Of a DNA stretch of 64,000 nucleotides, positions 1 to 64,000 are shown piece after piece; positions within the stretch are counted from its first letter, which is position 1; each line of letters begins with the position of its first letter. A program made the position numbers and the translations under genes. The notes beneath the pieces were generated by a model. It searched no databases. It was not told the origin of the DNA and was given only the letters and a program-made list of their open reading frames with translations. The stretch comes from Peptostreptococcus anaerobius VPI 4330 = DSM 2949 (GTDB lineage: Bacteria; Bacillota; Clostridia; Peptostreptococcales; Peptostreptococcaceae), in contig NZ_KB906613.1 in assembly GCF_000381525.1 (NCBI RefSeq), positions 1 to 64,000 of the forward strand. Direction: 5' to 3'.

Positions 1-261
1 GGATAAGTCGTCAGTCTTTCCTCGTCTACCTGCCTAATTTACTTACATAAGTTACGTTTGCCTTTTGGACTTCGTGACTTTGGGCCCACTCATCCTTTAT
101 GTAAGCCTTTATATTAGGTTTCTGTACGTCAGGCTACGATTTTGCTATTGCTTCTTCTCGCCATCACCTCACGGTGATAACCTTGCAAGTTGCTATGAGG
201 TTCGTCGGCAACTACGCCCTACGTGGACTTTCACCACAGACTGACGGCATGCCCGTCATAC
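1..261 (-). mobile_element. Group II intron, bacterial class C, 5' part (cut by window edge)
   Basis: Read on the minus strand from 261, this non-coding stretch begins GTATGACGGGCATGCC and then has GTCAGTCTGTGGTGAAAGTC. From memory this closely follows the start of domain I of class C introns such as the Oceanobacillus iheyensis one, including a later GAGGAAAGACTGACGACTTA. The intron boundary directly follows the hairpin and T-run of the yugP terminator, the typical class C target. The last six exon bases (TTTTGG, 262-267) are complementary to CCAAAA inside the intron (63-68, minus strand), a plausible IBS1/EBS1 pair. The remaining RNA domains and any reverse transcriptase gene would lie beyond position 1. 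The 5' end is GTATG rather than the usual GTGYG. A transcribed structured RNA of another kind is possible but fits less well. Confidence 0.8.
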
Positions 262-263
262 CC

Positions 264-297
264 AAAAAGGTCCCTACCCAAAATGGATAAAGGACCT
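264..297 (-). terminator. Rho-independent terminator of the yugP gene
   Basis: On the minus strand AGGTCC (297-292) pairs with GGACCT (273-268), TATCC pairs with GGGTA inside it, and a run of five T follows. It lies 19 bases past the yugP stop codon. The group II intron starts three bases after the T-run. Confidence 0.85.
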
Positions 298-315
298 CAA
301 TGTCTCTTCATCAAT

Positions 316-1008
316 TTAGTCATCTCTTCTACTTGCTATCAAGACTAGTCTCAGTAGCTGTAGTATAGATGATAATGCGGCTGCAACATATGTCAAGGCA
401 GCTGCACTCAGTACTTTTCTGCTAAGCCTTCTCTCGTCATGGCTGACTATTCCAAGCTCTTCTAATTGGACTAGGGCCCTTCTTGAAGCATCAAACTCAA
501 CTGGAAGAGTAACCAACTGGAATACTACTGTAGCAGAAAACAGTATTATACCTAACCATAGAAATTTAACATTGATAAAAAATCCCATCATTATTATTAT
601 CCATGAAGCTGAAGATGCAAAATTGACAGCCGGAACTATCATCGACCTAAGCAACAACGGCTTGTAGGCTAGGCTATCTTGAATAGCGTGTCCACACTCA
701 TGGGCAGCTACTGATACAGATGTTATAGAAGTTCCATAATATACCTCTTCAGATAAAGAAACTGTCTTACCTCTAGGATCATAATGGTCTGTAAGATTTC
801 CAGCTACTGGACCTACTGGAACATGTCTTAGGCCATTGGCATCCAAAATCCTCCTAGCAACTTCTGAGCCTGGTATTCCCTTTTCTGACCTCACCTTAAA
901 ATACTTGCTGGTAGTAGAGTTGACCTTGAATGAGGCATACATACTCAGTATTATTGCCGGTATCAATATCAACATACTACTATCCATATAATAACCATAC
1001 GGATACAT
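316..1008 (-). CDS. YugP-type membrane zinc metallopeptidase
   Basis: Predicted 230-residue membrane protein of the Zn_peptidase_2 (YugP) family; its substrate is not known. An HECGH zinc-binding motif sits near residue 105, between an N-terminal hydrophobic helix and three more hydrophobic segments toward the C-terminus (around 125-165 and 205-225). The start is placed at the ATG at 1008: it has GGAG eight bases upstream, whereas the GTG at 1017 would overlap that site. The ribosome binding site overlaps the fmt stop codon, so translation is probably coupled to the def-fmt operon. It is the last gene before a terminator. The family assignment is strong; the cellular role is inferred only as membrane protein turnover. 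Confidence 0.85.
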   Translation of the reverse strand: MYPYGYYMDSSMLILIPAIILSMYASFKVNSTTSKYFKVRSEKGIPGSEVARRILDANGLRHVPVGPVAGNLTDHYDPRGKTVSLSEEVYYGTSITSVSVAAHECGHAIQDSLAYKPLLLRSMIVPAVNFASSASWIIIMMGFFINVKFLWLGIILFSATVVFQLVTLPVEFDASRRALVQLEELGIVSHDERRLSRKVLSAAALTYVAAALSSILQLLRLVLIASRRDD

Positions 1009-1020
1009 ATTTATCACTCC

Positions 1021-1950
1021 TTAATTAAACTTATAAGAAGATTCTAACCTATTTCCCTTAATAAATTCTGAAAAAGGCATCCTCTTCTTATTTGGAACCT
1101 GTAATTCTAAGACCAAAATAGTCTCGTCCTTACACGCAATCTCAAGTCCTTCCTTGGTCTGACTAACAATGGTTCCCGTCTCCTTGTCTGTCTTTTTACC
1201 AGTCAACCTTGTCTTCCATATTTTTATCTTACCCATATCAGACATAGTCCAAGCTCCAGGCCAAGGTATTGTGCCCCTTACAAGGTTGTGGACCTCTCTT
1301 GCTGTCCTAGAAAAATCTATATGACCAAGGTCCCTGTCCATCATAGGTGCATATGAATACTCCTCATGATTTTGAGCTGTCCTAGTATAGTTACCTGACT
1401 CAAGGTCTTTGACTGTCTTGCCTAGTAGTTCAGCTCCTTCAACCATCATAAGGTCATGAAGGTCTCCAGCTGTCATATCTATATCCAGAGGAAATTCCTT
1501 GCAAGTGATTATGTCACCAGTATCTAGGCCTTCATCCATAAACATTATCGTTACACCTGTTTTTTCCTCACCATTTATTAGGACCCAGTTTATAGGAGCT
1601 GCTCCCCTGTACTTAGGCAGTATTGATACATGGACATTGATACAACCTATCTTTGGTATATCTAGTAGGTCTTTTTTAAGTATCTGTCCAAAGGCTATAA
1701 CAACTATCAAATCTGGTTCTAGACCCCTTATCTTCTCTACGAACTCTTCTGAAGATGCCTTCTCTGGCTGCAAAACATCTATGCCCTTTTCTAGTGCCAA
1801 CTCCTTTACAGGAGACATAGCAAGTTTTTTGCCCCTTCCCTTAGGTCTATCTGGCTGGGTTACAACAGCACATACATCATGGCCATCATCTATTAATTTT
1901 TTTAGAGAGTCAACTGCAATCTCCGGTGTTCCCATAAAGACTATACGCAT
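1021..1950 (-). CDS. fmt: Methionyl-tRNA formyltransferase
   Basis: Transfers the formyl group of 10-formyl-tetrahydrofolate to methionine on the initiator tRNA, in the cytoplasm. The 309-residue length is normal. The N-terminal formyltransferase domain has the NVHVSILPKYRG catalytic motif (Asn, His and the conserved glycines) near residue 105 and MDEGLDTGDI near 138. The C-terminal half carries the smaller tRNA-binding domain, with the characteristic IPWPGAW near 228. The start ATG shares a base with the stop codon of def (TAATG), so the two are translationally coupled. Def removes the formyl group that this enzyme's product carries into new proteins, which explains the pairing. Confidence 0.97.
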   Translation of the reverse strand: MRIVFMGTPEIAVDSLKKLIDDGHDVCAVVTQPDRPKGRGKKLAMSPVKELALEKGIDVLQPEKASSEEFVEKIRGLEPDLIVVIAFGQILKKDLLDIPKIGCINVHVSILPKYRGAAPINWVLINGEEKTGVTIMFMDEGLDTGDIITCKEFPLDIDMTAGDLHDLMMVEGAELLGKTVKDLESGNYTRTAQNHEEYSYAPMMDRDLGHIDFSRTAREVHNLVRGTIPWPGAWTMSDMGKIKIWKTRLTGKKTDKETGTIVSQTKEGLEIACKDETILVLELQVPNKKRMPFSEFIKGNRLESSYKFN

Positions 1951-2399
1951 TATTTATCACCCTTTTCTACACGCTCTACAAATAGTATTCCCTCTAGATG
2001 GTCAAGTTCATGACAAAAAGCCCTCGCCATAAGTCCTTCACCTTCTATTTCAAAGTCTTTTCCATTCCTGTCCTGTGCCTTTACCTTTACGTAGTTAGGC
2101 CTTGTAACCTCAGCTACATAGTCTACAACGCTAAGGCAGCCCTCAACGTCTGTTTGCTCACCCTCTTGTGCAATGATTTGTGGGTTGATAAGTTCTATTA
2201 GGCCTGTTCCAATGTCAACTACAACAGCCCTTCTAAGTATGCCAACCTGTGGGGCTGCAAGACCTACACCGTCTTCATTGTACATTGTATCCGCCATGTC
2301 ATCCAATAATGTATGTAGCTTTTCATTAAAATCTACAACCTTCTTTGCCTTCTTATTTAAAACGGGATCTCCCATTTTTACTACATTTCTAATTGCCAT
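1950..2399 (-). CDS. def: Peptide deformylase
   Basis: Metal-dependent hydrolase that removes the N-formyl group from nascent proteins. All three signature motifs are present: GVGLAAPQVG near residue 45, EGCLS near 87 (metal-binding Cys) and HELDH near 130 (two metal-binding His and the catalytic Glu). At 149 residues it is a short type 1-like form. AGGAGG lies well spaced before the ATG. It follows priA by 19 bases and overlaps fmt by one base. Confidence 0.96.
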   Translation of the reverse strand: MAIRNVVKMGDPVLNKKAKKVVDFNEKLHTLLDDMADTMYNEDGVGLAAPQVGILRRAVVVDIGTGLIELINPQIIAQEGEQTDVEGCLSVVDYVAEVTRPNYVKVKAQDRNGKDFEIEGEGLMARAFCHELDHLEGILFVERVEKGDK

Positions 2400-2418
2400 C
2401 TTACTTTATAACCTCCTA

Positions 2419-5028
2419 CTATATATATGAATTTGGGTTTACCTCTATACTTATCTGTATGTCCTTGTCAAATATATCATCAAACTTAGATATACATAAA
2501 TATTTTACCATATTTTTTATGGTCTTTATATCTAAATACCTATCCTTTATGACAACCTGCCACCTATACTTAGAATTTATCCTGTTTATAGAGCATTCAT
2601 TCGGTCCAAGGATTGATTTACTATAGCTTTGAATATCCTCCCCACCACACTGGTGCTTGATAAGGTAGAGGATAGATTCAAAAAATTTCTCTGAATTGTA
2701 CTTTACTTTCTTATAATTATTCCCTGAAAATACAAGCCTTAACATATTATTAAAGGGTTCATAACCGAAAGTCTTTCTAATCCTTATCTCATTATTATAA
2801 AATCCCTTATAGTCATAGTTCACTGCAGCCCTGATAGCGAAGTGGTCTGTGTCATAGGTCTGTAGGATTACCCTACCCTCTTTTTCAGCCCTTCCAGCCC
2901 TTCCAGCTACCTGAGTCACAAGTTGAAAAGTCATCTCTGCAGCCTTATAATCTGGGTAGTTGAGCATCATATCTGCTGAAACTATACCTACTAGGGTTAC
3001 ATTGTCAAAGTCATGGCCTTTGGTTATAATCTGGGTCCCTATCAGTATATTGGCCTCTTGGTTTTGGAACTTGATTAAGATATTTTCTAGGTCACCCTTC
3101 TTTGACGTTGTATCCTTGTCTACCCTAAGGACCTTGGCACTTTCTATTTGAGACCTTATCTCTTCTTCTATCCTCTGAGTACCCGTTCCAACACTCGATA
3201 TATGCATACCTCCGCACTGGGGACATATACGGGCTATATTTTCCTCATGACCACAATAATGGCAGACCCCCTTGTTGGAAGACTTGTGGTAGGTAAGGGA
3301 TATATCGCAGTTGCCACACTTAAATACATAGCCACATTCTTTGCAGGTCACAAAATTTGCATAGCCCCTCCTGTTTAGAAATAGGATAACTTGGTTGCCT
3401 GCCTCAATTGTAGCCCTCACCTCATCCAACATCCTATCAGACAAAAAGTTATTGGTCATTGGATTAAATGACTTTCTCATATCAACCAAGTCTATCTTGG
3501 GCATGGGTCTATTATTAGCCCTCTTGACTAGCTCCACAAGCTTATAGCCGCCCTCCAAGGCCCTATAATAGTCGGATACCTTTGGAGTTGCAGACCCCAA
3601 GACTAGGTTGATTCCGTATATTTTGGCCATAGTCCTGGCAACCTCAATTGCATCGTATTTTGGAGTCATATCAGACTGGTAACTTGAGTCATGCTCTTCA
3701 TCTATTATTATTAGGCCTAGGTTACTAAAAGGCATAAAAATAGATGACCTAGTACCTACAAGTACCCTGATATTCCCCCTTCTTATCTGCCTATATACAT
3801 CGTGTTTCTCACCAGCTGATAGTTGTGAGTGAAAGACCCCCACTATATTTCCAAACCTGTTTTTCACCCTAGCTATCATCTGGGGAGTCAAGGCTATCTC
3901 AGGCACCAAAAATATGGAGTCCATACCTTGACCAAGATATTTTTCAATAAGGTCAAGGTAGACCTCAGTCTTACCGCTACCTGTCACACCATGAAGTAGG
4001 TATGGTTTCTTATCAGGATTTTCCATATCAGAAAATATTTCTTGGCTCACCCTAGTCTGGTCTTCATTTAGGAATATTTCCCTCTTGTCAATCTTAAAAG
4101 AATCATCATATGACCTAAAGTAATCCACCTCACTAGAGTCTATCAAGGCCTTGTCTATAAGGCTGTTAACACTAGACAAACCTACATCCAATATCTGGCA
4201 TAGGTCCTTTAGGCATACATTTTGATTTAATTTTAGAAATTCTATTATCTTTTCCTGTTTCTTGCCAAGCCTGATCTTGTTTTCTTTTATATATTTATCA
4301 AGTTCTTCTGGTTTTTTCGCCAGACTTATATATTTTATCTTTTTCTCATTTTTACTTTCTATATAGGTCCATCCAATTTTGATAAGCCCCTTGTCTATCA
4401 ACCTAGAAAGAGAAGCCTTAGAGTGTCCTTCTACAAATTCATCATAATCTATATATTTAGCTTCTTTTGATGAATACAAAAGCTTTCTAAAAGACCTATA
4501 GGTATCAAGGTCCTTACTTTCGATATTAGGAGTTTCAATACTAGCACTTTTAGCAATATCTTTTCCCATATTATCTCTTTCAATACTAGCTATTTCAAGT
4601 TCTTCATCTTCAAAATTTTCTATCTGCCTATATATCTCCTCTGCTCCATCTGTCATGAGCAGGATTTTTTTAGACTCAGACCTGTAGCCCTTTGGATAGA
4701 ATAGGTTTATACAGTCTACAAAGGTACACATATATTTTTTCCTCATCCAATAAATAAGTCTGATATTGTCCTTTGTAAGCATAGGATCTTCATCTAAAAT
4801 ATCAATTATATCCTTTATTTTAGGACCAACTTCATATATATCAGCTGATTGGTCAAGACCTTGTTTTATATTAAATACAAAGGCTTCTATTGGCTTGTTT
4901 GACTTACCCATTGGTACGCTCAACCTATGTCCAATCTTTACCTGGTCCGCAAAATGCTTAGGAAGGCTGTATGTAAATAATTTATCAGCATACCTAGCTT
5001 TTGACCTTACTATAACTTCTACATACAC
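2419..5028 (-). CDS. priA: Primosomal replication restart helicase PriA
   Basis: Superfamily 2 DNA helicase that reloads the replisome at collapsed forks. The 869 residues carry an N-terminal DNA-binding domain, Walker A (GVTGSGKTEVY, near 347), DEEHD Walker B (near 442), and a zinc-binding region with four CxxC pairs (CKECG, CGNC, CHYCG, CPQCG) near 560-610. Helicase motifs V and VI (QVAGRAGRA) follow. The start is GTG at 5028, with GGGAGGTGG just upstream; no in-frame ATG is nearby. Length exceeds the usual 730-810. The excess includes a repetitive, low-complexity stretch at about residues 139-179 with recurring SIE units (4490-4610). It lies between coaBC and def, as in many Firmicutes. 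Confidence 0.96.
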   Translation of the reverse strand: MYVEVIVRSKARYADKLFTYSLPKHFADQVKIGHRLSVPMGKSNKPIEAFVFNIKQGLDQSADIYEVGPKIKDIIDILDEDPMLTKDNIRLIYWMRKKYMCTFVDCINLFYPKGYRSESKKILLMTDGAEEIYRQIENFEDEELEIASIERDNMGKDIAKSASIETPNIESKDLDTYRSFRKLLYSSKEAKYIDYDEFVEGHSKASLSRLIDKGLIKIGWTYIESKNEKKIKYISLAKKPEELDKYIKENKIRLGKKQEKIIEFLKLNQNVCLKDLCQILDVGLSSVNSLIDKALIDSSEVDYFRSYDDSFKIDKREIFLNEDQTRVSQEIFSDMENPDKKPYLLHGVTGSGKTEVYLDLIEKYLGQGMDSIFLVPEIALTPQMIARVKNRFGNIVGVFHSQLSAGEKHDVYRQIRRGNIRVLVGTRSSIFMPFSNLGLIIIDEEHDSSYQSDMTPKYDAIEVARTMAKIYGINLVLGSATPKVSDYYRALEGGYKLVELVKRANNRPMPKIDLVDMRKSFNPMTNNFLSDRMLDEVRATIEAGNQVILFLNRRGYANFVTCKECGYVFKCGNCDISLTYHKSSNKGVCHYCGHEENIARICPQCGGMHISSVGTGTQRIEEEIRSQIESAKVLRVDKDTTSKKGDLENILIKFQNQEANILIGTQIITKGHDFDNVTLVGIVSADMMLNYPDYKAAEMTFQLVTQVAGRAGRAEKEGRVILQTYDTDHFAIRAAVNYDYKGFYNNEIRIRKTFGYEPFNNMLRLVFSGNNYKKVKYNSEKFFESILYLIKHQCGGEDIQSYSKSILGPNECSINRINSKYRWQVVIKDRYLDIKTIKNMVKYLCISKFDDIFDKDIQISIEVNPNSYI

Positions 5029-5081
5029 AAAACCACCTCCCTCAAAAAAAAGAGAAAGGTATACACCCTCCTCTAAAAGTC

Positions 5082-6287
5082 CTACCTAGTTTCAAGTATA
5101 GACTTGACCTTATCTAGTATATGGTCAGCCACTTCTGTTTTCATGCACTTTGGCAGTTCCTGAATATCGCCCTTTGAATCAATTAACTTGACAATATTTG
5201 TATCAGTACCAAATCCAGCACCTGAAATAGTCAAGTCATTGGCGACTATAAAGTCTAGGTTTTTCTTTTTTATTTTTGCACTTGCATTATCTAGCAAGTC
5301 ATTTGTCTCTGCAGCAAAACCAACTAATACTTGGTGTTTTTTTATCTTGCCCAATTCCTTGGCTACATCCTTGTTCCTATCCAGTCTAATAAGCAAATCT
5401 TCATCAGATTTTTTTATTTTTTTGTCTGAATAAGACTTTGGCTTGTAGTCCGCTACAGCAGCTGACTGTATGACGACATCATTCTTGTCAAACTCTGACA
5501 TCATCGCCTTATATAGATCGTTGGCAGATTCTATCTCTATCAATTTTTCAAGTCCCTTAGGCCTATCAAGGTTGGTTTTTCCACTTACTAGAGTGACCCT
5601 AGCCCCCCTCTTAACCGCCTGACTTGCTATCGAATATCCCATCTTACCAGAAGACCTGTTGGTTATATACCTAACTGGATCTATAGCCTCTATAGTAGGC
5701 CCTGCTGTTACTATTATTCTAATTCCTTCAAGATCTCTATTAATATCTTCAAAGTATTCTTCTACACTCTCAATTATTGTGTCAACATCAGCAAGCTTGC
5801 CCTTGCCTGTATCTCCACATGCTAGTAGGCCTGATGCTGGCTCTATAAACCCATAACCCAAGCCCCTTAGTTTATCTATGTTGTCCTGAACTATAGGATT
5901 TGAATACATATTAGTATTCATAGCTGGTGCAATTATACACTTGGCCCTTGTAGCCATCACTGTCGTTGTCAACATATCATCAGCTATGCCTGATGCTATC
6001 TTACCTATAAAATTTGCAGTTGCAGGCACTATCAAAAATAAGTCTGCAGCCTTGGCTAGTTCAATATGTTCAACTTCCCAAGTCTTTGGATCTTGAAACA
6101 TATCCCTTATAACAAAGTTGTTGCTCAATGTTTGAAGTGTCAATGGAGCCACAAACTCACAGGCCGATTGGGTCATAATCACATGAACCCCAGAACCTAA
6201 TTTTCTAAGCCTACTTACTACATCACAGGCCTTATAAGCAGCTATGCCTCCTGTAACACCAACAACTATAGTCTTATTCTTTAACAT
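5082..6287 (-). CDS. coaBC: Bifunctional phosphopantothenoylcysteine decarboxylase / synthetase
   Basis: Carries out two consecutive steps of coenzyme A synthesis: condensing 4'-phosphopantothenate with cysteine (C-terminal CoaB half) and decarboxylating the product (N-terminal flavoprotein CoaC half). CoaC signs are GGIAAYKA near residue 12, the active-site His in VEHIELA, PAMNTNMY, and the Cys of LLACGDTGKG near 157. CoaB signs are AGPTIEAIDPVR, NRSSGKMG and VGFAAET. The 401 residues are full length. The ATG at 6287 has AGGTGA upstream. A 75-base gap separates it from rpoZ, holding only a small CCACA/TGTGG inverted repeat (6319-6331) with no T-run. Confidence 0.97.
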   Translation of the reverse strand: MLKNKTIVVGVTGGIAAYKACDVVSRLRKLGSGVHVIMTQSACEFVAPLTLQTLSNNFVIRDMFQDPKTWEVEHIELAKAADLFLIVPATANFIGKIASGIADDMLTTTVMATRAKCIIAPAMNTNMYSNPIVQDNIDKLRGLGYGFIEPASGLLACGDTGKGKLADVDTIIESVEEYFEDINRDLEGIRIIVTAGPTIEAIDPVRYITNRSSGKMGYSIASQAVKRGARVTLVSGKTNLDRPKGLEKLIEIESANDLYKAMMSEFDKNDVVIQSAAVADYKPKSYSDKKIKKSDEDLLIRLDRNKDVAKELGKIKKHQVLVGFAAETNDLLDNASAKIKKKNLDFIVANDLTISGAGFGTDTNIVKLIDSKGDIQELPKCMKTEVADHILDKVKSILETR

Positions 6288-6362
6288 ACTATCACCTAAT
6301 TTATCAACCTTCTATACCACAATATGTGGCACTATTGATTTATTTTTACTAACTACTTAATA

Positions 6363-6629
6363 TTATTCCTGTTCTAGTAACTTTCTTTCCTGTTCTAACT
6401 TATGAACTCTCTCTTTTTCTTCTATTTCTTCATTAGTTAGGAGTCTATAAGATACCTTGCCTGCTATTATCTCTTCACTAGCTACAACTACTGGCTTGTC
6501 TTTTTCATCAGCGTCTATTAGAGGCTTTGAGTTATCAACTATTTCTCTGGCTCTCTTTGAAACTGTCGCTATTAGGTAGTACCTATTGTCTATCTTTTCT
6601 ACTATGTCGTTTAATGATGGCTTTAACAT
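6363..6629 (-). CDS. rpoZ: RNA polymerase omega subunit
   Basis: Small subunit that assists folding and assembly of the beta' subunit. The 88-residue protein has the conserved N-terminal segment (KPSLNDIVEKIDNRYYLI) and an AREIVD helix. A charged C-terminal tail extends past the core. Its start lies inside the 3' end of gmk (7-base overlap), with GGGAG about nine bases upstream within gmk. The gmk-rpoZ pairing is widespread in Firmicutes. Confidence 0.95.
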   Translation of the reverse strand: MLKPSLNDIVEKIDNRYYLIATVSKRAREIVDNSKPLIDADEKDKPVVVASEEIIAGKVSYRLLTNEEIEEKERVHKLEQERKLLEQE

Positions 6630-7249
6630 TTTTCTTTCTCCCTTTCAAACATATCAAATATATCTTTTTTATATCTTGCTACCCTAGATTTTTCTGATTT
6701 TATTATTTCAAAAATTTCCTCAGCAGACTTATCAACTATATTATTAAAAATAAAGTAATCATAGTCACCCAACAACTTTATCTCATTGTATGCGCTATTA
6801 AATCTTTTTTCTATTTGTTCTTTTGTTTCTGTTCCTCTTCCAACAATCCTATGTTTCAATTCATCAAGACTAGGTGGCAATATAAATACAAATACCGCAT
6901 CAGGACATACCTCTCTAATCTGTCTTGCACCCTGCATCTCTATTTCTAGAATCACATCGACCCCTGCATCTAGTTGGTCAACTATGGCTTGCTTAGGTGT
7001 TCCATAGTAGTTGTCATATATCATGGCGTGCTCTAAAAACTCGCCATTTTCAACCATTTTTTCAAATTCTTCTCTTGTCTTGAAATAATAGCTGATTCCT
7101 TCTTTTTCTCCAAGTCTAGGTTGTCTAGTAGTAGCTGATACAGATAACTTGATTGCATCATTCATTTCGACCATCTTTTTACATATAGTTCCCTTGCCTG
7201 TACCACTAGGTCCTGATACTACCAACAATAAGCCCCTTTTTTTTATCAT
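6623..7249 (-). CDS. gmk: Guanylate kinase
   Basis: Phosphorylates GMP to GDP with ATP. The 208-residue protein has the P-loop GPSGTGKGT near residue 13, the GMP-binding TTRQPRLGE near 40 and the lid region RIVGRGTET near 133. The ATG is preceded by GTAGGAGTAGG within the end of yicC, only 10 bases after its stop. In many Firmicutes a small remA gene sits between yicC and gmk; there is no room for one here. Confidence 0.97.
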   Translation of the reverse strand: MIKKRGLLLVVSGPSGTGKGTICKKMVEMNDAIKLSVSATTRQPRLGEKEGISYYFKTREEFEKMVENGEFLEHAMIYDNYYGTPKQAIVDQLDAGVDVILEIEMQGARQIREVCPDAVFVFILPPSLDELKHRIVGRGTETKEQIEKRFNSAYNEIKLLGDYDYFIFNNIVDKSAEEIFEIIKSEKSRVARYKKDIFDMFEREKEKC

Positions 7250-7259
7250 ATGCCTACTC

Positions 7260-8141
7260 CTACTCTATATTCTGTACTTGTTCTCTAATCTTTTCAAGCT
7301 CAGCCTTTATCTGGATAACCAAGTTGGTTATGTCAATGGCTGATGACTTAGACCCTATAGTGTTAACTTCCCTATTCATCTCCTGAATCAAAAAGTCTAA
7401 CTTACGCCCTATTGAATCATCATTTACAATTGTGTTCCTAAGCTGGTTTATGTGACTTCTAAACCTAACTATTTCTTCAGTGATGCTTGACTTATCTGCA
7501 TATATGGCTACCTCTTGAGCCAATCTCGCCTCATCAACTAGGGCTGGATTTTCTAGGATCTCGCCTATTCTCTGGTTTAGCCTAGACCTGTAGTCTTCCA
7601 CAACTGTGTCAGAAAATCTTTCAACATCATCAATGTATTTTTCAAGTAGGTTAGATCTCTCTATTATATCCTTTTCAAGCTTAGTGCCCTCTTCCTTTCT
7701 CATATTAGAAAGACTCATAAGGGCTTTTTCACTAGCCTCTCTTAGGGCATTCCACAAGATTTCTTCATCATCTTCTGCCTCTGTTACAGACACAACCTCT
7801 GGAAATTTTGATATCTCAACTGGGTTGATCTCTTGCTTTAGATCAAAACCATCTTTTATCCTCTTTAGTATTTCAAAGTACTGTTTGGCTAAGTCTTCAT
7901 CATAAACTAATTTAGCACCTGATGAACTAACTGTGTCAAACTTTATAAACATATCTACTCTACCCCTTGAGATATAATCCTTGACCAACTGTCCCAGTCT
8001 ATCTTCCAAGAATGACACCTTTCTAGGTAGCCTAGGGTTGACGTCTAAATATTTATGGTTTATAGTTTTGCATTCTACGGAAATATTATACTTGTCGTCC
8101 TTATATTCCCCCATGCCAAAACCTGTCATGCTCTTTGCCAT
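7260..8141 (-). CDS. yicC: YicC/YloC family endoribonuclease
   Basis: The 293-residue protein is a full-length member of the YicC family, recently characterised in other bacteria as an endoribonuclease involved in RNA turnover. It begins with the family hallmark SMTGFG (residues 4-9) and ends with the highly conserved segment FLIQEMNREVNTIGSK near residue 260. The middle is helical and charged. GGGAGG precedes the ATG. It is first in the yicC-gmk-rpoZ cluster. The precise RNA targets cannot be read from sequence. Confidence 0.92.
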   Translation of the reverse strand: MAKSMTGFGMGEYKDDKYNISVECKTINHKYLDVNPRLPRKVSFLEDRLGQLVKDYISRGRVDMFIKFDTVSSSGAKLVYDEDLAKQYFEILKRIKDGFDLKQEINPVEISKFPEVVSVTEAEDDEEILWNALREASEKALMSLSNMRKEEGTKLEKDIIERSNLLEKYIDDVERFSDTVVEDYRSRLNQRIGEILENPALVDEARLAQEVAIYADKSSITEEIVRFRSHINQLRNTIVNDDSIGRKLDFLIQEMNREVNTIGSKSSAIDITNLVIQIKAELEKIREQVQNIE

Positions 8142-8192
8142 AGTACCTCCCTGTCAATAAATTAATTTCGTAACTTCCATTATACCATACTT

Positions 8193-9017
8193 TTACAGTA
8201 TTTTTAAGTAGTTTTCAAGCTCCATCTTAAAATATCTCGGCTTATTATTTACAAATCCATGACTTGAATTTTCAAATATACAAGTGTAGGTATTTTCTAT
8301 ATTTTTCTCTAGATATCTCACCACCTCAGGATTAACCAGGGACCCTGGACTTGCAAAGAAAAGACCGGTAGGCACCTTTATCTTTTTTATATCCTCCCTA
8401 AAATCTGAGCTACAAATAGAAAACCACATAGATGTTATTGAATAATAAGAGTTACCAGCCAAGTCACCTGCTATGGCCCTTTTAACTACTCTTTGGTCTA
8501 TCTTTTTGAGGTCTGGATCAATCTTTGTATACATGTGATAGTAGGCTTCTTCCATATTTTCAAACTGGTCAGCAACAGACTTTATAAAGTCCTCTTGCTT
8601 GAAGTCTCCAAACATTATACCTAAATTCCAATCTTCATCACTAACTACCTTAGGTGTCATATCACATATTATCAGGGACCTAATATCTCCATCTCCATAC
8701 ATCTGGAAATACTTAAACAATATGCAGGCTCCCATAGAGTAACCCAGCAAGATAGGTTTGTCTAATTTTAGATATTCCATAAGTTCTTTTAAATCTTGGG
8801 CAAGACATCCAAGCGACATATCTCTGTCAGGCTTATCTGAAAGCCCAAAGCCCCTGTGGTCATAAACTATCTTCCTGTATCCCTCTATATTATCATAGCT
8901 ATAGCTAAAGTCTTTGTGGCTAGTTCCCCAAGCATGGAGAAATACAATTGGTATTAAATTTTCCTCACCTGAATCCTCATAGTAGATCCTGTATCCTGAT
9001 GAATTAGTAAAATACAT
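8193..9017 (-). CDS. Alpha/beta hydrolase, substrate unknown
   Basis: Cytoplasmic serine hydrolase fold of 274 residues with no signal peptide. The nucleophile elbow GYSMG lies near residue 93, the oxyanion region HAWGTS near 29, DHRGFGLSDKP near 54, and a likely catalytic His in SSHGF near 254. A candidate acid is the Asp or Glu in the preceding strand segments. TTGGAGG precedes the ATG. It sits 27 bases after rqcH and may be cotranscribed. Esterase, lipase or haloperoxidase-like activity are all possible. I do not assign a substrate. Confidence 0.85.
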   Translation of the reverse strand: MYFTNSSGYRIYYEDSGEENLIPIVFLHAWGTSHKDFSYSYDNIEGYRKIVYDHRGFGLSDKPDRDMSLGCLAQDLKELMEYLKLDKPILLGYSMGACILFKYFQMYGDGDIRSLIICDMTPKVVSDEDWNLGIMFGDFKQEDFIKSVADQFENMEEAYYHMYTKIDPDLKKIDQRVVKRAIAGDLAGNSYYSITSMWFSICSSDFREDIKKIKVPTGLFFASPGSLVNPEVVRYLEKNIENTYTCIFENSSHGFVNNKPRYFKMELENYLKIL

Positions 9018-9044
9018 CCCGTTACCTCCAAGGTTATTTACAAC

Positions 9045-10811
9045 TTATTCAAATCCCCTTATCTTAGCCTTTGCTTCATCACTAGGTGTAACATAGGCTG
9101 TCTTATTAGTCTCGTATATAACCATACCCGGTTTTGCACCAGATGGTTTTTTGACATGCTTTTTGATTGTATAGTCTACAGGTACATTGGCTGACATCTT
9201 GGCCTTACTGTAGTAGGCTGCAAGTGTTGCAGCTTCTAATATTTCTTCATCTAAGACCTTTTTACCAGCACACTTTAAGACAACGTGTGATCCAGGTATG
9301 TTCTTTGTATGGAACCACAAGTCTTCATTATCTGCCAACCTAAGTGTAAGGTAGTCATTCTGCTTGTTGTTTTTACCAACCATTATAAGATTGCCTCCAC
9401 TTGACATATATTTCAAGTACTGGGTATTTGGCTTGATATCCTTCTTAGGCATCCTGTAAGACTTGATATACCCTTCTCTAATCAATTCTTCTCTTATTTC
9501 CTTTAGGTCCTTGTCATTATCGCAGTTTTCAATTGCAAGAAGACTGTTTTCTAGGTACTCAGACTCTTCAAGGTTGATTTTTATCTGTTTACTTATCTCT
9601 TCGCTCGCATTTTTCATCTTGTTGTATTTTTTGAAATACTTTTGAGCATTTTCAGATGGAGTAAGATTTTTATTGAGGCTTACCCTTATCTTTGAGTTAT
9701 TGTCATAGAAATTATCCAATTCGACCTCTTCCATACCCTTTTGAACCATATATATATAAGAAGTTAGAAGCTCTCCCTTGACCCTGTAGTCATCAGCCTT
9801 TTCAGACTCTAGCAGCTCTTGATTCTGCTTTTTAATCTTATTGTTGACCCTGTCTAGCTTTATCTGAAGGCTCTTTTTCATGGCAGAAGCCCTCTGGTTT
9901 ATCCTGTCCTTTATATCCTTACTTATATAATAGGACTCTATAGCCTGGGATACCCTGTCAAAATTTATCTCAGTAAGGTCTTCATACTGGTTTAACTTTA
10001 TAGATGAAAACTCGACTATTTTGTCTCTTTTTTGGTCTATTATCATATTTGGATATGCTTGACCCAACTCTAACTTGCCAAACATAATATTTATCTCTTT
10101 TATAATCCTATCTATTTCTCCGTCGCCTATCTCAAGACTTGACATTGACTTGTCTATATCTAGCCTATAACATATCTCCCTAGCAACTGTAGGTGACAGG
10201 CCTAATATGTTGCTATATATCGCCTTAAATATCTGCATATCACAAGACCTGATTCTATCAATCAATTCTTGCCTATCAATATTTGCCATAGGATTGATCT
10301 TGTCTTGAACTGGGGGTAATTCATATGCCATACCAGGTAGTATCTGCCTTAACCTAGATACACTAGGTGGAACCCTCTTTATAGAGTCCAGTATCCTGTT
10401 CTCAGTATCGTGAACCAGTATAATATTAGAGTGTTTGCCCATGATTTCAACATAAAGGTACTTTCTTGTTTTTTCCCTTAGCTCATCATATGAATCTATG
10501 GCTATCCTGATAATTCTCTCAAAGCCAACCTGGACAACACCTGCTATTACTCCAGACTGTATATGCTTTCTAAGTGTCATACAGAAAACAGGAGCTTTTT
10601 TAGGATTTTGCTTTTCATAATTATCCGCTATATATACCCTTGGGTGCGATGGACTTGCACTCAATACTAGCTTGTAGTTATCCTTACCAGCCCTTATTTT
10701 AAGGCATACCTCATCCTTTTCAGGTTGGTAGACCTTGTCAATTTTAGTTCCTTCCAACATTTCGTTCAATTCCCTAGCAAGAGAATTTACTACTATCGCA
10801 TCAAATGCCAT
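9045..10811 (-). CDS. rqcH: Ribosome quality control protein RqcH (Rqc2/NEMF family, NFACT)
   Basis: Binds 50S subunits carrying stalled peptidyl-tRNA and directs C-terminal alanine tailing, as shown for Bacillus RqcH. Older annotations call this family fibronectin-binding protein FbpA. The 588 residues show the NFACT-N domain (about 1-190), a helix-hairpin-helix region, a long charged coiled coil (about 280-430) and the NFACT-R domain (about 455-560) with LWFHTKNIPGSHV. AGGAAGG precedes the ATG. It lies 32 bases after pyrR. Confidence 0.93.
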   Translation of the reverse strand: MAFDAIVVNSLARELNEMLEGTKIDKVYQPEKDEVCLKIRAGKDNYKLVLSASPSHPRVYIADNYEKQNPKKAPVFCMTLRKHIQSGVIAGVVQVGFERIIRIAIDSYDELREKTRKYLYVEIMGKHSNIILVHDTENRILDSIKRVPPSVSRLRQILPGMAYELPPVQDKINPMANIDRQELIDRIRSCDMQIFKAIYSNILGLSPTVAREICYRLDIDKSMSSLEIGDGEIDRIIKEINIMFGKLELGQAYPNMIIDQKRDKIVEFSSIKLNQYEDLTEINFDRVSQAIESYYISKDIKDRINQRASAMKKSLQIKLDRVNNKIKKQNQELLESEKADDYRVKGELLTSYIYMVQKGMEEVELDNFYDNNSKIRVSLNKNLTPSENAQKYFKKYNKMKNASEEISKQIKINLEESEYLENSLLAIENCDNDKDLKEIREELIREGYIKSYRMPKKDIKPNTQYLKYMSSGGNLIMVGKNNKQNDYLTLRLADNEDLWFHTKNIPGSHVVLKCAGKKVLDEEILEAATLAAYYSKAKMSANVPVDYTIKKHVKKPSGAKPGMVIYETNKTAYVTPSDEAKAKIRGFE

Positions 10812-10843
10812 TTATGTAACCTTCCTCTTAATCTTATTAATTC

Positions 10844-11374
10844 TTATTTATCGCAAATTATAACTGCATCTTCTCCATCCAATTCTTCAAACTTGACTTG
10901 AACAGATTCCGTCCTAGAAGTAGGGACATTTTTGCCTACATAGTCAGCCCTGATTGGAAGTTCTCTATGCCCCCTGTCTATCAATACAGCCAACTGTATC
11001 ATGCTAGGCCTTCCATTGTCTATAATATAGTCCATAGCAGCCCTTATAGTTCTTCCTGTAAACAAGACATCATCGACAAGTATTACAGTCTTGCCTTCAA
11101 CATCAAGACTAAAGCTCTCATCAACAGTATCTCTAATCTTATCATGTGTTATGTCATCCCTGTATCTAGTTATATCTATAAAATCAGATATAACATTTCC
11201 ACCCTCTATTTCACTTACTTTTTTAGCTATCATCTTTGCCAAAGGGATACCCTTAGTCTTAATCCCAACAATAAATATATTCTCAATACCCTTATTCTTC
11301 TCAACTATTTCATGACTTATTCTAGTTACAGCCCTCATGACTGCCTTTGAATCCATTATCCTAGCCTTTTCCAT
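10844..11374 (-). CDS. pyrR: PyrR, pyrimidine attenuation regulator / uracil phosphoribosyltransferase
   Basis: In Bacillus, PyrR binds pyr mRNA in response to UMP and also has weak uracil phosphoribosyltransferase activity. The PRPP-binding loop [13 protein letters not shown] is near residue 92, and the C-terminal region has the family RxESVQVKF pattern. The start is placed at the ATG at 11374 (176 residues), which has GAGGTG six bases upstream; the open frame extends to a TTG at 11392 with no such site. No pyrimidine genes lie nearby, so any targets are elsewhere. The lspA-rluD-pyrR order is common in Firmicutes. Confidence 0.94.
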
Positions 11375-11407
11375 TTTACACCTCATAATCAAATATCATC
11401 ACTGTAC

Positions 11408-12370
11408 TTACCTAAGTTTATTTAATACATCCTCAAAGTACTCAGGCAAGTCACTATCAAACTCCATATACTTCCCACTTATTGGATGAATGAATCCCAA
11501 CTTCCTAGCGTGTAGGCATTGTCCTTCTAATTTCGCAAACTTCTTTACCTTATAGCCATATAGGTTGTCCCCCAATATAGGCCTATTTATAGAGGATATG
11601 TGGACCCTTATCTGGTGGGTTCTTCCTGTCTCAAGCCTTGCACTTAGGTGAGAGTATCCATCGTAGTTTTCAACAAGCCTAAAATGGGTTACCGCCCTCT
11701 TGCCATTTGTCTTTACTATAGCCATCTTCATCCTGTCCTTGGGATTTCTACCTATAGGTCCGTCAATAGTTTTTTCTTGCCATTCAACATTACCTATGCA
11801 TATCATCTCATACTCTCTTGTTATTGAATGCACCTTAAATTGATCAGATAGCCCCTGGTGAGTTTGGTTGTCCTTGGCTATTACAAGCAGGCCTGACGTA
11901 TTCTTGTCTATCCTGTGTACAATGCCAGGCCTTATAACACCGTTGATTGACGAAAGCCTGTCTCCACAATGAAATAAAACAGCATTTACAAGAGTCCTAT
12001 CAGGGTTTCCCGGTGCCGGATGTACAACCATACCCTGTTGCTTATTTACAACCATAAGATAGTCATCTTCGTAGACTATATCTATGCCTATATCCTGTGG
12101 CTCTATCTCTAAGGCCTGAGGTTCAGGCATATTCACTTCAATCTTATCCCCAGTTTTAACCTTGTAGCTAGCCTTTTCAATTTTAGAATTCACCCTTATC
12201 CTATCTTCCTTGATCAACTTTTGTATGTAGGACCTAGATATATCCCTATATTGACTAGCAATATAAAAATCAAGTCTCGAGTCTTCATCATCATCTGATA
12301 CTATATAAACATCAACATCTATTTCATCAGCAAGTGCTAGTGTATCTAGTTCAAAATCTTTTTCTTTCAT
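11408..12370 (-). CDS. rluD: RluA/RluD-family 23S rRNA pseudouridine synthase
   Basis: Isomerises uridines in structured RNA, most likely 23S rRNA. An S4 RNA-binding domain (about residues 30-95, SRSYIQKLIKEDRIRVN) precedes the catalytic domain, with the active-site Asp in HRIDKNTSGL near 157 and GRTHQIRVH near 255. The first 25 residues are an acidic extension. The ATG shares a base with the lspA stop (TAATG), so translation is coupled. The exact target uridines cannot be told from sequence, so the symbol is by position and family only. Confidence 0.9.
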   Translation of the reverse strand: MKEKDFELDTLALADEIDVDVYIVSDDDEDSRLDFYIASQYRDISRSYIQKLIKEDRIRVNSKIEKASYKVKTGDKIEVNMPEPQALEIEPQDIGIDIVYEDDYLMVVNKQQGMVVHPAPGNPDRTLVNAVLFHCGDRLSSINGVIRPGIVHRIDKNTSGLLVIAKDNQTHQGLSDQFKVHSITREYEMICIGNVEWQEKTIDGPIGRNPKDRMKMAIVKTNGKRAVTHFRLVENYDGYSHLSARLETGRTHQIRVHISSINRPILGDNLYGYKVKKFAKLEGQCLHARKLGFIHPISGKYMEFDSDLPEYFEDVLNKLR

Positions 12371-12819
12371 TACTCACCCTCATATTCCTTATAAAAAAAC
12401 AATATATACACTGCCAAAATTATAGTACCAACAACAACCAGTATATCTGCGAAGTTAAACACATAAGACCATATAAACCTAAAGTCAAAAAAGTCTATAA
12501 CATATCCTAACCTAGCCCTGTCAATAACATTGCCAACAGCACCTGCTATTATAAGAGCAATTGAGACCTTAGCCATCTTTGTAATGTTGGACTTATGTAT
12601 ATAACCCAGGCCCACTATTACTACCACAAGGGCGACTAGGACAAACACCATTTGTTTGTCTTGAAACAAACCAAAAGCTGCCCCCCTGTTTTCAACATAG
12701 GTAAGGTTGAAAAATCCATCAATAATAGGTATGCTACCACGATTACCGAGAATAGCCTTTATCTTAACCTTTGATATTTGGTCTATAAATATCAATAGTA
12801 GTATCAACAATTCGTACAT
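12370..12819 (-). CDS. lspA: Lipoprotein signal peptidase (signal peptidase II)
   Basis: Membrane aspartyl protease that cleaves prolipoprotein signal peptides. The 149 residues have four hydrophobic segments and both catalytic regions: GNVIDRARLGYVIDFFDF near residue 96 and FNFADILVVVG near 119, each carrying a catalytic Asp. NRGAAFGLF near 43 is also conserved. AAAGGAG precedes the ATG. Confidence 0.96.
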   Translation of the reverse strand: MYELLILLLIFIDQISKVKIKAILGNRGSIPIIDGFFNLTYVENRGAAFGLFQDKQMVFVLVALVVVIVGLGYIHKSNITKMAKVSIALIIAGAVGNVIDRARLGYVIDFFDFRFIWSYVFNFADILVVVGTIILAVYILFFYKEYEGE

Positions 12820-12881
12820 TTTATGCTCCTTTTAAACAAAATTCTAGTTATATCAATTATATCACAAAGTGTTGATAAAAT

Positions 12882-12911
12882 AAAAAAAAGATGCTGAAAA
12901 ATCAGCATCCT
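12882..12911 (-). terminator. Rho-independent terminator after the NlpC/P60 gene
   Basis: On the minus strand GATGCTGA (12909-12902) pairs with TCAGCATC (12897-12890) across a four-base T loop, followed by eight T. It lies 20 bases past the stop codon and separates the endopeptidase gene from lspA. Confidence 0.9.
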
Positions 12912-12931
12912 TAGATTCTTATTCATTTTAA

Positions 12932-14101
12932 TTAAAATCTTCTAGCTCCTAAACATTTTACCCAACTCTCAGATAGGCTAGATGTTTTTACATATTCAGG
13001 GTTTGAAGCTGTACCACTAGCGTGTATAAACTTTCCGTTTCCTAGGTATATACCAACATGACTTACTGTACCGCTACCCATTGTGTCAAAGTATAATAAG
13101 TCTCCTGCAATAGCATTAGCAAGACTTACAGCCCTACCAGCAGAAGCCTGAGCTCTAGAAACTCTAGGTATATCAATACCCAAAGCCTTCTTATATACAT
13201 ACTGAGTAAATCCTGAACAGTCAAATCCTGAAGTAGATGTTCCACCCCATGAATACCTTGTTCCTAGTAGAGACTGAGCTATCTTTGCTACAGCACCACT
13301 TGCCTTAGTAGGAGTAAGACCTGATTTATTTTTATCAGCTACCGCATCTGTTTGCGAGTTATCTCTCTGTGAATTGTTAGTTAAATTTCCCTGTGAATTG
13401 TTAGTTACATTCCCCTGTGTCTTAGCTATATAACCAGCGCCAACATATCCAATAGTTCCATTTGATAGTCTCACCTTATACCAACCTGACTCTTCACCAA
13501 GTATTTCTACATCGTCATTGTTGTTAAGAGTTGATATAACTTTGTTATTAATTCCTGCTCCTGATCTAACATTTAGGCCAACTGAAGAGTTAACCCTACC
13601 CATAGCTGAAGAACTTGCGTTGCTACTTGGACTAGTCTTCTGATTTTCTGCCTGAACATTTTCACTATTATTTTTAATATTAGTTATATTCTTATTTTTA
13701 AATGTCTTTCTATTTAAATTGTTATTGTTCTGAGCCACTGGATTAACCTTAGTGTTTACAGCTGGAACTGCTGACTTTCCATTTTCATCAGTTACGTAAT
13801 ATCCGCTGACCCAGCCACACTGTCCGTCTTCTGTCTGGATGTTAGCCCAGCCATTCTGACTTTCCTTTATAGTTACTTTAGAACCTGCCTGAAGTTTTGA
13901 GACCTTATTTGAAGTTGCACTTGGCTGTTCTCTAAGATTGATGCTTGTACTAGTTTGTGCCTGCTTCTGTTCTGGTGTACTATTTTGTGCTTGCTGTTCT
14001 AAAGCATTATTCTGTACCTGCTGTTCTGAAGCACTAGCATTAGTAACGGATATGGCAACTGCTGCAGCACCTAACCCTAACACTGTTATTGCTTTTTTCA
14101 T
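12932..14101 (-). CDS. Secreted SH3-NlpC/P60 peptidoglycan endopeptidase
   Basis: Predicted cell-wall hydrolase of the D,L-endopeptidase type. A signal peptide (residues 1-24, cleavage after ASA) is followed by a Gln-rich linker, an SH3b domain (about 51-104), an Asn-rich linker, a second SH3b domain (about 167-227), a linker with repeated NNSQ units, and the NlpC/P60 domain (about 268-389). The catalytic Cys is C295 (FDCSGF), with H348 (HVGIY) and H360 completing the likely triad. GAGAGGTG precedes the ATG. The upstream 354 bases hold a promoter, WalR-like boxes and an inverted repeat. It is monocistronic, with its own terminator. The bond cut is inferred from the family. Confidence 0.93.
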   Translation of the reverse strand: MKKAITVLGLGAAAVAISVTNASASEQQVQNNALEQQAQNSTPEQKQAQTSTSINLREQPSATSNKVSKLQAGSKVTIKESQNGWANIQTEDGQCGWVSGYYVTDENGKSAVPAVNTKVNPVAQNNNNLNRKTFKNKNITNIKNNSENVQAENQKTSPSSNASSSAMGRVNSSVGLNVRSGAGINNKVISTLNNNDDVEILGEESGWYKVRLSNGTIGYVGAGYIAKTQGNVTNNSQGNLTNNSQRDNSQTDAVADKNKSGLTPTKASGAVAKIAQSLLGTRYSWGGTSTSGFDCSGFTQYVYKKALGIDIPRVSRAQASAGRAVSLANAIAGDLLYFDTMGSGTVSHVGIYLGNGKFIHASGTASNPEYVKTSSLSESWVKCLGARRF

Positions 14102-14131
14102 CTAAATTCTCACCTCTCATTTATTATCGTT

Positions 14132-14169
14132 AAACTACTGAACAATACTTGCTTACAAAACAGTAGTTT
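14132..14169. repeat. 9-bp inverted repeat in the leader of the NlpC/P60 gene
   Basis: AAACTACTG (14132-14140) and CAGTAGTTT (14161-14169) are exact inverted copies separated by 20 bases. They fall between the proposed promoter and the start codon, about 30 bases before it. The element could be a leader hairpin or a protein-binding site. No T-run follows, so it is not a terminator. Confidence 0.5.
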
Positions 14170-14244
14170 TCCAAAAGACTATTTTTATGTCATTTTTTTC
14201 ATATTTACAAAGTCTTAATCTTATTTTCTGAATCTCATGTACTT

Positions 14245-14273
14245 ATATTACAACATTTTGTTACTTGTGTAAA
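14245..14273 (-). promoter_or_regulatory. Candidate sigma-A promoter of the NlpC/P60 gene
   Basis: On the minus strand TTTACA (14273-14268) is followed after 17 bases by TAATAT (14250-14245). The -35 is good, the -10 only four of six. This would give a leader of about 140 bases. Confidence 0.5.
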
Positions 14274-14310
14274 GACTTTTTCAAAAAATTTATCAAAAAA
14301 ACGCATTTTT

Positions 14311-14381
14311 TGTAACCTTTTTGACGATTTTTGTAACTTTTACCTCTGCTCAGAGCTCAATTGTCGTAACTTTTTTGTAAC
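14311..14381. promoter_or_regulatory. WalR-like binding boxes upstream of the endopeptidase gene
   Basis: The plus strand reads CGTAAC-TTTTT-TGTAAC at 14365-14381, two half-sites with a five-base spacer. This matches the WalR (YycF) pattern TGTWAH-N5-TGTWAH at 11 of 12 defined positions. Two more TGTAAC half-sites are at 14311 and 14332. They lie 38-108 bases upstream of the proposed -35 element. WalR controls NlpC/P60 and other wall hydrolases in Bacillus and Staphylococcus, so the position makes sense. The walRK genes are not in the window. The rest of this 354-base gap (14102-14455) shows nothing else. Confidence 0.5.
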
Positions 14382-14455
14382 TTTTATCTTTTTCAGTACC
14401 TTGCTACTTTAAATTTTAATTCTTTTGCTAATTATATATTGACTATCTATCACGC

Positions 14456-15025
14456 TTAGTCATATAGTTTTTTATATATTTTATAGTTCCTCATGACCCT
14501 ATAGGTATAGTCTGATGTTTCTTTAAATGGTATCTTCATCAAAGGCTGCCCATCTTTACTATACTCGTCTTTATTGAGCCATTTTCTAACATTGCCTGAA
14601 CCACCATTATATGCAGCTATAGACAAATCTATATTTCCATGAAATTCTCTCTCTAACCTTGATAGATACCAAACTCCAATCCTAATATTAGTCTTTGGCT
14701 CAAATATATTAATACTACTGCCCAATTTCAATTCTTTGGCAGCCCAACTTGCTGTTTTATCAGTGACTTGCATCAATCCCTTTGCACCTTTATTAGAAAC
14801 TGCATCCTTGTCAAACTTGCTCTCAGTCTTAATTATACTGTAGACCAAATACTTGTCAACACCAAATTCCTTAGAATATTCCTCTACTTCCTGCCTATAT
14901 CGTATGGGATATACAAATTTACGGTTAAAATCATCCATAAATAAACCCGCTCCCAAAGCTATGGTCAATAGGACCAGCAAATAAAAAAACTTCCTATTTA
15001 TTTTATACAACTTATAACACCCCAT
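14456..15025 (-). CDS. Membrane-anchored lytic transglycosylase (SLT domain)
   Basis: Predicted to cut peptidoglycan glycan strands. The N-terminus has one membrane helix (about residues 12-31). The SLT domain has the catalytic Glu at about residue 68 (KTESKFD), GAKGLMQV near 80, and AAYNGG near 155. At 189 residues it is a small member, similar to Bacillus YjbJ-like enzymes. The ATG at 15025 has no ribosome binding site. A TTG five codons downstream (15010) follows GGGGTG at good spacing and may be the real start. It follows coaE by 18 bases and may be cotranscribed with it. Confidence 0.88.
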   Translation of the reverse strand: MGCYKLYKINRKFFYLLVLLTIALGAGLFMDDFNRKFVYPIRYRQEVEEYSKEFGVDKYLVYSIIKTESKFDKDAVSNKGAKGLMQVTDKTASWAAKELKLGSSINIFEPKTNIRIGVWYLSRLEREFHGNIDLSIAAYNGGSGNVRKWLNKDEYSKDGQPLMKIPFKETSDYTYRVMRNYKIYKKLYD

Positions 15026-15043
15026 TATCTTTGGAATGGTATG

Positions 15044-15658
15044 TTAACTACTCTTCTTCTCCTCTATCCATTCCAATAGTTTTTCTTCAAGTGCATCTAT
15101 CTTCGGATACAAGTCTTCAATCGAACCCGAATTATCAACCACGTAGTCTGCACTTTTAACTTTTTCAGCCTGATCTTGCTGACTATTTATCCTACTCAAA
15201 GCCTGAGGAACTGTCAACTTGTCCCTATCCAGTATCCTATTTAGCTGTTCATCTTCCCTACAATAAACAACTATCATTTTGTCCAGGTTCTTATTAAAAT
15301 CTGTTTCATATAGGAGAGCTCCGTCTATTATGACAACTCCACCATCTCCATGGATCCTGGAATACAAGGCTATCCTCATCTCTATTATAGAAAGTATCTT
15401 GTCGTGGACTATCCTGTTCAAGGTCAATAACTTATCCTTATCAGAAAATACTATATCACCCAATGTCTTTCTATCTACAGTTTCATTTTTGACTGCTGCG
15501 GGAAAATATATCTTAATTCTTTCTATCATATCTTCATATTCGTATATATCCCTCGTAACCAAATCTGCATCTATAATATGATAGTCCCTCATCTCAAGCA
15601 GGGATGAAATTGTAGACTTACCACATCCAATATTTCCTGTTAAACCAACCTTCAACAT
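15044..15658 (-). CDS. coaE: Dephospho-CoA kinase
   Basis: Last enzyme of coenzyme A synthesis; phosphorylates the 3' hydroxyl of dephospho-CoA. The P-loop GLTGNIGCGKST is at residues 5-16, DADLVTR near 32 and a lid segment around 135-150. The start is placed at the ATG at 15658 (204 residues), with GAGGAG eight bases upstream; the GTG at 15667 would overlap that site. It lies 18 bases after polA, an arrangement (polA-coaE) seen in many Firmicutes. Confidence 0.95.
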   Translation of the reverse strand: MLKVGLTGNIGCGKSTISSLLEMRDYHIIDADLVTRDIYEYEDMIERIKIYFPAAVKNETVDRKTLGDIVFSDKDKLLTLNRIVHDKILSIIEMRIALYSRIHGDGGVVIIDGALLYETDFNKNLDKMIVVYCREDEQLNRILDRDKLTVPQALSRINSQQDQAEKVKSADYVVDNSGSIEDLYPKIDALEEKLLEWIEEKKSS

Positions 15659-15676
15659 ATAATCCACTCCTCTTAC

Positions 15677-18388
15677 TTATTTTGTTTCATACCATGAATC
15701 TCCAACATTCAGGTCAACATCCAAATTAACCTTCAAATTAACAGCATTCTCCATTTCTTCTTTTAGTAATACTCTTACTCTTTCTACCTCTTCTATAGGG
15801 GATTCTACGATCAATTCATCGTGTACCTGAAGAATTAGGTTTGACTTTAGACCTTCTTCCTCCAATCTATTATGAACGTTGACCATAGCAATTTTAATAA
15901 TATCTGCAGCACTTCCCTGTATAGGTGCATTCATAGCAGCCCTTATTCCCCTGTTTTTCTCTACAAAATTGCTAGACTTTATCTCAGGTATATATCTTCT
16001 TCTTCCAAATATAGTAGTTGAATATCCCTTTTCTTCTGCATCGGAAACTATGTGGTCCATAAATCCTTTTATCTTAGGGAATCTAGCAAAGTAGTTGTCT
16101 ATATATTCCTTGGCCCTGGCTATGCTTATATCAAGGTCTTTAGCCAATCCAAAGTCACTCTTGCCGTATATTATACCAAAGTTTACTGCCTTGGCAGCAC
16201 TTCTTAACTCAGCTGAAACCTCATCAAAAGGAACACCGAATACCTGTGATGCAGTATTCCTATGTATATCCACACCTCTATCAAAGGCCTCTATCATATC
16301 CTCATCACCACTCATATCAGCAAGGACTCTTAGCTCTACCTGTGAGTAGTCGGCGTCTACTAGCTTACTCCCCTGTCCTGCAACAAATACCCTCCTAAGC
16401 TGTCTACCTAGGTCTGTTCTTACAGGGATATTCTGCATATTAGGGTCTGTAGACGATATTCTACCTGTTGTAGCTATGGCCTGGTTAAATGAAGAATGTA
16501 TCCTACCATCAAGTGGATTTATAAGATTGTTGATACCCTCTACATATGTAGACTTTAGCTTAACTACAGTCCTATAGTCTGTAATCATATCTATTATAGG
16601 ATGCTTGTCCCTCAATTTTTCAAGAACCTCTGCATTGGTAGAATATCCTGTCTTAGTCTTCTTGATTACAGGAAGTTCCAGCTTTTCAAACAATATAAGA
16701 CCCAACTGCTTTGGAGAATTGATATTGAACTTTTCTCCTGATATATCGTATATCTTAGTCTCTAGGTATTTTATCCTGTCATTAAACAAGACTCCTAGCT
16801 CATCTAGAGTTTTTTTGTCAACATGAATACCTATGTACTCCATATCTCCTAAGACTTCGATTAGGGGTATCTCTACATCATACAGGAGTTTTTCCATATC
16901 ATCATCTTTTATGATCTGTCTCATCTTAGGAACAACACCACTAAGAGTATTCATTATGCCTATAGCAAACTTGTCCAAGTCTTCTTTTTCTATATCTTCA
17001 TACTTCTTAGCCTTGGCACCCTTGCCCAGTAGGTCCTCTTCTGAAGTCATCTTCTTATAGATATACTTGCTAGCTATAACATCAAAATCATATGATGTCG
17101 ATGTCTTAGAATCTATTATGTACTCTGCTATGGATATATCAAATCCAATCTTGCCAAGCCTAATACCATAAGGTCTCAGATTGATGTAGTCTGCCTTTAT
17201 ATTACATCCTATCTTTTCTATATTCTCATCTTCAAGCAAGTCTACAATCTCTTTTGGCATAGACTCTGCTAGTTCTTTATCCATATAGTATATTTTATAT
17301 GGATCCGCCTTGTCACTTTCGTCACCTGTAGCTAAATACATGGATATTATATTTTTTTCAAGTATATTACCCGACCTAGCTATAGTCTTTATATATAACT
17401 CAGACTCTTCCTTGACCCTAGCAATAAAATCTGCAATATTGTCTTGGCTAAGCCTTATAAGGTCTATTTCTCTTTCCTTATCTTCTATACCTGATAGGTC
17501 ACTTACCTTTGAAATTAGACTATTAAATTTAAGTTCTTGGAATTTTTCTATGACTCTTGATGTCTCAAAATCCCCAAACACCATAGATTCAAGGTCAAAA
17601 TCAATAGGAACATCTCTCATGATAGTCGCTAGGTCCTTACTCATCCTAGCTGATTCCATATTTTCTTCTACCTTTTTCTTCTGGGCACCCTTTAACTTGT
17701 CTACATTAGAAAGAACCCCCTCAACACTACCATATTCAAGCAATAGCTTGATACCTGTCTTTTCTCCTATACCTGGTATGCCCGGTATGTTATCTGACTT
17801 GTCTCCCATAAGACCCTTAAGGTCTATAAATTGGTCAGGACTAAGTTGATATCTCTCATAGACACCCTCTCTATTATACTCTTCAACTTCTCCAACACCT
17901 TTTTTTGTTATAAGTACAGTAGTCATATCAGAAGCAAGCTGGATAGCATCCCTGTCTCCTGTAACTACATATACCTTGTATCCAGCCTTCTCAGCATCCA
18001 AGGACACGGTACCTAGTATATCATCTGCCTCATAGCCCGCTATCTCTTTTCTATCAACATTCAAAACATCTAAGACTTCCTTCATAGGTCCAAGCTGACT
18101 AGCTAGCTCTGGCATCATCTTTTTTCTGCCTGCCTTGTAACTCTCATATGACTTGTGCCTAAATGTAGGTGCCTTTACATCAAAGGCAACTGATATATGT
18201 GTTGGTCTATATAGGTCTATCATCTTGAACATCATTGTCAAGAATCCGTATATTGCATTCGTATGCAGTCCATCACCATTATCCATTGGAGGTAGTGCAA
18301 AAAACGCCCTATTTATTATAGAATTACCATCTATCAACAATAGGACCTTGTCTCTGTCTATATTTTCATTATTTATATTATTATCCAT
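15677..18388 (-). CDS. polA: DNA polymerase I
   Basis: Fills gaps and removes RNA primers. The N-terminal 5'-3' exonuclease domain (about residues 10-300) has LLIDGN and GLMGDKSDNIPG. The polymerase domain (about 490-903) has motif A DADYSQVELR, motif B with KAVNFGIIYG, and motif C VHDELIVE. The middle domain keeps the 3'-5' exonuclease fold (GCNIKADY) but I see no DxE metal-binding motif at its start, so proofreading is probably absent, as in Bacillus. The start is placed at the ATG at 18388 (GTGAGGA upstream) rather than 18406, which has no ribosome binding site. Confidence 0.96.
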   Translation of the reverse strand: MDNNINNENIDRDKVLLLIDGNSIINRAFFALPPMDNGDGLHTNAIYGFLTMMFKMIDLYRPTHISVAFDVKAPTFRHKSYESYKAGRKKMMPELASQLGPMKEVLDVLNVDRKEIAGYEADDILGTVSLDAEKAGYKVYVVTGDRDAIQLASDMTTVLITKKGVGEVEEYNREGVYERYQLSPDQFIDLKGLMGDKSDNIPGIPGIGEKTGIKLLLEYGSVEGVLSNVDKLKGAQKKKVEENMESARMSKDLATIMRDVPIDFDLESMVFGDFETSRVIEKFQELKFNSLISKVSDLSGIEDKEREIDLIRLSQDNIADFIARVKEESELYIKTIARSGNILEKNIISMYLATGDESDKADPYKIYYMDKELAESMPKEIVDLLEDENIEKIGCNIKADYINLRPYGIRLGKIGFDISIAEYIIDSKTSTSYDFDVIASKYIYKKMTSEEDLLGKGAKAKKYEDIEKEDLDKFAIGIMNTLSGVVPKMRQIIKDDDMEKLLYDVEIPLIEVLGDMEYIGIHVDKKTLDELGVLFNDRIKYLETKIYDISGEKFNINSPKQLGLILFEKLELPVIKKTKTGYSTNAEVLEKLRDKHPIIDMITDYRTVVKLKSTYVEGINNLINPLDGRIHSSFNQAIATTGRISSTDPNMQNIPVRTDLGRQLRRVFVAGQGSKLVDADYSQVELRVLADMSGDEDMIEAFDRGVDIHRNTASQVFGVPFDEVSAELRSAAKAVNFGIIYGKSDFGLAKDLDISIARAKEYIDNYFARFPKIKGFMDHIVSDAEEKGYSTTIFGRRRYIPEIKSSNFVEKNRGIRAAMNAPIQGSAADIIKIAMVNVHNRLEEEGLKSNLILQVHDELIVESPIEEVERVRVLLKEEMENAVNLKVNLDVDLNVGDSWYETK

Positions 18389-18483
18389 TTCGTCCTCACT
18401 TTCCATACTGGTTGTTTCAACCTCATTTTTATATTATATCACAAAAATCACTTTGATAGGTCCTGTCAGACCAGTATTGACTA

Positions 18484-18530
18484 CAAAAAAAGAATAAACC
18501 AATAATTGAGTTCCTATCAGTTTATTCTTT
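18484..18530 (-). terminator. Rho-independent terminator after trpS
   Basis: On the minus strand AGAATAAAC (18528-18520) pairs with GTTTATTCT (18499-18491), followed by seven T. The loop is long (20 bases). It lies about 77 bases past the trpS stop and before polA. Confidence 0.75.
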
Positions 18531-18606
18531 GTTTTGTTATATTGTTTTTGTTGTTTTGTTTTTATTGTTCTCTTATATTATGTCGTTTCTTTTTGAATCG
18601 ACATTA

Positions 18607-19605
18607 TTATCTTATAAATCCTATCTTGTCATAAACATCAGCAAGAGTCTTGGCTGCAACAAGCTGAGCCTTTTCAGCACCACTTCTATAGATCTTTTCA
18701 AGATAGTCTTGGTTGTCCAACAAATAAGCATATTTTTCCCTTATTGGTCTTAGAGTTTCTACGACAGCTTCTGCCATTTCTCCCTTGAAGGCTCCATATC
18801 CCTTACCTTCATACATTGCTACTACCTCTTCTACTGACTTGTCTGTCATAGCAGAGTAGATATTTATTAGGTTCTTTAGTCCTGGCTGCTCATCTGTATA
18901 TCTCACTATGCCAACAGAGTCTGTAACTGCAGACTTAATCTTCTTAGCAGTTGAATCTGCATCCTCAGCAAGAAGTATAAATCCCTTTGGATTTGAGTCG
19001 GACTTTGACATCTTCTTTGTTGGATCTTGTAGACTCATTACCCTTGCAGTTTCCTTTGGATAGTATCCTTCAGGAACGACAAAAGTATCGCCAAACCTAT
19101 TATTAAACCTAGTTGCTAGGTCCCTTGCCAATTCAAGGTGCTGCTTCTGGTCATCACCAACTGGTACAAGGTCAGCCTGGTATAATAGTATATCAGCTGC
19201 CATCAATACAGGATAGGTGAATAAGCCTGCATTTAAGTTAGCTTCAGACTTTTGTGACTTGTCCTTGTATTGAGTCATTCTATTTAATTCACCCATATAT
19301 GTAGTAGTACAAAGAACCCAGTTAAGCTCAGCATGTTCATGAACGTGTGACTGAACAAATATAGTGTTTAAGTCTGGTTCAATACCACAGGCAATAAATT
19401 GGGCTAATAGTTCTATTGTCTGTCTCCTAAGTACTTTTGGATCCTGAGGTACTGTTATAGCATGCATATTTACCATACTAAAAAAGCACTCATAGTCCTT
19501 CTGAAGCTTCGTCCAGTTTCTCAAAGCTCCCAAATAATTTCCCAAAGTCATCTTTCCTGATGGCTGCACACCACTAAATATAACCTTCTTTACCTTGTCG
19601 CTCAT
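18607..19605 (-). CDS. trpS: Tryptophanyl-tRNA synthetase
   Basis: Charges tRNA-Trp. The 332-residue class I synthetase has the HIGH-like signature in PSGKMTLGNYLGA (residues 16-28), DQKQHLELARDL near 152 and KMSKS near 198. AAGGAG precedes the ATG. It has its own promoter and terminator and so is monocistronic. The leader of roughly 45 bases is too short for a T-box riboswitch, which often controls such genes in Firmicutes. Confidence 0.97.
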   Translation of the reverse strand: MSDKVKKVIFSGVQPSGKMTLGNYLGALRNWTKLQKDYECFFSMVNMHAITVPQDPKVLRRQTIELLAQFIACGIEPDLNTIFVQSHVHEHAELNWVLCTTTYMGELNRMTQYKDKSQKSEANLNAGLFTYPVLMAADILLYQADLVPVGDDQKQHLELARDLATRFNNRFGDTFVVPEGYYPKETARVMSLQDPTKKMSKSDSNPKGFILLAEDADSTAKKIKSAVTDSVGIVRYTDEQPGLKNLINIYSAMTDKSVEEVVAMYEGKGYGAFKGEMAEAVVETLRPIREKYAYLLDNQDYLEKIYRSGAEKAQLVAAKTLADVYDKIGFIR

Positions 19606-19655
19606 ATACTTATCTCCTTTATTATTGTAATCTAGCTACAAATTTTTATGTCTTA

Positions 19656-19684
19656 ATTATATCACTCAAGACCCAATTCTTCAA
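19656..19684 (-). promoter_or_regulatory. Sigma-A promoter of trpS
   Basis: On the minus strand TTGAAG (19684-19679), a 17-base spacer, then TATAAT (19661-19656). It lies about 50 bases before the trpS start codon. Confidence 0.8.
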
Positions 19685-19709
19685 TATAAGTAGGCAATGA
19701 ATATTTAAA

Positions 19710-20417
19710 TTATAATCTTTCTATTATATTGACTACCATTTCTCTTGAAATCTCAGCAGCCTCAACAACGAACTCTTCATAAGAAACTCCTGCTTCATCA
19801 TCAGCATTGTCTGAAATAGCCCTTATTATTACAAACGGAACCCCATTAAGATAGGCAACATGGGCTATAGCTCCACCTTCCATCTCACAACAATATCCCT
19901 TGAAGTGGTCTCTTAATTCAATCTTTGTGTCCTTGTCAGCAACGAACTTATCTCCAGTGACAACCCTACCCTTATAGACATTTGTCTTGGCGTGGCCTTC
20001 TTCAAAAGCCCTATAGGCAGCCTCTACCAGTCTTTCATCTGCAACAAAGACAGATGTCTTCATCCTAGGTATAGTTCCCTTAGGGTCTCCCATAAATGAA
20101 GCATCTACATCATACTGGATTGCCTCAGTAGATACAACTACATCGTTTACCTTGATGCCTTGATGCAGGGCCCCTGCTACACCAGTATTTATAACAGCAT
20201 CCACCTTAAACTCACTGATAAGTATCTGAGTAGTCATAGCAGCATTGACTTTTGCTATACCACATTCAACTACAACCAAGTCCTTGCCAGATATTTGACC
20301 TTCATAAAAAGTAAGCCCTGCTACCCTAGTCTCTTTTTTATTATTTAACATCTTTGTCAAGCTAACAACTTCTTCGTTCATAGCCCCTATTACACCTATT
20401 TTGTTTATATTAGTCAT
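19710..20417 (-). CDS. mtnN: 5'-methylthioadenosine / S-adenosylhomocysteine nucleosidase
   Basis: Cleaves the glycosidic bond of methylthioadenosine and S-adenosylhomocysteine, recycling adenine and preventing inhibition of methyltransferases; it also feeds autoinducer-2 synthesis where luxS is present. The 235 residues include the N-terminal IGVIGAMNEEV with a conserved Glu, NTGVAGAL near 78, the substrate-binding CCEMEGGAIAH near 174, and the catalytic Asp in RAISDNAD near 203. AAGGAG precedes the ATG. Terminators lie on both sides of the mtnN-trpS region; no terminator is seen between mtnN and trpS, but trpS lies behind it, has its own promoter and may also receive read-through. Confidence 0.96.
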   Translation of the reverse strand: MTNINKIGVIGAMNEEVVSLTKMLNNKKETRVAGLTFYEGQISGKDLVVVECGIAKVNAAMTTQILISEFKVDAVINTGVAGALHQGIKVNDVVVSTEAIQYDVDASFMGDPKGTIPRMKTSVFVADERLVEAAYRAFEEGHAKTNVYKGRVVTGDKFVADKDTKIELRDHFKGYCCEMEGGAIAHVAYLNGVPFVIIRAISDNADDEAGVSYEEFVVEAAEISREMVVNIIERL

Positions 20418-20533
20418 ATTCTCTCCTTATACACCATAAATCCACTTTAATCTCATATATATTATTACATAAATACTCTTGCATGTCCATAATTGAAGAA
20501 AATACTGATACGAAATAATTTCCATAATCCCAT

Positions 20534-20579
20534 AAAAAAGACCCACAAGACAGGTCTATAAAGACAATCTTGTAGGTCG
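20534..20579 (-). terminator. Rho-independent terminator of the rbr-perR-sor operon
   Basis: On the minus strand GACCTACAAGA (20579-20569) pairs with TCTTGTGGGTC (20550-20540), one G-T pair, followed by six T. It lies 31 bases past the superoxide reductase stop codon. Confidence 0.9.
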
Positions 20580-20610
20580 ATTGGTATACTATACGATTAT
20601 CAAAGGATTA

Positions 20611-20982
20611 TTATGCCTGAGCAATCCATAATCCATGTAGGTTACAGTATTCATATGCTGCTATAGCCTTGTCATCATCAGCTAGAACGAATTCAGCAAC
20701 TGGTTCACCTTCATGGTCAAGGTCAACTCTCTGAATTGTCTTTTCTGTTACAAGTACTACGAAAGCTATATGGTGCTTTTCAGTCATTGGATGTGCAACT
20801 TCTCCAACCTTAACTGTTACCTTATTTCCTGCAACTTCTATAACTGGAACGTGCTTTTCACCAGCTGCATCAGTTGAGTTTGCTTCTATGGCCTTAAGTC
20901 CTGATAGGTCTCCACCTTCACAGACTAACTTTTCTAATATATCTCCTGCTTCGTTTGTATAAAATGCTAATTCTCTTGACAT
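20611..20982 (-). CDS. Superoxide reductase with a degenerate desulforedoxin domain
   Basis: Reduces superoxide to hydrogen peroxide at a His4-Cys iron site. Ligands are visible: H44 (EKHVPV, with the catalytic Lys43), H64 and H70 or H71 (AHPMTEKHH), C113 and H116 (YCNLHGLW). Two-iron desulfoferrodoxins begin with CxxC and a CC pair that bind a second iron. Here those positions read YTNEAGD and CEGGD, so only one Cys (C21) remains and that centre is surely lost. The fold start is otherwise kept. The ATG at 20982 (123 residues) has GGAGAC upstream; the ATG at 21000 sits where the ribosome binding site lies. Last gene of an operon with rubrerythrin and PerR. Confidence 0.92.
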   Translation of the reverse strand: MSRELAFYTNEAGDILEKLVCEGGDLSGLKAIEANSTDAAGEKHVPVIEVAGNKVTVKVGEVAHPMTEKHHIAFVVLVTEKTIQRVDLDHEGEPVAEFVLADDDKAIAAYEYCNLHGLWIAQA

Positions 20983-21010
20983 ATAATGTCTCCTCTCCAT
21001 ATATAAATAT

Positions 21011-21388
21011 TTATCTAACTTTACTACATTCCGAACATATTCCTCTAAGTAGAATATCTGTCCCTATCACTTGTATACCCTCTTCTTGTAGTTTTGAAAA
21101 GTCTAAATTGAATAATTTTTCATCTATATCAATAATTTTCCCACAAGACTCGCATATAAGGTGGCTATGATTAGATAAATTACCATCAAATCTAACAGGA
21201 TCGCCAGGTATACTAACCTTGCCAATCATGCCCTTGTCCGACAACTGTGTTAGATTTCTATATACTGTACCAAGGCTTAGGTTTGGATTTTCCTTCTTCA
21301 ATCTCTCATATATAGCATCAGCTGTCAGATGTTCATCACTGTTGAGTACTTCACTGATTATAAGTTCTCTCTGCCTAGAAAATTTCAT
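21011..21388 (-). CDS. perR: Peroxide-responsive repressor PerR (Fur family)
   Basis: Metal-dependent repressor of oxidative-stress genes. The 125-residue protein has a winged helix (about 1-68) and a dimer domain with the structural zinc site (C79, C82 and the CSEC pair near 118-121). The regulatory metal ligands of Bacillus PerR all have counterparts: H20, D68, H74, H76 and D87. The Asp at the last position favours PerR over Fur. The first helix is short compared with Bacillus PerR (about 17 residues fewer at the N-terminus). It lies between rubrerythrin and superoxide reductase, its likely targets. GAAGGA precedes the ATG. Confidence 0.92.
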   Translation of the reverse strand: MKFSRQRELIISEVLNSDEHLTADAIYERLKKENPNLSLGTVYRNLTQLSDKGMIGKVSIPGDPVRFDGNLSNHSHLICESCGKIIDIDEKLFNLDFSKLQEEGIQVIGTDILLRGICSECSKVR

Positions 21389-21427
21389 ATCCTTCGCCCT
21401 TTCTTATAATTAAACTAGTGTAGTTTC

Positions 21428-21976
21428 TTATTTCCAGTTTTCGTTCTTAACCTGGAAGAATGCCTGTGGATGCTTACATACTGGACATATCTTTGGAGCC
21501 TTCTTAGCAACATGGATATGACCACAGTTCATACAATGCCATACAACAACTTCTTCCTTTTCAAATACTCTACCATCCTTTAGATTCTGAAGTAGAGTTC
21601 TGTATCTTTCTTCATGAGTCTTTTCTATTGCTGCAACACCCTTGAATAATCTAGCTAATTCAGTAAATCCTTCTTCTGTAGCGTCGTTTTCAAACTTAAC
21701 ATACATATCTGTCCATTCGTAGTTTTCACCTTCAGCTGCATCAAGTAGGTTTTCTTCAGTTGTTGGAACTTCTCCACCGTGAAGAGCCTTGAACCATAAC
21801 TTAGCATGTTCCTTTTCATTTTCAGCAGTTTCTAGGAATATATCAGCTATCTGATTGTATCCTTCTTTTCTAGCCTGTGAAGCATAGTAAGTGTATTTGT
21901 TTCTCGCCATTGATTCTCCGGCAAAACCATCATTTAAGTTCTTTTCTGTTTTTGTTCCCTTTAATTCCTGTGTCAT
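21428..21976 (-). CDS. rbr: Rubrerythrin
   Basis: Reduces hydrogen peroxide at a diiron site, with electrons passing through a rubredoxin domain; a main peroxide defence of anaerobes. The four-helix domain has the first ligand Glu in [11 protein letters not shown] near residue 20, [10 protein letters not shown] near 52 and [10 protein letters not shown] near 115. The C-terminal rubredoxin domain has CxxC pairs at HCMNCGH and ICPVCKH. The 182-residue length is typical. AGGAGG precedes the ATG. First gene of the rbr-perR-sor operon. Confidence 0.97.
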
Positions 21977-22035
21977 TTTAAATCCTCCTAAATTTTATCT
22001 TTATTAAAATATTTATATCATATCACTATGGTATT

Positions 22036-22041
22036 ATTATA
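22036..22041 (-). promoter_or_regulatory. Likely -10 element of the rbr-perR-sor promoter
   Basis: TATAAT on the minus strand lies 60 bases before the rbr start, within GGTATAATAATACC, a short palindrome. The -35 is weak (GGTTTA at 16 bases). GTATAAT-A-ATACCAT matches the PerR box pattern (TTATAAT-N-ATTATAA) in only nine of 14 positions, so a PerR site is possible but not shown. The rest of the gap from 21977 to 22219 is AT-rich with nothing else I can name. Confidence 0.45.
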
Positions 22042-22219
22042 CCCTATTTTCTTATATTAAACCGAAAAAATCAAGATTTTTTATATAAAATAAAGTTTTA
22101 TGCGCAAAACACTTAATGAAATTAACTCTCAATAGCATTTATAATAACAGTTCCTATTTTTATCTTAACTTTTTTAGAGAAATATTTTATTTAGTAAATT
22201 GTTTTTCAATATTTGCTTA

Positions 22220-22270
22220 TAAAACAAAACCCGTAACCATTATTAATATCTAATAACATGATTACGGGTC
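22220..22270 (-). terminator. Rho-independent terminator after uspA
   Basis: On the minus strand ACCCGTAAtC (22269 down) pairs with GGTTACGGGT (22238-22229) as part of a long near-perfect stem, followed by TTTGTTTT. It lies about 42 bases past the uspA stop. Confidence 0.85.
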
Positions 22271-22310
22271 TTCAAAAAATTTATTAAACTTTTTCTCTAA
22301 AACTCAAGAT

Positions 22311-22721
22311 TTATTCTGGTATAATCAAAACTGCAGCCTCTGCGTGCTTTAAGACATAAGAAGTACAAGATCCTATAATTCTAGTAAGTCCCTTTTTAGT
22401 TGACTTAGTCATTACTATCAGATCAGTACCCTCTTCCTTGGATCTTCTAACTATTTCATCACCTGCATATCCAAATGCGAATATACCTTTTACGTCATAG
22501 CCTTCAAGATATGACTTAGCCTTTTCTAGCAATTCCTTACCAATCATTTCAGATGTCTTAATTTCGTCACTCATAGAAATACCATCTATAAACACCAACT
22601 CTTTAACATTGATAATACTTACTGAAACCTCATCCTTATCATATGAACCCTTTACAAAGTCCAGTGAATGCATACTTCTTTCTGTACCATCGATTGGAAC
22701 TAATATTTTCCTTACCTCCAT
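22311..22721 (-). CDS. Universal stress protein (UspA family)
   Basis: Small cytoplasmic protein of the Usp fold, 136 residues. The N-terminus ILVPIDGTERS is the family start, and the C-terminal GSCTSYVLKHAEAAVLIIP matches the usual G(S/T)xxxxVxxxxxxPVLVV pattern. The ATP-binding G2xG9xG(S/T) pattern appears only in part (the first glycine of the usual pair is not clear), so ATP binding is uncertain. AAGGAGGTG precedes the ATG. It has its own promoter inside the end of the upstream ecfA gene and its own terminator. Confidence 0.85.
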   Translation of the reverse strand: MEVRKILVPIDGTERSMHSLDFVKGSYDKDEVSVSIINVKELVFIDGISMSDEIKTSEMIGKELLEKAKSYLEGYDVKGIFAFGYAGDEIVRRSKEEGTDLIVMTKSTKKGLTRIIGSCTSYVLKHAEAAVLIIPE

Positions 22722-22780
22722 GGAAAAACACCTCCTTATATAATATAGAATTATATACTATACAACTATATATTATTTAT

Positions 22781-22809
22781 ATTATATCATTTGTGCCTAT
22801 ATAATTCAA
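22781..22809 (-). promoter_or_regulatory. Sigma-A promoter of uspA, overlapping the ecfA 3' end
   Basis: On the minus strand TTGAAT (22809-22804), a 17-base spacer, then TATAAT (22786-22781). The -35 lies within the last codons of the ecfA gene. Confidence 0.75.
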
Positions 22810-24172
22810 TATTGACGACTTCATCGACAGTCATATTTAGGAATTCTTTGTCATGAGATACTATAAATATTATATTATCACTCGAACTGATATCCCTTAC
22901 AATCCTAGAAATTTTGGACATATTCTTATAATCCATACCACTAGTAGGTTCATCCATAAAAATAAATCTTGCTACCTTGCATATTGCCGATGCTATAGCT
23001 ACTCTCTGTTTTTGCCCTCCTGACAGGCTCATAGGGTGCCTATCCCTACAATCGCCAAGACCCAAACTATCAATGATTTCTGTTACGCTTTTTTCTTGTA
23101 TGGCATTGCAACCTAGAATAAGTTCATTTTCAACAGAATCAGAGAATAACTGATGATTTACATCCTGCATAACCAATGATGACATCTTTAACCTATCTTT
23201 AGGCGATATTATTTTTCCCTTGAATACAATCTTATCCTTTGATTTTTTATCAAGTCCGGTTATAAGCCTTAGAAATGTGGACTTACCACATCCATTTTTG
23301 CCTATAATACCATATATACCTCCCAGACTAAATGATAAGTCCTTGATTTCAAGCCTATCATGGCCATTGAATTTATATACAAGGTCTTTAATGATCAAGT
23401 CTTCTCCACTTCCACTGTATCCCTTGATTAGGTTAGTTTCACTCGTAGATCTGAGCCCTCTTGCTGATAATTCTTCGTCTGAAAGGGAAAAGAACTCTTC
23501 ATTTGTATACTCTTTCTTTATTGTCCCATTTTCTATTATCAATACCCTATCTACAATATTTTTGAGATAGAATATCCTATGCTCTGCTACTACAAGGCTT
23601 ATACCCTTTTGCTTTAGCATTTCCAGCATTTGTCTTAATATATCTATATGTTTATCATCAAGATTAGATGAGGGTTCGTCTAGTACAACTAGCTTACAAC
23701 CAGATATATAAGAAGACGCTATACACAGTATTTGTTTTTCACCACCTGATAAATCAAATATATCCCTATCCAGAAGATGGCATATAGGAAAGACTCTTAA
23801 CATATCTTCCATACGTTTGTCCATCTCTTCCCTATTAAGTCCAATATTTTCAAGGTAAAATAGGAGCTCAAGTGTCGTGTTGACATTAAAGAAATGGGTT
23901 TTAGGATTCTGAAATACACTCGCAATCATCATTGATATCTGGTAAAGCTCCAAATTTTTCAGTGACTGTCCATATAATTTAATGTTTCCACCCATAGTGC
24001 CACCATCATACTTGATAGCCAGGCCGTTTATACAGTTAATAATCGAAGACTTTCCACTACCACTCTCTCCTGTAATCAGTAGGCATTGGCCCTTATTTAC
24101 GCTAAGGTTAATTTCATCAAGTATCTTTTTGTTATCGGAATATTCTAGAGAAACTTTTTCTAAATTTAGCAT
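22787..24172 (-). CDS. ECF transporter duplicated ATPase (EcfA-EcfA')
   Basis: Energy-coupling ATPase with two complete ABC domains in one 461-residue chain. Domain 1 has Walker A GESGSGKSS (near 37), signature LSGGEKQ and Walker B LVVLDEPSSNLD. Domain 2 has Walker A GKNGCGKST (near 290), signature LSGGQKQR and FIFMDEPTSGMD. The start is placed at the ATG at 24172, six bases after GGGAGG. It overlaps ecfT by seven bases. With ecfT and the MptD-type S component it makes a complete ECF importer. Last gene of the TetR-led operon. No terminator is visible after it, and the uspA promoter begins within its end. Confidence 0.93.
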   Translation of the reverse strand: MLNLEKVSLEYSDNKKILDEINLSVNKGQCLLITGESGSGKSSIINCINGLAIKYDGGTMGGNIKLYGQSLKNLELYQISMMIASVFQNPKTHFFNVNTTLELLFYLENIGLNREEMDKRMEDMLRVFPICHLLDRDIFDLSGGEKQILCIASSYISGCKLVVLDEPSSNLDDKHIDILRQMLEMLKQKGISLVVAEHRIFYLKNIVDRVLIIENGTIKKEYTNEEFFSLSDEELSARGLRSTSETNLIKGYSGSGEDLIIKDLVYKFNGHDRLEIKDLSFSLGGIYGIIGKNGCGKSTFLRLITGLDKKSKDKIVFKGKIISPKDRLKMSSLVMQDVNHQLFSDSVENELILGCNAIQEKSVTEIIDSLGLGDCRDRHPMSLSGGQKQRVAIASAICKVARFIFMDEPTSGMDYKNMSKISRIVRDISSSDNIIFIVSHDKEFLNMTVDEVVNIELYRHK

Positions 24173-24852
24173 AGCCAACCTCCCAACAACATTAGTACCA
24201 TCAACACAGAGTATACTAGGTCAACCTTCCTCATACACACCTTTGTATATCTTGTCTTCTTAAGAGGACTTTCAATACATTTAGTTTCGGCTGCCTTTGA
24301 TATATCATCAACTATGTTAGAAGACACTATTAAAAGTGGAACAGCTATATATTCAAGATACTTTATAGGATTTCTTGTATGTATTCCCTTTATCTTCATA
24401 GCCATCCTAATGTTTTTTCTCTCCTCTTTAAAAGATGGAAAAAACCTAAACATAACTGAAATAGGTATTGAAAACTCCTTTGGTATCTTAAGCCTATCCA
24501 TAGATGAAATTACACAACCTACATCAGATGTACAAATCATAAACTTACCCGCAGAAAAAGGTACATAAAACATCCTAAACACCAAAAATAATGAAAAAAA
24601 CATCTTTATAAAGGCATTAAATTCTGATATCAATCCTATATAAGGTACAATAAACATTACTAGATATACAAGGATATTATTAATAGCCTGCTTTTTATAT
24701 CCATTTATCAAATACATTAAGGATATTAGAACTATTATCGACCATTCAAAATATATGTTTATTGAATGTAATACTGTAAAGCCCAGAACCACCACAACAA
24801 ATAATTTTGTTATTGGATTGGGATTTACATTTGAACGAACACCAATAGACAT
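24166..24852 (-). CDS. ECF transporter transmembrane component (EcfT)
   Basis: Membrane scaffold that joins the ATPases to the substrate-binding S component. The 228 residues have about five hydrophobic segments, with a long cytoplasmic helical region at about 125-200 holding the coupling motifs. In place of the usual two A-R-G/S motifs there are AMKIKGI and KAAETKC, so both are diverged. The ATG shares a base with the stop of the S component gene (TTTAATG). Confidence 0.88.
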   Translation of the reverse strand: MSIGVRSNVNPNPITKLFVVVVLGFTVLHSINIYFEWSIIVLISLMYLINGYKKQAINNILVYLVMFIVPYIGLISEFNAFIKMFFSLFLVFRMFYVPFSAGKFMICTSDVGCVISSMDRLKIPKEFSIPISVMFRFFPSFKEERKNIRMAMKIKGIHTRNPIKYLEYIAVPLLIVSSNIVDDISKAAETKCIESPLKKTRYTKVCMRKVDLVYSVLMVLMLLGGWLC

Positions 24853-25433
24853 TAAACTATACCTGCCTTAATAAAATGTTTCTTTAATATCTTTCTTCCT
24901 ATATAGGCACCTCCTATACCACCTAAAACGGCACCGATATATACAAGTACCATATTAGGATAAGTAATCAGCCTTTCCAAGGTTTGAACATAGTCCTTAC
25001 CCATCATCATTGAAAGCTCTATATACTTTTTCTTTGCAAGTAACATCTGCATAAGAGAACCACATATCCATGTATTAAAAACAGCAAAAGAAATCATCTC
25101 ATACTTAAATGACTTGTATCCACCTTTTCTTCTAATCAACTCCGCCAATAACATAACAATCAATGAAATGGTCGGCAATACATATGTGTGACCCATAGCA
25201 AACATAACAAGCGGGGCTATCATACCCAATATAAAAAGCGCCCATGGTTTTCTTACCTTTGCCATAAATAGCATGATCGGAGTCCCAGTTACTAGCCCAA
25301 GTATTGTAGGATACACTAGAAACAATATAGGAACTACGCCTATCATGCCTACTGAAAACATCAGAACAAAATAAATTACTGTAAATACTCCTATTGTAAC
25401 AAGGTCCTTAACCTTTAGTTTATCTCTTGTCAT
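24852..25433 (-). CDS. MptD/Trep_Strep family ECF S component
   Basis: Integral membrane protein of 193 residues with five or six hydrophobic segments and a lysine-rich C-terminus. The N-terminal KLKVKDLVTIGVFTVIYF and the later pattern match the Trep_Strep (MptD) family of putative ECF substrate-binding subunits; the ligand of this family is not settled. It is preceded by AGGGGG and by two half-size ABC transporters. The context of two IrtAB/YbtPQ-like proteins suggests import of a metal chelate or related small molecule, but this is inference. Confidence 0.85.
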   Translation of the reverse strand: MTRDKLKVKDLVTIGVFTVIYFVLMFSVGMIGVVPILFLVYPTILGLVTGTPIMLFMAKVRKPWALFILGMIAPLVMFAMGHTYVLPTISLIVMLLAELIRRKGGYKSFKYEMISFAVFNTWICGSLMQMLLAKKKYIELSMMMGKDYVQTLERLITYPNMVLVYIGAVLGGIGGAYIGRKILKKHFIKAGIV

Positions 25434-25442
25434 TTTAACCCC

Positions 25443-27164
25443 CTAATAAACAAATTCCTCTGCTAATCTAGTCTTTTCTACAAGATTCCTATAAACACTC
25501 GAATTATCAATAAGTTGTTCATGTTTACCAACACTCTCTACACAACCCTTGTCAATAACAACTATCTTATCAACATTTTCAATAGACTTAAGTCTATGGG
25601 ATATTATTATTACTGTCTTATTTTTCACCAACTTATTCAAGCTCTCCTGTATCTTCTTTTCATTATCAACATCCAAACTAGCTGATATTTCATCCAATAT
25701 TAGGACAGGAGCATCCTTTAAAAAGGCTCTCGCTATAGATAATCTCTGCCTCTCTCCACCTGAAAGTTCAGCACCATTCTCGCCAATTATAGTGTTAAAG
25801 CCTTGTGGTAGGCTATCTATAAAATCTATACAGTTTGCAAGTTTTGCAGCATTTCTTACTTCATCATCGCTTGCATCAACCCTACCAAGCCTTATATTTT
25901 CAAGTATGCTAGTATTGAAAAGGGTAACATCCTGGAATACTATAGATATATTTTTAAATAAGGAATCTGTAGATATTTTCTTTATGTCCTTACCGTCCAT
26001 TAATATGCTGCCTGAATCGTTGTCATAAAGTCTGGATATCAATCTCAATACAGATGTCTTACCAGATCCTGATGGCCCAACAAGGGCTGTTACTTCACCT
26101 TGTTTAGCCACAAAATTGATATCTTTCAGTACTTGTCTGTCTTTATTGTATGAAAAAGACACATTCTTAAATTCTATATCATAGTTGTCTATCTCTGTAT
26201 CTTCACCCATTTGTAGGGGAGTATTTTTTATCTCTTTGATACGTTCAACGGCTGGATCTATATAAAACATCTCCATTATGCCCTCTTTTGATATATCAAA
26301 TATTTCTTTTATTTTGATTGCTGCTATAATATAACCTACCAAATATAGCATACTGATTTCATTCTTAATAACAAGACTTATACCAACTGCCATAACTACT
26401 GAAATGCTAGTAAAGGCAAATAAGGATGATACACCCATTATTAAAAGTGAGCCAGTCTCCACTTTAATATGGGTTTTCTCACTATCCTCCATCTGTCTGT
26501 AAAGATCTTTTTTAACATCTTTTGACATATTAAAACTACTTATCTCTTGCTGTAGTTCTATAGTTTCTTGAAATTTTTCTGAATTGTCCCTTAATACCCT
26601 GTAATATTTTTCATTCTCTCTGACCCTGCTTTTCTTTGCTAGGGGTATCAATATAAAACTTATAAGAGTTGGTATAATAACAGCTAGACCAAGCTTCCAG
26701 TTGCCTAAGACCATCATTATCCCCATAAGCGGGAAAAACAAATACATACCAAATACTTTTGGTATTGAGTGACTCATGGCATGCTCTATCCTCTCAACAT
26801 CAGCCATTATAGTTTGAGATAGGTCTGATAGGTCATGCTTTGAAAAATATTCAATAGGAAGTTCTGACAGACTCTCAGATATTCCTATCCTCAAATTAGC
26901 AGACTCCTTGTATGTCGAATTAAATAAATCTACATACTCCTTTGACAAAACCGCATACATGAGTATAAGGATAATTATTGAAAATCCTATATAAACATAC
27001 TTATCCCTTACATTGCCCAGTATCAATTGGTCAGCAAGCATCATAAGTAAAATCATAGGCAATAAATTGACACAATATGAAAGAAAGCAGGACCAAGTTG
27101 CCCTTGTAAGATTTTTGGATCCTTGGTCACTTAAGCAAAATCTCTTTTTATAATAATTAGTCAT
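25443..27164 (-). CDS. ABC transporter, fused membrane-ATPase half (second of pair)
   Basis: Type IV ABC half-transporter, 573 residues: six membrane helices (about 1-310) then the ATPase with Walker A GPSGSGKTS, signature LSGGERQRLSIARA and Walker B VLILDEISASLD. It likely forms a heterodimer with the neighbouring half-transporter. The start is placed at the ATG at 27164, which has TGGAGGG upstream and overlaps the preceding gene by eight bases. The open frame runs eight codons further without a ribosome binding site. Such pairs in siderophore loci (IrtAB, YbtPQ) import rather than export; the direction here is unknown. Confidence 0.9.
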   Translation of the reverse strand: MTNYYKKRFCLSDQGSKNLTRATWSCFLSYCVNLLPMILLMMLADQLILGNVRDKYVYIGFSIIILILMYAVLSKEYVDLFNSTYKESANLRIGISESLSELPIEYFSKHDLSDLSQTIMADVERIEHAMSHSIPKVFGMYLFFPLMGIMMVLGNWKLGLAVIIPTLISFILIPLAKKSRVRENEKYYRVLRDNSEKFQETIELQQEISSFNMSKDVKKDLYRQMEDSEKTHIKVETGSLLIMGVSSLFAFTSISVVMAVGISLVIKNEISMLYLVGYIIAAIKIKEIFDISKEGIMEMFYIDPAVERIKEIKNTPLQMGEDTEIDNYDIEFKNVSFSYNKDRQVLKDINFVAKQGEVTALVGPSGSGKTSVLRLISRLYDNDSGSILMDGKDIKKISTDSLFKNISIVFQDVTLFNTSILENIRLGRVDASDDEVRNAAKLANCIDFIDSLPQGFNTIIGENGAELSGGERQRLSIARAFLKDAPVLILDEISASLDVDNEKKIQESLNKLVKNKTVIIISHRLKSIENVDKIVVIDKGCVESVGKHEQLIDNSSVYRNLVEKTRLAEEFVY

Positions 27165-28902
27165 TTGTAACCCTCCAATCATTCGCACTCTTGTAAAGAT
27201 TTAATAGTCTACTGTACAAGCCATTCTTGTCCATTAATTCCTTGTTGTTACCTCTTTCAATGACTTGTCCATTTTCTAATACAAGTATTTCATCGACATA
27301 TTGTATACTTGTAAGTCTATGGGCTATCATTATAACAGTCTTATCTTCCATAAGGTTCTTAAAGGCCTTTTGTAATTCATGCTCATTATCAGCATCTATG
27401 CCAGCACTAGCCTCATCCATTATAACTATCTTAGATTTCTTGAGAATTGCCCTGGCTATAGCTATCCTCTGTTTTTCTCCACCAGACAGATAGACCCCCT
27501 TGGAACCGATTACCGTATCAGCCCCATCTTTTAGTTTGTTTACAATATCCATACAACCAGCCTTTTTCATGGCATCGAATACTTCCTCTCTGCTGGCATT
27601 CTTATCTCCAATAGCCACATTTTCATAGATAGACTTTTTAAACAGCTTGCTATCTTGAAATACAAAAGATACAGCACCTATTATGGCTTCCTTGCTATAG
27701 TCTTCTATAGGGTATCCACCTATTTTTATAGACCCTGAGTCAACTTTATAAAATCCTGACAAAAGCTTAGCTATGGTTGACTTTCCAGATCCTGAGTGAC
27801 CAACTAGAGAATAAGACCTATTCTCTTCTAAAGAAAAAGATAGTTTATCAAGGACCTTGTTGTCTTTATATGAAAATGTAACATTATCAAACTCTATATT
27901 ATAGTTGTCAAACTTGTCTCTCTTACCATAAGAAAGCTTGTCCTTTTGCATATCACTATAAAGTTGTTCCAAACTATCAACAGCATACTTTGCATTGAAA
28001 ATATTCATGCTAGCCCACATAATCTTCATAAACGAAACCATGATGACGCCACTCAAAAATAAGACCATTATCAACTCGACTGCTATTGTGTTCGGCTCAT
28101 TAATACCTGTCAAAAAGAAAGAAAGCGGTATACTTATAATGGCCACAAGACCTAGAAAAATCCACTGATATACAACATATGACTTTTTACAGCTAAGTGT
28201 ATAATTGTAGGCATACTTAGAATAATCCATTATAGCATTATATAGGGACCTAAATGATTCAAGTCTTGTACCAAATATCTTGACCACCTGCATACCCCTG
28301 ATGTATTCGACTGTTTCAGAACTCAGTCTATCCAAAGAAGACTGGTATAGTTTCATAAACTCACCATTTCCCATCATGCCCTTTAGTATTACAGCACACA
28401 GTACAGTCAGTATCAATATCACCGCACCAACACGTAGACCAATTACAAATGAAAGAACCAAAGATAAAACTGGTACCAAAAATGCTTGTGAATTATCAGG
28501 TAACATATGGGCCACTGCTGTATGAGTTTTTGCAGCATTGTCATCAATAGTTTTTCTAATATATCCTGATGAATTTATATCGAAAAACCTAAAACTAGAA
28601 TCAATTAGTCCATCTATACCCCTCTTTCTCAAATTAGTCTCCAAACGAAATGCAAACTTATGAGATATATATCCAGAGGCACAATAAAGTAGAGCACTAA
28701 TCGTCAAATAAAAAACTATCTTAAATGCAAATAAACTAGCATTTTCATAGTTAGACCTTATTACTAGCTCTCTCAAAAATAAGTAAATCAAATAATATCC
28801 ATATACCATAAGTACTGACGATATACCTGATACTACCATTGATAAGTAGGCAAGCCCCTTGTAATCAGGTATATACTTAAAAAGCTTTTTATATACTTCC
28901 AT
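27157..28902 (-). CDS. ABC transporter, fused membrane-ATPase half (first of pair)
   Basis: 581-residue half-transporter with a six-helix membrane domain and a C-terminal ATPase: Walker A GHSGSGKST, signature LSGGEKQRIAIARA and Walker B VIMDEASAGID. Both members of the pair keep intact catalytic residues. The start is placed at the ATG at 28902, seven bases after GGGAG; an ATG six codons upstream has no such site. It overlaps the end of the TetR gene by 14 bases, so regulator and transporter are one operon. Substrate unknown; import of an iron chelate is suggested by the arrangement only. Confidence 0.9.
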   Translation of the reverse strand: MEVYKKLFKYIPDYKGLAYLSMVVSGISSVLMVYGYYLIYLFLRELVIRSNYENASLFAFKIVFYLTISALLYCASGYISHKFAFRLETNLRKRGIDGLIDSSFRFFDINSSGYIRKTIDDNAAKTHTAVAHMLPDNSQAFLVPVLSLVLSFVIGLRVGAVILILTVLCAVILKGMMGNGEFMKLYQSSLDRLSSETVEYIRGMQVVKIFGTRLESFRSLYNAIMDYSKYAYNYTLSCKKSYVVYQWIFLGLVAIISIPLSFFLTGINEPNTIAVELIMVLFLSGVIMVSFMKIMWASMNIFNAKYAVDSLEQLYSDMQKDKLSYGKRDKFDNYNIEFDNVTFSYKDNKVLDKLSFSLEENRSYSLVGHSGSGKSTIAKLLSGFYKVDSGSIKIGGYPIEDYSKEAIIGAVSFVFQDSKLFKKSIYENVAIGDKNASREEVFDAMKKAGCMDIVNKLKDGADTVIGSKGVYLSGGEKQRIAIARAILKKSKIVIMDEASAGIDADNEHELQKAFKNLMEDKTVIMIAHRLTSIQYVDEILVLENGQVIERGNNKELMDKNGLYSRLLNLYKSANDWRVTND

Positions 28903-29497
28903 CTCCAATCTCCCTTTCATTTTTAAATATAGAAATTAACATTTCTTCAAACAAATACCTGTTTTTCCTAAAATTATCCCTTGCACCCAATATATCTGAA
29001 GCGAGTATGATAGCATTTATTAGGTTAGTGCATAAGTCAAAGGTGGATTTATTGAGCAGACTTCCAGAAATACTAGTATCCATCAACTTAAATCTATTAT
29101 TTGTTTGCATTTTAAGATCTTCAAATACTTCTTCCAACTTAGGATTTCTTTTTTTCTCTATTAAAAATTCTACATATAAAGGCATATAGGGATTGTCATC
29201 TAGCATTTTATCAACCATCTGCTTGGCCATAAATTCTACCTCACAGCCCTTCTCACACTCACCAATATGTTCATGTATTATCTTATCCCTGTAGTCAATC
29301 CCCGCTACCATCAAATCCTTAAATATGTCCAAAGTATTCTTGTAATAATGATATACACCCCCTTTTGACATAGTCGTTCCAGCTATTACATCTTCCATAG
29401 TCATATTTGAGAATCCCTTCTCAGTAATTAGCCTTGTAGCCGACTGCATAATTTCATTTTTTCTTTCCTCAATACTAAGTCTTTTTACAGCACACAT
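28889..29497 (-). CDS. TetR-family repressor of the transporter operon
   Basis: 202-residue regulator with an N-terminal helix-turn-helix (about 8-55; ITEKGFSNMTMEDVIAG followed by SKGGVYHYYKN) and a variable ligand-binding C-terminal domain. The start is placed at the ATG at 29497 with AAGGAGGG just upstream. The open frame reaches 29605, but that extension would cross the operator and promoter. A perfect palindrome lies immediately upstream and it is the first gene of the operon, so it very likely represses itself and the five transport genes. The inducer is probably the transported molecule or a related one. Confidence 0.93.
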   Translation of the reverse strand: MCAVKRLSIEERKNEIMQSATRLITEKGFSNMTMEDVIAGTTMSKGGVYHYYKNTLDIFKDLMVAGIDYRDKIIHEHIGECEKGCEVEFMAKQMVDKMLDDNPYMPLYVEFLIEKKRNPKLEEVFEDLKMQTNNRFKLMDTSISGSLLNKSTFDLCTNLINAIILASDILGARDNFRKNRYLFEEMLISIFKNEREIGDGSI

Positions 29498-29507
29498 AAA
29501 CCCTCCT

Positions 29508-29563
29508 TTTATCGACGTCTCCGTCGATAAAGTTATTATATACCTAATTTCATAAAATAACAA
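29508..29563 (-). promoter_or_regulatory. Promoter and TetR operator of the transporter operon
   Basis: On the minus strand TTGTTA (29563-29558), a 17-base spacer, then TATAAT (29540-29535). Three bases after the -10 begins a perfect palindrome, TTTATCGACG / CGTCGATAAA with four bases between (29508-29531). It covers the start site and ends just before the ribosome binding site. This is the classic layout for self-repression by a TetR protein. Confidence 0.88.
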
Positions 29564-29616
29564 TACTTTTTTGATATAAATTATCATTATCTTTTTCGAA
29601 CTCATATCAATTAATC

Positions 29617-29645
29617 CAAAAAAGAGGAAGCATCACTGCTTCCTC
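29617..29645 (-). terminator. Rho-independent terminator after ridA
   Basis: On the minus strand GAGGAAGC (29645-29638) pairs with GCTTCCTC (29631-29624), followed by six T. It lies 37 bases past the ridA stop. Confidence 0.9.
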
Positions 29646-29681
29646 AAATATTATCTTTAAAATTGTTATTATAGTTTCAAA

Positions 29682-30056
29682 TTATAAAACTACAAGTACT
29701 TCTACTTCTACTCTAGCTCCCTTTGGAAGTTCCTTAACAGCTACGCAAGATCTAGCTGGCTTGTGGTCGCCAAAGTATTCAGCGTATACTTCATTTATAG
29801 CACCGAAATCAGCCATATCAACTATAAATACAGTAGTCTTTACAACGTTGCTGAATGTAGCACCAGCTTCTGTTAATACTGCCTTTACGTTTTCTAAAGA
29901 CTGCTTTGCCTGAGCCTTTATATCTCCCTCTACTATTTCACCAGTTTCTGGTACTAGTGGTATCTGACCTGAACAATATACTACGTTTCCTGCCTTTATT
30001 GCCTGTGAATATGGTCCAACTGCTGCTGGAGCCTTTGATGTGAATACTACTTCCAT
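29682..30056 (-). CDS. ridA: RidA family enamine/imine deaminase
   Basis: Hydrolyses reactive 2-aminoacrylate and 2-aminocrotonate made by PLP enzymes such as threonine dehydratase. The 124-residue protein has the family patterns AVGPYSQAI near residue 11, CSGQIPL near 28 and the key Arg in PARSCV near 100, with an acidic residue near the C-terminus (VEVEV). It lies just after the threonine dehydratase gene, whose product it detoxifies. A TATAAT about 75 bases upstream may give it a separate promoter as well. AGGAGG precedes the ATG. Confidence 0.96.
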
Positions 30057-30127
30057 TTTAATTCCTCCTATTAATTATTACCTTTTTTTTAGTTATAGAG
30101 TCTCATATATAACTCTACATCTCGTAT

Positions 30128-30133
30128 ATTATA
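30128..30133 (-). promoter_or_regulatory. Possible -10 element upstream of ridA
   Basis: TATAAT on the minus strand in the 116-base gap between threonine dehydratase and ridA. No good -35 element lies at the proper distance, so this is weak. Confidence 0.3.
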
Positions 30134-30172
30134 CCATAAATTTGTCATCAATTAGCTAATTTTATATATTTT

Positions 30173-31390
30173 TTACAGGAATTCTACTCTTATTCCAGCT
30201 TCTATAAAGGCTGACTTCATCTTATTTACCATCTCAAATCCCTGTGTCTCTATTGTAGCTTCTACTGTCTGCTGCTTTATATACTTTCCTGATGCAAGCT
30301 TATCCTGGTTGATTGTAAGGACATTACCTCCATACTTAGCAACAATTGACATCATGTTAGCAAGTGAACCTGGAACGTCTGGTAATTCTGCAACTATACT
30401 GATTCTTCTTCCCTGCTGCTTTAGGGCCACGCTCATTATTCTATAAAGTGTATTTATGTCTATATTACCACCAGATACTACGCATACTACGTTTTCACCT
30501 TCAGCTGGCTGGTATTTTCCAGACAATAAAGCTGCTGTACTTACTGCACCAGCACCCTCTGATACTATCTTCTGATTTTCCATCATATATAATATAGCCT
30601 CTGCTACCTCTTCTTCAGTAACAGTAACTACAGAATCAACGTTTTTCTTTATTATATCAAATGTAAGACTTCCTGGAGTTCTAACAGCTATACCATCAGC
30701 TATAGTTGTATCGTTAAAAGCTGTTGTCACCTTACCATTAGCCATAGACACCTTCATTGATGGTACGTTACAAGTCTGAACACCAACTACCTTTATATTA
30801 GGGTTTAGGGCCTTTAAAGCAGTAGATATACCAGCTATGATACCGCCGCCACCTATTGGCACTAGTACAGTATCAACCTTGCCTTCGCTCTGCTCAAATA
30901 TTTCTAGACCTATTGTTCCCTGTCCAGCGATTACATACTTATCATCAAATGGATGCAAGAATGTTGCTCCAGTTTCCTTCTGAAGTTTTACTGCCTTTTC
31001 ATAGGCGTCATCATAGACCTGACCTTCTAGTACTACTTCTGCTCCATAAGACTTAGTAGCTGCTACCTTTGATACTGGTGCATTGGCTGGCATACATATT
31101 GTAGCCTTTATGCCTGCATTCTTAGCTCCCATGGCAACACCCTGAGCATGATTGCCAGCAGAAGATGCTATTACTCCACACGCCTTTTCTTCTTCAGTAA
31201 GGTGAGCAATCTTGTTGTACGCCCCTCTTAACTTGAATGATCCAGTCCTCTGAAGATTTTCACACTTATAGAAAACTCTAGCTCCTGTCTTTTCAGATAG
31301 CCTAACGTTTTCCAATAGATCGGTCTTAAGTGCTACTTCCTTGATAATCTCTCTTGCTTCCTTTACGTCTTCCAATGTTACTCTTTCCAT
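30173..31390 (-). CDS. ilvA: Threonine ammonia-lyase (threonine dehydratase) with ACT domain
   Basis: PLP enzyme converting threonine to 2-oxobutanoate and ammonia. The PLP lysine is in SFKLRGAYNK near residue 50; the phosphate-binding glycine loop is GGGGIIAG near 172. A single C-terminal ACT-like domain (about 325-405, RRISIVAELPDVPG) makes it the roughly 400-residue class often named tdcB or ilvA. The start is placed at the ATG at 31390 with AAGGAG upstream; the open frame continues 14 codons further without one. Followed by ridA. Whether it is catabolic or feeds isoleucine synthesis cannot be told from the window. Confidence 0.93.
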   Translation of the reverse strand: MERVTLEDVKEAREIIKEVALKTDLLENVRLSEKTGARVFYKCENLQRTGSFKLRGAYNKIAHLTEEEKACGVIASSAGNHAQGVAMGAKNAGIKATICMPANAPVSKVAATKSYGAEVVLEGQVYDDAYEKAVKLQKETGATFLHPFDDKYVIAGQGTIGLEIFEQSEGKVDTVLVPIGGGGIIAGISTALKALNPNIKVVGVQTCNVPSMKVSMANGKVTTAFNDTTIADGIAVRTPGSLTFDIIKKNVDSVVTVTEEEVAEAILYMMENQKIVSEGAGAVSTAALLSGKYQPAEGENVVCVVSGGNIDINTLYRIMSVALKQQGRRISIVAELPDVPGSLANMMSIVAKYGGNVLTINQDKLASGKYIKQQTVEATIETQGFEMVNKMKSAFIEAGIRVEFL

Positions 31391-31547
31391 AAGTTTTCTC
31401 CTTTTCGAGAGCCTACAAATACCCTCTATCACAAATTAGTTTTTTATAGAGTTCTACAAACACCCCAATCGCAAAGTTTTTCCTATACAAATAAATCATT
31501 TATTTAGAAACAATTTTGCCAGTTTACATAAAATGTTTTTGTAATAG

Positions 31548-31590
31548 CAAAACCCCACAGTCTTATATTAATACTCTGGGGTCTTTTTTT
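31548..31590. terminator. Rho-independent terminator between yhbY and threonine dehydratase, both directions
   Basis: ACCCCACAG (31552-31560) pairs with CTCTGGGGT (31574-31582) with one mismatch. On the plus strand it is followed by seven T after a C; on the minus strand by TTTT. The minus strand use would end the rplU-obgE-yhbY transcription unit. Confidence 0.75.
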
Positions 31591-31693
31591 CAATAGTAAT
31601 TTTATTATTTTTTTGTCATTCTATAAAGTTATAATTTTAATATTTATCTGAAAACTGTGACATAAGATTAAATTATAACCCTCTATTGTAGAA

Positions 31694-32098
31694 TTACTTT
31701 TTTTTGCTAGGTCTTTTCTTTGACTTTGCTATCAGCTCATTAACTTCTTTTTTGCTTAGTCTCTTTGATACTGGAGTTCTCTTGTCCTTAGCCTTGGCCT
31801 GCTCATGGCCTGGAAATACTATTACAGGCTTTTCGTTGTTTCTCTTGTATATAGTAAACTTATTACCTATAGCCTGAACAAACTCAGCTCTTATAGCCTC
31901 ACAAACGTGGTTGGCAGCCTCTTTGGCGTCTATACCACAGTTATCTAATATTGTAACTTTGACAATCTCTCTAGCCCTTAATTGGTCATCTAACTGGTCC
32001 AAAAATTCCTTTGATATACCGTCTTTACCTATCTGGTTAGTTGACTTTATACCATTAGCAAGTGACTTTAAATATGATCTCTTTTTGCCGTTTAACAT
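31694..32098 (-). CDS. yhbY: YhbY-type CRM-domain RNA-binding protein
   Basis: Ribosome-assembly associated protein of the CRM fold. The 134 residues hold the CRM domain (about 1-97: NGKKRSYLKSLANGI, IGKDGIS as the conserved GxxG-like region, and IYKRN) and a basic C-terminal tail ending in KKRPSKKK that goes beyond the usual 97-residue form. AAAGGA precedes the ATG. It follows obgE, another ribosome assembly factor, by 115 bases. Confidence 0.93.
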   Translation of the reverse strand: MLNGKKRSYLKSLANGIKSTNQIGKDGISKEFLDQLDDQLRAREIVKVTILDNCGIDAKEAANHVCEAIRAEFVQAIGNKFTIYKRNNEKPVIVFPGHEQAKAKDKRTPVSKRLSKKEVNELIAKSKKRPSKKK

Positions 32099-32213
32099 AT
32101 TTTTCCTTTCTATATTTCTATAACATATATCCTGTATGATCTATCAATACTTATTCTCGTCTTATCTATACTTGATTTCAATTTATATTAGAGTGGATTT
32201 TTCACACTAAATC

Positions 32214-33494
32214 TTACTCGTAGTATTCAAATTCAAGCTCGTATATCTTGACAGTATTACCTTCATCAATTCCTGCTTCTTTTAACATCTCAAATACGCC
32301 CTTAGCTTCCATCTGGTTCTGGAAGTACTGTAGTGATTCCATATCATCGAAGTTAACAGAATACATGATTCTTCTAAGCTCCTTACCTGTCACAACATAC
32401 ACACCATTTTCATCTACATTTACCTTTAGACCTTCTTCTTCAGTTGTATCAAGTTCTGGTGTATATATCTCATCTTCACTTATAAGCTCTATATCCTCTA
32501 CTTCAGATAGTAGCTGTGTTACCTTGTCTATTACCGAATCAACACCGTCTCTAGTAGCAACAGAAGTCTTAAATACTGGATATCCCTTTTCTTCCATGGT
32601 CTTTTTGAAGTTCTCATATACAGAATCGTCATACAGTAGGTCAGACTTGTTGGCAAGTATAACCTGTGGTCTTGTAGACAACTTCTCATTGTACAACTTT
32701 AACTCTTCATTTATCTTGTTAAAGTCGTCTATAGGATCTCTACCCTCTATACCTGAGATATCCACTATATGGATTAGGACCTTAGTCCTCTCAACGTGTC
32801 TTAAAAAGTCATGACCCAATCCAACACCATCTGCAGCTCCTTCAATTATACCTGGTATATCAGCCATTACAAATGACTCTCCAAACCTAGTCTTTACAAC
32901 TCCAAGGTTTGGTGTAAGCGTTGTGAAGTGGTAGTTGGCTATCTTTGGCTTGGCTGAAGTTACAACAGATAAGAAGGTTGACTTACCAACATTAGGGAAG
33001 CCTACTAGCCCCACATCAGCTATCATCTTAAGTTCTAGAATTATCCATCTTTCTTCTCCATCTGTGCCTGATTTTGCAAATGCAGGCGCCTGTCTTACAG
33101 CGTTGGCAAAGTTCTGGTTTCCCCTACCGCCAAAGCCACCCTTGGCAACAACAGCAGTATCTCCGTGCTTTTTAAGGTCTGCAATAACTAGTCCTGTAGC
33201 CTCATCCTTGACAATAGTACCCTCTGGAACCTTTAGGACCAAGTCTTCACCATTCTTACCCGACCTATGTCTCTTAGCCCCATCTTCACCGTGCTGGGCC
33301 GTATACTTCTTCTTGTACTTAAAGTCCATCAAAGTTCTAAGTCCATTGTCAGCTTCGATGATGATAGATGCACCCTTACCACCATCACCACCGTCTGGAC
33401 CTCCAGCTGGAACATACTTCTCTCTTCTAAATGAGACAGAACCATTTCCACCGTTTCCAGCCTTAACAAATATTCTAGCCTTGTCTATAAACAT
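32214..33494 (-). CDS. obgE: GTPase Obg, ribosome assembly factor
   Basis: Binds the 50S precursor and couples assembly to GTP and ppGpp levels. The 426 residues contain the glycine-rich Obg domain (1-158), the G domain with GFPNVGKST (near 165), DIPGIIEGA, NKSDL, and a C-terminal OCT domain (about 345-426). The start is placed at the ATG at 33494, with AGGAGGG upstream; the open frame runs 16 codons further without a site. It follows rpmA, as usual. Confidence 0.96.
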   Translation of the reverse strand: MFIDKARIFVKAGNGGNGSVSFRREKYVPAGGPDGGDGGKGASIIIEADNGLRTLMDFKYKKKYTAQHGEDGAKRHRSGKNGEDLVLKVPEGTIVKDEATGLVIADLKKHGDTAVVAKGGFGGRGNQNFANAVRQAPAFAKSGTDGEERWIILELKMIADVGLVGFPNVGKSTFLSVVTSAKPKIANYHFTTLTPNLGVVKTRFGESFVMADIPGIIEGAADGVGLGHDFLRHVERTKVLIHIVDISGIEGRDPIDDFNKINEELKLYNEKLSTRPQVILANKSDLLYDDSVYENFKKTMEEKGYPVFKTSVATRDGVDSVIDKVTQLLSEVEDIELISEDEIYTPELDTTEEEGLKVNVDENGVYVVTGKELRRIMYSVNFDDMESLQYFQNQMEAKGVFEMLKEAGIDEGNTVKIYELEFEYYE

Positions 33495-33576
33495 ATTATC
33501 CCTCCTTTTCTCATATAATATTCTTACAATATATTTTATCACTTAACCTAGTTATCACACTAGATATTAATTATCT

Positions 33577-33610
33577 AAAAAATTAGAGCTATCAAACTTG
33601 ATAGCTCTAA
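33577..33610 (-). terminator. Rho-independent terminator after rpmA
   Basis: On the minus strand TTAGAGCTATCA (33610-33599) pairs perfectly with TGATAGCTCTAA (33594-33583), followed by six T. It sits seven bases after the rpmA stop, so obgE would need read-through or its own promoter. Confidence 0.93.
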
Positions 33611-33617
33611 GAATGTA

Positions 33618-33908
33618 TTATTCAGCGATTTCTACTGGATATATACTTACTTTCTTTCTCTTCTTGTCTAATCTTTCAAACTTAACTTTTCCATCAACAA
33701 GTGCAAATAAAGTGTCATCTCCACCCTTACCTACATTTGTTCCTGGATGGATCTTAGTTCCTCTCTGTCTAACGATGATAGATCCAGCAGTTACAACCTG
33801 ACCGTCAAATCTCTTAACACCAAGTCTCTTTGATATAGAATCTCTACCATTCTTAGAAGAACCTACTCCCTTCTTAGATGCAAGAAGCTGTAAATTCATT
33901 TTTAACAT
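33618..33908 (-). CDS. rpmA: Ribosomal protein L27, with Prp-cleaved N-terminal extension
   Basis: Large-subunit protein near the peptidyl transferase centre. The 96 residues begin [14 protein letters not shown]; Firmicutes L27 carries such a leader, cut off by the protease Prp after the small residues before KKG. The mature protein has the [13 protein letters not shown] and [11 protein letters not shown] patterns. The prp gene lies immediately upstream. GGGGGTG precedes the ATG. Confidence 0.97.
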
Positions 33909-33921
33909 CTGGAGTCACCCC

Positions 33922-34239
33922 CTACTTCTCAAATATTTTTATATTCTTTGGATATTCTTTGCGTATTTCATCTAAGGCAAGTCTTAAATGCTGCAAAAGT
34001 AGCTGGGCCTTGTCAATGTCTTTTTCCTCGACCATACAGCCGATAGAACCTTCTTTGGCATGGACCTTATTAAAACCAACCTTCTGTAGGCTATCTAATG
34101 AGTTGATAACTGCAAGTGTATTGCTAGTCACAGCTGAACAGACTATGTCGTATCCAAATTCGCCATATTCTGCGTGGCCTTTTAACTCAAAGCCCTTGAT
34201 CTTAAATTCGTCATTATAAAAAAATGTTACTTTAATCAT
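33922..34239 (-). CDS. prp: Ribosomal-processing cysteine protease Prp
   Basis: Removes the N-terminal leader of L27, an essential step in Staphylococcus aureus. The 105-residue protein has the catalytic His in GHAEYGEFG (near 21) and Cys in DIVCSAVT (near 33), as in YsxB. No clear ribosome binding site is visible before the ATG. It starts eight bases after the rplU stop, so it is probably translated by coupling. Order rplU-prp-rpmA is conserved. Confidence 0.95.
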   Translation of the reverse strand: MIKVTFFYNDEFKIKGFELKGHAEYGEFGYDIVCSAVTSNTLAVINSLDSLQKVGFNKVHAKEGSIGCMVEEKDIDKAQLLLQHLRLALDEIRKEYPKNIKIFEK

Positions 34240-34247
34240 AATAGATA

Positions 34248-34556
34248 TTAAGCGTTTATCTTTTCAATAACTATCTTAGTATATAGCTGACGATGACCGT
34301 TCTTTCTTCTATAGTCCTTCTTTGGCTTGTACTTGTAAACGATAACTTTCTTACCCTTACCCTGTTCAACTACTTTAGCCTGAACAGAAGCACCTTCAAC
34401 TACAGGAGAACCAATCTTTAGTTCGCCGTCATTTACTGCTAATACTTCAGTTAAAGTAACAACATCGCCTTCGTTAGCTTCTAGCTTTTCAACGAAAAGA
34501 ACATCACCTTCAGAAACCTTATACTGCTTTCCTCCAGTCTTTACTATAGCGTACAT
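34248..34556 (-). CDS. rplU: Ribosomal protein L21
   Basis: 102-residue 23S rRNA-binding protein of the large subunit. It begins [14 protein letters not shown] and carries [15 protein letters not shown] near the C-terminus, both family hallmarks. AAGGAGG precedes the ATG. First gene of rplU-prp-rpmA, behind a structured leader and a strong promoter. Confidence 0.97.
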
Positions 34557-34565
34557 ATATACACC

Positions 34566-34662
34566 TCCTTGTTCTTATACTCGCCGGATGAGGTACCAGT
34601 AAAACTGAGTTTTGTGCCAAGCACTGCCGAAGCGTGCGGCCACCTTTACCGTGCGGCAATTA
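34566..34662 (-). ncRNA. L21 leader (autoregulatory 5' UTR)
   Basis: Unlike its AT-rich surroundings, this stretch is GC-rich and can fold strongly. On the minus strand it holds TGCCGCACGG, CCGCACGCTTCGGC, CTTGGCACAAAACTC and a final GGTACCTCATCCGGCGAG. These resemble the L21 leader upstream of Firmicutes rplU genes, thought to be bound by a ribosomal protein. It fills the space between the promoter start site and the rplU ribosome binding site. A covariance model search would decide. Confidence 0.75.
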
Positions 34663-34669
34663 CTCATAT

Positions 34670-34698
34670 ATTATATAAAATATATGTAACAAAGTCAA
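34670..34698 (-). promoter_or_regulatory. Strong sigma-A promoter of the rplU-prp-rpmA operon
   Basis: On the minus strand TTGACT (34698-34693), a 17-base spacer, then TATAAT (34675-34670). The predicted start site coincides with the beginning of the L21 leader. Confidence 0.9.
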
Positions 34699-34717
34699 GA
34701 CAAAAATTTGAAATATC

Positions 34718-35587
34718 CTATTTTATGTCCAAGTTTTTTCTTATTTTCTTTATAGCATTTTTCTTTATCTTTCCCACAGCTGTATTTGAGCAACCTAATT
34801 CCTGTGCTATGGAAACCTGGGTCCTATCCTTTATATAGAGATTTTCCAAGATATACCTTTCCTTATCTGATAGTTTTTTTATTTGGTTAAGTATCTCCCT
34901 GTATAACATCCGTTTTTCAAATTTACTCTCATAGTCTTCTACCAATTGCTTTTTATATTTATATAATATCTGTTCCTCTGCTTCTATTTCACCGTCACAA
35001 GTGTAGGTATACATGGCATTCCTTATTTTTACAGCCAAAATACTCTTAGATATCTTTTCCTTGGTAACGTATAGTTTTTCAGAAAGCTCTTCTAAGAGTT
35101 CGTCACTTAAATTCCCATCATATTCATATAGAGAACTAGAACACTTGGAATATATTGAACTAGCCTCCCTGGACACCGATAATCCACCGTAGTCCCTAAA
35201 ATCATTTTTTATACTGTATTTAACATTGTGGGCCAGGTATGTATCAAACTTAATCCCATCCCTAAAATCAAATTTTTTAACAGCATTCAAAAGACCTATC
35301 ATGCCGGATTGGAACAAGTCTTCTTGGTCTAATCCCCTTTTTTTGTAGGCCATTATCTCATAATCATTTTTTATTATACCCTTTACATACTTGGACTTTT
35401 TTTCGATTACCTTATTCAATGCAACAAGATCCCCCTCTTTTGCACTCTTTACCAATTTCCTATCAGCCAACTCTCTCTTATCCCCCATGTCACACCCAAG
35501 GTCACTTATTTGACAATTACGGCAAATCATACTCTTTGATTGACAGGTAAACTTAATAAAATCTTCATCAAATTCTTTCTTAGTCAT
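34718..35587 (-). CDS. Sigma-70 family factor with N-terminal cysteine cluster
   Basis: Predicted alternative sigma factor, 289 residues. Region 2 (about 80-150) has EDLFQSGMIGLLNAVKKFD, the helix for -10 recognition and core binding. Region 4 (about 235-289) has the -35 recognising helix-turn-helix (TQVSIAQELGCSNTAVGKI). The middle resembles region 3 of SigB/SigF/SigG types. The first 35 residues carry four cysteines, C15-x6-C22-x2-C25-x6-C32, which could bind zinc or an iron-sulfur cluster. The start is placed at the ATG at 35587, 11 bases after AGGAGG. No anti-sigma gene adjoins it. What it controls is unknown. Confidence 0.85.
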   Translation of the reverse strand: MTKKEFDEDFIKFTCQSKSMICRNCQISDLGCDMGDKRELADRKLVKSAKEGDLVALNKVIEKKSKYVKGIIKNDYEIMAYKKRGLDQEDLFQSGMIGLLNAVKKFDFRDGIKFDTYLAHNVKYSIKNDFRDYGGLSVSREASSIYSKCSSSLYEYDGNLSDELLEELSEKLYVTKEKISKSILAVKIRNAMYTYTCDGEIEAEEQILYKYKKQLVEDYESKFEKRMLYREILNQIKKLSDKERYILENLYIKDRTQVSIAQELGCSNTAVGKIKKNAIKKIRKNLDIK

Positions 35588-35682
35588 AATACACCCGACC
35601 TCCTTATACAATTTATTATATAAATTCATATTGCCATTTGGGTATACTTTTGTAACCGTAATAAAATATTTTTTTATGTTCT

Positions 35683-35708
35683 AATTTAATAAATACATTT
35701 ATTAAATT
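35683..35708. promoter_or_regulatory. 26-bp palindrome upstream of the sigma factor gene
   Basis: AATTTAATAAAT and ATTTATTAAATT, exact inverted copies with two bases between, lie about 95 bases before the sigma factor start. It may be an operator. A possible -35 (TTGAAA) lies just upstream on the minus strand. Elsewhere in the gap 35588-35941 there is a hairpin at 35749-35774 (GGCG and CGCC around seven T on the plus strand) of unclear use; the remainder is AT-rich without features I can name. Confidence 0.5.
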
Positions 35709-35941
35709 CCCCTAATTTTTTCAATATATCTGCACAAGTTCATATAAAATATAAGGCGTTTTTTTCGCCTATATCCTAATAATAGCACTTCTCAATTAAA
35801 ACGCTTATAATTTTATATCTAATATTCTATATGGTATAGTCCATAATACAATAATCATATTTATATATTAATTTAATGGATATATATGCCAAAAATAAAA
35901 TTCAAATAAAATTTCATAACGACCTTCATAAGATTCAAAAA

Positions 35942-35997
35942 AAATAAGTAACATATAAATAAGTAGCATATAGTATATAACCATATGCTACTTATTT
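35942..35997 (-). terminator. Long hairpin after the P-type ATPase gene, likely terminator
   Basis: AAATAAGTAGCATAT (35957-35971) and ATATGCTACTTATTT (35983-35997) are perfect 15-base inverted copies with an 11-base loop. A near copy of the first arm (35942-35956, one change) sits directly beside it, so the far arm could pair with either. On the minus strand the outer version ends in TTATTTTTTTT, which would serve as the T-run. Confidence 0.6.
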
Positions 35998-35999
35998 GA

Positions 36000-36114
36000 C
36001 TAACACTTATTGGATAGTATTACTGATATCCATCATATATCATCTCTAATACCTATTATATATGACCACTAATACCTATCATATATAATCTCTAATACTT
36101 ATTGTATAACATGA
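36000..36114. repeat. Five tandem 23-bp repeats reaching into the ATPase gene
   Basis: Copies begin at 36000, 36023, 36046, 36069 and 36092, each starting CTAAYACYTAT or CTGATATCCAT, followed by an ATATAT-rich part. They are imperfect. The fifth copy contains the stop codon (36092-36094) and last seven codons of the P-type ATPase gene. Confidence 0.8.
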
Positions 36115-38461
36115 CTCTCAATGAGTTTAAAACTGCAAGGACCGCTACTCCCACATCCGCAAAGATAGCCATCCACATATTTGCAATACCAACGCTCGAT
36201 AGTATTAGTACTGCAAGTTTAATACCTATAGCTAGTACTATATTTTGAATAACAATCCTTGAAGTATACTTTGATATATTTATAGCCTCTTTTATCTTCA
36301 TTAAGTCATCATTCATTATTACCATATCAGATGCTTCTATAGCTGCATCTGAGCCAAGTCCACCCATTGATATACCTATATCTGCCCTAGCTATTACAGG
36401 TGCATCATTAATACCATCTCCAACAAAGGCCAATTTAGCTTCTGACTTAGGGTCATTTTTGACCAACAAGTCTTCAACTATTGACACCTTTTGGTCTGGC
36501 AAAAGATCTGCATAATAATCTGTCATGCCAAGCTTGTCTGAAAAGTCTTTGGCATTTATTTTGCCATCACCAGTCAGCATGATTAGCTTACTTATGCCTA
36601 TGTCTTTCAAGCCTTCAATAGCCGACTTAGTCGTATCCTTTAGCTGGTCTGCTATTTCAATTGATCCGTAAAATTCCCCATCAACTCCTATATATACCTT
36701 GGTTGCAGGTCCCTCAACAGGAATATAATCAATATTATTGGTTTTCATCAGCCTAGAATTACCAGCCAGTATCCTCGAGCCTTTATATACAAGACTAATG
36801 CCACCACTGATTTCCTCGTACTCACTTATGTCTAGCTGATCAATGGATAGCTTCTTGTCCACATTTTTATTGTAGTATTCAATAATAGATTTTGCTATTG
36901 GATGGTTTGACCTAAGCTCCGCTATATAGGCACAAGTAAGTATATTTTCAACACCTATCTTATCCTTTATCCTATCTGCTATATTTATCTTACTTACTTC
37001 AAACACTCCCTTAGTAAGGGTTCCAGTCTTGTCAAAAACAATTGTGTCAAGCTTTTTTAATATATCTATATAATTACTACCCTTGACCAATATACCCCTG
37101 CTAGATAACACGCCTATACCTGAAAAATATGTAAGAGGTATAGATAAAACAAGGGCACATGGGCATGAAACAACCAAGAAGACCAATCCCCTATATAACC
37201 ATTTAGAAAATTCCTGACCTGTAACAAGAGGAGGAACAATTGCCAATAAAAGAGCCAATACTACTACAATAGGAGTATAGTATTTTGCAAATACAGATAT
37301 AAAGTTCTCTGTCCTTGCTTTTTTAGAAGATGCGTTCTCAACCATATCCATTATTCTTGAAACAGTTGAATCTTCAAATATCCTTTCAACTTCCAGCTCA
37401 ACTGCCTTTGTCTTGTTGATAAGACCAGAATTGATTGAATCTCCTTCTTCAAAGTGTCTCAATACAGATTCACCTGTAATTGCAGAAGTATCAAACCTAC
37501 TCTCACCCTTTACTATCTTTCCATCTAGGGCAACCCTGTCTCCTACTCTAACAAGTATCCTATCTCCTACTCTAACGTCGTGAGGATCAACCTCTCGTGT
37601 TGTATTCCCATCTACTAGGATGGCCTTGTTTGGCATTATATCCATAAGGGCTTCTATATTCTTTCTCGACTTATTTACTGCCTTGTCCTCAAGGTATTCT
37701 CCAACCATAAAGAATATCATAACACCTACAGCCTCTGGATATTCACCTATTAAGACAGCACCTACAGTAGCAACTGTCATTAAGAAGTTTTCATCAAATA
37801 CCCTACCCTTGACTATGTTCCTAAAAGCCTTAAACAGGACATCCCTACCAGCTATAATATAAGCTGCAAACATCATAATATATACCAGTGGTTCAAATAG
37901 ACCAAATTTACTACCTATCATAGCCACAATATATAGACCAATTGCAAGGCACATCTCCTGAAAATCATTCATATTGAATAAGCCTGGTCCTAGTCTATCA
38001 TGACTATGGCTATGTCCATGATTGTGGCTATGTCCATGATTGTGGCTATGCACATGACTATGGCTATGTTCTTCTTCATGACTATGGCTATGTTCTTCTT
38101 CATGACTATAAGTTCCCTTATTACAAGAGTCCATACAATCACACTCGCAACCAATAGTGCTATTTGAAAAATTTATATGTCTACTATCATCGCCACTTGT
38201 ATAGGAATAATGTTTACCAAGACTATCTCTAATCTTCATGACACTTATATCCAAACCTGGCTCAGTATCATCAATTATATATATTATGTCATCTATAACC
38301 TTATTATAGTCACAAGAGTCTTTAATATTTGCCACCATAATTTTACTAACCATACTAAGCCTTGCACTATCTATTTCTTCTTTTGCATTTACCTTGTCGT
38401 TGATTTTGGCTGCACAGTTTGCACAGTTTAAACCCCCGAGCATAATCTCTACTCTCTTCAT
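36092..38461 (-). CDS. zntA: Heavy-metal exporting P1B-type ATPase (Zn/Cd/Pb type)
   Basis: Pumps divalent metal ions out across the membrane. The 789 residues start with an HMA metal-binding domain (CANC at 14-17), then a Cys-containing linker (CECDCMDSC) and a His-rich loop (about 117-157, repeats of HSHSH and HNHG). Next are eight membrane helices with the CPC motif in VVSCPCALVLS, the phosphorylation site DKTGTLTKG, the HP motif (RSNHPIA) and GDGINDAP. The CPC type and His-rich loop point to Zn, Cd or Pb rather than copper. It follows an ArsR/CadC repressor. The His loop DNA is repetitive (24-bp and 18-bp units, 38013-38100). Confidence 0.94.
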   Translation of the reverse strand: MKRVEIMLGGLNCANCAAKINDKVNAKEEIDSARLSMVSKIMVANIKDSCDYNKVIDDIIYIIDDTEPGLDISVMKIRDSLGKHYSYTSGDDSRHINFSNSTIGCECDCMDSCNKGTYSHEEEHSHSHEEEHSHSHVHSHNHGHSHNHGHSHSHDRLGPGLFNMNDFQEMCLAIGLYIVAMIGSKFGLFEPLVYIMMFAAYIIAGRDVLFKAFRNIVKGRVFDENFLMTVATVGAVLIGEYPEAVGVMIFFMVGEYLEDKAVNKSRKNIEALMDIMPNKAILVDGNTTREVDPHDVRVGDRILVRVGDRVALDGKIVKGESRFDTSAITGESVLRHFEEGDSINSGLINKTKAVELEVERIFEDSTVSRIMDMVENASSKKARTENFISVFAKYYTPIVVVLALLLAIVPPLVTGQEFSKWLYRGLVFLVVSCPCALVLSIPLTYFSGIGVLSSRGILVKGSNYIDILKKLDTIVFDKTGTLTKGVFEVSKINIADRIKDKIGVENILTCAYIAELRSNHPIAKSIIEYYNKNVDKKLSIDQLDISEYEEISGGISLVYKGSRILAGNSRLMKTNNIDYIPVEGPATKVYIGVDGEFYGSIEIADQLKDTTKSAIEGLKDIGISKLIMLTGDGKINAKDFSDKLGMTDYYADLLPDQKVSIVEDLLVKNDPKSEAKLAFVGDGINDAPVIARADIGISMGGLGSDAAIEASDMVIMNDDLMKIKEAINISKYTSRIVIQNIVLAIGIKLAVLILSSVGIANMWMAIFADVGVAVLAVLNSLRVMLYNKY

Positions 38462-38475
38462 AAACTACCTCTCAC

Positions 38476-38571
38476 ATTTCAATTCTATCTTACACATCTG
38501 ATACCCTTTACTAGGTACGTCCCATAGAAATTATTTTCGTAATTTCAATTCTATCTTACACATCTGATACC
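38476..38571. repeat. Exact 30-bp direct repeat upstream of the ATPase gene
   Basis: The 30 bases at 38476-38505 recur exactly at 38542-38571, 66 bases apart, starting ATTTCAATTCTATC and ending CATCTGATACC. The nearer copy ends 15 bases before the ATPase start codon. A looser third match may lie near 38603. The gap 38462-38666 between the repressor and the ATPase shows no clear promoter. Confidence 0.85.
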
Positions 38572-38666
38572 TCGACTAAACTCACTAAATACAAGTAATC
38601 TATAATTTCAAACTCACATCTAGTCTACAGTCTTAAACTTAGATTAAAAATTCATTCAAAATAATC

Positions 38667-39068
38667 CTAATAATACATCTCCTTTATATGGCTTAATCCG
38701 AAATCAAATATCTTATTTACATGTTCATCGTCAAGACTATAAAATACTGTCTTGCCCTCTTTTCTAAACTTGACAAGCCTAGCTTGCTTGAGTACCCTCA
38801 ACTGGTGGGACACAGCAGATTGGGTCATGGATATAGTTTCAGCTATATCACATACACACATCTCGTTTTCAATTAGCGAATATATAATCTTAATCCTAGT
38901 CTGGTCACCCAAAACCTTGAATAGGTTTGATAAGTCATCTATCATCTCATCTGATGGCTTGTCCTTTATAGCCTTGTCCACGAGATTTTGGTGAACAATA
39001 TGGGCCTGGCATGCTTCTATTGTATCGTCTACATCAATCTTTTCTGCCTTATCATTAACTGTTTTCAT
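38667..39068 (-). CDS. ArsR/SmtB family metal-sensing repressor (CadC-like)
   Basis: 133-residue winged-helix repressor. The CVCD motif in the recognition region (MCVCDIAETISMTQSAVSHQL) is like the CadC/ArsR metal site, and an N-terminal Cys (EACQAH) could complete a thiolate site. The C-terminal helix has DEHVNKIFDFGLSHIKE, matching the SmtB/CadC zinc site (D, H, H, E). The start is placed at the ATG at 39068, eight bases after AAAGGA; another ATG six bases earlier is too near. It lies upstream of the P-type ATPase and directly behind its own operator. Confidence 0.93.
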   Translation of the reverse strand: MKTVNDKAEKIDVDDTIEACQAHIVHQNLVDKAIKDKPSDEMIDDLSNLFKVLGDQTRIKIIYSLIENEMCVCDIAETISMTQSAVSHQLRVLKQARLVKFRKEGKTVFYSLDDEHVNKIFDFGLSHIKEMYY

Positions 39069-39090
39069 AGTCATATCCTTTCTAAATCAT

Positions 39091-39149
39091 ATGAATATAT
39101 GAACTATTGTTCATATATTCATTATACACTAGTTTTTTCCCCTTGTAAA
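39091..39149 (-). promoter_or_regulatory. Promoter and operator of the ArsR-ATPase genes
   Basis: On the minus strand TTTACA (39149-39144), a 17-base spacer, then TATAAT (39126-39121). Overlapping the -10 and running downstream is a perfect palindrome with 14-base arms and a four-base centre (39091-39122), with the core TGAATATATGAAC. Its ATATGAAC and TATTCA parts fit known SmtB/CadC operators. Confidence 0.9.
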
Positions 39150-39156
39150 TAAAAAA

Positions 39157-39196
39157 ATAAAAAAATCACCCCCGGTAACCTATACCATGGGGTGAT
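39157..39196 (-). terminator. Rho-independent terminator after the ABC exporter gene
   Basis: On the minus strand TCACCCC (39195-39189) pairs with GGGGTGA (39172-39166), with GGTA/TACC inside, followed by seven T. It separates the exporter gene from the ArsR promoter. Confidence 0.9.
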
Positions 39197-39223
39197 TATA
39201 TAGAATTATATTACTGTATGCTA

Positions 39224-40990
39224 TTATTGGTCTTCATATAGCCTATTGCTATTGCCTGCCCTTGTGTAAAGTTCATAGTAGTAGCCCTTTCTAGACATAA
39301 GTTCTTCGTGACTACCCTTTTCTACTATACCATCTTCATTCATTACAACTATTGTATCTGCATTCTGGATAGTTGTAAGTCTATGGGCTATTGTAATTGT
39401 AGTTCTTCCCTTTGACAGGATCTCAAGTGATTCTTGAACAATGGCCTCAGAATTATTGTCTAGGGCTGATGTTGCCTCATCTAGTATCAATATCGGTGGG
39501 TTCTTTAGGAATACCCTAGCTATAGATACCCTCTGCTTCTGTCCACCTGATAGCATTACGCCTCTTTCTCCAACATATGTATCAAAGCCATTTTCCAAGT
39601 CCATAATAAAGTCATATGCACCAGCGAGCCTTGCAGCTTCTTCAACTTCTTCTCTTGTAGCATCTGGCTTACCATACAAGATATTATCATATACAGTACC
39701 TGAGAACAGGTATACATCCTGTTGGACAATACCTATATTATTTCTTAGGGAGTTCATAGTAAAGTCCTTTACATTGGTTCCGTCTACCAAAATCTGTCCA
39801 CCTACAACATCATAGAACCTAGGTATAAGTGTACACACAGTGGTCTTACCAGATCCAGAAGGACCTACCAAGGCAACATTCTTACCTGCTTCAATATCAA
39901 GGTTGAACTTTTCTAGTATATAATCTTCTTGATGCTTACTATACTTGAAGTCAACATCCCTAAATTCTATATGCCCCTTTGCCTTTTTTAATTCTATAGC
40001 ATTAGGCTTGTCAACTATATCAGGTCTTGTATCCATTATTTCTGAGAATCTTTCAATACCTGTCATTCCCTTTTGGAACTGCTCAGTAAACTCTATAATT
40101 CTCTTAACAGTTACCAACAATGTCGATACATACATTATATAGACTAGCATATCTCCTGGCTCAAGATTGCCATTTATAATCTGGACTCCCCCAAAGACTA
40201 CCAAGACAAAATACATGACACCATCCACTGCCCTGTTTATAGTATTAAAGCCTGCCATAGACTTGTAGAATAACGCCTTGATTGAAAGGAACTTGTTATT
40301 CTCTTTTGTAAACTTTTCACGTTCTACATCTTCGTTTGCAAAACTCTTAACCACCTTGATTCCAAGTAGAGAGTCCTCTATGCTTGAGTTTAAGTTACCG
40401 ATATGGGCTCTTTGCTTGATTTGGGCATCCCTCATCCTATTCTTAAACTTGCTAGAACATATAAACATAAATGGTATCAATATATAAATCGCTATTGTAA
40501 GCGGTACATTTATATTAAGCAGGATAACAAGTGATACAATTATCTTTATAAATCCTATAAAGTACTCCTCTGGACAATGGTGGGCAAACTCTGTAATATC
40601 AAATAAATCATTTGTCATCCTTGACATTATCTGGCCAACCTTAGTCTCATTGTAGAACCTATCTGATAGGGTCTGAAGGTGCTTATAAACATCACTTCTC
40701 ATATCCGTCTCTATCTTGGCTCCCATTATATGACCTATAGATGCCATATAATATACAGCTACTAACTCAACAAGCTTTATAACTATAAATAGTATCGCCA
40801 ACCTAGCTACTAGGCCCATTGTAAGTAAGTTCTTGTCTTGAATTCCCAGATTGGTCATATACCTTAGAATCAAGGGTAAGACCATCTCTGAAGCAGTAGT
40901 TAGTCCTGCACATAATAGGTCTATAAATAATATAGACTTGTACCTTTTAAAATAAGGCATTGCTATCTTTATTAATTTAAGATTACTCAT
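39224..40990 (-). CDS. ABC exporter, MsbA/LmrA-like half-transporter
   Basis: 588-residue membrane-ATPase fusion: six membrane helices (about 15-305) and an ATPase domain with Walker A GPSGSGKTT, Q-loop, signature LSGGQKQRVSIARV and Walker B ILILDEATSALD. Probably works as a homodimer exporting a lipid or drug-like molecule; the substrate is unknown. It overlaps the upstream TatD-like gene by eight bases, with AAAGGAG as ribosome binding site, and ends at a terminator. Confidence 0.92.
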   Translation of the reverse strand: MSNLKLIKIAMPYFKRYKSILFIDLLCAGLTTASEMVLPLILRYMTNLGIQDKNLLTMGLVARLAILFIVIKLVELVAVYYMASIGHIMGAKIETDMRSDVYKHLQTLSDRFYNETKVGQIMSRMTNDLFDITEFAHHCPEEYFIGFIKIIVSLVILLNINVPLTIAIYILIPFMFICSSKFKNRMRDAQIKQRAHIGNLNSSIEDSLLGIKVVKSFANEDVEREKFTKENNKFLSIKALFYKSMAGFNTINRAVDGVMYFVLVVFGGVQIINGNLEPGDMLVYIMYVSTLLVTVKRIIEFTEQFQKGMTGIERFSEIMDTRPDIVDKPNAIELKKAKGHIEFRDVDFKYSKHQEDYILEKFNLDIEAGKNVALVGPSGSGKTTVCTLIPRFYDVVGGQILVDGTNVKDFTMNSLRNNIGIVQQDVYLFSGTVYDNILYGKPDATREEVEEAARLAGAYDFIMDLENGFDTYVGERGVMLSGGQKQRVSIARVFLKNPPILILDEATSALDNNSEAIVQESLEILSKGRTTITIAHRLTTIQNADTIVVMNEDGIVEKGSHEELMSRKGYYYELYTRAGNSNRLYEDQ

Positions 40991-41759
40991 ACATTACTCC
41001 TTTATATTTTTTTATTAGGTCTTTTGACGTATTTACTATTGTATTTTTAACAAACTCATAGTCCAAAGCCTTAATCTCTGCTATTTTCCTATAGACATCC
41101 TCTAAGTTGTCTCTTAGCCTTCTCTTATCAAAATGCTCCTCATCCAACCACCTAAGGGCCTCTATACCATCCGTTTCAAGTAAGAGCTTGTCTAAATCAA
41201 CATTAGACACAAGTTTTTCAACATCTGGATCAGAAAAAATAGCAGGTCCTATTGTGAAATACACACCTAGATTTCTATAATCCTCTTGGTAGTCGCTGCA
41301 ACCGTACCAGTGGACTATATATGTTAAATCAAAGTCCTGTATTATCTCCAGTATTTCTCTTTCCATACCCTTGGTATGAAGAACAACTGGTTTATTATAT
41401 TTTTTAGCAAGTCCTAAACTATACAAGAAAGAAGTTTCTTGGGTCTTTCTATCAAGATCAGTCCAACACGAATCCATACCTATTTCCCCTACTATTGGGG
41501 CTTTTCTAATCAAGTCTTCATACTTGTTTGAGAAATTGTATAAGATACGATCTGCATCGTGTGGATGTAGACCTATGCTATACAAGACCTCTGAACTATC
41601 ATAGGATGTTTCATTTATAAAACTGCTATAGTCTAAGAACTCACCTAAAGACCTACAGTTTACAAGGGGAACTATTCCCTGACTCAGGTATGTTTCAAGT
41701 TCTTCTATATCTTTTATATGACTGTGCAAATCGTATATTGTATCCAAGATCAACCCCAC
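40983..41759 (-). CDS. TatD-family metal-dependent hydrolase
   Basis: 258-residue TIM-barrel hydrolase; TatD proteins are 3'-5' DNases or related. All metal ligands are visible: HxH in DLHSH (near 12), Glu in VGEIGMD (near 92), His in VLHTKG (near 127), His in IVHWYG (near 150) and Asp in LETDG (near 197). The sequence is diverged from housekeeping TatD, so DNase activity is not certain. The start is uncertain: the GTG at 41759 lacks a ribosome binding site, and a TTG four codons in (41747) follows AGGTGGGG at better spacing. Coupled to the ABC exporter downstream. Confidence 0.82.
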   Translation of the reverse strand: MGLILDTIYDLHSHIKDIEELETYLSQGIVPLVNCRSLGEFLDYSSFINETSYDSSEVLYSIGLHPHDADRILYNFSNKYEDLIRKAPIVGEIGMDSCWTDLDRKTQETSFLYSLGLAKKYNKPVVLHTKGMEREILEIIQDFDLTYIVHWYGCSDYQEDYRNLGVYFTIGPAIFSDPDVEKLVSNVDLDKLLLETDGIEALRWLDEEHFDKRRLRDNLEDVYRKIAEIKALDYEFVKNTIVNTSKDLIKKYKGVMYE

Positions 41760-41856
41760 CTTTCTCTTAGTGAATTGTAAATAATTAATCGTATGAAAAT
41801 ATAGCTAAGATTCAATCTATCATATGTCTTTTTGTATTTTGCGAGAACAAATTAAA

Positions 41857-42369
41857 TTATTCCGATATAAATTTCTCTTCCTTTAACCTTTTTAATACAT
41901 AGTCTATAGCTTCCTGTGAATCCGCCTCTAGTGTATGGTAGTGCTCATGGTTTGTTATAGTACTCAGCGACATATCATTAGCATTTTTAAAGCTCTCTAC
42001 AAACTCATCCACTTCTCTTCTATTTGATAAGTCTAAACTTGCACTTATGCTTCCATAGATCTTGTGGTCTACAACAACATCAACTATCCTAGTTCCACCA
42101 TCAACCATAATATATAATTCTTCTCTCAACCTTGAAAAATCATGCCTTACCTTTACAGTCTTCCTAAAAACACCATCATCCTTTTTCAATAGGTAACCCC
42201 TATTTGTAGCGACTATTTCTGTACCACTAGCCCTCATCAGGGCTATGTCTCCTACTATTATTTGTCTACTAACCTCACATGCCCTTGCCAATGAAGTAGC
42301 TGAATGTGGTTTAGTTGATTTTGCTAGAGTATTAAGGATATAATTTCTTCTTTCTTCAGAATTTAACAT
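41857..42369 (-). CDS. niaR: NiaR, niacin-responsive repressor (HTH-3H)
   Basis: 170-residue regulator of NAD precursor genes. The N-terminal winged helix (about 1-60, SATSLARACEVSRQIIVGDIALMRASG) is followed by the 3H domain with its three conserved His regions (KVRHDF, VVDHKIYG and HEHYHTL), a metal site needed for nicotinic acid binding. No nicotinate gene lies beside it in the window. GAGGTGA precedes the ATG. Confidence 0.9.
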   Translation of the reverse strand: MLNSEERRNYILNTLAKSTKPHSATSLARACEVSRQIIVGDIALMRASGTEIVATNRGYLLKKDDGVFRKTVKVRHDFSRLREELYIMVDGGTRIVDVVVDHKIYGSISASLDLSNRREVDEFVESFKNANDMSLSTITNHEHYHTLEADSQEAIDYVLKRLKEEKFISE

Positions 42370-42405
42370 ATTGTCACCTCATCTTATATTTAATATATAC
42401 ATAAC

Positions 42406-42447
42406 AAGGGGTAGCTACTACTTACAAAAGCAGATCTGCCACCCCTT
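42406..42447 (-). terminator. Hairpin between mscL and niaR, possible terminator or operator
   Basis: On the minus strand AAGGGGTGGC pairs with GCTACCCCTT, with the 10-base palindrome GCAGATCTGC in its loop side. The tail GTTATG lacks a T-run, so it is a weak terminator at best. It lies some 40 bases before the niaR start, where self-repression would be expected. The gap 42448-42530 shows nothing more. Confidence 0.4.
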
Positions 42448-42530
42448 AGAAAATTCAAATTATATTTTGCTTATATAACATACGAATATTTATGGCTATA
42501 AAATGAGATACCACTAACAAATCCTATAAT

Positions 42531-42935
42531 TTATTTTGTAGTTATATCCTTAGCCAACAAGTCTCTTATTTCTCTCAACATCTCTAACTGTGGATCAATA
42601 GCTGGAGCTACCTCTTCAGCCTCTTCCTGCTTCTTGAACTTCTTAACAGCTGAGTTTATTAACTTAATAAAGACAAATATTGCAAATGCTATTATTATGA
42701 AGTTGATAATGGCCTGTAAAAATGCACCATAACCCAACTTTGCAGTTCCTACCTTGACTGATAAACCTGCTATATCTATACCTCCAAGTATTATACCGAC
42801 AAGTGGCATAATTACATCATTTACTAAAGATGTAACTATTGCTCCAAAAGAGCCACCTATAACAACACCTATTGCCAAATCAAGCACATTGCCCTTCATA
42901 GCAAACTCTTTAAACTCTTTTAGAAAATTCTTCAT
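42531..42935 (-). CDS. mscL: Large-conductance mechanosensitive channel
   Basis: Opens under membrane tension to release solutes on osmotic downshock. The 134 residues have the N-terminal helix FLKEFKEFAMKGNVLDLAIGVVIG, first membrane helix (about 15-45), a periplasmic loop, a second helix (about 70-95) and a charged C-terminal bundle. GAAGG precedes the ATG. Apparently monocistronic. Confidence 0.97.
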   Translation of the reverse strand: MKNFLKEFKEFAMKGNVLDLAIGVVIGGSFGAIVTSLVNDVIMPLVGIILGGIDIAGLSVKVGTAKLGYGAFLQAIINFIIIAFAIFVFIKLINSAVKKFKKQEEAEEVAPAIDPQLEMLREIRDLLAKDITTK

Positions 42936-43056
42936 AAAATACCTTCTTTCAAAATAATTTGTGTAATATAAATTTCATTAATATAGTAAAATAACTTACA
43001 TACTATTCATATATATACCAAATTAGTAATAATTTAAACGTATTTTTTGAATTTCC

Positions 43057-44838
43057 TTAAATAAGTAGTTGTTCTAGATAGAAACCTATAATTTTTGAAA
43101 ATCTCTCTAAATTTCTAATGTAGGCAAAATCCTTGCCATATATTCTTTTTTCTGATTCTAAATCTTCGTCCTCTCCTGTGAACACTCCCAAGACATGCTT
43201 GTCTCTTAGTTTCATATTAAAAATTTCCTGGGCAGTATCCTTGATGGCCTCTTCACCTTCATAGTCCTCACCATCTATGTCCATAAATGACCTAGATCCG
43301 AGGTCTATTTTGTTGTTGGGGCGACCATCACTAAGTATTATCAATACCTTTTTGTCAGTATCTAGCCTATCCATATCGCTGGATATGACTTTTATAGCTA
43401 GTCCATCTCTATTACTACCAGCACCCTTAAATGAAAAAATTTTATTATTTACAGTCTCAGGATCCATATAGTCCCTGTATTTTTTCATTATGGTATAATT
43501 GAAAAAGTTGCAAAAAGAAAATACCCTTGTTGGAACCTTTAGCTCCGTAAGCGCCTGTGTTATAACATAGGCCTGTGAAGATACATATTCCTCCCTTTCA
43601 AGCTGGGATGCTGAAGAATCAAGTAGTATATCAACACTTATGGATACTTTTTCTTGCTTGTTATTCTTTAAAAATATATTTTCATCTCCTAAATGAGTAT
43701 GTCTCCATATCTTAGAGACCTGTAGCTGTCCCGACTTTGACATACTAAAGTCATCCTCATCATCCAGGATCAGCCTTTTCTTCAAGATATTTTTCAATTC
43801 ATTGATAGCTCTACGAAAAATCAACTCATTTTCCTTGTAGTAGTCCATATTTATCTGACGTTGGTCTTCTAGTTGCCTTGCAAAGTACTTATCGTAGTTT
43901 CCCTCATAAAAACTACCATCTGTAAAGTGTATTTTTATACCCTTGTGTATACCTACACACAGGTCTTTTTCAAGGCTCTCAGTTACGTACAGGGGATAGA
44001 GGCTAGACCCAAACCTGGTCTCTATCATGGCCTTTATCTTCTCATTGGACTTGACTATACTGGACTTGGCACTTGATTCCAACCTCTCGTCCATTATTTC
44101 AACATCTTGGTCTATATCCCTTGTAAACTCAGCCGACTCTACACTCAAAATCCTGTCATTATCATTTAAGTTTTTCAGGTTCTTCTTTCTAGCCTTAAAG
44201 GTAAGTCTGGCCTTTGTTTCTTTATTAGGCTTATCTTTTTCCTTTTCTTTTTTATCTATTAAGTTGGCTTCTAAGAGCTTTTGCCTTTCTTCATTTATGT
44301 CTTTTCTATCATTTATAAAAAAGAACTTTAAAAAGGCCCCTGTAAGATAATTTATTAGCTCTTCAGTAGTCCTCGCTGTATTTCTAAACCTCATATATAC
44401 TATGAGATCATCGACAACCGGCCTAGTCTTGACATATTTGCCATCCAACCTTGCATAGTAGGTATATGTCAATTCTTCCTCAACAGTAAGATCTTGTCTA
44501 TCCTTGTACCTTTTTATTATTTTGTCTATAAAATATTTTCTATAGTCTCTTGCTCCTGGTCTAAGCTTTGACAAGTCACTATAAAAACAATCATCTAGGT
44601 ATATTTCTATAAGCTTTAAAAACTCATTTTTCAGGTCAGTCTTGTCTATATGTACAGCTATAAAGTCCATAAAACTATCTATATCAACAACCTTGTAGAC
44701 ATATCCAAGCACCATCATCTTGTAATAGTCCATGTCGAAGTCCCTGTATTCATCAAATAACTTGATAGTCGGTAGGTAGTTATAGTCTTCTGATACGGTC
44801 CAGACAATATTTTCTTTTCTGATTTTTTGATTGTCCAT
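43057..44838 (-). CDS. Von Willebrand factor A domain protein paired with a MoxR ATPase
   Basis: 593 residues; the N-terminal two thirds are helical and highly charged with a Lys/Glu-rich section near 190-230. The C-terminal VWA domain (about 400-593) has the metal-binding MIDAS motif DSSAS near 405 and the conserved LSDGRPN near 500. Such proteins act with MoxR-type AAA+ ATPases as chaperone-like pairs, as NorQ-NorD or CoxD-CoxE do in metal-centre maturation. The client protein here is unknown. It starts 14 bases after the ATPase gene, with TAGGAG before the ATG. No terminator is seen after it. Confidence 0.82.
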   Translation of the reverse strand: MDNQKIRKENIVWTVSEDYNYLPTIKLFDEYRDFDMDYYKMMVLGYVYKVVDIDSFMDFIAVHIDKTDLKNEFLKLIEIYLDDCFYSDLSKLRPGARDYRKYFIDKIIKRYKDRQDLTVEEELTYTYYARLDGKYVKTRPVVDDLIVYMRFRNTARTTEELINYLTGAFLKFFFINDRKDINEERQKLLEANLIDKKEKEKDKPNKETKARLTFKARKKNLKNLNDNDRILSVESAEFTRDIDQDVEIMDERLESSAKSSIVKSNEKIKAMIETRFGSSLYPLYVTESLEKDLCVGIHKGIKIHFTDGSFYEGNYDKYFARQLEDQRQINMDYYKENELIFRRAINELKNILKKRLILDDEDDFSMSKSGQLQVSKIWRHTHLGDENIFLKNNKQEKVSISVDILLDSSASQLEREEYVSSQAYVITQALTELKVPTRVFSFCNFFNYTIMKKYRDYMDPETVNNKIFSFKGAGSNRDGLAIKVISSDMDRLDTDKKVLIILSDGRPNNKIDLGSRSFMDIDGEDYEGEEAIKDTAQEIFNMKLRDKHVLGVFTGEDEDLESEKRIYGKDFAYIRNLERFSKIIGFYLEQLLI

Positions 44839-44852
44839 TACATCAACTCCTA

Positions 44853-45764
44853 CTAACCTACAAATATATCCTTTGATTCTAGCTTGTCCTCAAACAATGA
44901 ATTTATAATATCTGTAACTATCTCCTTCTCATAGATATCAAAGGTCTTATTGACAAGCCCCATATTAAGGGCCTCTTTTATATCAAGCCCCTTCTTCATG
45001 ATGTCTATGCTGGCAAATAAGCCTCTAAGGTCAACAGTCTTTGAAGATATCTCTGCATTTAGGGACTTGTTCTGTAGGTCCATAAATAGCTGAACAAATA
45101 GATCCCTATAACCATCCTTTAGGGCAAATTCATTCTTTAATATCATGTCAAAGTTCTCCCTGGTGATTGTAGGCATATCTACGACCATAAACCTAGATAC
45201 TAAAGCCTCATTTAACTCCTTAGTACCTATATAGCCATAATTCATAGTACCTATAAACCTAGTAGCATCATCAAGCACTATCTTGTCATAGCCTGGTAGA
45301 TCAATAGTCCTTCTGTAGTCAAGAGCTGAATATATAACTGCTAGAGAGTCGTTCTTTGCCATATTTATTTCATCAAAAACAGCAAAACCGCCCTCTGTAG
45401 CAGCCCTGTATACAGGCCCCTGTCTTAGGACTACTTCATTGTTTACAAAAGTATCAGTCCCCAAAAGACTTGATGCATCAGTCGTTATATTCATAGATAC
45501 ATTCCAAAGTGGTCTGGCAAACATCATTGCTAGATTTTCAGCCAAGACATTCTTACCTGTAGCCTTTGGACCACTCAGTAGTATATGGTAACCTGCAAGT
45601 AGGGCCCCTATAGACTTGGCAAGTACATCCTTACCATAATATTTATATTTCGGATTAGGTATCCTATCCTTAACTTCTTCATTTATCTTATAAAATTCTC
45701 TAAATTTCTCAAGTTCAAGTACCAGCTTATCTGGTACACCTTGTTCTAATAAAAATTCCTTCAC
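44853..45764 (-). CDS. MoxR-type AAA+ ATPase
   Basis: 303-residue AAA+ ATPase, likely partner of the VWA protein after it. Walker A reads GPKATGKNVL (near 64), with Asn where Ser or Thr is usual. Walker B is AVFDEIN (near 130), and sensor GTMNYG and arginine-finger region SRFMVVD are present. The start is placed at the GTG at 45764, which has GAGGGGAT upstream; the ATG at 45785 has no ribosome binding site. The 162-base gap before sbcC's end side (45786-45947) shows no clear terminator or promoter. Confidence 0.83.
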   Translation of the reverse strand: MKEFLLEQGVPDKLVLELEKFREFYKINEEVKDRIPNPKYKYYGKDVLAKSIGALLAGYHILLSGPKATGKNVLAENLAMMFARPLWNVSMNITTDASSLLGTDTFVNNEVVLRQGPVYRAATEGGFAVFDEINMAKNDSLAVIYSALDYRRTIDLPGYDKIVLDDATRFIGTMNYGYIGTKELNEALVSRFMVVDMPTITRENFDMILKNEFALKDGYRDLFVQLFMDLQNKSLNAEISSKTVDLRGLFASIDIMKKGLDIKEALNMGLVNKTFDIYEKEIVTDIINSLFEDKLESKDIFVG

Positions 45765-45947
45765 TATTATCCCCTCAATCTTCATTTTTTATACAATAGC
45801 ATATTACCCATCTTGCTGTGTTAATAAGCATTTTCATTAGTACTTTTAATCAACCAACCTATTGTAACATTAGATTTGCCAGTTGTAAACAATTCCACCC
45901 ATATAGGATAAGGGATAATGAATGTGTAGACTTATTTTTATACTCTT

Positions 45948-48671
45948 TTAACTTAATTCTATCCTACACTTGGAGCTAGCATCCTTCTCGTCCAGGCTAA
46001 CAACCAGCTTCATAGGTACTCTTGACTTTAACTCTTCAACATGGGATATAATGCCCACACTTAGGTTGTTGCTGTGGAGTTTTTCAAGACTTGTCATCAC
46101 AGTATCCAAAAGTTCGCTATCTAGTGATCCAAATCCTTCATCCAAGAAGAAAAACTCTAATGGTGCGCTACCCTTTAGTTGGATTTGTGATGAAAGGGCT
46201 AGGGCTAGGGCCAGTGATACTAAGAAGGTTTCTCCCCCTGATAGGGTATCTGATGACCTTCTCATACCACCGTTGAAGTTGTCTCTGATGACAAACATAT
46301 AGTCTGAATTTATTTCAATTGCATACCTTCCAGAAGTTATCCAGTCTAGTCTTTGTGAAGCGTCTAAGACTATGTTCTTTAGGTATATCTGTGAAAGGTA
46401 CTCTACAAACTTATTGCCCTTTAATAATTTTTCAAGGTCTTTTACATCGTCCATCTTGAGTGAGTATACTTTTAGGTCCTTTTTCAATTGATTTACTAGG
46501 ACCAGCCTCTCCTCTGTATCTTTTATCTTGATAGATAGGCCTGTTTCTTTTTCTTTTAGGGTCTCTAATTCATCCTGCACCTTGTTGTATTCAGCTTCTT
46601 TTTCTATTAGGTATTCTTTATCTAGCTTGTTTTCCCCGATTTTTATCCTAAGCTCTCCTATTTTCAGGTCTAGCTGGGTCTTTTTAGTCTTGTGGTCTTC
46701 TATTTCTAGCTTGACTGCTCTAATCTTGTCTAGGTCTGTATATTCCCTTTTCAGCTCTGTAATATCAACCTGGTCAGGATCTCCTATTAGGACCTCTAGA
46801 CCTAGTTTTCCTATTCTCAAATTAAGACCTGAGTACAGGATATCCATCTGGTCTGTTTTTTCTACTATCAATTTATCATAATCCTGATTCTGTTGATATT
46901 TGAAATTTATATCTGTAACTATCCTAGTTGATTCTAGTTTGTAGTCTGATATTATCTTGTCTACTTGTGATTTTTCCTTCATCAAGTCCATGTAAGCCCT
47001 GTTCTTACCCTCTATAATATTTCTTTGGTCCTTGATATAGACTTCTAGTTCATATATTTCTTTTTGGTAGCCTTCTATATCTAGGTCCATTAGGTCTTTA
47101 CTTAAGTTTTCCAATGTAGACTCTAACTTTTCTTTTCTTGAAGAGTAGGACTCTAGTAATCCTGTATTTTTACTGATTAAATGCCCTAGGTCATCACATT
47201 GCTTTTTCTTTTTTTCTAGGTTTTCTTGGTAGTAACTCTCTTCTTGTGACATATCATGGTCTATCCTAATTTGGCTAGGACTTTTAACCTCACTACCACA
47301 TAGGGGACACTCACACTTGCCTTCATGGATAGAATCCAGCCATTCCTTTTTGAGGTCTTCTGCCATAGTCCTTAGTTTTGACTCCCTATTCAAGTCTTCA
47401 AACTCCCTTAACCTTGTCTCTTCAAGTTCTAGCCTAGCCTTGTCTTGCTTAATGGCATCTTTAGTATACACTATTTTTTGCCCTATAGACTTCAATTCAT
47501 CAAGGGTCTCATTTAGGCTTTTTTGTTCTTGGATATTCTTTTGTAAAATTAGCTTTTTATTGTTTAAGTCATCGTTTAACCTATTTAATTGACCGCTATC
47601 CATAGTTTTTATAGACTCTGTTTTAGAAATTTTTGCATTGATTGTATCTAAGTCTTTAATTAGGTCTTCAAGCTTGCTTGCTATTGATTTTTGGCCACTC
47701 TCAAGGTCTGCTATCAGGTCTTTATTTTTAGCCAATTCTTTCCTAGCCCTATCAATATCTCTTTTTGTTGACCTGTATTCAAGTAGGTCTGGCATTATGC
47801 TTGTAACACTCATTGATATCTCAACTTTTTCTTCAAGTCCACCTATATAAGAATCCCTCTCCATCAAGGTCCTAGCTGTTTCCTCTAGCTTGTTCAGGCT
47901 TATCAAGTCACTTTCTAACTCTTTAAGGTCTTGAACTTGCTTTTTAAGTAGCTCAAAGCTCTTCTGACTAGAATCTTTCTTATTTATGAGTTCTTTTAGT
48001 TCTTCCCTTAGCTCACTTAGGACTTCCTTGCTGATATTTTCGTGTTGGGTCATTATAGCCTCAATACTTGTAATCTTGCTATCGAGGTCCTTTTTCTCTC
48101 TGGCAAGTTTTATACTCAGGCTGCTACCATATTCCTCTAGGCCAAATATCCTCTCAAGCATATTTCTCCTGTCCTTGCCACCTAGACTCAAAAATTCACT
48201 GAACTTTCCTTGGGGTAGGACAACTGATTTAAGAAAGTCGCCTTCTTCAAGTCCTAGTATAGATTTTATGCTCGTATTGACCTCTCCAACCTTGTCAGCT
48301 ATAACTTGGTATTCACCAGATGAATCCTTGACCATCAACCTAACTGAATCACTGACGGAACTGAACTTGTCCTTGGATTCCTTCTTCTTAAATCTCCTGG
48401 TAATTTTGTAGTACCTTCTACTCTGGCCCATACCTAGCTCAAATTCAAAGTCTACAAGGGCCTTTTGCGAATTAGAATTTATAAAGTCCTTGCTTGACCT
48501 AGCTATATTACCGTAAAGGGCAAGGGTGATTGCATCTAGTATTGTAGATTTTCCGCTACCGGTATTGCCGAATATACCAAATAAGCCCCTAGAAGTGAGT
48601 TCCTCAAAGTCTATAAGCTGTTTTTTTGAATAGCTATTTATGCCGTCTATCTCCAACCTAATTGGCTTCAT
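45948..48671 (-). CDS. sbcC: SbcC, exonuclease ATPase subunit (Rad50-like)
   Basis: ATPase and coiled-coil subunit of the SbcCD nuclease, which opens hairpins and blocked DNA ends. The 907 residues have N-terminal Walker A GNTGSGKST (near 36), two long coiled coils, a zinc-hook CPLC near 450 and the C-terminal half ATPase with signature LSGGETFLVSLALA and Walker B FFLDEGFGSLD. The start is placed at the ATG at 48671 with GGGAGGAAG upstream, overlapping sbcD by 14 bases; the open frame begins 23 codons earlier without support. Last gene of the DNA-end-processing cluster. Confidence 0.95.
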   Translation of the reverse strand: MKPIRLEIDGINSYSKKQLIDFEELTSRGLFGIFGNTGSGKSTILDAITLALYGNIARSSKDFINSNSQKALVDFEFELGMGQSRRYYKITRRFKKKESKDKFSSVSDSVRLMVKDSSGEYQVIADKVGEVNTSIKSILGLEEGDFLKSVVLPQGKFSEFLSLGGKDRRNMLERIFGLEEYGSSLSIKLAREKKDLDSKITSIEAIMTQHENISKEVLSELREELKELINKKDSSQKSFELLKKQVQDLKELESDLISLNKLEETARTLMERDSYIGGLEEKVEISMSVTSIMPDLLEYRSTKRDIDRARKELAKNKDLIADLESGQKSIASKLEDLIKDLDTINAKISKTESIKTMDSGQLNRLNDDLNNKKLILQKNIQEQKSLNETLDELKSIGQKIVYTKDAIKQDKARLELEETRLREFEDLNRESKLRTMAEDLKKEWLDSIHEGKCECPLCGSEVKSPSQIRIDHDMSQEESYYQENLEKKKKQCDDLGHLISKNTGLLESYSSRKEKLESTLENLSKDLMDLDIEGYQKEIYELEVYIKDQRNIIEGKNRAYMDLMKEKSQVDKIISDYKLESTRIVTDINFKYQQNQDYDKLIVEKTDQMDILYSGLNLRIGKLGLEVLIGDPDQVDITELKREYTDLDKIRAVKLEIEDHKTKKTQLDLKIGELRIKIGENKLDKEYLIEKEAEYNKVQDELETLKEKETGLSIKIKDTEERLVLVNQLKKDLKVYSLKMDDVKDLEKLLKGNKFVEYLSQIYLKNIVLDASQRLDWITSGRYAIEINSDYMFVIRDNFNGGMRRSSDTLSGGETFLVSLALALALSSQIQLKGSAPLEFFFLDEGFGSLDSELLDTVMTSLEKLHSNNLSVGIISHVEELKSRVPMKLVVSLDEKDASSKCRIELS

Positions 48672-49878
48672 GGTCTTCCTCCCTTCCAAGCAAGCTAGAA
48701 AACAAGTCCACAAGACTCGCTCTAGGTTCCAAACCCTCATTTTCTTTTTTATAAAAGTCTACAAAATAGTCATTAATCCTAGACCTATCAAGGTCTATCA
48801 ACTTCTCTTCTTCCTGGTCTATTTGAGATTTTATTATAGGTTTTATCTCTATTATATTCTTCATAAGTGACTTCATAGCCTTTATGGTATCCTGACTAAT
48901 GGACTCCTCAGTCTCTATTTCAAAATATGAGAACACATCCTGGTCTTTCTTTTCTTGACATATGTCAAGGGCGTGGCTCACAGATTTTGCCCTGTATACC
49001 TCAATATTCTTGTAGTTGTTGATATATACCCTATCGACCTCTGCCTCTGATCCAGCCTCAATATCAACTATATATACAGATTTTGCAGAATCCCTCTCAG
49101 ACTTGGAATACTGGATGGGACTGCCTGAATAGTAGGCATTGTAGGTCTTTGACATCCTCTGTGGCTTGTGGATATGACCAAGGGCAGTATACTGTGACTC
49201 CCTTGGTAGCTGGTCCTTTTCAACTAATAGACCACCCCCAAGCTCTATCCTCCTCTCAGAATCAGTTATAGAGCTGCCCACCACAAATATATGGGACATA
49301 GCAATATTTATCTCACCATCCCTGTAATTTTCCTCTAGGCTCCTAAACAAGTGGCCGACCTTATTTGAGTAAGAAGTCTGCATATCCTCCTTGTCCAGAT
49401 AATTCTCAAATGCATGGTTGAGCCTCGACTCACTAGGATAGGGAATACTTATTATATTGGCTATCTCGTCCCTTATTTTTATCTTTGTAAATCCCTCTTT
49501 TGCCTCTAGTATCTCAAATCCGTCATATACAGCCTCACTTGCCTTTGACATTGGGTAGCCCAGTATCACAATCCCCATTCTAGCCGCCATTGAATTGATG
49601 GCTTCAAGCCTATCTGGATTGTCGTGGTTACCTGCTATTACCATAACACATCTCTTGCCATTTTCAGCCAGCTTAACCAAGGTATCGTAGAACAAGTTCT
49701 CAGCCCTAGCTGGTGGGTTGTAGGTATCGTATACATCTCCAGCCAAAAGAACTAGGTCTATATCTCTTTTTCTCACTATATCGACTAGGTCTAGGCAAAA
49801 TTTTTCCTGTTCCTCAATCCTTGAAAAACCCTCCAAACTCTTTCCCAAGTGCCAGTCTGATGTATGTAAAATCTTCAT
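48658..49878 (-). CDS. sbcD: SbcD, exonuclease nuclease subunit (Mre11-like)
   Basis: Manganese-dependent nuclease partner of SbcC. The phosphoesterase motifs are clear: HTSDWHLGK (near 5), LLAGDVYD (near 45), AGNHDNP (near 82) and SHIF and LGHIHKPQ further on. The 406 residues include a C-terminal region that would contact SbcC. AGGAGG precedes the ATG. It starts 15 bases after addA and overlaps sbcC. Confidence 0.96.
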   Translation of the reverse strand: MKILHTSDWHLGKSLEGFSRIEEQEKFCLDLVDIVRKRDIDLVLLAGDVYDTYNPPARAENLFYDTLVKLAENGKRCVMVIAGNHDNPDRLEAINSMAARMGIVILGYPMSKASEAVYDGFEILEAKEGFTKIKIRDEIANIISIPYPSESRLNHAFENYLDKEDMQTSYSNKVGHLFRSLEENYRDGEINIAMSHIFVVGSSITDSERRIELGGGLLVEKDQLPRESQYTALGHIHKPQRMSKTYNAYYSGSPIQYSKSERDSAKSVYIVDIEAGSEAEVDRVYINNYKNIEVYRAKSVSHALDICQEKKDQDVFSYFEIETEESISQDTIKAMKSLMKNIIEIKPIIKSQIDQEEEKLIDLDRSRINDYFVDFYKKENEGLEPRASLVDLFSSLLGREEDHEAN

Positions 49879-49893
49879 ATTACCTCCTCTATC

Positions 49894-52800
49894 CTAACAT
49901 TCAAGTAGCCTGCCAGCACTGAACATATATAGGTACTTTTTGACAACCTTCTTACCAGATATATCTTCTATGGCCCTCTTGTATAGGTCAAGTTGGACCT
50001 TGTATCTATCTATTAAGTCTTGGTCTGACCTATCACCAACATAATCTGTCTTGTAATCTAATAGGATTATATCTCCATCTTTGTTCTCATAGAACAAGTC
50101 AATTATTCCGACCATCATCATGGATTCGTCATCCATTATCCCCTGGTCCTTGTATATATCCTTCATCTTGATATTATAATTGATAGCAGTTTCCTTGTAT
50201 AGGTCACCCCTCTTGTCAGCCTCTAATATATCTAGGTATATATTTGACCTTATAAATCTCACTATCCATGATACATTTACCGTATCTGCCTCTTGTCTTA
50301 AAAGGATATTCTTGTCCACCATGGAGTCAATCTGCCTGACAATCTCTTCTCTTATAGGTCTATCATTTTCATTGCTAAGACCAATCATATCTAGACTCAT
50401 CTGCTGGTAGGCTACTAGGTCTTCAAATGCCTTAAAATCTATCAACTGCATCACAAGGTGGAATATTGTACCCCTCTCATTTGCCTTGTAATCGTGCTTT
50501 ATAGGTTCACTCGCTGATGATTTACTATCATGAATAAAACTAGGAGACTTAAGATCATTTGATGGGATAGTCTTGTATAGTTTGTCGTGCATTTGGTCAT
50601 TTTTCTCCTGGGCCATGAGCTTCTTGATATCCGTAACAGATATACTAGAAGGCTTGGAAGCACTAGACTTGAACCTATAGTCAAAATTCAGTATCTCATT
50701 TATCATGTCCTTGTCTAGTGGTCTCTTATCATCTTGTGATTTTTCACAAGACATTAATTTTTTATCGTCTATTAAATCTGCATGATCTATTAATATTTTA
50801 TCGTCTATTAATTCTACATGATCTATTAATTCTTTACCATATTTTGTTTTTTTAATCTCTACTGAATCAAGATTTTCCATTTCTATAACTTCCAAATCTT
50901 TTAACTTATCCAGGTATTTTTTAGAAACATCATACTTGTCGGTAAATTTTATAATCCATTTACAATCCTTATAGCCCTGGTACTTGGCCACACAAGACCT
51001 AACATCTAAGCAGTCTTGTCTTTTTTCAAGATTTACAATAGTAGGCATTATCCAGTCCATATAGGTCATTGATTTAAGTATGGAGCCAGGGTCTATATTT
51101 CCGTCCAAGTCTCTATAGGTATTTTTCCAAGCTTCAAGATTCTTGTCTATGTCCTTTAGGCAGCCTGTAAATATTAGTTTTTCCTTGGCCCTAGTCATGG
51201 CAACATAGAGCATCCTCATCTCTTCTGACTTTACTGCCCTTTGCTTGGCCTTTTTTAATATAGTCATAGCAGTCGTATTGTAGAATATTTTTTTGTTTAT
51301 ATCTATATACTTTGGTCCATAGCCTAGTTTGTGGTCAAGGTCGACCACACTAGTATCTCCCCTTAGGTTAAAATTCTTATCCATATTTGCAACTATTACA
51401 ATTGGAAATTCCAAGCCCTTAGACTTATGTATGGTCATTATCCTCACAAGGTCAGCATCTTCTGAAAGTAGACTTGCCTCTTTAGGTTCACTTGAAGTCA
51501 TCTTGAGCCTCTCTATATAGTGAAGGAAATTAAATAGCCCTTTGTGTGAGCCTGCCTCGTATTTTTTTGCTTTTTCATGGAGCAAAATAAGGTTGGCCTG
51601 TCTTTTTTCTCCCATAGCTAGACCTTCAAGATACCTGTAATATCCAGTATCCTTGTATAACTTCCACATAAATTGGTCTATAGGCAGTAAAAAAGCATCC
51701 TGCCTGTATTTTTCTAGCCTATCTAAAAACTCAGTCAGCTTAACTACTAGGTCCTTGTCATCGCTAGTCTCTATAAATGTCTTGATAGCTTGATAATAGC
51801 TAGACTCCTTATCAGCCAGCCTAATCCTAGCTAGTTCTTGGTCTGTATAGTTGAAAATAGGAGACCTCATAGTAGCTATCAGGGCTATATCTTGGATAGG
51901 ATTGTCTATTACCTTCAGTAGATTTATAATAGTCGTCACCTCTATTGTAGAAAAATATCCTCCACCTGACTCACTATAGGCTGGTATGTCCCTCTTTATA
52001 AGCATATCCTCAAGTATATTGGCCCTATTTTTCGTAGACCTAAATAAAACAACTATATCCTTGTACTTAACCGGCCTATAATCATCTTTCTCCTTGTCAT
52101 ACACCACATACCTAGATTTTTCAGGACTTGGGTTTACTATATCATCTATGATATTGGATATTTCCATGGCTTCAAACCTAAATTTTTCCATGTCCTTTAT
52201 GTCTTCTATATCCTGCTCATCTAGACCCTTTGTTTTAATATCCAGCAGACTTTGACCTAGGTCTTTGCTATCTATATCTTTTGTATCAAGTATATGGACT
52301 TCTACAGGGCCCCCTACATGGCTATTTTCAATATTATTTTCCTTAAAAGTTGCACCTGGATTTAGCCTTTCTTCATCTGTATAATCTATATCCCCTGTCT
52401 TTGATGTCATTATCTCCTTAAAGACATGGTTGGATGCTTCAAGGATTTCTTTTCTACTCCTGAAGTTTTTGTAAAGGAGGATTTTTCTATCCCTCATACT
52501 TGGTGGTTGGCTTTCCATTTTTAAACCTGTCTGAACACTACTATCTTTTGACCCTGTTTGAACATCATCTTCATAGATATCGTAGGTCTTATACTTGCCC
52601 ATAAATATCTCTGGCATGGCCTGTCTGAACATATATATACTCTGTTTGACATCACCCACCATAAACCTATTTGGTCTATCCTTTCTTGATACCATATCAA
52701 GTATTGTCTCTTGGACTAGGTTGCTATCCTGGTATTCATCGGTAAAAATTTCTTGATACCTCTCTTGGTAGGACCTCGCTATATCCGAAGCTACTATTCT

Positions 52801-53997
52801 TCCGTCATCGTCTGTGCTTGTAAGTATATCAAGGGCAAAGTGTTCAACATCAGAAAACTCGACTATGGATTTTTGTAGTTTTTTTCCCTTGTAATATGCC
52901 CTAAATTCCCTAACAAGGTCTGATAAGGCCTTCATATGTGGATATACTAGTTCATTTTCCCTTTCGATAACCTTCTTATCGATCCTAAGATCGTCAAGAA
53001 TAGATTTTACAGATTTTTTGATAGCGTCAAATGTATCCTTCAGGGTCTTGTAGTCTTCTTTGTATTCTTTCTTTATCTTGGGTGCAATACCACTTGTATT
53101 TATATAGGAAGTCTTTAGCATATTCATAATAGAGCCTAAGGCTTCATCCACCTTGCTACTAGGGTCACCCTCCTTATTTTTATATTCTAAATACTCTCCC
53201 ATTTTTTGAATCATAACTTCAATTTTAGACCTATAGTCAGCCATAAAATCATAGTGCTTTTCATATCCTGGAATCTCAGCTAGGTCTCTTAGGACTTCTC
53301 TTAATTGTAGATTCAAGCTATTAAGTCCTATACTAGCTTCCTCAATCTGAGGTATTATCATTGAATCTATATAGTCATCCTTGTTCGGACTTACTGGATT
53401 AAATCTTTCTGCAGCCTCATCAAGCCACAAGTCTGGGTAGGGGGTTGAATCAACAAAATTACTAATTGTAAACACCAGGTCTATCAGATTATTATCATTT
53501 GTCCTTGTATTATAAGTATCTACAAGATTCAGGAATTTTTCATCAGCTTCTTGATATTTTTTCTCAAAAAAATCCTCTATAGTCTCATTTCTCAAAATCT
53601 CTATCTCTGCTGTATCGCCTATTCTAACAGAAGGGTCTAGGTCAATAGCATGGAAGTTAGTCCTCATAACACTATTGCAAAATGAGTCTATTGTCGTTAT
53701 GTCTGCCTTGTTAAGTAACATCCTCTGCCTCTGAAGTCTCGTGTTATCCGGGTCTAAGGCAAGTTCTTTTTCTATAGCAAGACCAACCCTTTCTCGCATT
53801 TCCCTTGCAGCAGCCTTGGTAAAGGTAACCACCAACAACCTATCTATATCCACTGGATTTACAGGGTCTAGTATCAGCCTTATTATTCTCTCTATCAATA
53901 CCGCAGTCTTACCAGATCCAGCAGCTGCTGCAACTAGTAAATTGGCATTTCTATGCCTTATTACTGACTCCTGGTCCTTGGTCCACTTATTTGCCAT
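49894..53997 (-). CDS. addA: AddA, helicase-nuclease subunit A
   Basis: ATP-driven helicase and nuclease of AddAB, which trims double-strand breaks for RecA. Walker A AAAGSGKT is at about 24-31, Walker B TDEYQDSN near 415, motif III QSIYMFRQ, motif V TIHKSKGLEFP and motif VI RMLYVAMTRAKEKL. The C-terminal RecB-like nuclease has GIIDLFY and LLDYKTDY (near 1310). At 1367 residues it is about 100 longer than relatives such as the Bacillus protein (about 1232). The extra length includes a repetitive segment near 1030-1130. It overlaps addB by 11 bases. Confidence 0.95.
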   Translation of the reverse strand: MANKWTKDQESVIRHRNANLLVAAAAGSGKTAVLIERIIRLILDPVNPVDIDRLLVVTFTKAAAREMRERVGLAIEKELALDPDNTRLQRQRMLLNKADITTIDSFCNSVMRTNFHAIDLDPSVRIGDTAEIEILRNETIEDFFEKKYQEADEKFLNLVDTYNTRTNDNNLIDLVFTISNFVDSTPYPDLWLDEAAERFNPVSPNKDDYIDSMIIPQIEEASIGLNSLNLQLREVLRDLAEIPGYEKHYDFMADYRSKIEVMIQKMGEYLEYKNKEGDPSSKVDEALGSIMNMLKTSYINTSGIAPKIKKEYKEDYKTLKDTFDAIKKSVKSILDDLRIDKKVIERENELVYPHMKALSDLVREFRAYYKGKKLQKSIVEFSDVEHFALDILTSTDDDGRIVASDIARSYQERYQEIFTDEYQDSNLVQETILDMVSRKDRPNRFMVGDVKQSIYMFRQAMPEIFMGKYKTYDIYEDDVQTGSKDSSVQTGLKMESQPPSMRDRKILLYKNFRSRKEILEASNHVFKEIMTSKTGDIDYTDEERLNPGATFKENNIENSHVGGPVEVHILDTKDIDSKDLGQSLLDIKTKGLDEQDIEDIKDMEKFRFEAMEISNIIDDIVNPSPEKSRYVVYDKEKDDYRPVKYKDIVVLFRSTKNRANILEDMLIKRDIPAYSESGGGYFSTIEVTTIINLLKVIDNPIQDIALIATMRSPIFNYTDQELARIRLADKESSYYQAIKTFIETSDDKDLVVKLTEFLDRLEKYRQDAFLLPIDQFMWKLYKDTGYYRYLEGLAMGEKRQANLILLHEKAKKYEAGSHKGLFNFLHYIERLKMTSSEPKEASLLSEDADLVRIMTIHKSKGLEFPIVIVANMDKNFNLRGDTSVVDLDHKLGYGPKYIDINKKIFYNTTAMTILKKAKQRAVKSEEMRMLYVAMTRAKEKLIFTGCLKDIDKNLEAWKNTYRDLDGNIDPGSILKSMTYMDWIMPTIVNLEKRQDCLDVRSCVAKYQGYKDCKWIIKFTDKYDVSKKYLDKLKDLEVIEMENLDSVEIKKTKYGKELIDHVELIDDKILIDHADLIDDKKLMSCEKSQDDKRPLDKDMINEILNFDYRFKSSASKPSSISVTDIKKLMAQEKNDQMHDKLYKTIPSNDLKSPSFIHDSKSSASEPIKHDYKANERGTIFHLVMQLIDFKAFEDLVAYQQMSLDMIGLSNENDRPIREEIVRQIDSMVDKNILLRQEADTVNVSWIVRFIRSNIYLDILEADKRGDLYKETAINYNIKMKDIYKDQGIMDDESMMMVGIIDLFYENKDGDIILLDYKTDYVGDRSDQDLIDRYKVQLDLYKRAIEDISGKKVVKKYLYMFSAGRLLEC
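50762..50833. repeat. Two 36-bp tandem repeats inside addA
   Basis: Near-identical 36-base units at 50762-50797 and 50798-50833, each made of two similar 18-base halves. They encode LIDHVELIDDKI and LIDHADLIDDKK (about residues 1055-1079), just before the nuclease domain. In frame, so the protein tolerates them as a linker. Confidence 0.85.
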
Positions 53998-56900
53998 TGT
54001 CCTCTTCCTCCTTTCTACTATTAAAATTGTATAGGGTCATCCTATTTATTATATCCTCTTCTTTTCTTATCCTCCTATATTCGTCCTCTTCAAACTGACA
54101 TATAGCCCTGTACTCGCAGTAGTCACAGCCAGTCCTACCATCCGTCTTGTAGGGTCTTACATCTATATTTCCCTTGTATATCTGACCTGCAATCTCTTCA
54201 GACTTCTTTACTACATACCTAGATATAATGTCAAACTCTTCCTCATCATAACCCTTCATTTTCTTTGGAAAGCTTCCATTAGTATTTAATTTAATAGGCA
54301 GTATATCTGATTTCATACCGGTATTATCTTCAAATCCCGTATCCATAATCTTGTATATATCAACATCCTTGACTACTATACCCATCAGCTTATTTTCCCT
54401 TAATATTTCAGGGGCTTCACTCGCTACCAAATCATCTAAATCACCTATATCAGACAGCTTTACTTGTGGACTCTTTACCCTGCTATAGAGTAGGGCCGCC
54501 GGTTTTAACTTTATTCCTGGTCTAGTAAACTCTGACCTTTTTGAATAAAGGATGGCATTCATATACATAAATAGCTGTAGCTGTAGACCTGCCTCAACCA
54601 TCTCTAAATCGACATCATGGCTGGACAACTTGTAGTCAACTATACTTATATATTCTGTATTGGTTTCTTGGTCAATATAGCTATCGACCCTGTCTATCTT
54701 ACCATTGACAAGACCCTCCCTAGCCCCATCAATATTGAGCCTGATAGGTTCAAGTTCAGACTTTATTCCAAAAGTAACTTCTAACCCCTTAGGTCTTAGC
54801 TTGCCACCCCTGACCTGCTTGCCTATTGCATCTATGGAATCCACTAGGGTCCTATTTAGCCTTCTTACCATATACCTGTATTTTTCGGATGTATTGAGTA
54901 TATAGCTAGACCTAGCATCTAGTATTCTAGCCCCCAAAACTTCCACCTCTCTATTGATATATGATAGGTCAACATCAGCCCAACTGATATCATTGGACCT
55001 AATCCTCCTAAGAAATAGTTCCAAGACCTTGTGGTAGTAATTACCGGCATCCATAGGACTAAATTCATACACATCCCTCGGCCTTGCCCTTAGTCCATAC
55101 CTAGCAAAATACGAATAAGGACATGAGGAGAACTTCTCTAGCTTGGAAACACTAAATATAGGTGCCCCGTATATAAGGTCGGCTATATCGATGCTTATTT
55201 TAGGTGTCTTATCTTGACTGAAATCTATCTCCCTATCTCCAAGCTTAAATCCAATATCGTATACCTGGTCAGATAGGTCCTCTTCACCTATCTGAGGAAA
55301 TATCTTCTTTATCTTATTCACAAGGCTAGATGCCATCATACTATTACCTTCTACGTCTCCCTTTGGATAGGTAACATAGAGCCTTTCTCTAGCTGTAGAC
55401 ATAGCCCTATAGACAAGAAATTCCTCATCATACATCTTGCTGACAATATCAGAGTCGAACTTCACACCCTTCTCAAGTAGGTTGGACTTGTCCATCTCAG
55501 TTATAAGACTTGTGTCGCTCACCATCTTAGGGAATACACCCTCATTTGTCCCAATCAAAATTAGGACCCTAGTATCCGGATTTTTCATCCTGTCTACACC
55601 AGTTATAAATACCTGGTCTCTTGAAGGAGGAATAATCCCCAGCTCATGACCTTGGAATTGAAGGTCCAAGAACTTGATATACCTCTCTATACCTATTACT
55701 TCATCACCCATAAATTCAACCATCTCATCTAGAACATCTACAAATATATTCCATGCCTGAGAATACTCCCTAGCCCTGTAGTTGTCTTCTTTTCTTTCAA
55801 AAGTTTCAACTAGGTCTACTATTTTCTTGTCTAGGCCTATATCTAAGGTAAATTCATACAGGTAACTTGATATATCCCTTAGGGTGTTTTTTCCCTTTAG
55901 CTTTTCATTTAACCTTATTATAGGCTCCATAACAAGGTCCTTTATCTTGTTTATCCTATCCTGTACTTCAATATCTACAGGATTATCTTCTACACTATGG
56001 ACTACAGGAAGGTCCCATCTATCCTCAAACCACTTCTTGCCCCTGATTCCATTTGCTAAAACATAGTTTTCTAACAAGGCTATATCATCGCCATCTAGGT
56101 CCAAAATTCCTGATTTTAGGTAGGTAAACATGGACTTGTATGAGTAGTTTGTATTTTTCATATCTAAAATCGACAGTATAAAGACTAATACAGGGTTGGA
56201 CTGGGCACTTATCTTGTCATCCAAAAAGTAGTTTATCTTGTAATCATCAAAAATAGACTTGGTAATATGGGCATAAGAATCAATATCTCTTGTAGCCACC
56301 ATAATTTGCCCAAACCTATAGCCCTTGTTTTTTACAAGATCAAGTATTACTGAAGCTATATATTCAACTTCCCTGTGCCTGTTTTCAAAGGAGCTTATTT
56401 TAATACCGAACTTGTCTATACTTAATTCGTCATCGTTTGAATTATCTATATTTAATTTGTTATTGCCAAACTCTTCTATACTTAATTCGTCATTGCTTGA
56501 CTTGATAGTATCCCCTGTATATATCTTTGGATTGAAAAACCTTATTTCACTCTCTAAAAACCTAAGTTCATCTTTTTTATAGTATTCCTCATCATCAACC
56601 CTGATATCCTCAAGCCTCTTGACCTTATTGTCTATGCAAAACTTATTTATCTTCATGATAGTAGAGTTTGTCTTAGCAAATACCCCCCTATAAGAATTTA
56701 TATTCCTCATATCTGTCATAAGGGAAATATATATTTTTTTTGATAAGAGTATCAATTTTTCTATTACTAGGTACTGAACAGGTGTAAAACCTGTAAATTC
56801 ATCTATAAATATACTGGCACCATCAAGCGGTTCATAGGATCCTATCAATCTTGAAAACAATACAGTACCATCCTCTGAATCCATATATTTATCCTGCATT

Positions 56901-57409
56901 AGGTCCTCGTAGGCTCCGTATATCCTTGATATATCATCCAACTTACTGGCCAATGCCCTATCATCCACCTTACTTGATAGGCTATTTATATAGTCTACAT
57001 CCATGTCATTTTGCTTAAACTCAATCACAAGATCGAGTAACTTGGCTACAAGTCCCAAGTCATTTAGGGATGGTCTGAAGGTCTTTAGATCTTTCTCAGA
57101 CTTTTCTAGAGCCCTGTATACTAGCATGGTCCTAGCAGATCTGGATATCTTTTTTTCCTTTAGACCAGACACATTTGTAAATACTATATTGCTAAGTGTA
57201 GAAAAGCTGACTACCCTTATCCTAAAATTTGGGTCATCTTGACTAAGTAGTCTTTGGCTCAACTTCTTTTCCATCTCATATGTGTACTTTTCCGGTACCA
57301 ATATATATATCGGTTTTTTTGATTTGGATTTAGCCTCTTCAAAGGCTAGGTCTAAGACCTTTTTGGTTCTATCAGCGGGCATCCTACCCCATATAAATCC
57401 AAGTGCCAT
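53987..57409 (-). CDS. addB: AddB, helicase-nuclease subunit B, with a degenerate Walker A
   Basis: Second AddAB subunit: inactive helicase fold, Chi recognition and a nuclease with an iron-sulfur cluster. The Walker A of Bacillus AddB (GRSGSGKT) reads GRMPADRT here (residues 8-15), so ATP binding is doubtful. The iron-sulfur cysteines are kept: one in SSCPYSYF (near 780) and three in GCDYCEYRAIC (near 1105). Nuclease residues appear in GKIDRVDSY and IVDYKLS (near 935). 1140 residues is normal. Residues about 303-333 are three 10-residue repeats. AGGAGA precedes the ATG. The gene is 117 bases after the upstream nuclease gene. Confidence 0.94.
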   Translation of the reverse strand: MALGFIWGRMPADRTKKVLDLAFEEAKSKSKKPIYILVPEKYTYEMEKKLSQRLLSQDDPNFRIRVVSFSTLSNIVFTNVSGLKEKKISRSARTMLVYRALEKSEKDLKTFRPSLNDLGLVAKLLDLVIEFKQNDMDVDYINSLSSKVDDRALASKLDDISRIYGAYEDLMQDKYMDSEDGTVLFSRLIGSYEPLDGASIFIDEFTGFTPVQYLVIEKLILLSKKIYISLMTDMRNINSYRGVFAKTNSTIMKINKFCIDNKVKRLEDIRVDDEEYYKKDELRFLESEIRFFNPKIYTGDTIKSSNDELSIEEFGNNKLNIDNSNDDELSIDKFGIKISSFENRHREVEYIASVILDLVKNKGYRFGQIMVATRDIDSYAHITKSIFDDYKINYFLDDKISAQSNPVLVFILSILDMKNTNYSYKSMFTYLKSGILDLDGDDIALLENYVLANGIRGKKWFEDRWDLPVVHSVEDNPVDIEVQDRINKIKDLVMEPIIRLNEKLKGKNTLRDISSYLYEFTLDIGLDKKIVDLVETFERKEDNYRAREYSQAWNIFVDVLDEMVEFMGDEVIGIERYIKFLDLQFQGHELGIIPPSRDQVFITGVDRMKNPDTRVLILIGTNEGVFPKMVSDTSLITEMDKSNLLEKGVKFDSDIVSKMYDEEFLVYRAMSTARERLYVTYPKGDVEGNSMMASSLVNKIKKIFPQIGEEDLSDQVYDIGFKLGDREIDFSQDKTPKISIDIADLIYGAPIFSVSKLEKFSSCPYSYFARYGLRARPRDVYEFSPMDAGNYYHKVLELFLRRIRSNDISWADVDLSYINREVEVLGARILDARSSYILNTSEKYRYMVRRLNRTLVDSIDAIGKQVRGGKLRPKGLEVTFGIKSELEPIRLNIDGAREGLVNGKIDRVDSYIDQETNTEYISIVDYKLSSHDVDLEMVEAGLQLQLFMYMNAILYSKRSEFTRPGIKLKPAALLYSRVKSPQVKLSDIGDLDDLVASEAPEILRENKLMGIVVKDVDIYKIMDTGFEDNTGMKSDILPIKLNTNGSFPKKMKGYDEEEFDIISRYVVKKSEEIAGQIYKGNIDVRPYKTDGRTGCDYCEYRAICQFEEDEYRRIRKEEDIINRMTLYNFNSRKEEEDNGK
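56411..56500. repeat. Three 30-bp tandem repeats inside addB
   Basis: Units at 56411-56440, 56441-56470 and 56471-56500. First and third are nearly identical; the middle one has diverged. They encode 10-residue acidic units of the type NDELSIEEFG. Confidence 0.8.
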
Positions 57410-57423
57410 ACCTATCTCCTATC

Positions 57424-57483
57424 TATAATCTTATTTATAATCTTATTTATAATATCATTTATAATATCATTTATAATTCAGAA
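57424..57483. repeat. Five 12-bp tandem repeats just upstream of addB
   Basis: Units TATAATCTTATT (two copies), TATAATATCATT (two copies) and TATAATTCAGAA, beginning at 57424 with a partial sixth. They end 15 bases before the addB start codon and fill the space after the small nuclease gene. Confidence 0.85.
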
Positions 57484-57526
57484 TATAATTTAACCTAGAA
57501 ATTGTATTTTAATATATAGTTTCTAT

Positions 57527-58249
57527 CTATAATATATAATTACTATACGATTCTTCATCTCTTATCTCTTCAATCATGCTCCATATCTTTTCATGATTTT
57601 TTTGGTGCAGGTCTTCTGTATATACCAACTTGATATTATTATCATAAGTCGGTTGGTAGTAGTGCATGACCATATTAGAAAAGTCAATCTCACGTCCTAG
57701 GGTCTCCTTACACACATACATATATACACAGGTCTGCATCTTTGTCTGGGCATCTATCTGACTCATTCTCTTTCTTTCAGTCTTCCAGTCCCATATATCT
57801 ATCTTATATAGTTTATTATCCTTGTATATCTCAACCAAGAGGTCTAGCATTATCACTATCTGACCCTTGTACTCTATTTCAAGCTCCGGCCTAAAAATTA
57901 CATCCTTGCCAAAGTGCCTTTGGTAGGCATTTTTTATCTTCCTAATTTTTTCAAGCTTTGGGTAGTCCTCAAGTGATTTGGCTAGTGGATCTCCCTTTAA
58001 TAGGGGCAGGTCCATAAACATCCTCTGACATAATAGGTGAAAGTCCCTACCATAGGACATATTTTCCTCGTACAACCTGTCCTTTTCACTTGAATCTGTC
58101 CAAAACACTCCATTTATATACTTCTCTACAAACTCATCCCTATTCCTAATCCAGGTATTTAGCATATTCTGACTAAAAATAAGGTGGTCTAGCCTATATT
58201 TCAATTGGTCTCTTGATATAGATATCTTATTTTGCCCCAAAATAGTCAT
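57527..58249 (-). CDS. Small RecB-like PD-(D/E)XK nuclease
   Basis: Stand-alone 240-residue nuclease. The RecB-family residues can be placed: H71 (DFHLLCQ), D136 (IVIMLDLLVE), D154 and K156 (DIWDWKTE), and a following Gln-Tyr helix (QTKMQTCVYMYV). This is the size of just the nuclease domain of AddA or AddB. Only scattered cysteines are present, so the iron-sulfur staple of AddB is absent. The ATG shares a base with the stop of the helicase gene before it (TAATG), with GGGAGG upstream, so the two are translated together. Most likely it is the nuclease arm of a complex with that helicase. Confidence 0.82.
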   Translation of the reverse strand: MTILGQNKISISRDQLKYRLDHLIFSQNMLNTWIRNRDEFVEKYINGVFWTDSSEKDRLYEENMSYGRDFHLLCQRMFMDLPLLKGDPLAKSLEDYPKLEKIRKIKNAYQRHFGKDVIFRPELEIEYKGQIVIMLDLLVEIYKDNKLYKIDIWDWKTERKRMSQIDAQTKMQTCVYMYVCKETLGREIDFSNMVMHYYQPTYDNNIKLVYTEDLHQKNHEKIWSMIEEIRDEESYSNYIL

Positions 58250-60540
58250 TACTTACCTCCCTTAATCCTATTATCAGATATGTATTTTGATAAAATATCA
58301 AAAAAATATGAGTTCTTTTTCTTAAAATAGTAGTTCATGGACTCATTGAACTTAGACCTTGAGTTGAGGATCACAAGACCTCTTTTGGCCCTAGTAATGG
58401 CAACATACAAGAGCCTAGTCCTCTCACCTATAATCTCCGTCTTCAATTCCTTCTCATAATAGCCTATTTTCTTGCAAGACTTATTGACTATATCATCAAT
58501 TTCCTTATTGACAAAGGCCTCAGGATACTTAAATCCTTCTCTCAGGTACTTTCTATCAATCCTAAAGTAGTCATTTACACTAGATGGGAAATCATTTGAA
58601 CTCACACCACATACTATGACCAAGTCCCACTCCATGCCCTTTGACTTGTGCATTGTAGATATACTAATACTTCCAGCTTCGACCTCATGCTCACCTATAT
58701 CGTATATACTTGCCACCAAGGTCTCAAATATCCTAGTGTTCCTAGGTGCCATTGCTATTGATATCCTGTTTAAGTCTGCTGATTCATATGTTTTTAACTT
58801 GCTTAAGTAAAAGGCCAGATAGTCTATAAGGCTTTTCTCTTGGCTGCTAATATTTAGGCTATCACCTATCAACTTTATAAGGCCGTATATATCTACCTTT
58901 GAATATTCCAAGACAGACCTTATCCTAGCCCTATCTTCTGCTAATTTTTTTACAAAAGGCTTTTCTATTAAGTTCTCCAAGAGCTGCTTGGCCCTTGTAG
59001 CTAGGTCATCAAAATAGAGGTCATCATAAAAATACCTCTCAGTATCTATTTTATCAAATAATTTTTCTAGCCTCTCATGCTCAATATCAGATAGCTCATA
59101 TGTATCCGCCCTATCTATGTAGGCTTCAAATAACATCTGCTTGAATATATCATAGTCGCTAGGGTCTATTATAAAGTCTACAACTAGCTTTATCTTATAT
59201 ATTATCTTCATATTTTCTTGGGAATCATTGCCTATTTTTTCATAGGGGATATCCTCAGAGTCCAACTTCTTGGCCAGGTCATTGACATCAAAATTTGAAA
59301 AATATAGGACCCCTATTGAATAATTTGGAAACTTTTCCCTTGTGTACTTGATAGTTGATACTACATATGCCATCTCCTGGTTAAAATCATCAAGGCTCTT
59401 AGAATTTATGCTATAGGACCTTGTTACAGGATTTTCCTTATAGCCCTTGTCCTTTTCAACTTCTTCTATATAGATTTCTTCAAGCCCACCATAGTAGTCC
59501 TTGGTCATATCCGATTTGACTATTTCAACTAGCTTGTTGGCTGTATTTATGATGTCTTTTGAACTTCGACCAGCCATATTCATTGTATAGGACTTGTCCG
59601 CCCTCTTACAAAAATCCACAAAAAATTTAGGGTTGGACCCAGCAAAGGTAGTCGTGATACTCTGGTTTACATCACCTACTCTTACTAGGTTCATTTTTGC
59701 ACTGACCATATCATTTTCTGATATAGACCTGCTCACATTTCTTGATATTATCTCTATTATCTTGCCTTGAATCTCATTGGAGTCCTGGCACTCATCCTCA
59801 AATACATAGGCATACCTCTCTTGGTAGTAGGCAGCAACCTCTGAATCAGACTCAAGTATCTTATAGGCCATGACCAATATATCATCATAGTCTATATAGG
59901 CGTTACTCCTTAGTTTTTCCTGGTATAGGTTAAATATAGGCGATATAATTGTCATTATTCCCTTGTAATCAGGCTCATTGACTATATTCTTAAGGTCAAT
60001 ATCGTCAATACCAGAATACTTTAGGAGTTTGATAGAATTTAAAACCATAAAGGTAAATTCCTTATACCACCTGTCTACCTTGTCCTCATTATTTCTAAAG
60101 CCCTTTTCCATAAAGCTCAATATCTTATTAGAATTATTATCCTGACTCTCATATTCTTCAATGGCAGAATTTATCAAAAGTGACTTTTTATAGTCATCTA
60201 TAATTTCCGTTTCCTCACTTACAAAGGCTATATCCGTATTTTCCTTTATTATTTTCATGGCTAAAGAATGGATAGTCATTACCTCAAACCTAGACTTTGG
60301 AAGGTCTTTGTCAGAAAGTATCCCCCTTATCCTAGACTTGAAGTTATTTACGGCACTATTCATATAGGTAAGAACCAGTATTTTCCCGTCCCTATTTTCA
60401 TTTTCCATATCTTCAATTAACTGGGCTACCAAGTTGGTTATTATAAAGGTCTTGCCCGCTCCCGGAACAGCCTGTATACCCATTGAACCAGACTTGTACC
60501 TCATTATCTTCTTTTGGTCTTTTCTATAGTTAATAGACAT
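58249..60540 (-). CDS. UvrD/AddA-like superfamily 1 helicase without nuclease domain
   Basis: 763-residue ATP-dependent helicase. Motif I AVPGAGKT is at 24-31, Ia LTYMNSAVNNFKSRI, Walker B EDECQDSN (near 255), motif III GDVNQSITTTF, motif V STMHKSKGMEWD (near 620) and VI RTRLLYVAITRAKRGL (near 725). DECQDSN resembles the DEYQDSN of the AddA encoded nearby. There is no C-terminal nuclease; the next gene supplies one. GTGGGGGTGG precedes the ATG, 12 bases after the upstream gene. It is not the housekeeping PcrA type by pattern. Confidence 0.88.
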   Translation of the reverse strand: MSINYRKDQKKIMRYKSGSMGIQAVPGAGKTFIITNLVAQLIEDMENENRDGKILVLTYMNSAVNNFKSRIRGILSDKDLPKSRFEVMTIHSLAMKIIKENTDIAFVSEETEIIDDYKKSLLINSAIEEYESQDNNSNKILSFMEKGFRNNEDKVDRWYKEFTFMVLNSIKLLKYSGIDDIDLKNIVNEPDYKGIMTIISPIFNLYQEKLRSNAYIDYDDILVMAYKILESDSEVAAYYQERYAYVFEDECQDSNEIQGKIIEIISRNVSRSISENDMVSAKMNLVRVGDVNQSITTTFAGSNPKFFVDFCKRADKSYTMNMAGRSSKDIINTANKLVEIVKSDMTKDYYGGLEEIYIEEVEKDKGYKENPVTRSYSINSKSLDDFNQEMAYVVSTIKYTREKFPNYSIGVLYFSNFDVNDLAKKLDSEDIPYEKIGNDSQENMKIIYKIKLVVDFIIDPSDYDIFKQMLFEAYIDRADTYELSDIEHERLEKLFDKIDTERYFYDDLYFDDLATRAKQLLENLIEKPFVKKLAEDRARIRSVLEYSKVDIYGLIKLIGDSLNISSQEKSLIDYLAFYLSKLKTYESADLNRISIAMAPRNTRIFETLVASIYDIGEHEVEAGSISISTMHKSKGMEWDLVIVCGVSSNDFPSSVNDYFRIDRKYLREGFKYPEAFVNKEIDDIVNKSCKKIGYYEKELKTEIIGERTRLLYVAITRAKRGLVILNSRSKFNESMNYYFKKKNSYFFDILSKYISDNRIKGGK

Positions 60541-60552
60541 ATTCCACCCCCA

Positions 60553-62220
60553 CTAAAAAATCCTGTCCATAAGTTTTTTATAAAACATATTCTCTTGCTC
60601 ATACCCATTTATGGCAGTATCCGAAGTCATAATATATACGTTTTTGTACTTTGAAAGAACTCTATCTATTTCTAGGTCTATAGAATACTCCATAAGGTCC
60701 TTGTAAAACAAGCTTATATTGTCTTTTGTGATATTAGACAATATAGAATCATCAAAAAATCCAATCTGGCTATAAATTGAATCCTCTAAAACTGGATCAT
60801 ATCTCTTAGAGCTTGCGTCGAATACTATTAGGTGGTTCCTTTTAGTGTCAAGACTCTTTAAATCTTCTTTTGTCATAAGCAATATAGATGGCATCGCCAT
60901 ATTTTCTAGTTTTACCTTGCTAGAAGAATAATAGGAAATAGCCTGCCTCATATAATTATACTTGGACTCGTCATCTACCAAATCTCCAAGCTCCTCAATC
61001 AGGTCTGTCATCTTGGCTACCATACTTATAGACTCAGGTGTTTGATTTACATACTTTTTATAGAAATTCTTTACAAACTCCGAGTCAGACATCCTATACT
61101 CATAGCTAAACTCAGCCTCAGCTATACTTTCTTCAATCCTATCTATGCTTATAAGACTTGGATCATCACCGTCATCTATGCTATCTAGGTCCAATACAGG
61201 TGACATATTATTCCTTATGTTGTTTCTTACTTCTTTTAGGTATTTTTCCATATTTTTCCTAAGGTCTATATAGTTCTTGTCCTTGTAGACCACAGTCAAT
61301 AGTTCAATCTTTTCTTCATCAGATAAGATATACTCACAGTCCTTGTAAATAGCTAGTGCTGCTAGGCATACCACAGCTTCCAGGTTTGAACCAAAATTTT
61401 TGGATACTGCTATTGGTCTAATGTCTAAGGTTGGACTAATGTCTATATCCATAGATATTATATCCTCATTAAGACTTGGAACCACTATAGCTATATCATC
61501 CTGACTTATACCCTTGTCATTTTTTAGGCTATAAATCAAGTTGATCAGGCCATTTTTCATATCTTGATAACTAGAGTAGTCATGGTTTTGAATGATATTC
61601 CTAGTCTTACCTTCAATCCTATCATCTTTATTTATTTTATTACTTCTAAATTTTTCAGATATAGAATTATCACTCACTATATTTTTACCTATAGCCTTCA
61701 AATTGTCCGGATAATTCGCACTATCCAAAAGTCCACAAAAATTCTCATATATCATAGGTCTGTCATAAATATTATTTTTATTTAGGATAGACCTGTACTC
61801 TATAATTAAATTGTTTAGGTCGTTGTAGGTCTGGTCAGTTTTTTTCCCTCTTTTGAACCTAGCAATTCTTTTTGATATAGCATCAACTGGTATCTGATTT
61901 TGAACTGACATTTCCATTATTTTATAGGCAGTTCTTGCAATACTTATACTAGTAGAATTAATTGTATTAAAGTAGGCATCAAATACCCTCCTATCATCAA
62001 TTATCTTCTTTAGTAGGCAAAGAGAACCATCAAGAGATATCACTTTAGGTCTTATACCATCACCTACAAGAGGCCAGTAGATGTCCACTTGATCAATTAT
62101 ATAAGAATCATAGGATGAAAATACCACCGACATAGACCAGTCGCATGACCTTTGTGAGTAATACTTTTCCTTTTCTATTAAACTTTCGATATTTTTCTTA
62201 TATAGGTTAATATTTTTCAT
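60553..62220 (-). CDS. AddB/RecC-like protein without ATPase motifs (putative scaffold)
   Basis: I do not recognise a named family. The 555 residues have no Walker A or B. The layout follows a superfamily 1 helicase or AddB: an N-terminal alpha/beta part with VISLDGSLCLLKKI, a helical part, then ISQDDIAIVVPSL (near 240) like the second RecA fold. The end (NHLIVFDASSKRYDP followed by KYKNVYIMTSD) parallels AddB (TRVLILIGTNEGVFP followed by ERLYVTYP). It is the first gene of a tight run with a helicase and a RecB-like nuclease. I infer an inactive helicase-fold partner, comparable to AddB or RecC. GAGAGGA precedes the ATG. Confidence 0.65.
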   Translation of the reverse strand: MKNINLYKKNIESLIEKEKYYSQRSCDWSMSVVFSSYDSYIIDQVDIYWPLVGDGIRPKVISLDGSLCLLKKIIDDRRVFDAYFNTINSTSISIARTAYKIMEMSVQNQIPVDAISKRIARFKRGKKTDQTYNDLNNLIIEYRSILNKNNIYDRPMIYENFCGLLDSANYPDNLKAIGKNIVSDNSISEKFRSNKINKDDRIEGKTRNIIQNHDYSSYQDMKNGLINLIYSLKNDKGISQDDIAIVVPSLNEDIISMDIDISPTLDIRPIAVSKNFGSNLEAVVCLAALAIYKDCEYILSDEEKIELLTVVYKDKNYIDLRKNMEKYLKEVRNNIRNNMSPVLDLDSIDDGDDPSLISIDRIEESIAEAEFSYEYRMSDSEFVKNFYKKYVNQTPESISMVAKMTDLIEELGDLVDDESKYNYMRQAISYYSSSKVKLENMAMPSILLMTKEDLKSLDTKRNHLIVFDASSKRYDPVLEDSIYSQIGFFDDSILSNITKDNISLFYKDLMEYSIDLEIDRVLSKYKNVYIMTSDTAINGYEQENMFYKKLMDRIF

Positions 62221-62326
62221 ATCTATTGTCCTCTCTTTGCTACTTGTGTTGCTTATATTATATCATATACTTCTATTATTATTTTACATATAGTATCTTG
62301 ATTTATCTTATCGACTTTTCTAAAAT

Positions 62327-62365
62327 AAAAAAGACGATAAAATTTTACTTGTATCGTCTTTTTTG
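62327..62365. terminator. Rho-independent terminator, both directions, after the cation transporter gene
   Basis: AAAAGACGATA pairs with TATCGTCTTTT, giving six T on either strand. On the minus strand it ends the cation transporter transcript. The stretch 62221-62326, before the AddB-like gene, is AT-rich and probably holds that operon's promoter, but I see no good match. Confidence 0.88.
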
Positions 62366-62379
62366 AGTATATAATTGTA

Positions 62380-62479
62380 TATAACTTAAAAATTCTTTTT
62401 TAATTATAATTTGAAAATTGTTTTTTTCTTATAACTTAAAAATTCTTTTTTAATTATAACTTAAAAATTCTTTTTTTCA
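62380..62479. repeat. Four 25-bp tandem repeats after the cation transporter gene
   Basis: Units at 62380, 62405, 62430 and 62455, beginning TATAACTTAAAAATTCTTTT. Units 1 and 3 are identical, unit 4 differs only at its end, unit 2 is diverged. They lie between the stop codon and the terminator, so they are transcribed as 3' untranslated RNA. Confidence 0.9.
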
Positions 62480-62521
62480 TCATAACTGTTAAATTGGTCG
62501 CTTTTAAACTGTTTTTTCGTA

Positions 62522-63637
62522 TTAATCAGTTGTATCAAGATCTAGGGTTATCCTAACCTCATAATCCCTGTATTTTTCCATGACCCTAATCTTCATCTCT
62601 TCAAGTATTTCTTCCTTGTTGACACAGTCAAAGTCCATTATTAGGTCAAAGTTTATTACCTTGTTTTCGCTATCTAAATGAAAACCATGCATCTGGAGAA
62701 TATGTTCTCTAGACATAACCATCTTGGTAATGCTGTGCTTGATCTCTTGAGCCATATCATCAGTTGTATTTATAGAATATATACCTATAGCCGCCATCAA
62801 TATTCCGTACTCGTTCAATATCCTATCTGCTATTTTTCTCTCTATATCATCTATCATACCAGCATTCCAATAATCAGGTATCTCGATATGGGCAGATCCA
62901 ATTACCATCTCTGGACCATAGTTATTTATTATAAGGTCATATACACCTTCAACACCTTCAAATTCCATTATTGTACGCTTAATTGAGTCAGTAAGTTCTC
63001 TTTCAGGTCTTTCTCCAACAATATTACTAGATGCCTCCATTATAGAATCTACACCAGCTTTTATAACTACAAAAGATATACCTAAGGCTAGCCATGATTC
63101 TATACCCACACCTCTGAACATATATATTAGACCAGCAATTATTGTCGCTGTAGATATAACTGCATCCATCTTCGCATCAACACCCGAAGCCTTTAAGGAA
63201 TCAGAGTTCAGTTCAATACCCTTTTTTTGAGTATAATTTCCCAGGAATATCTTTACAACTACAGCCAACAACATTATACCTAAAATCATATTTGTATAGC
63301 TAGGCTTTGTAGGATTTATTATCTTCTTTATAGACTCTATACTAGCTGCAACACCAGCATATAAGACTATTACTGCAACTACCATACCTGCTATATATTC
63401 TATTCTTCCATGACCCATAGGATGCTTTTTATCTGGTTTCCTATTTGCTATCAAGGTCCCTATAATTGTAACTACAGATGAAAGTGAATCAGTTAGGTTG
63501 TTGATACCGTCCATAGTAATAGCTATAGATCCGGATATAAATCCAAGCCCAACCTTAGTTCCCGATAGTATTAGATTTGCTATTATACCTATTATACCTG
63601 TTTTTATTATTTGCCTTTGACGACTTTCTATTTCCAT
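62522..63637 (-). CDS. Cation diffusion facilitator (divalent metal/proton antiporter)
   Basis: 371-residue metal efflux protein. Six membrane helices fill residues 15-205, with the metal site in DGINNLTDSLSS (two Asp, near 43 and 47) and HPMGHGRIEY (near 77). A C-terminal cytoplasmic domain (about 215-371) is longer than usual. The pattern with His and Asp is compatible with Zn, Fe or Mn; the metal is not determinable here. GGGGTGG precedes the ATG. A TATAAT at 63718-63723 (minus strand) is a possible promoter. It lies directly downstream of the rRNA operon. Confidence 0.92.
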   Translation of the reverse strand: MEIESRQRQIIKTGIIGIIANLILSGTKVGLGFISGSIAITMDGINNLTDSLSSVVTIIGTLIANRKPDKKHPMGHGRIEYIAGMVVAVIVLYAGVAASIESIKKIINPTKPSYTNMILGIMLLAVVVKIFLGNYTQKKGIELNSDSLKASGVDAKMDAVISTATIIAGLIYMFRGVGIESWLALGISFVVIKAGVDSIMEASSNIVGERPERELTDSIKRTIMEFEGVEGVYDLIINNYGPEMVIGSAHIEIPDYWNAGMIDDIERKIADRILNEYGILMAAIGIYSINTTDDMAQEIKHSITKMVMSREHILQMHGFHLDSENKVINFDLIMDFDCVNKEEILEEMKIRVMEKYRDYEVRITLDLDTTD

Positions 63638-63801
63638 TGCTTACTACCACCCCTATATATTTTTTCATTCCTTTAATTTTACACTTTTTAGATTTAATTT
63701 ACAAGAATATTATCCCCATTATAGGCTTTGTTTACATACATTTAACATATCTTGTATGATTAAAAATACCCTTTCAAATATATCAAATAATATTAACTAT
63801 G

Positions 63802-63831
63802 TAAAAAAGAGTCTAGACAAAATCTAGACTC
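63802..63831 (-). terminator. Rho-independent terminator of the rRNA operon
   Basis: On the minus strand GAGTCTAGA (63831-63823) pairs perfectly with TCTAGACTC (63817-63809) over a five-base loop, followed by six T. It lies six bases after the 5S gene. Confidence 0.95.
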
Positions 63832-63837
63832 TAATCA

Positions 63838-63952
<115 letters not shown>

Positions 63953-64000
63953 ATTATTTAATTAAAGGTTTGTACCCTCAAAACTGAATATTTAATGAGC
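63953..64000 (-). other. 23S-5S spacer of the rRNA operon
   Basis: On the minus strand the spacer has ATTCAGTTTTGAGGGTACAA, a typical Firmicutes spacer sequence just before 5S. The 23S gene must lie beyond the window edge. Confidence 0.75.

Follow-up and report, generated by a model that had tools for sequence, protein, structure and literature searches.

The window, by which we mean the whole 64,000-nucleotide stretch of Peptostreptococcus anaerobius VPI 4330 = DSM 2949 that was analyzed, carries three genes, here called X, HEL and NUC (together, the trio), that lie head to tail on the same strand upstream of addB-addA:

X (555 aa), 60553-62220, minus strand: ORF for a degenerate SF1A-helicase-like protein with an inferred AddB/RecC-like role
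HEL (763 aa), 58249-60540, minus strand: UvrD-type SF1A helicase with intact motifs and without a nuclease domain
NUC (240 aa), 57527-58249, minus strand: free-standing PD-(D/E)XK (RecB-family) nuclease
addB (1140 aa), 53987-57409, minus strand: immediately 3' of the trio; TIGR02773, ADDB_N
addA (1367 aa), 49894-53997, minus strand: NCBIfam TIGR02785 at 989.8 bits, over cut-off

X and HEL are spaced by 12 bases, HEL and NUC overlap by 1 base, and the gene order after NUC is addB, addA, sbcD and sbcC; the neighbors of the trio are addB and a cation-efflux gene. The addB product matched NCBIfam TIGR02773 at E 1.7e-239 (797.6 bits, below the curated cut-off of 903.7) and Pfam ADDB_N at 211 bits, over cut-off. 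An RNA family scan of positions 44000-64000 gave nothing besides one 5S rRNA, and promoter and terminator scans gave values near the shuffled means. A first-pass annotation, made from sequence alone, had described a helicase, nuclease and inactive-helicase operon adjoining a complete addAB; that description held, and our ORF check confirmed its coordinates, 12-base gap and 1-base overlap.

The three proteins

HEL passed the Pfam cut-offs for both UvrD-helicase (PF00580, 4e-39) and UvrD_C (PF13361, 1.4e-25), and helicase motifs II, III, V and VI were located in it, with motif I reading AVPGAGKT. Neither HEL nor X had a PDDEXK match in Pfam, and the nuclease sits on a separate ORF. In a tree of SF1A proteins (a quick search, with some long branches), the 28 HEL rows formed one clade (SH-aLRT 100), apart from PcrA/UvrD/Rep as well as from AddA/RecB, whose 15 rows formed another (93); HEL is a third SF1A lineage in this tree and not an AddA paralogue. 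The best recD score for HEL was 19.2 bits vs. an NCBIfam cut-off of 310, and no trio protein of the window is RecD-like.

NUC was over the Pfam cut-off for PDDEXK_1 (PF12705, 1.9e-8), and its catalytic residues (GxxFH, E, D, DWK and QxxxY) were invariant across 41 sequences. A C-terminal cysteine pattern (Fe-S) was absent in all nine members of the window genus that were read and present in all 32 of the other family members read. The NUC profile scored 43.0 against the nuclease of AddB (null maximum 20.4) and 25.1 against that of AddA (null maximum 22.2), and by these scores NUC is closer to the former. We had considered PDB entries 9iab and 9iac, matched by the NUC profile at 1.1e-6 and 5.8e-6, as a cyanobacterial NUC; this reading was abandoned because a Nostoc NUC has no significant PDB match (the two codes were also absent from the open-access literature searched).

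X is the least transparent of the three on direct search: the window protein gave nothing over cut-off in Pfam and no NCBIfam or PADLOC match, and a pattern search found no Walker A in it. As a single query it is a weak probe, recovering 11 of 100 relatives; the idea, taken from a single-sequence search, that X is a genus-level oddity was dropped when profile searches recovered wider relatives, and a profile of X built only from genomes outside the family matched the window protein at E 2.9e-18. Its AF2 model is of medium confidence (pLDDT 64.1, pTM 0.54). The best solved matches in Foldseek were AddB chains (3u44_B, E 1e-8), with the model aligning over AddB residues ~15-690, and the list also included RecC chains (e.g., 8b1t_C, E 8.7e-5). 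The model of the Halonatronum X (pLDDT 90) has the whole SF1A 1A-1B-2A-2B fold (UvrD 4c2t, E 1.3e-18) and aligned with both UvrD 4c30 (Z 27.9, 532 residues, rmsd 9.1 Å, the domains standing at other angles) and AdnB 9np6 (Z 24.0, 590 residues, 4.5 Å).

At the profile level, X from all phyla scored 76.4 against AddB, 160.4 against HEL and 54.9 against AddA, where the shuffled-column maxima were 23.4-25.5 and the RecJ negative control fell inside its null. A family-only X alignment matched the AddB profile weakly (probability 19, E 0.0012), three of the seven X relatives scanned passed the Pfam UvrD-helicase cut-off, and the X profile had no convincing match among PDB sequences. In the X consensus of other Bacillota, motif II reads DNLEE and motif VI was not seen; Walker A is missing in the window and in 33/39 family X proteins and present in 24/28 X proteins of other Bacillota. 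X also diverges faster than its neighbors (median identity within the genus 33% vs. 48-53%). X has a degenerate SF1A-helicase fold without the full set of catalytic motifs I, II (DExQ) and VI; the fold is shown, with the caveat attached to the window's own model.

The first-pass annotation had called X an ATPase-less protein of AddB-like layout, HEL a superfamily 1 helicase and NUC a 240-residue RecB-like nuclease, and had stated that an X without a helicase-like fold would refute its reading. That test was run, and a helicase-like fold was found, both in the AddB match (E 1e-8) and in the Halonatronum relative. The AddB-like layout held at the medium confidence of the model. The nuclease (by its Pfam match and invariant motif residues) and the helicase held too, with the correction that the HEL lineage is separate from AddA. 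The term “ATPase-less” held only in part: it is true for the window, but most X proteins outside the home family keep Walker A.

Recurrence of the trio, its RecJ neighbor and AddAB

HEL and NUC were present in 57 of the 61 genomes of the home family, and the order X-HEL-NUC was found in 39 of the 40 family loci read, the remaining locus being cut by a contig end; the family count for X is not circular, because the profile from non-family X picks out the gene preceding HEL in those same 39/40 loci. In other Bacillota families the three genes were contiguous in 26/29 loci, and among 44 named loci with HEL above 400 bits, X lay upstream in 25, NUC downstream in 19 and the full trio was present in 16. 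The trio is also contiguous in Chloroflexota and on the Salinibacter plasmid pSR56 (Rhodothermota), which bears X, HEL, NUC and a RecJ gene in order, each matched by its own profile (nuc at E 5.3e-48). The gene set is less tight in Chloroflexota: where X was not beside HEL, a strong X was found elsewhere in the genome in 4/6 cases and a weak one only in two (G778 and G780), and where NUC was not adjacent, a strong NUC lay elsewhere in 7/8 and a weak one in the other (G786). In the complete genome of Pelolinea submarina, X, HEL, NUC and the RecJ gene form one operon-like run, and a search for UvrD_C proteins at E 1e-6 found a PcrA-like one and HEL, and no others. We found 12 cyanobacterial HEL loci; in the nine genomes searched, X and NUC were each found in 9/9 (in one cyanobacterium, G776, NUC was found only in pieces), and the trio genes were unlinked in all nine genomes tested. 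The recurrence of the trio's gene order (39/40 family loci, 26/29 in other Bacillota families) exceeds chance. Separately, Ilyobacter has a weak X-like match with no trio around it.

The RecJ gene beside the trio (RecJ') is the next gene in 21 of the 29 loci of other Bacillota (one a contig-cut fragment) and one ORF away in 1 more. Twenty genomes were scanned for RecJ: the 11 with a RecJ near the trio (10 directly, G694 one ORF off) carry two RecJ genes, and six without one near the trio carry a single RecJ each. All 11 copies beside the trio were over the NCBIfam TIGR00644 (recJ) cut-off. In a RecJ tree, RecJ' was split from housekeeping RecJ by a branch with SH-aLRT 98, and its side of the branch also holds one of the two RecJs from each of two cyanobacteria as well as the single RecJ of genome G517; RecJ' is a dedicated second RecJ lineage. 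As the usual next gene outside the home family is a dedicated recJ, the ancestral unit looks like X-HEL-NUC-RecJ'. The unit of the window genus is reduced: RecJ' is absent, X is without Walker A and NUC is without the Fe-S cysteines. Since those cysteines are lost and the single RecJ of the window genome is of the housekeeping lineage, the window copy could have a changed or reduced function.

Forty-seven of the 61 family genomes were examined for both systems: 35 had the trio with an adjacent addB, eight had the trio without a TIGR02785-type AddA (sought at E 1e-40), four had AddA without the trio, and none had neither. In 34 of the 40 family loci read, NUC is immediately followed by addB, the two often overlapping. 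Walker A is absent in 31/31 full-length X proteins beside addB and present in 6/6 X proteins from family loci without addB, a contrast supported by few independent lineages, the X proteins off addAB coming from three genera. In a sample of 298 Bacillota genomes, the window's own left out (samples that are not phylogenetically independent), the trio and AddA (TIGR02785) are anti-correlated: AddA at E 1e-100 was found in 2/18 with X vs. 184/280 without X (Fisher p 5.5e-6). A UvrD_C protein of at least 900 aa, mostly AddA/RecB-like, is nevertheless present in at least 26 of 35 trio genomes, and we therefore claim no substitution outside the home family and reject the trio as a simple substitute for AddAB. 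The large UvrD_C proteins of G366 and G415 (~1,600 aa) may be something else.

The first-pass annotation had also stated that failure of the three genes to co-occur in other genomes would refute its reading; that test was run, and wide co-occurrence was found. Its placement of the trio right next to addAB held in part, as this is mostly a home-family trait and the usual neighbor elsewhere is a dedicated recJ.

A proposed end-processing machine and its rivals

Gene order, co-occurrence, folds, motifs and the separate ancestry of HEL and RecJ' are shown. On this basis we lean, by a modest margin, toward the trio being an ATP-dependent helicase-nuclease of three chains, processing DNA ends for RecA; complex formation, activity, directionality, strand choice, product and role are all inferred, and linkage and co-occurrence are the sole grounds for the association, without experimental data or a model of the complex. 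The substrates would be double-strand breaks or collapsed forks. HEL would be the sole motor, with a 3'-5' direction inferred because it is SF1A; X, as an inactivated SF1A helicase, would clamp and split the duplex in the manner of AddB/RecC; and NUC, an AddB-type nuclease on its own chain, may cut the displaced 5'-ended strand. RecJ family proteins are 5'-3' single-strand exonucleases, and in the ancestral unit RecJ' would complete removal of the 5' strand to leave a 3' tail. In the home family, where the trio has no RecJ' beside it and usually sits right upstream of addAB, it would probably provide a second route of resection, one that is partly redundant or serves for hand-over. The earlier inference that the trio supplies the parts of AddAB on three chains is supported by fold and co-occurrence, the complex itself being only inferred; of the roles then suggested, the processing of special DNA ends comes closest to the one we favor, again by inference.

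The trio resembles AddAB (RexAB) in having one active SF1A helicase, one inactive one and an AddB-type PD-(D/E)XK nuclease, as well as (outside the window genus only) the Fe-S cysteine pattern in NUC. It differs in that one nuclease was found, on its own chain, rather than two fused to the C-termini of both subunits, in that HEL falls outside the AddA/RecB clade, and in the dedicated RecJ' next door in most of the other Bacillota loci read. With RecBCD it shares three chains, a helicase-nuclease makeup and one inactive helicase (RecC) of the fold class of X, but there is no RecD-like protein among its three and its nuclease is not fused to the motor. AdnAB has one active motor, and both of its subunits carry nucleases; it is likewise an SF1A pair, and its chains AdnB and AdnA rank near the top of the fold matches of X, but the trio has a single separate nuclease. 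The fourth gene passes the recJ cut-off, but its lineage stands beside that of housekeeping RecJ, and both are carried by 11 genomes.

A bolder reading, which we hold to be possible but rather less than an even bet, is that X-HEL-NUC-RecJ' is an ancient fourth class of presynaptic end-resection machine beside RecBCD, AddAB and AdnAB, with a built-in RecJ paralogue, spread across Bacillota, Chloroflexota, Cyanobacteria and Rhodothermota (on a plasmid), and that it fills the missing role of double-strand-end processor in bacteria that lack both RecBCD and AddAB, e.g., Pelolinea and certain cyanobacteria with large genomes. How ends are processed in bacteria without RecBCD or AddAB is an open question (one survey reports lower conservation of recBCD in cyanobacteria; PMC5101192), and a candidate machine of four recognizable genes makes it directly testable; if the reading is true, helicase, inactive helicase and nuclease can occupy separate chains, which bears on the assembly of AddAB and RecBCD. 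No description of the trio was found in the open-access literature searched, and within that limit the four-gene set is likely undescribed, in keeping with the earlier remark that the trio was not recognized as a named system.

Against the end-processing reading, it may be argued that what the trio repairs is not double-strand ends but gaps, stalled forks or flaps, with HEL-X opening forks, NUC trimming flaps and RecJ' widening gaps in a RecFOR-type pathway. RecJ is known as the nuclease of the RecFOR pathway (see also PMC1193525), HEL has no fused nuclease, and most trio genomes scanned (at least 26/35) keep a large, mostly AddA/RecB-like protein, so that end resection is often already covered. 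We consider this unlikely, however, since in fold and in its degenerate motifs X matches AddB/RecC/AdnA, the partners that bind DNA ends, and since no TIGR02785-type AddA was found at E 1e-40 in eight family trio genomes and none of the 47 family genomes examined is without both systems.

It is similarly doubtful that the home-family trio is an accessory of AddAB, whether by binding, regulating or loading it or as part of a single five-protein machine. In favor are the position of addB directly after NUC in 34/40 loci, often overlapping, the loss of Walker A in every full-length X beside addB and its retention in family X off addB, and the lost Fe-S cysteines of NUC in the window genus. Adjacency is no proof of a complex, however; the trio persists without a neighboring addAB in other families and in the eight family genomes without a TIGR02785-type AddA, and the Walker A contrast comes from few independent lineages.

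That the trio serves in anti-phage defense, for instance as a helicase-nuclease pair of the Gabija kind, is very unlikely. HEL scored 170 bits against the PADLOC GajB model and the Salinibacter plasmid bears all four genes, but the GajB score does not discriminate, because GajB is itself a UvrD-type helicase. Like Gabija (GajAB), the trio joins such a helicase to a nuclease; unlike it, the trio lacks GajA (ATPase-TOPRIM), neither X nor NUC matching a GajA model in PADLOC, and its unit has an extra inactive helicase and RecJ'. Its distribution in the home family is not patchy, as that of defense genes is, with HEL and NUC in 57/61 genomes and mostly in one conserved place. The window X was unmatched in 50,697 phage records (with the weak probe noted above), and HEL matched 56 phage records, the ten inspected being at most 25.5% identical and resembling other UvrD proteins. 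The role in phage defense or plasmid control suggested earlier is thus unsupported, given family-wide conservation mostly at one place, though there is the one plasmid copy.

Finally, a decaying addAB duplicate without present function, as the fast evolution of X and the loss of Walker A and Fe-S cysteines in the window genus might suggest, is all but excluded by the separate lineage of HEL, the intact HEL motifs and NUC catalytic residues, and the three trio ORFs, which are uninterrupted in the window as well as in the 8 further loci of the genus that were read.

Gene order at the window locus and in the home family

The first-pass annotation had described three closely packed open reading frames, and both claims held: all three are present, separated by a 12-base gap and joined by a 1-base overlap.

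60553-62220, minus strand: X, 555 aa, no curated family above cut-off in curated-family model searches
58249-60540, minus strand: HEL, 763 aa, UvrD-family helicase (Pfam)
57527-58249, minus strand: NUC, 240 aa, PD-(D/E)XK nuclease (Pfam)

The genes addB, addA, sbcD and sbcC come after the trio on the same strand. AddA (49894-53997) is long, at 1367 aa, and a repetitive charged stretch, KELIDHVELIDDKILIDHADLIDDKK, precedes its weakly scoring nuclease domain. A 5S rRNA gene lies on the minus strand (63837-63953) near the contig end, upstream of a cation-efflux gene.

Searches of 100 relatives for NUC (E 1e-3) and for HEL (E 1e-30) gave the same tally, 57 genomes apiece, every one of them from the 61 Peptostreptococcaceae, and neither gene was found at these thresholds in the 39 genomes from other families of the order; the family genomes lacking HEL and those lacking NUC are the identical four (G011, G023, G026 and G032). 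Among 40 family loci, an X of 463-731 aa lies upstream of HEL in 39 (the remaining locus being a contig end), NUC lies downstream of HEL in all 40, and addB follows NUC in 34; the six loci without addB come from three genera (g6, g15 and g22). Since the first X profile had been trained on the family loci themselves, we repeated the test with a profile built only from X of other families, and this again matched the gene before HEL in 39/40 loci (lowest score 56.7, median 357), while the best other family ORFs scored no more than 49. The window X itself scored 60.2 bits (E 2.9e-18).

The AddAB and trio tally covered 47 of the 61 family genomes, leaving 14 outside: 35 carry both (34 loci with adjacent addB plus the window itself), eight the trio only, four AddAB only and none neither. 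AddA of the Gram-positive type (NCBIfam TIGR02785) was not found at E 1e-40 in the eight g6, g15 and g22 genomes having HEL and NUC, although a divergent AddA/RecB is not excluded; AddA scored above the cut-off in all four family genomes without the trio.

Spread beyond the family and a second RecJ

At E 1e-20 the X profile matched 19 of the 391 genomes from the class (eight in the home family and 11 elsewhere, of which one is a piece at a contig end), and at E 1e-10 it matched 19 of 299 from the phylum, our own genome counted; lower-scoring matches land on PcrA-like ORFs near the motif II region. From other Bacillota families, 29 loci were picked on X alone. In 26 of them X, HEL and NUC are contiguous, and a recJ gene directly follows the trio region in 21, of which one is a fragment cut by the contig end, and stands one ORF off in one more. 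Of the remaining seven, two stop just past NUC, NUC is not called in another two, and three (L145, L146 and L159) carry other genes. One locus, L141 (9118-15844), is an exception to the tight packing, with two small opposite-strand ORFs called between X and HEL.

Scanning named genomes with HEL gave at least 80 loci, a lower bound and no census. We counted the 44 loci with HEL above 400 bits (two cyanobacterial, most from Chloroflexota); the 36 left uncounted comprise most of the cyanobacterial loci, fragments, and 18 resembling other UvrD proteins (L232-L234, L236-L244 and L246-L251). X is upstream in 25 of the 44, NUC downstream in 19 and the full trio present in 16, with RecJ next in 12 and AddB next in two; one locus ends before X and seven end before NUC. 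In Chloroflexota without X beside HEL, a strong X was found elsewhere in 4/6 genomes and only weak matches in 2/6; where NUC was not adjacent, it was found elsewhere strongly in 7/8 and weakly in 1/8. The cyanobacterial HEL is unlinked, with X and NUC each present in 9/9 genomes searched (of 12 cyanobacterial loci), NUC in one of these (G776) in pieces only (E 2.5e-12).

The set is also found in Rhodothermota, on plasmid pSR56 of Salinibacter ruber M8:

4756-12639 (L308, NC_014028.1): X, HEL, NUC and recJ, consecutive, with profile matches to all four

Existing annotation calls this X a hypothetical protein and this NUC a PD-(D/E)XK nuclease family protein. The plasmid is 56 kb, and an XRE-family regulator and a small hypothetical gene precede the run.

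RecJ genes were scanned in 20 genomes. Two were present in all 11 with RecJ by the trio (10 directly adjacent, and one ORF off in G694) and in each of two cyanobacteria; two recJ copies have already been noted for many cyanobacteria (PMC5101192). A single RecJ was found in the four family genomes scanned and in G240 and G517, both without RecJ next to the trio, and G421 has one RecJ plus a 307-aa partial. A 39-protein RecJ tree, which has some long branches, places the 19 operon-encoded proteins (RecJ') on one side of a branch with support 98, together with one RecJ from each of the two cyanobacteria and the sole RecJ of G517; on the opposite side are 15 housekeeping RecJ, including those of the window genome and E. 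coli, along with the second RecJ of each cyanobacterium. Housekeeping RecJ is unusually long in two Bacillota (G620 and G646; L314 and L315), at 1083 and 1101 aa. In Nostoc CHAB 5824, RecJ' is one gene from NUC (L323, 1341-5738), the 213-aa gene between them being, on a by-eye reading, what we take to be an acetyltransferase; X and HEL are elsewhere.

Ancestry, folds and motifs

In a helicase-core tree of 53 proteins, 28 HEL from Bacillota, Chloroflexota and Cyanobacteria form one clade (SH-aLRT 100), separate from 15 AddA/RecB (93) and nine PcrA/UvrD/Rep (100), and HEL is therefore not a recent copy of AddA. The tree was a quick search, with some long branches and one long unclassified row. 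NUC keeps its catalytic motifs and is closer to the AddB nuclease (43.0, null maximum 20.4) than to that of AddA (25.1, null maximum 22.2); the negative control, RecJ, scored 15.2, under its null maximum of 22.2. NUC of other lineages carries the cysteines that an AddB/Cas4-type Fe-S cluster would need; the C-terminal pattern is present in 32/32 other family members read and in 0/9 from the window's genus (the window and L083-L090). The AddB beside the NUC that lost this pattern retains its cysteines (alignment of 29 AddB).

The first-pass annotation had called the layout of X AddB-like. Profile-profile scores for X from all phyla were 160 to HEL, 76 to AddB and 55 to AddA (null maximum 25.5, 30 column shuffles each), with RecJ as negative control at 19.8, below its shuffled maximum of 20.7. 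The window X model (32 sequences; mean pLDDT 64, pTM 0.54) is closest among solved structures to AddB chains (3u44_B, E 1.0e-8), followed by UvrD, AdnB, AdnA and RecC. By VIA-align it matches AddB at Z 15.4 (386 residues, rmsd 7.2 A) over the helicase-like part, AddB 17-690, and Rep and UvrD both at Z 14.9. The more confident model of a relative, Halonatronum X (pLDDT 90, pTM 0.86), has a complete SF1A fold and matches both UvrD (E 1.3e-18, Z 27.9) and AddB (1.4e-17, Z 21.4). On these matches X is a general SF1A relative, and "AddB-like" describes its state and place more than any special kinship.

Motif II of X is degraded and motif VI was not seen in it. By pattern, Walker A is present in 24/28 X of other Bacillota (of the other four, three probably had their start called too late and one has GSGR) and in 26/32 of named genomes, where the misses include two Romboutsia and partial ORFs. 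In the family it is present in 6/39, exactly the loci without addB, and in 0/31 full-length X adjoining addB.

A proposed division of labour

We found no description of the X-HEL-NUC(-RecJ') set in the open-licence literature searched; one may exist elsewhere, as subscription papers were not covered. The data show which parts are present, their folds and motifs, and their linkage and ancestry; the remainder of the mechanism is inferred, with the general behaviour of SF1A helicases, AddAB and RecJ underlying it. HEL would pull one strand 3'-5', X, with no motor role, would hold and separate the strands, NUC would cut the released strand, and RecJ' would remove the 5' strand so that RecA is given a 3' tail. 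The window copy, which has no RecJ', Walker A or Fe-S cysteines and adjoins addAB, may be a derived form of the set.
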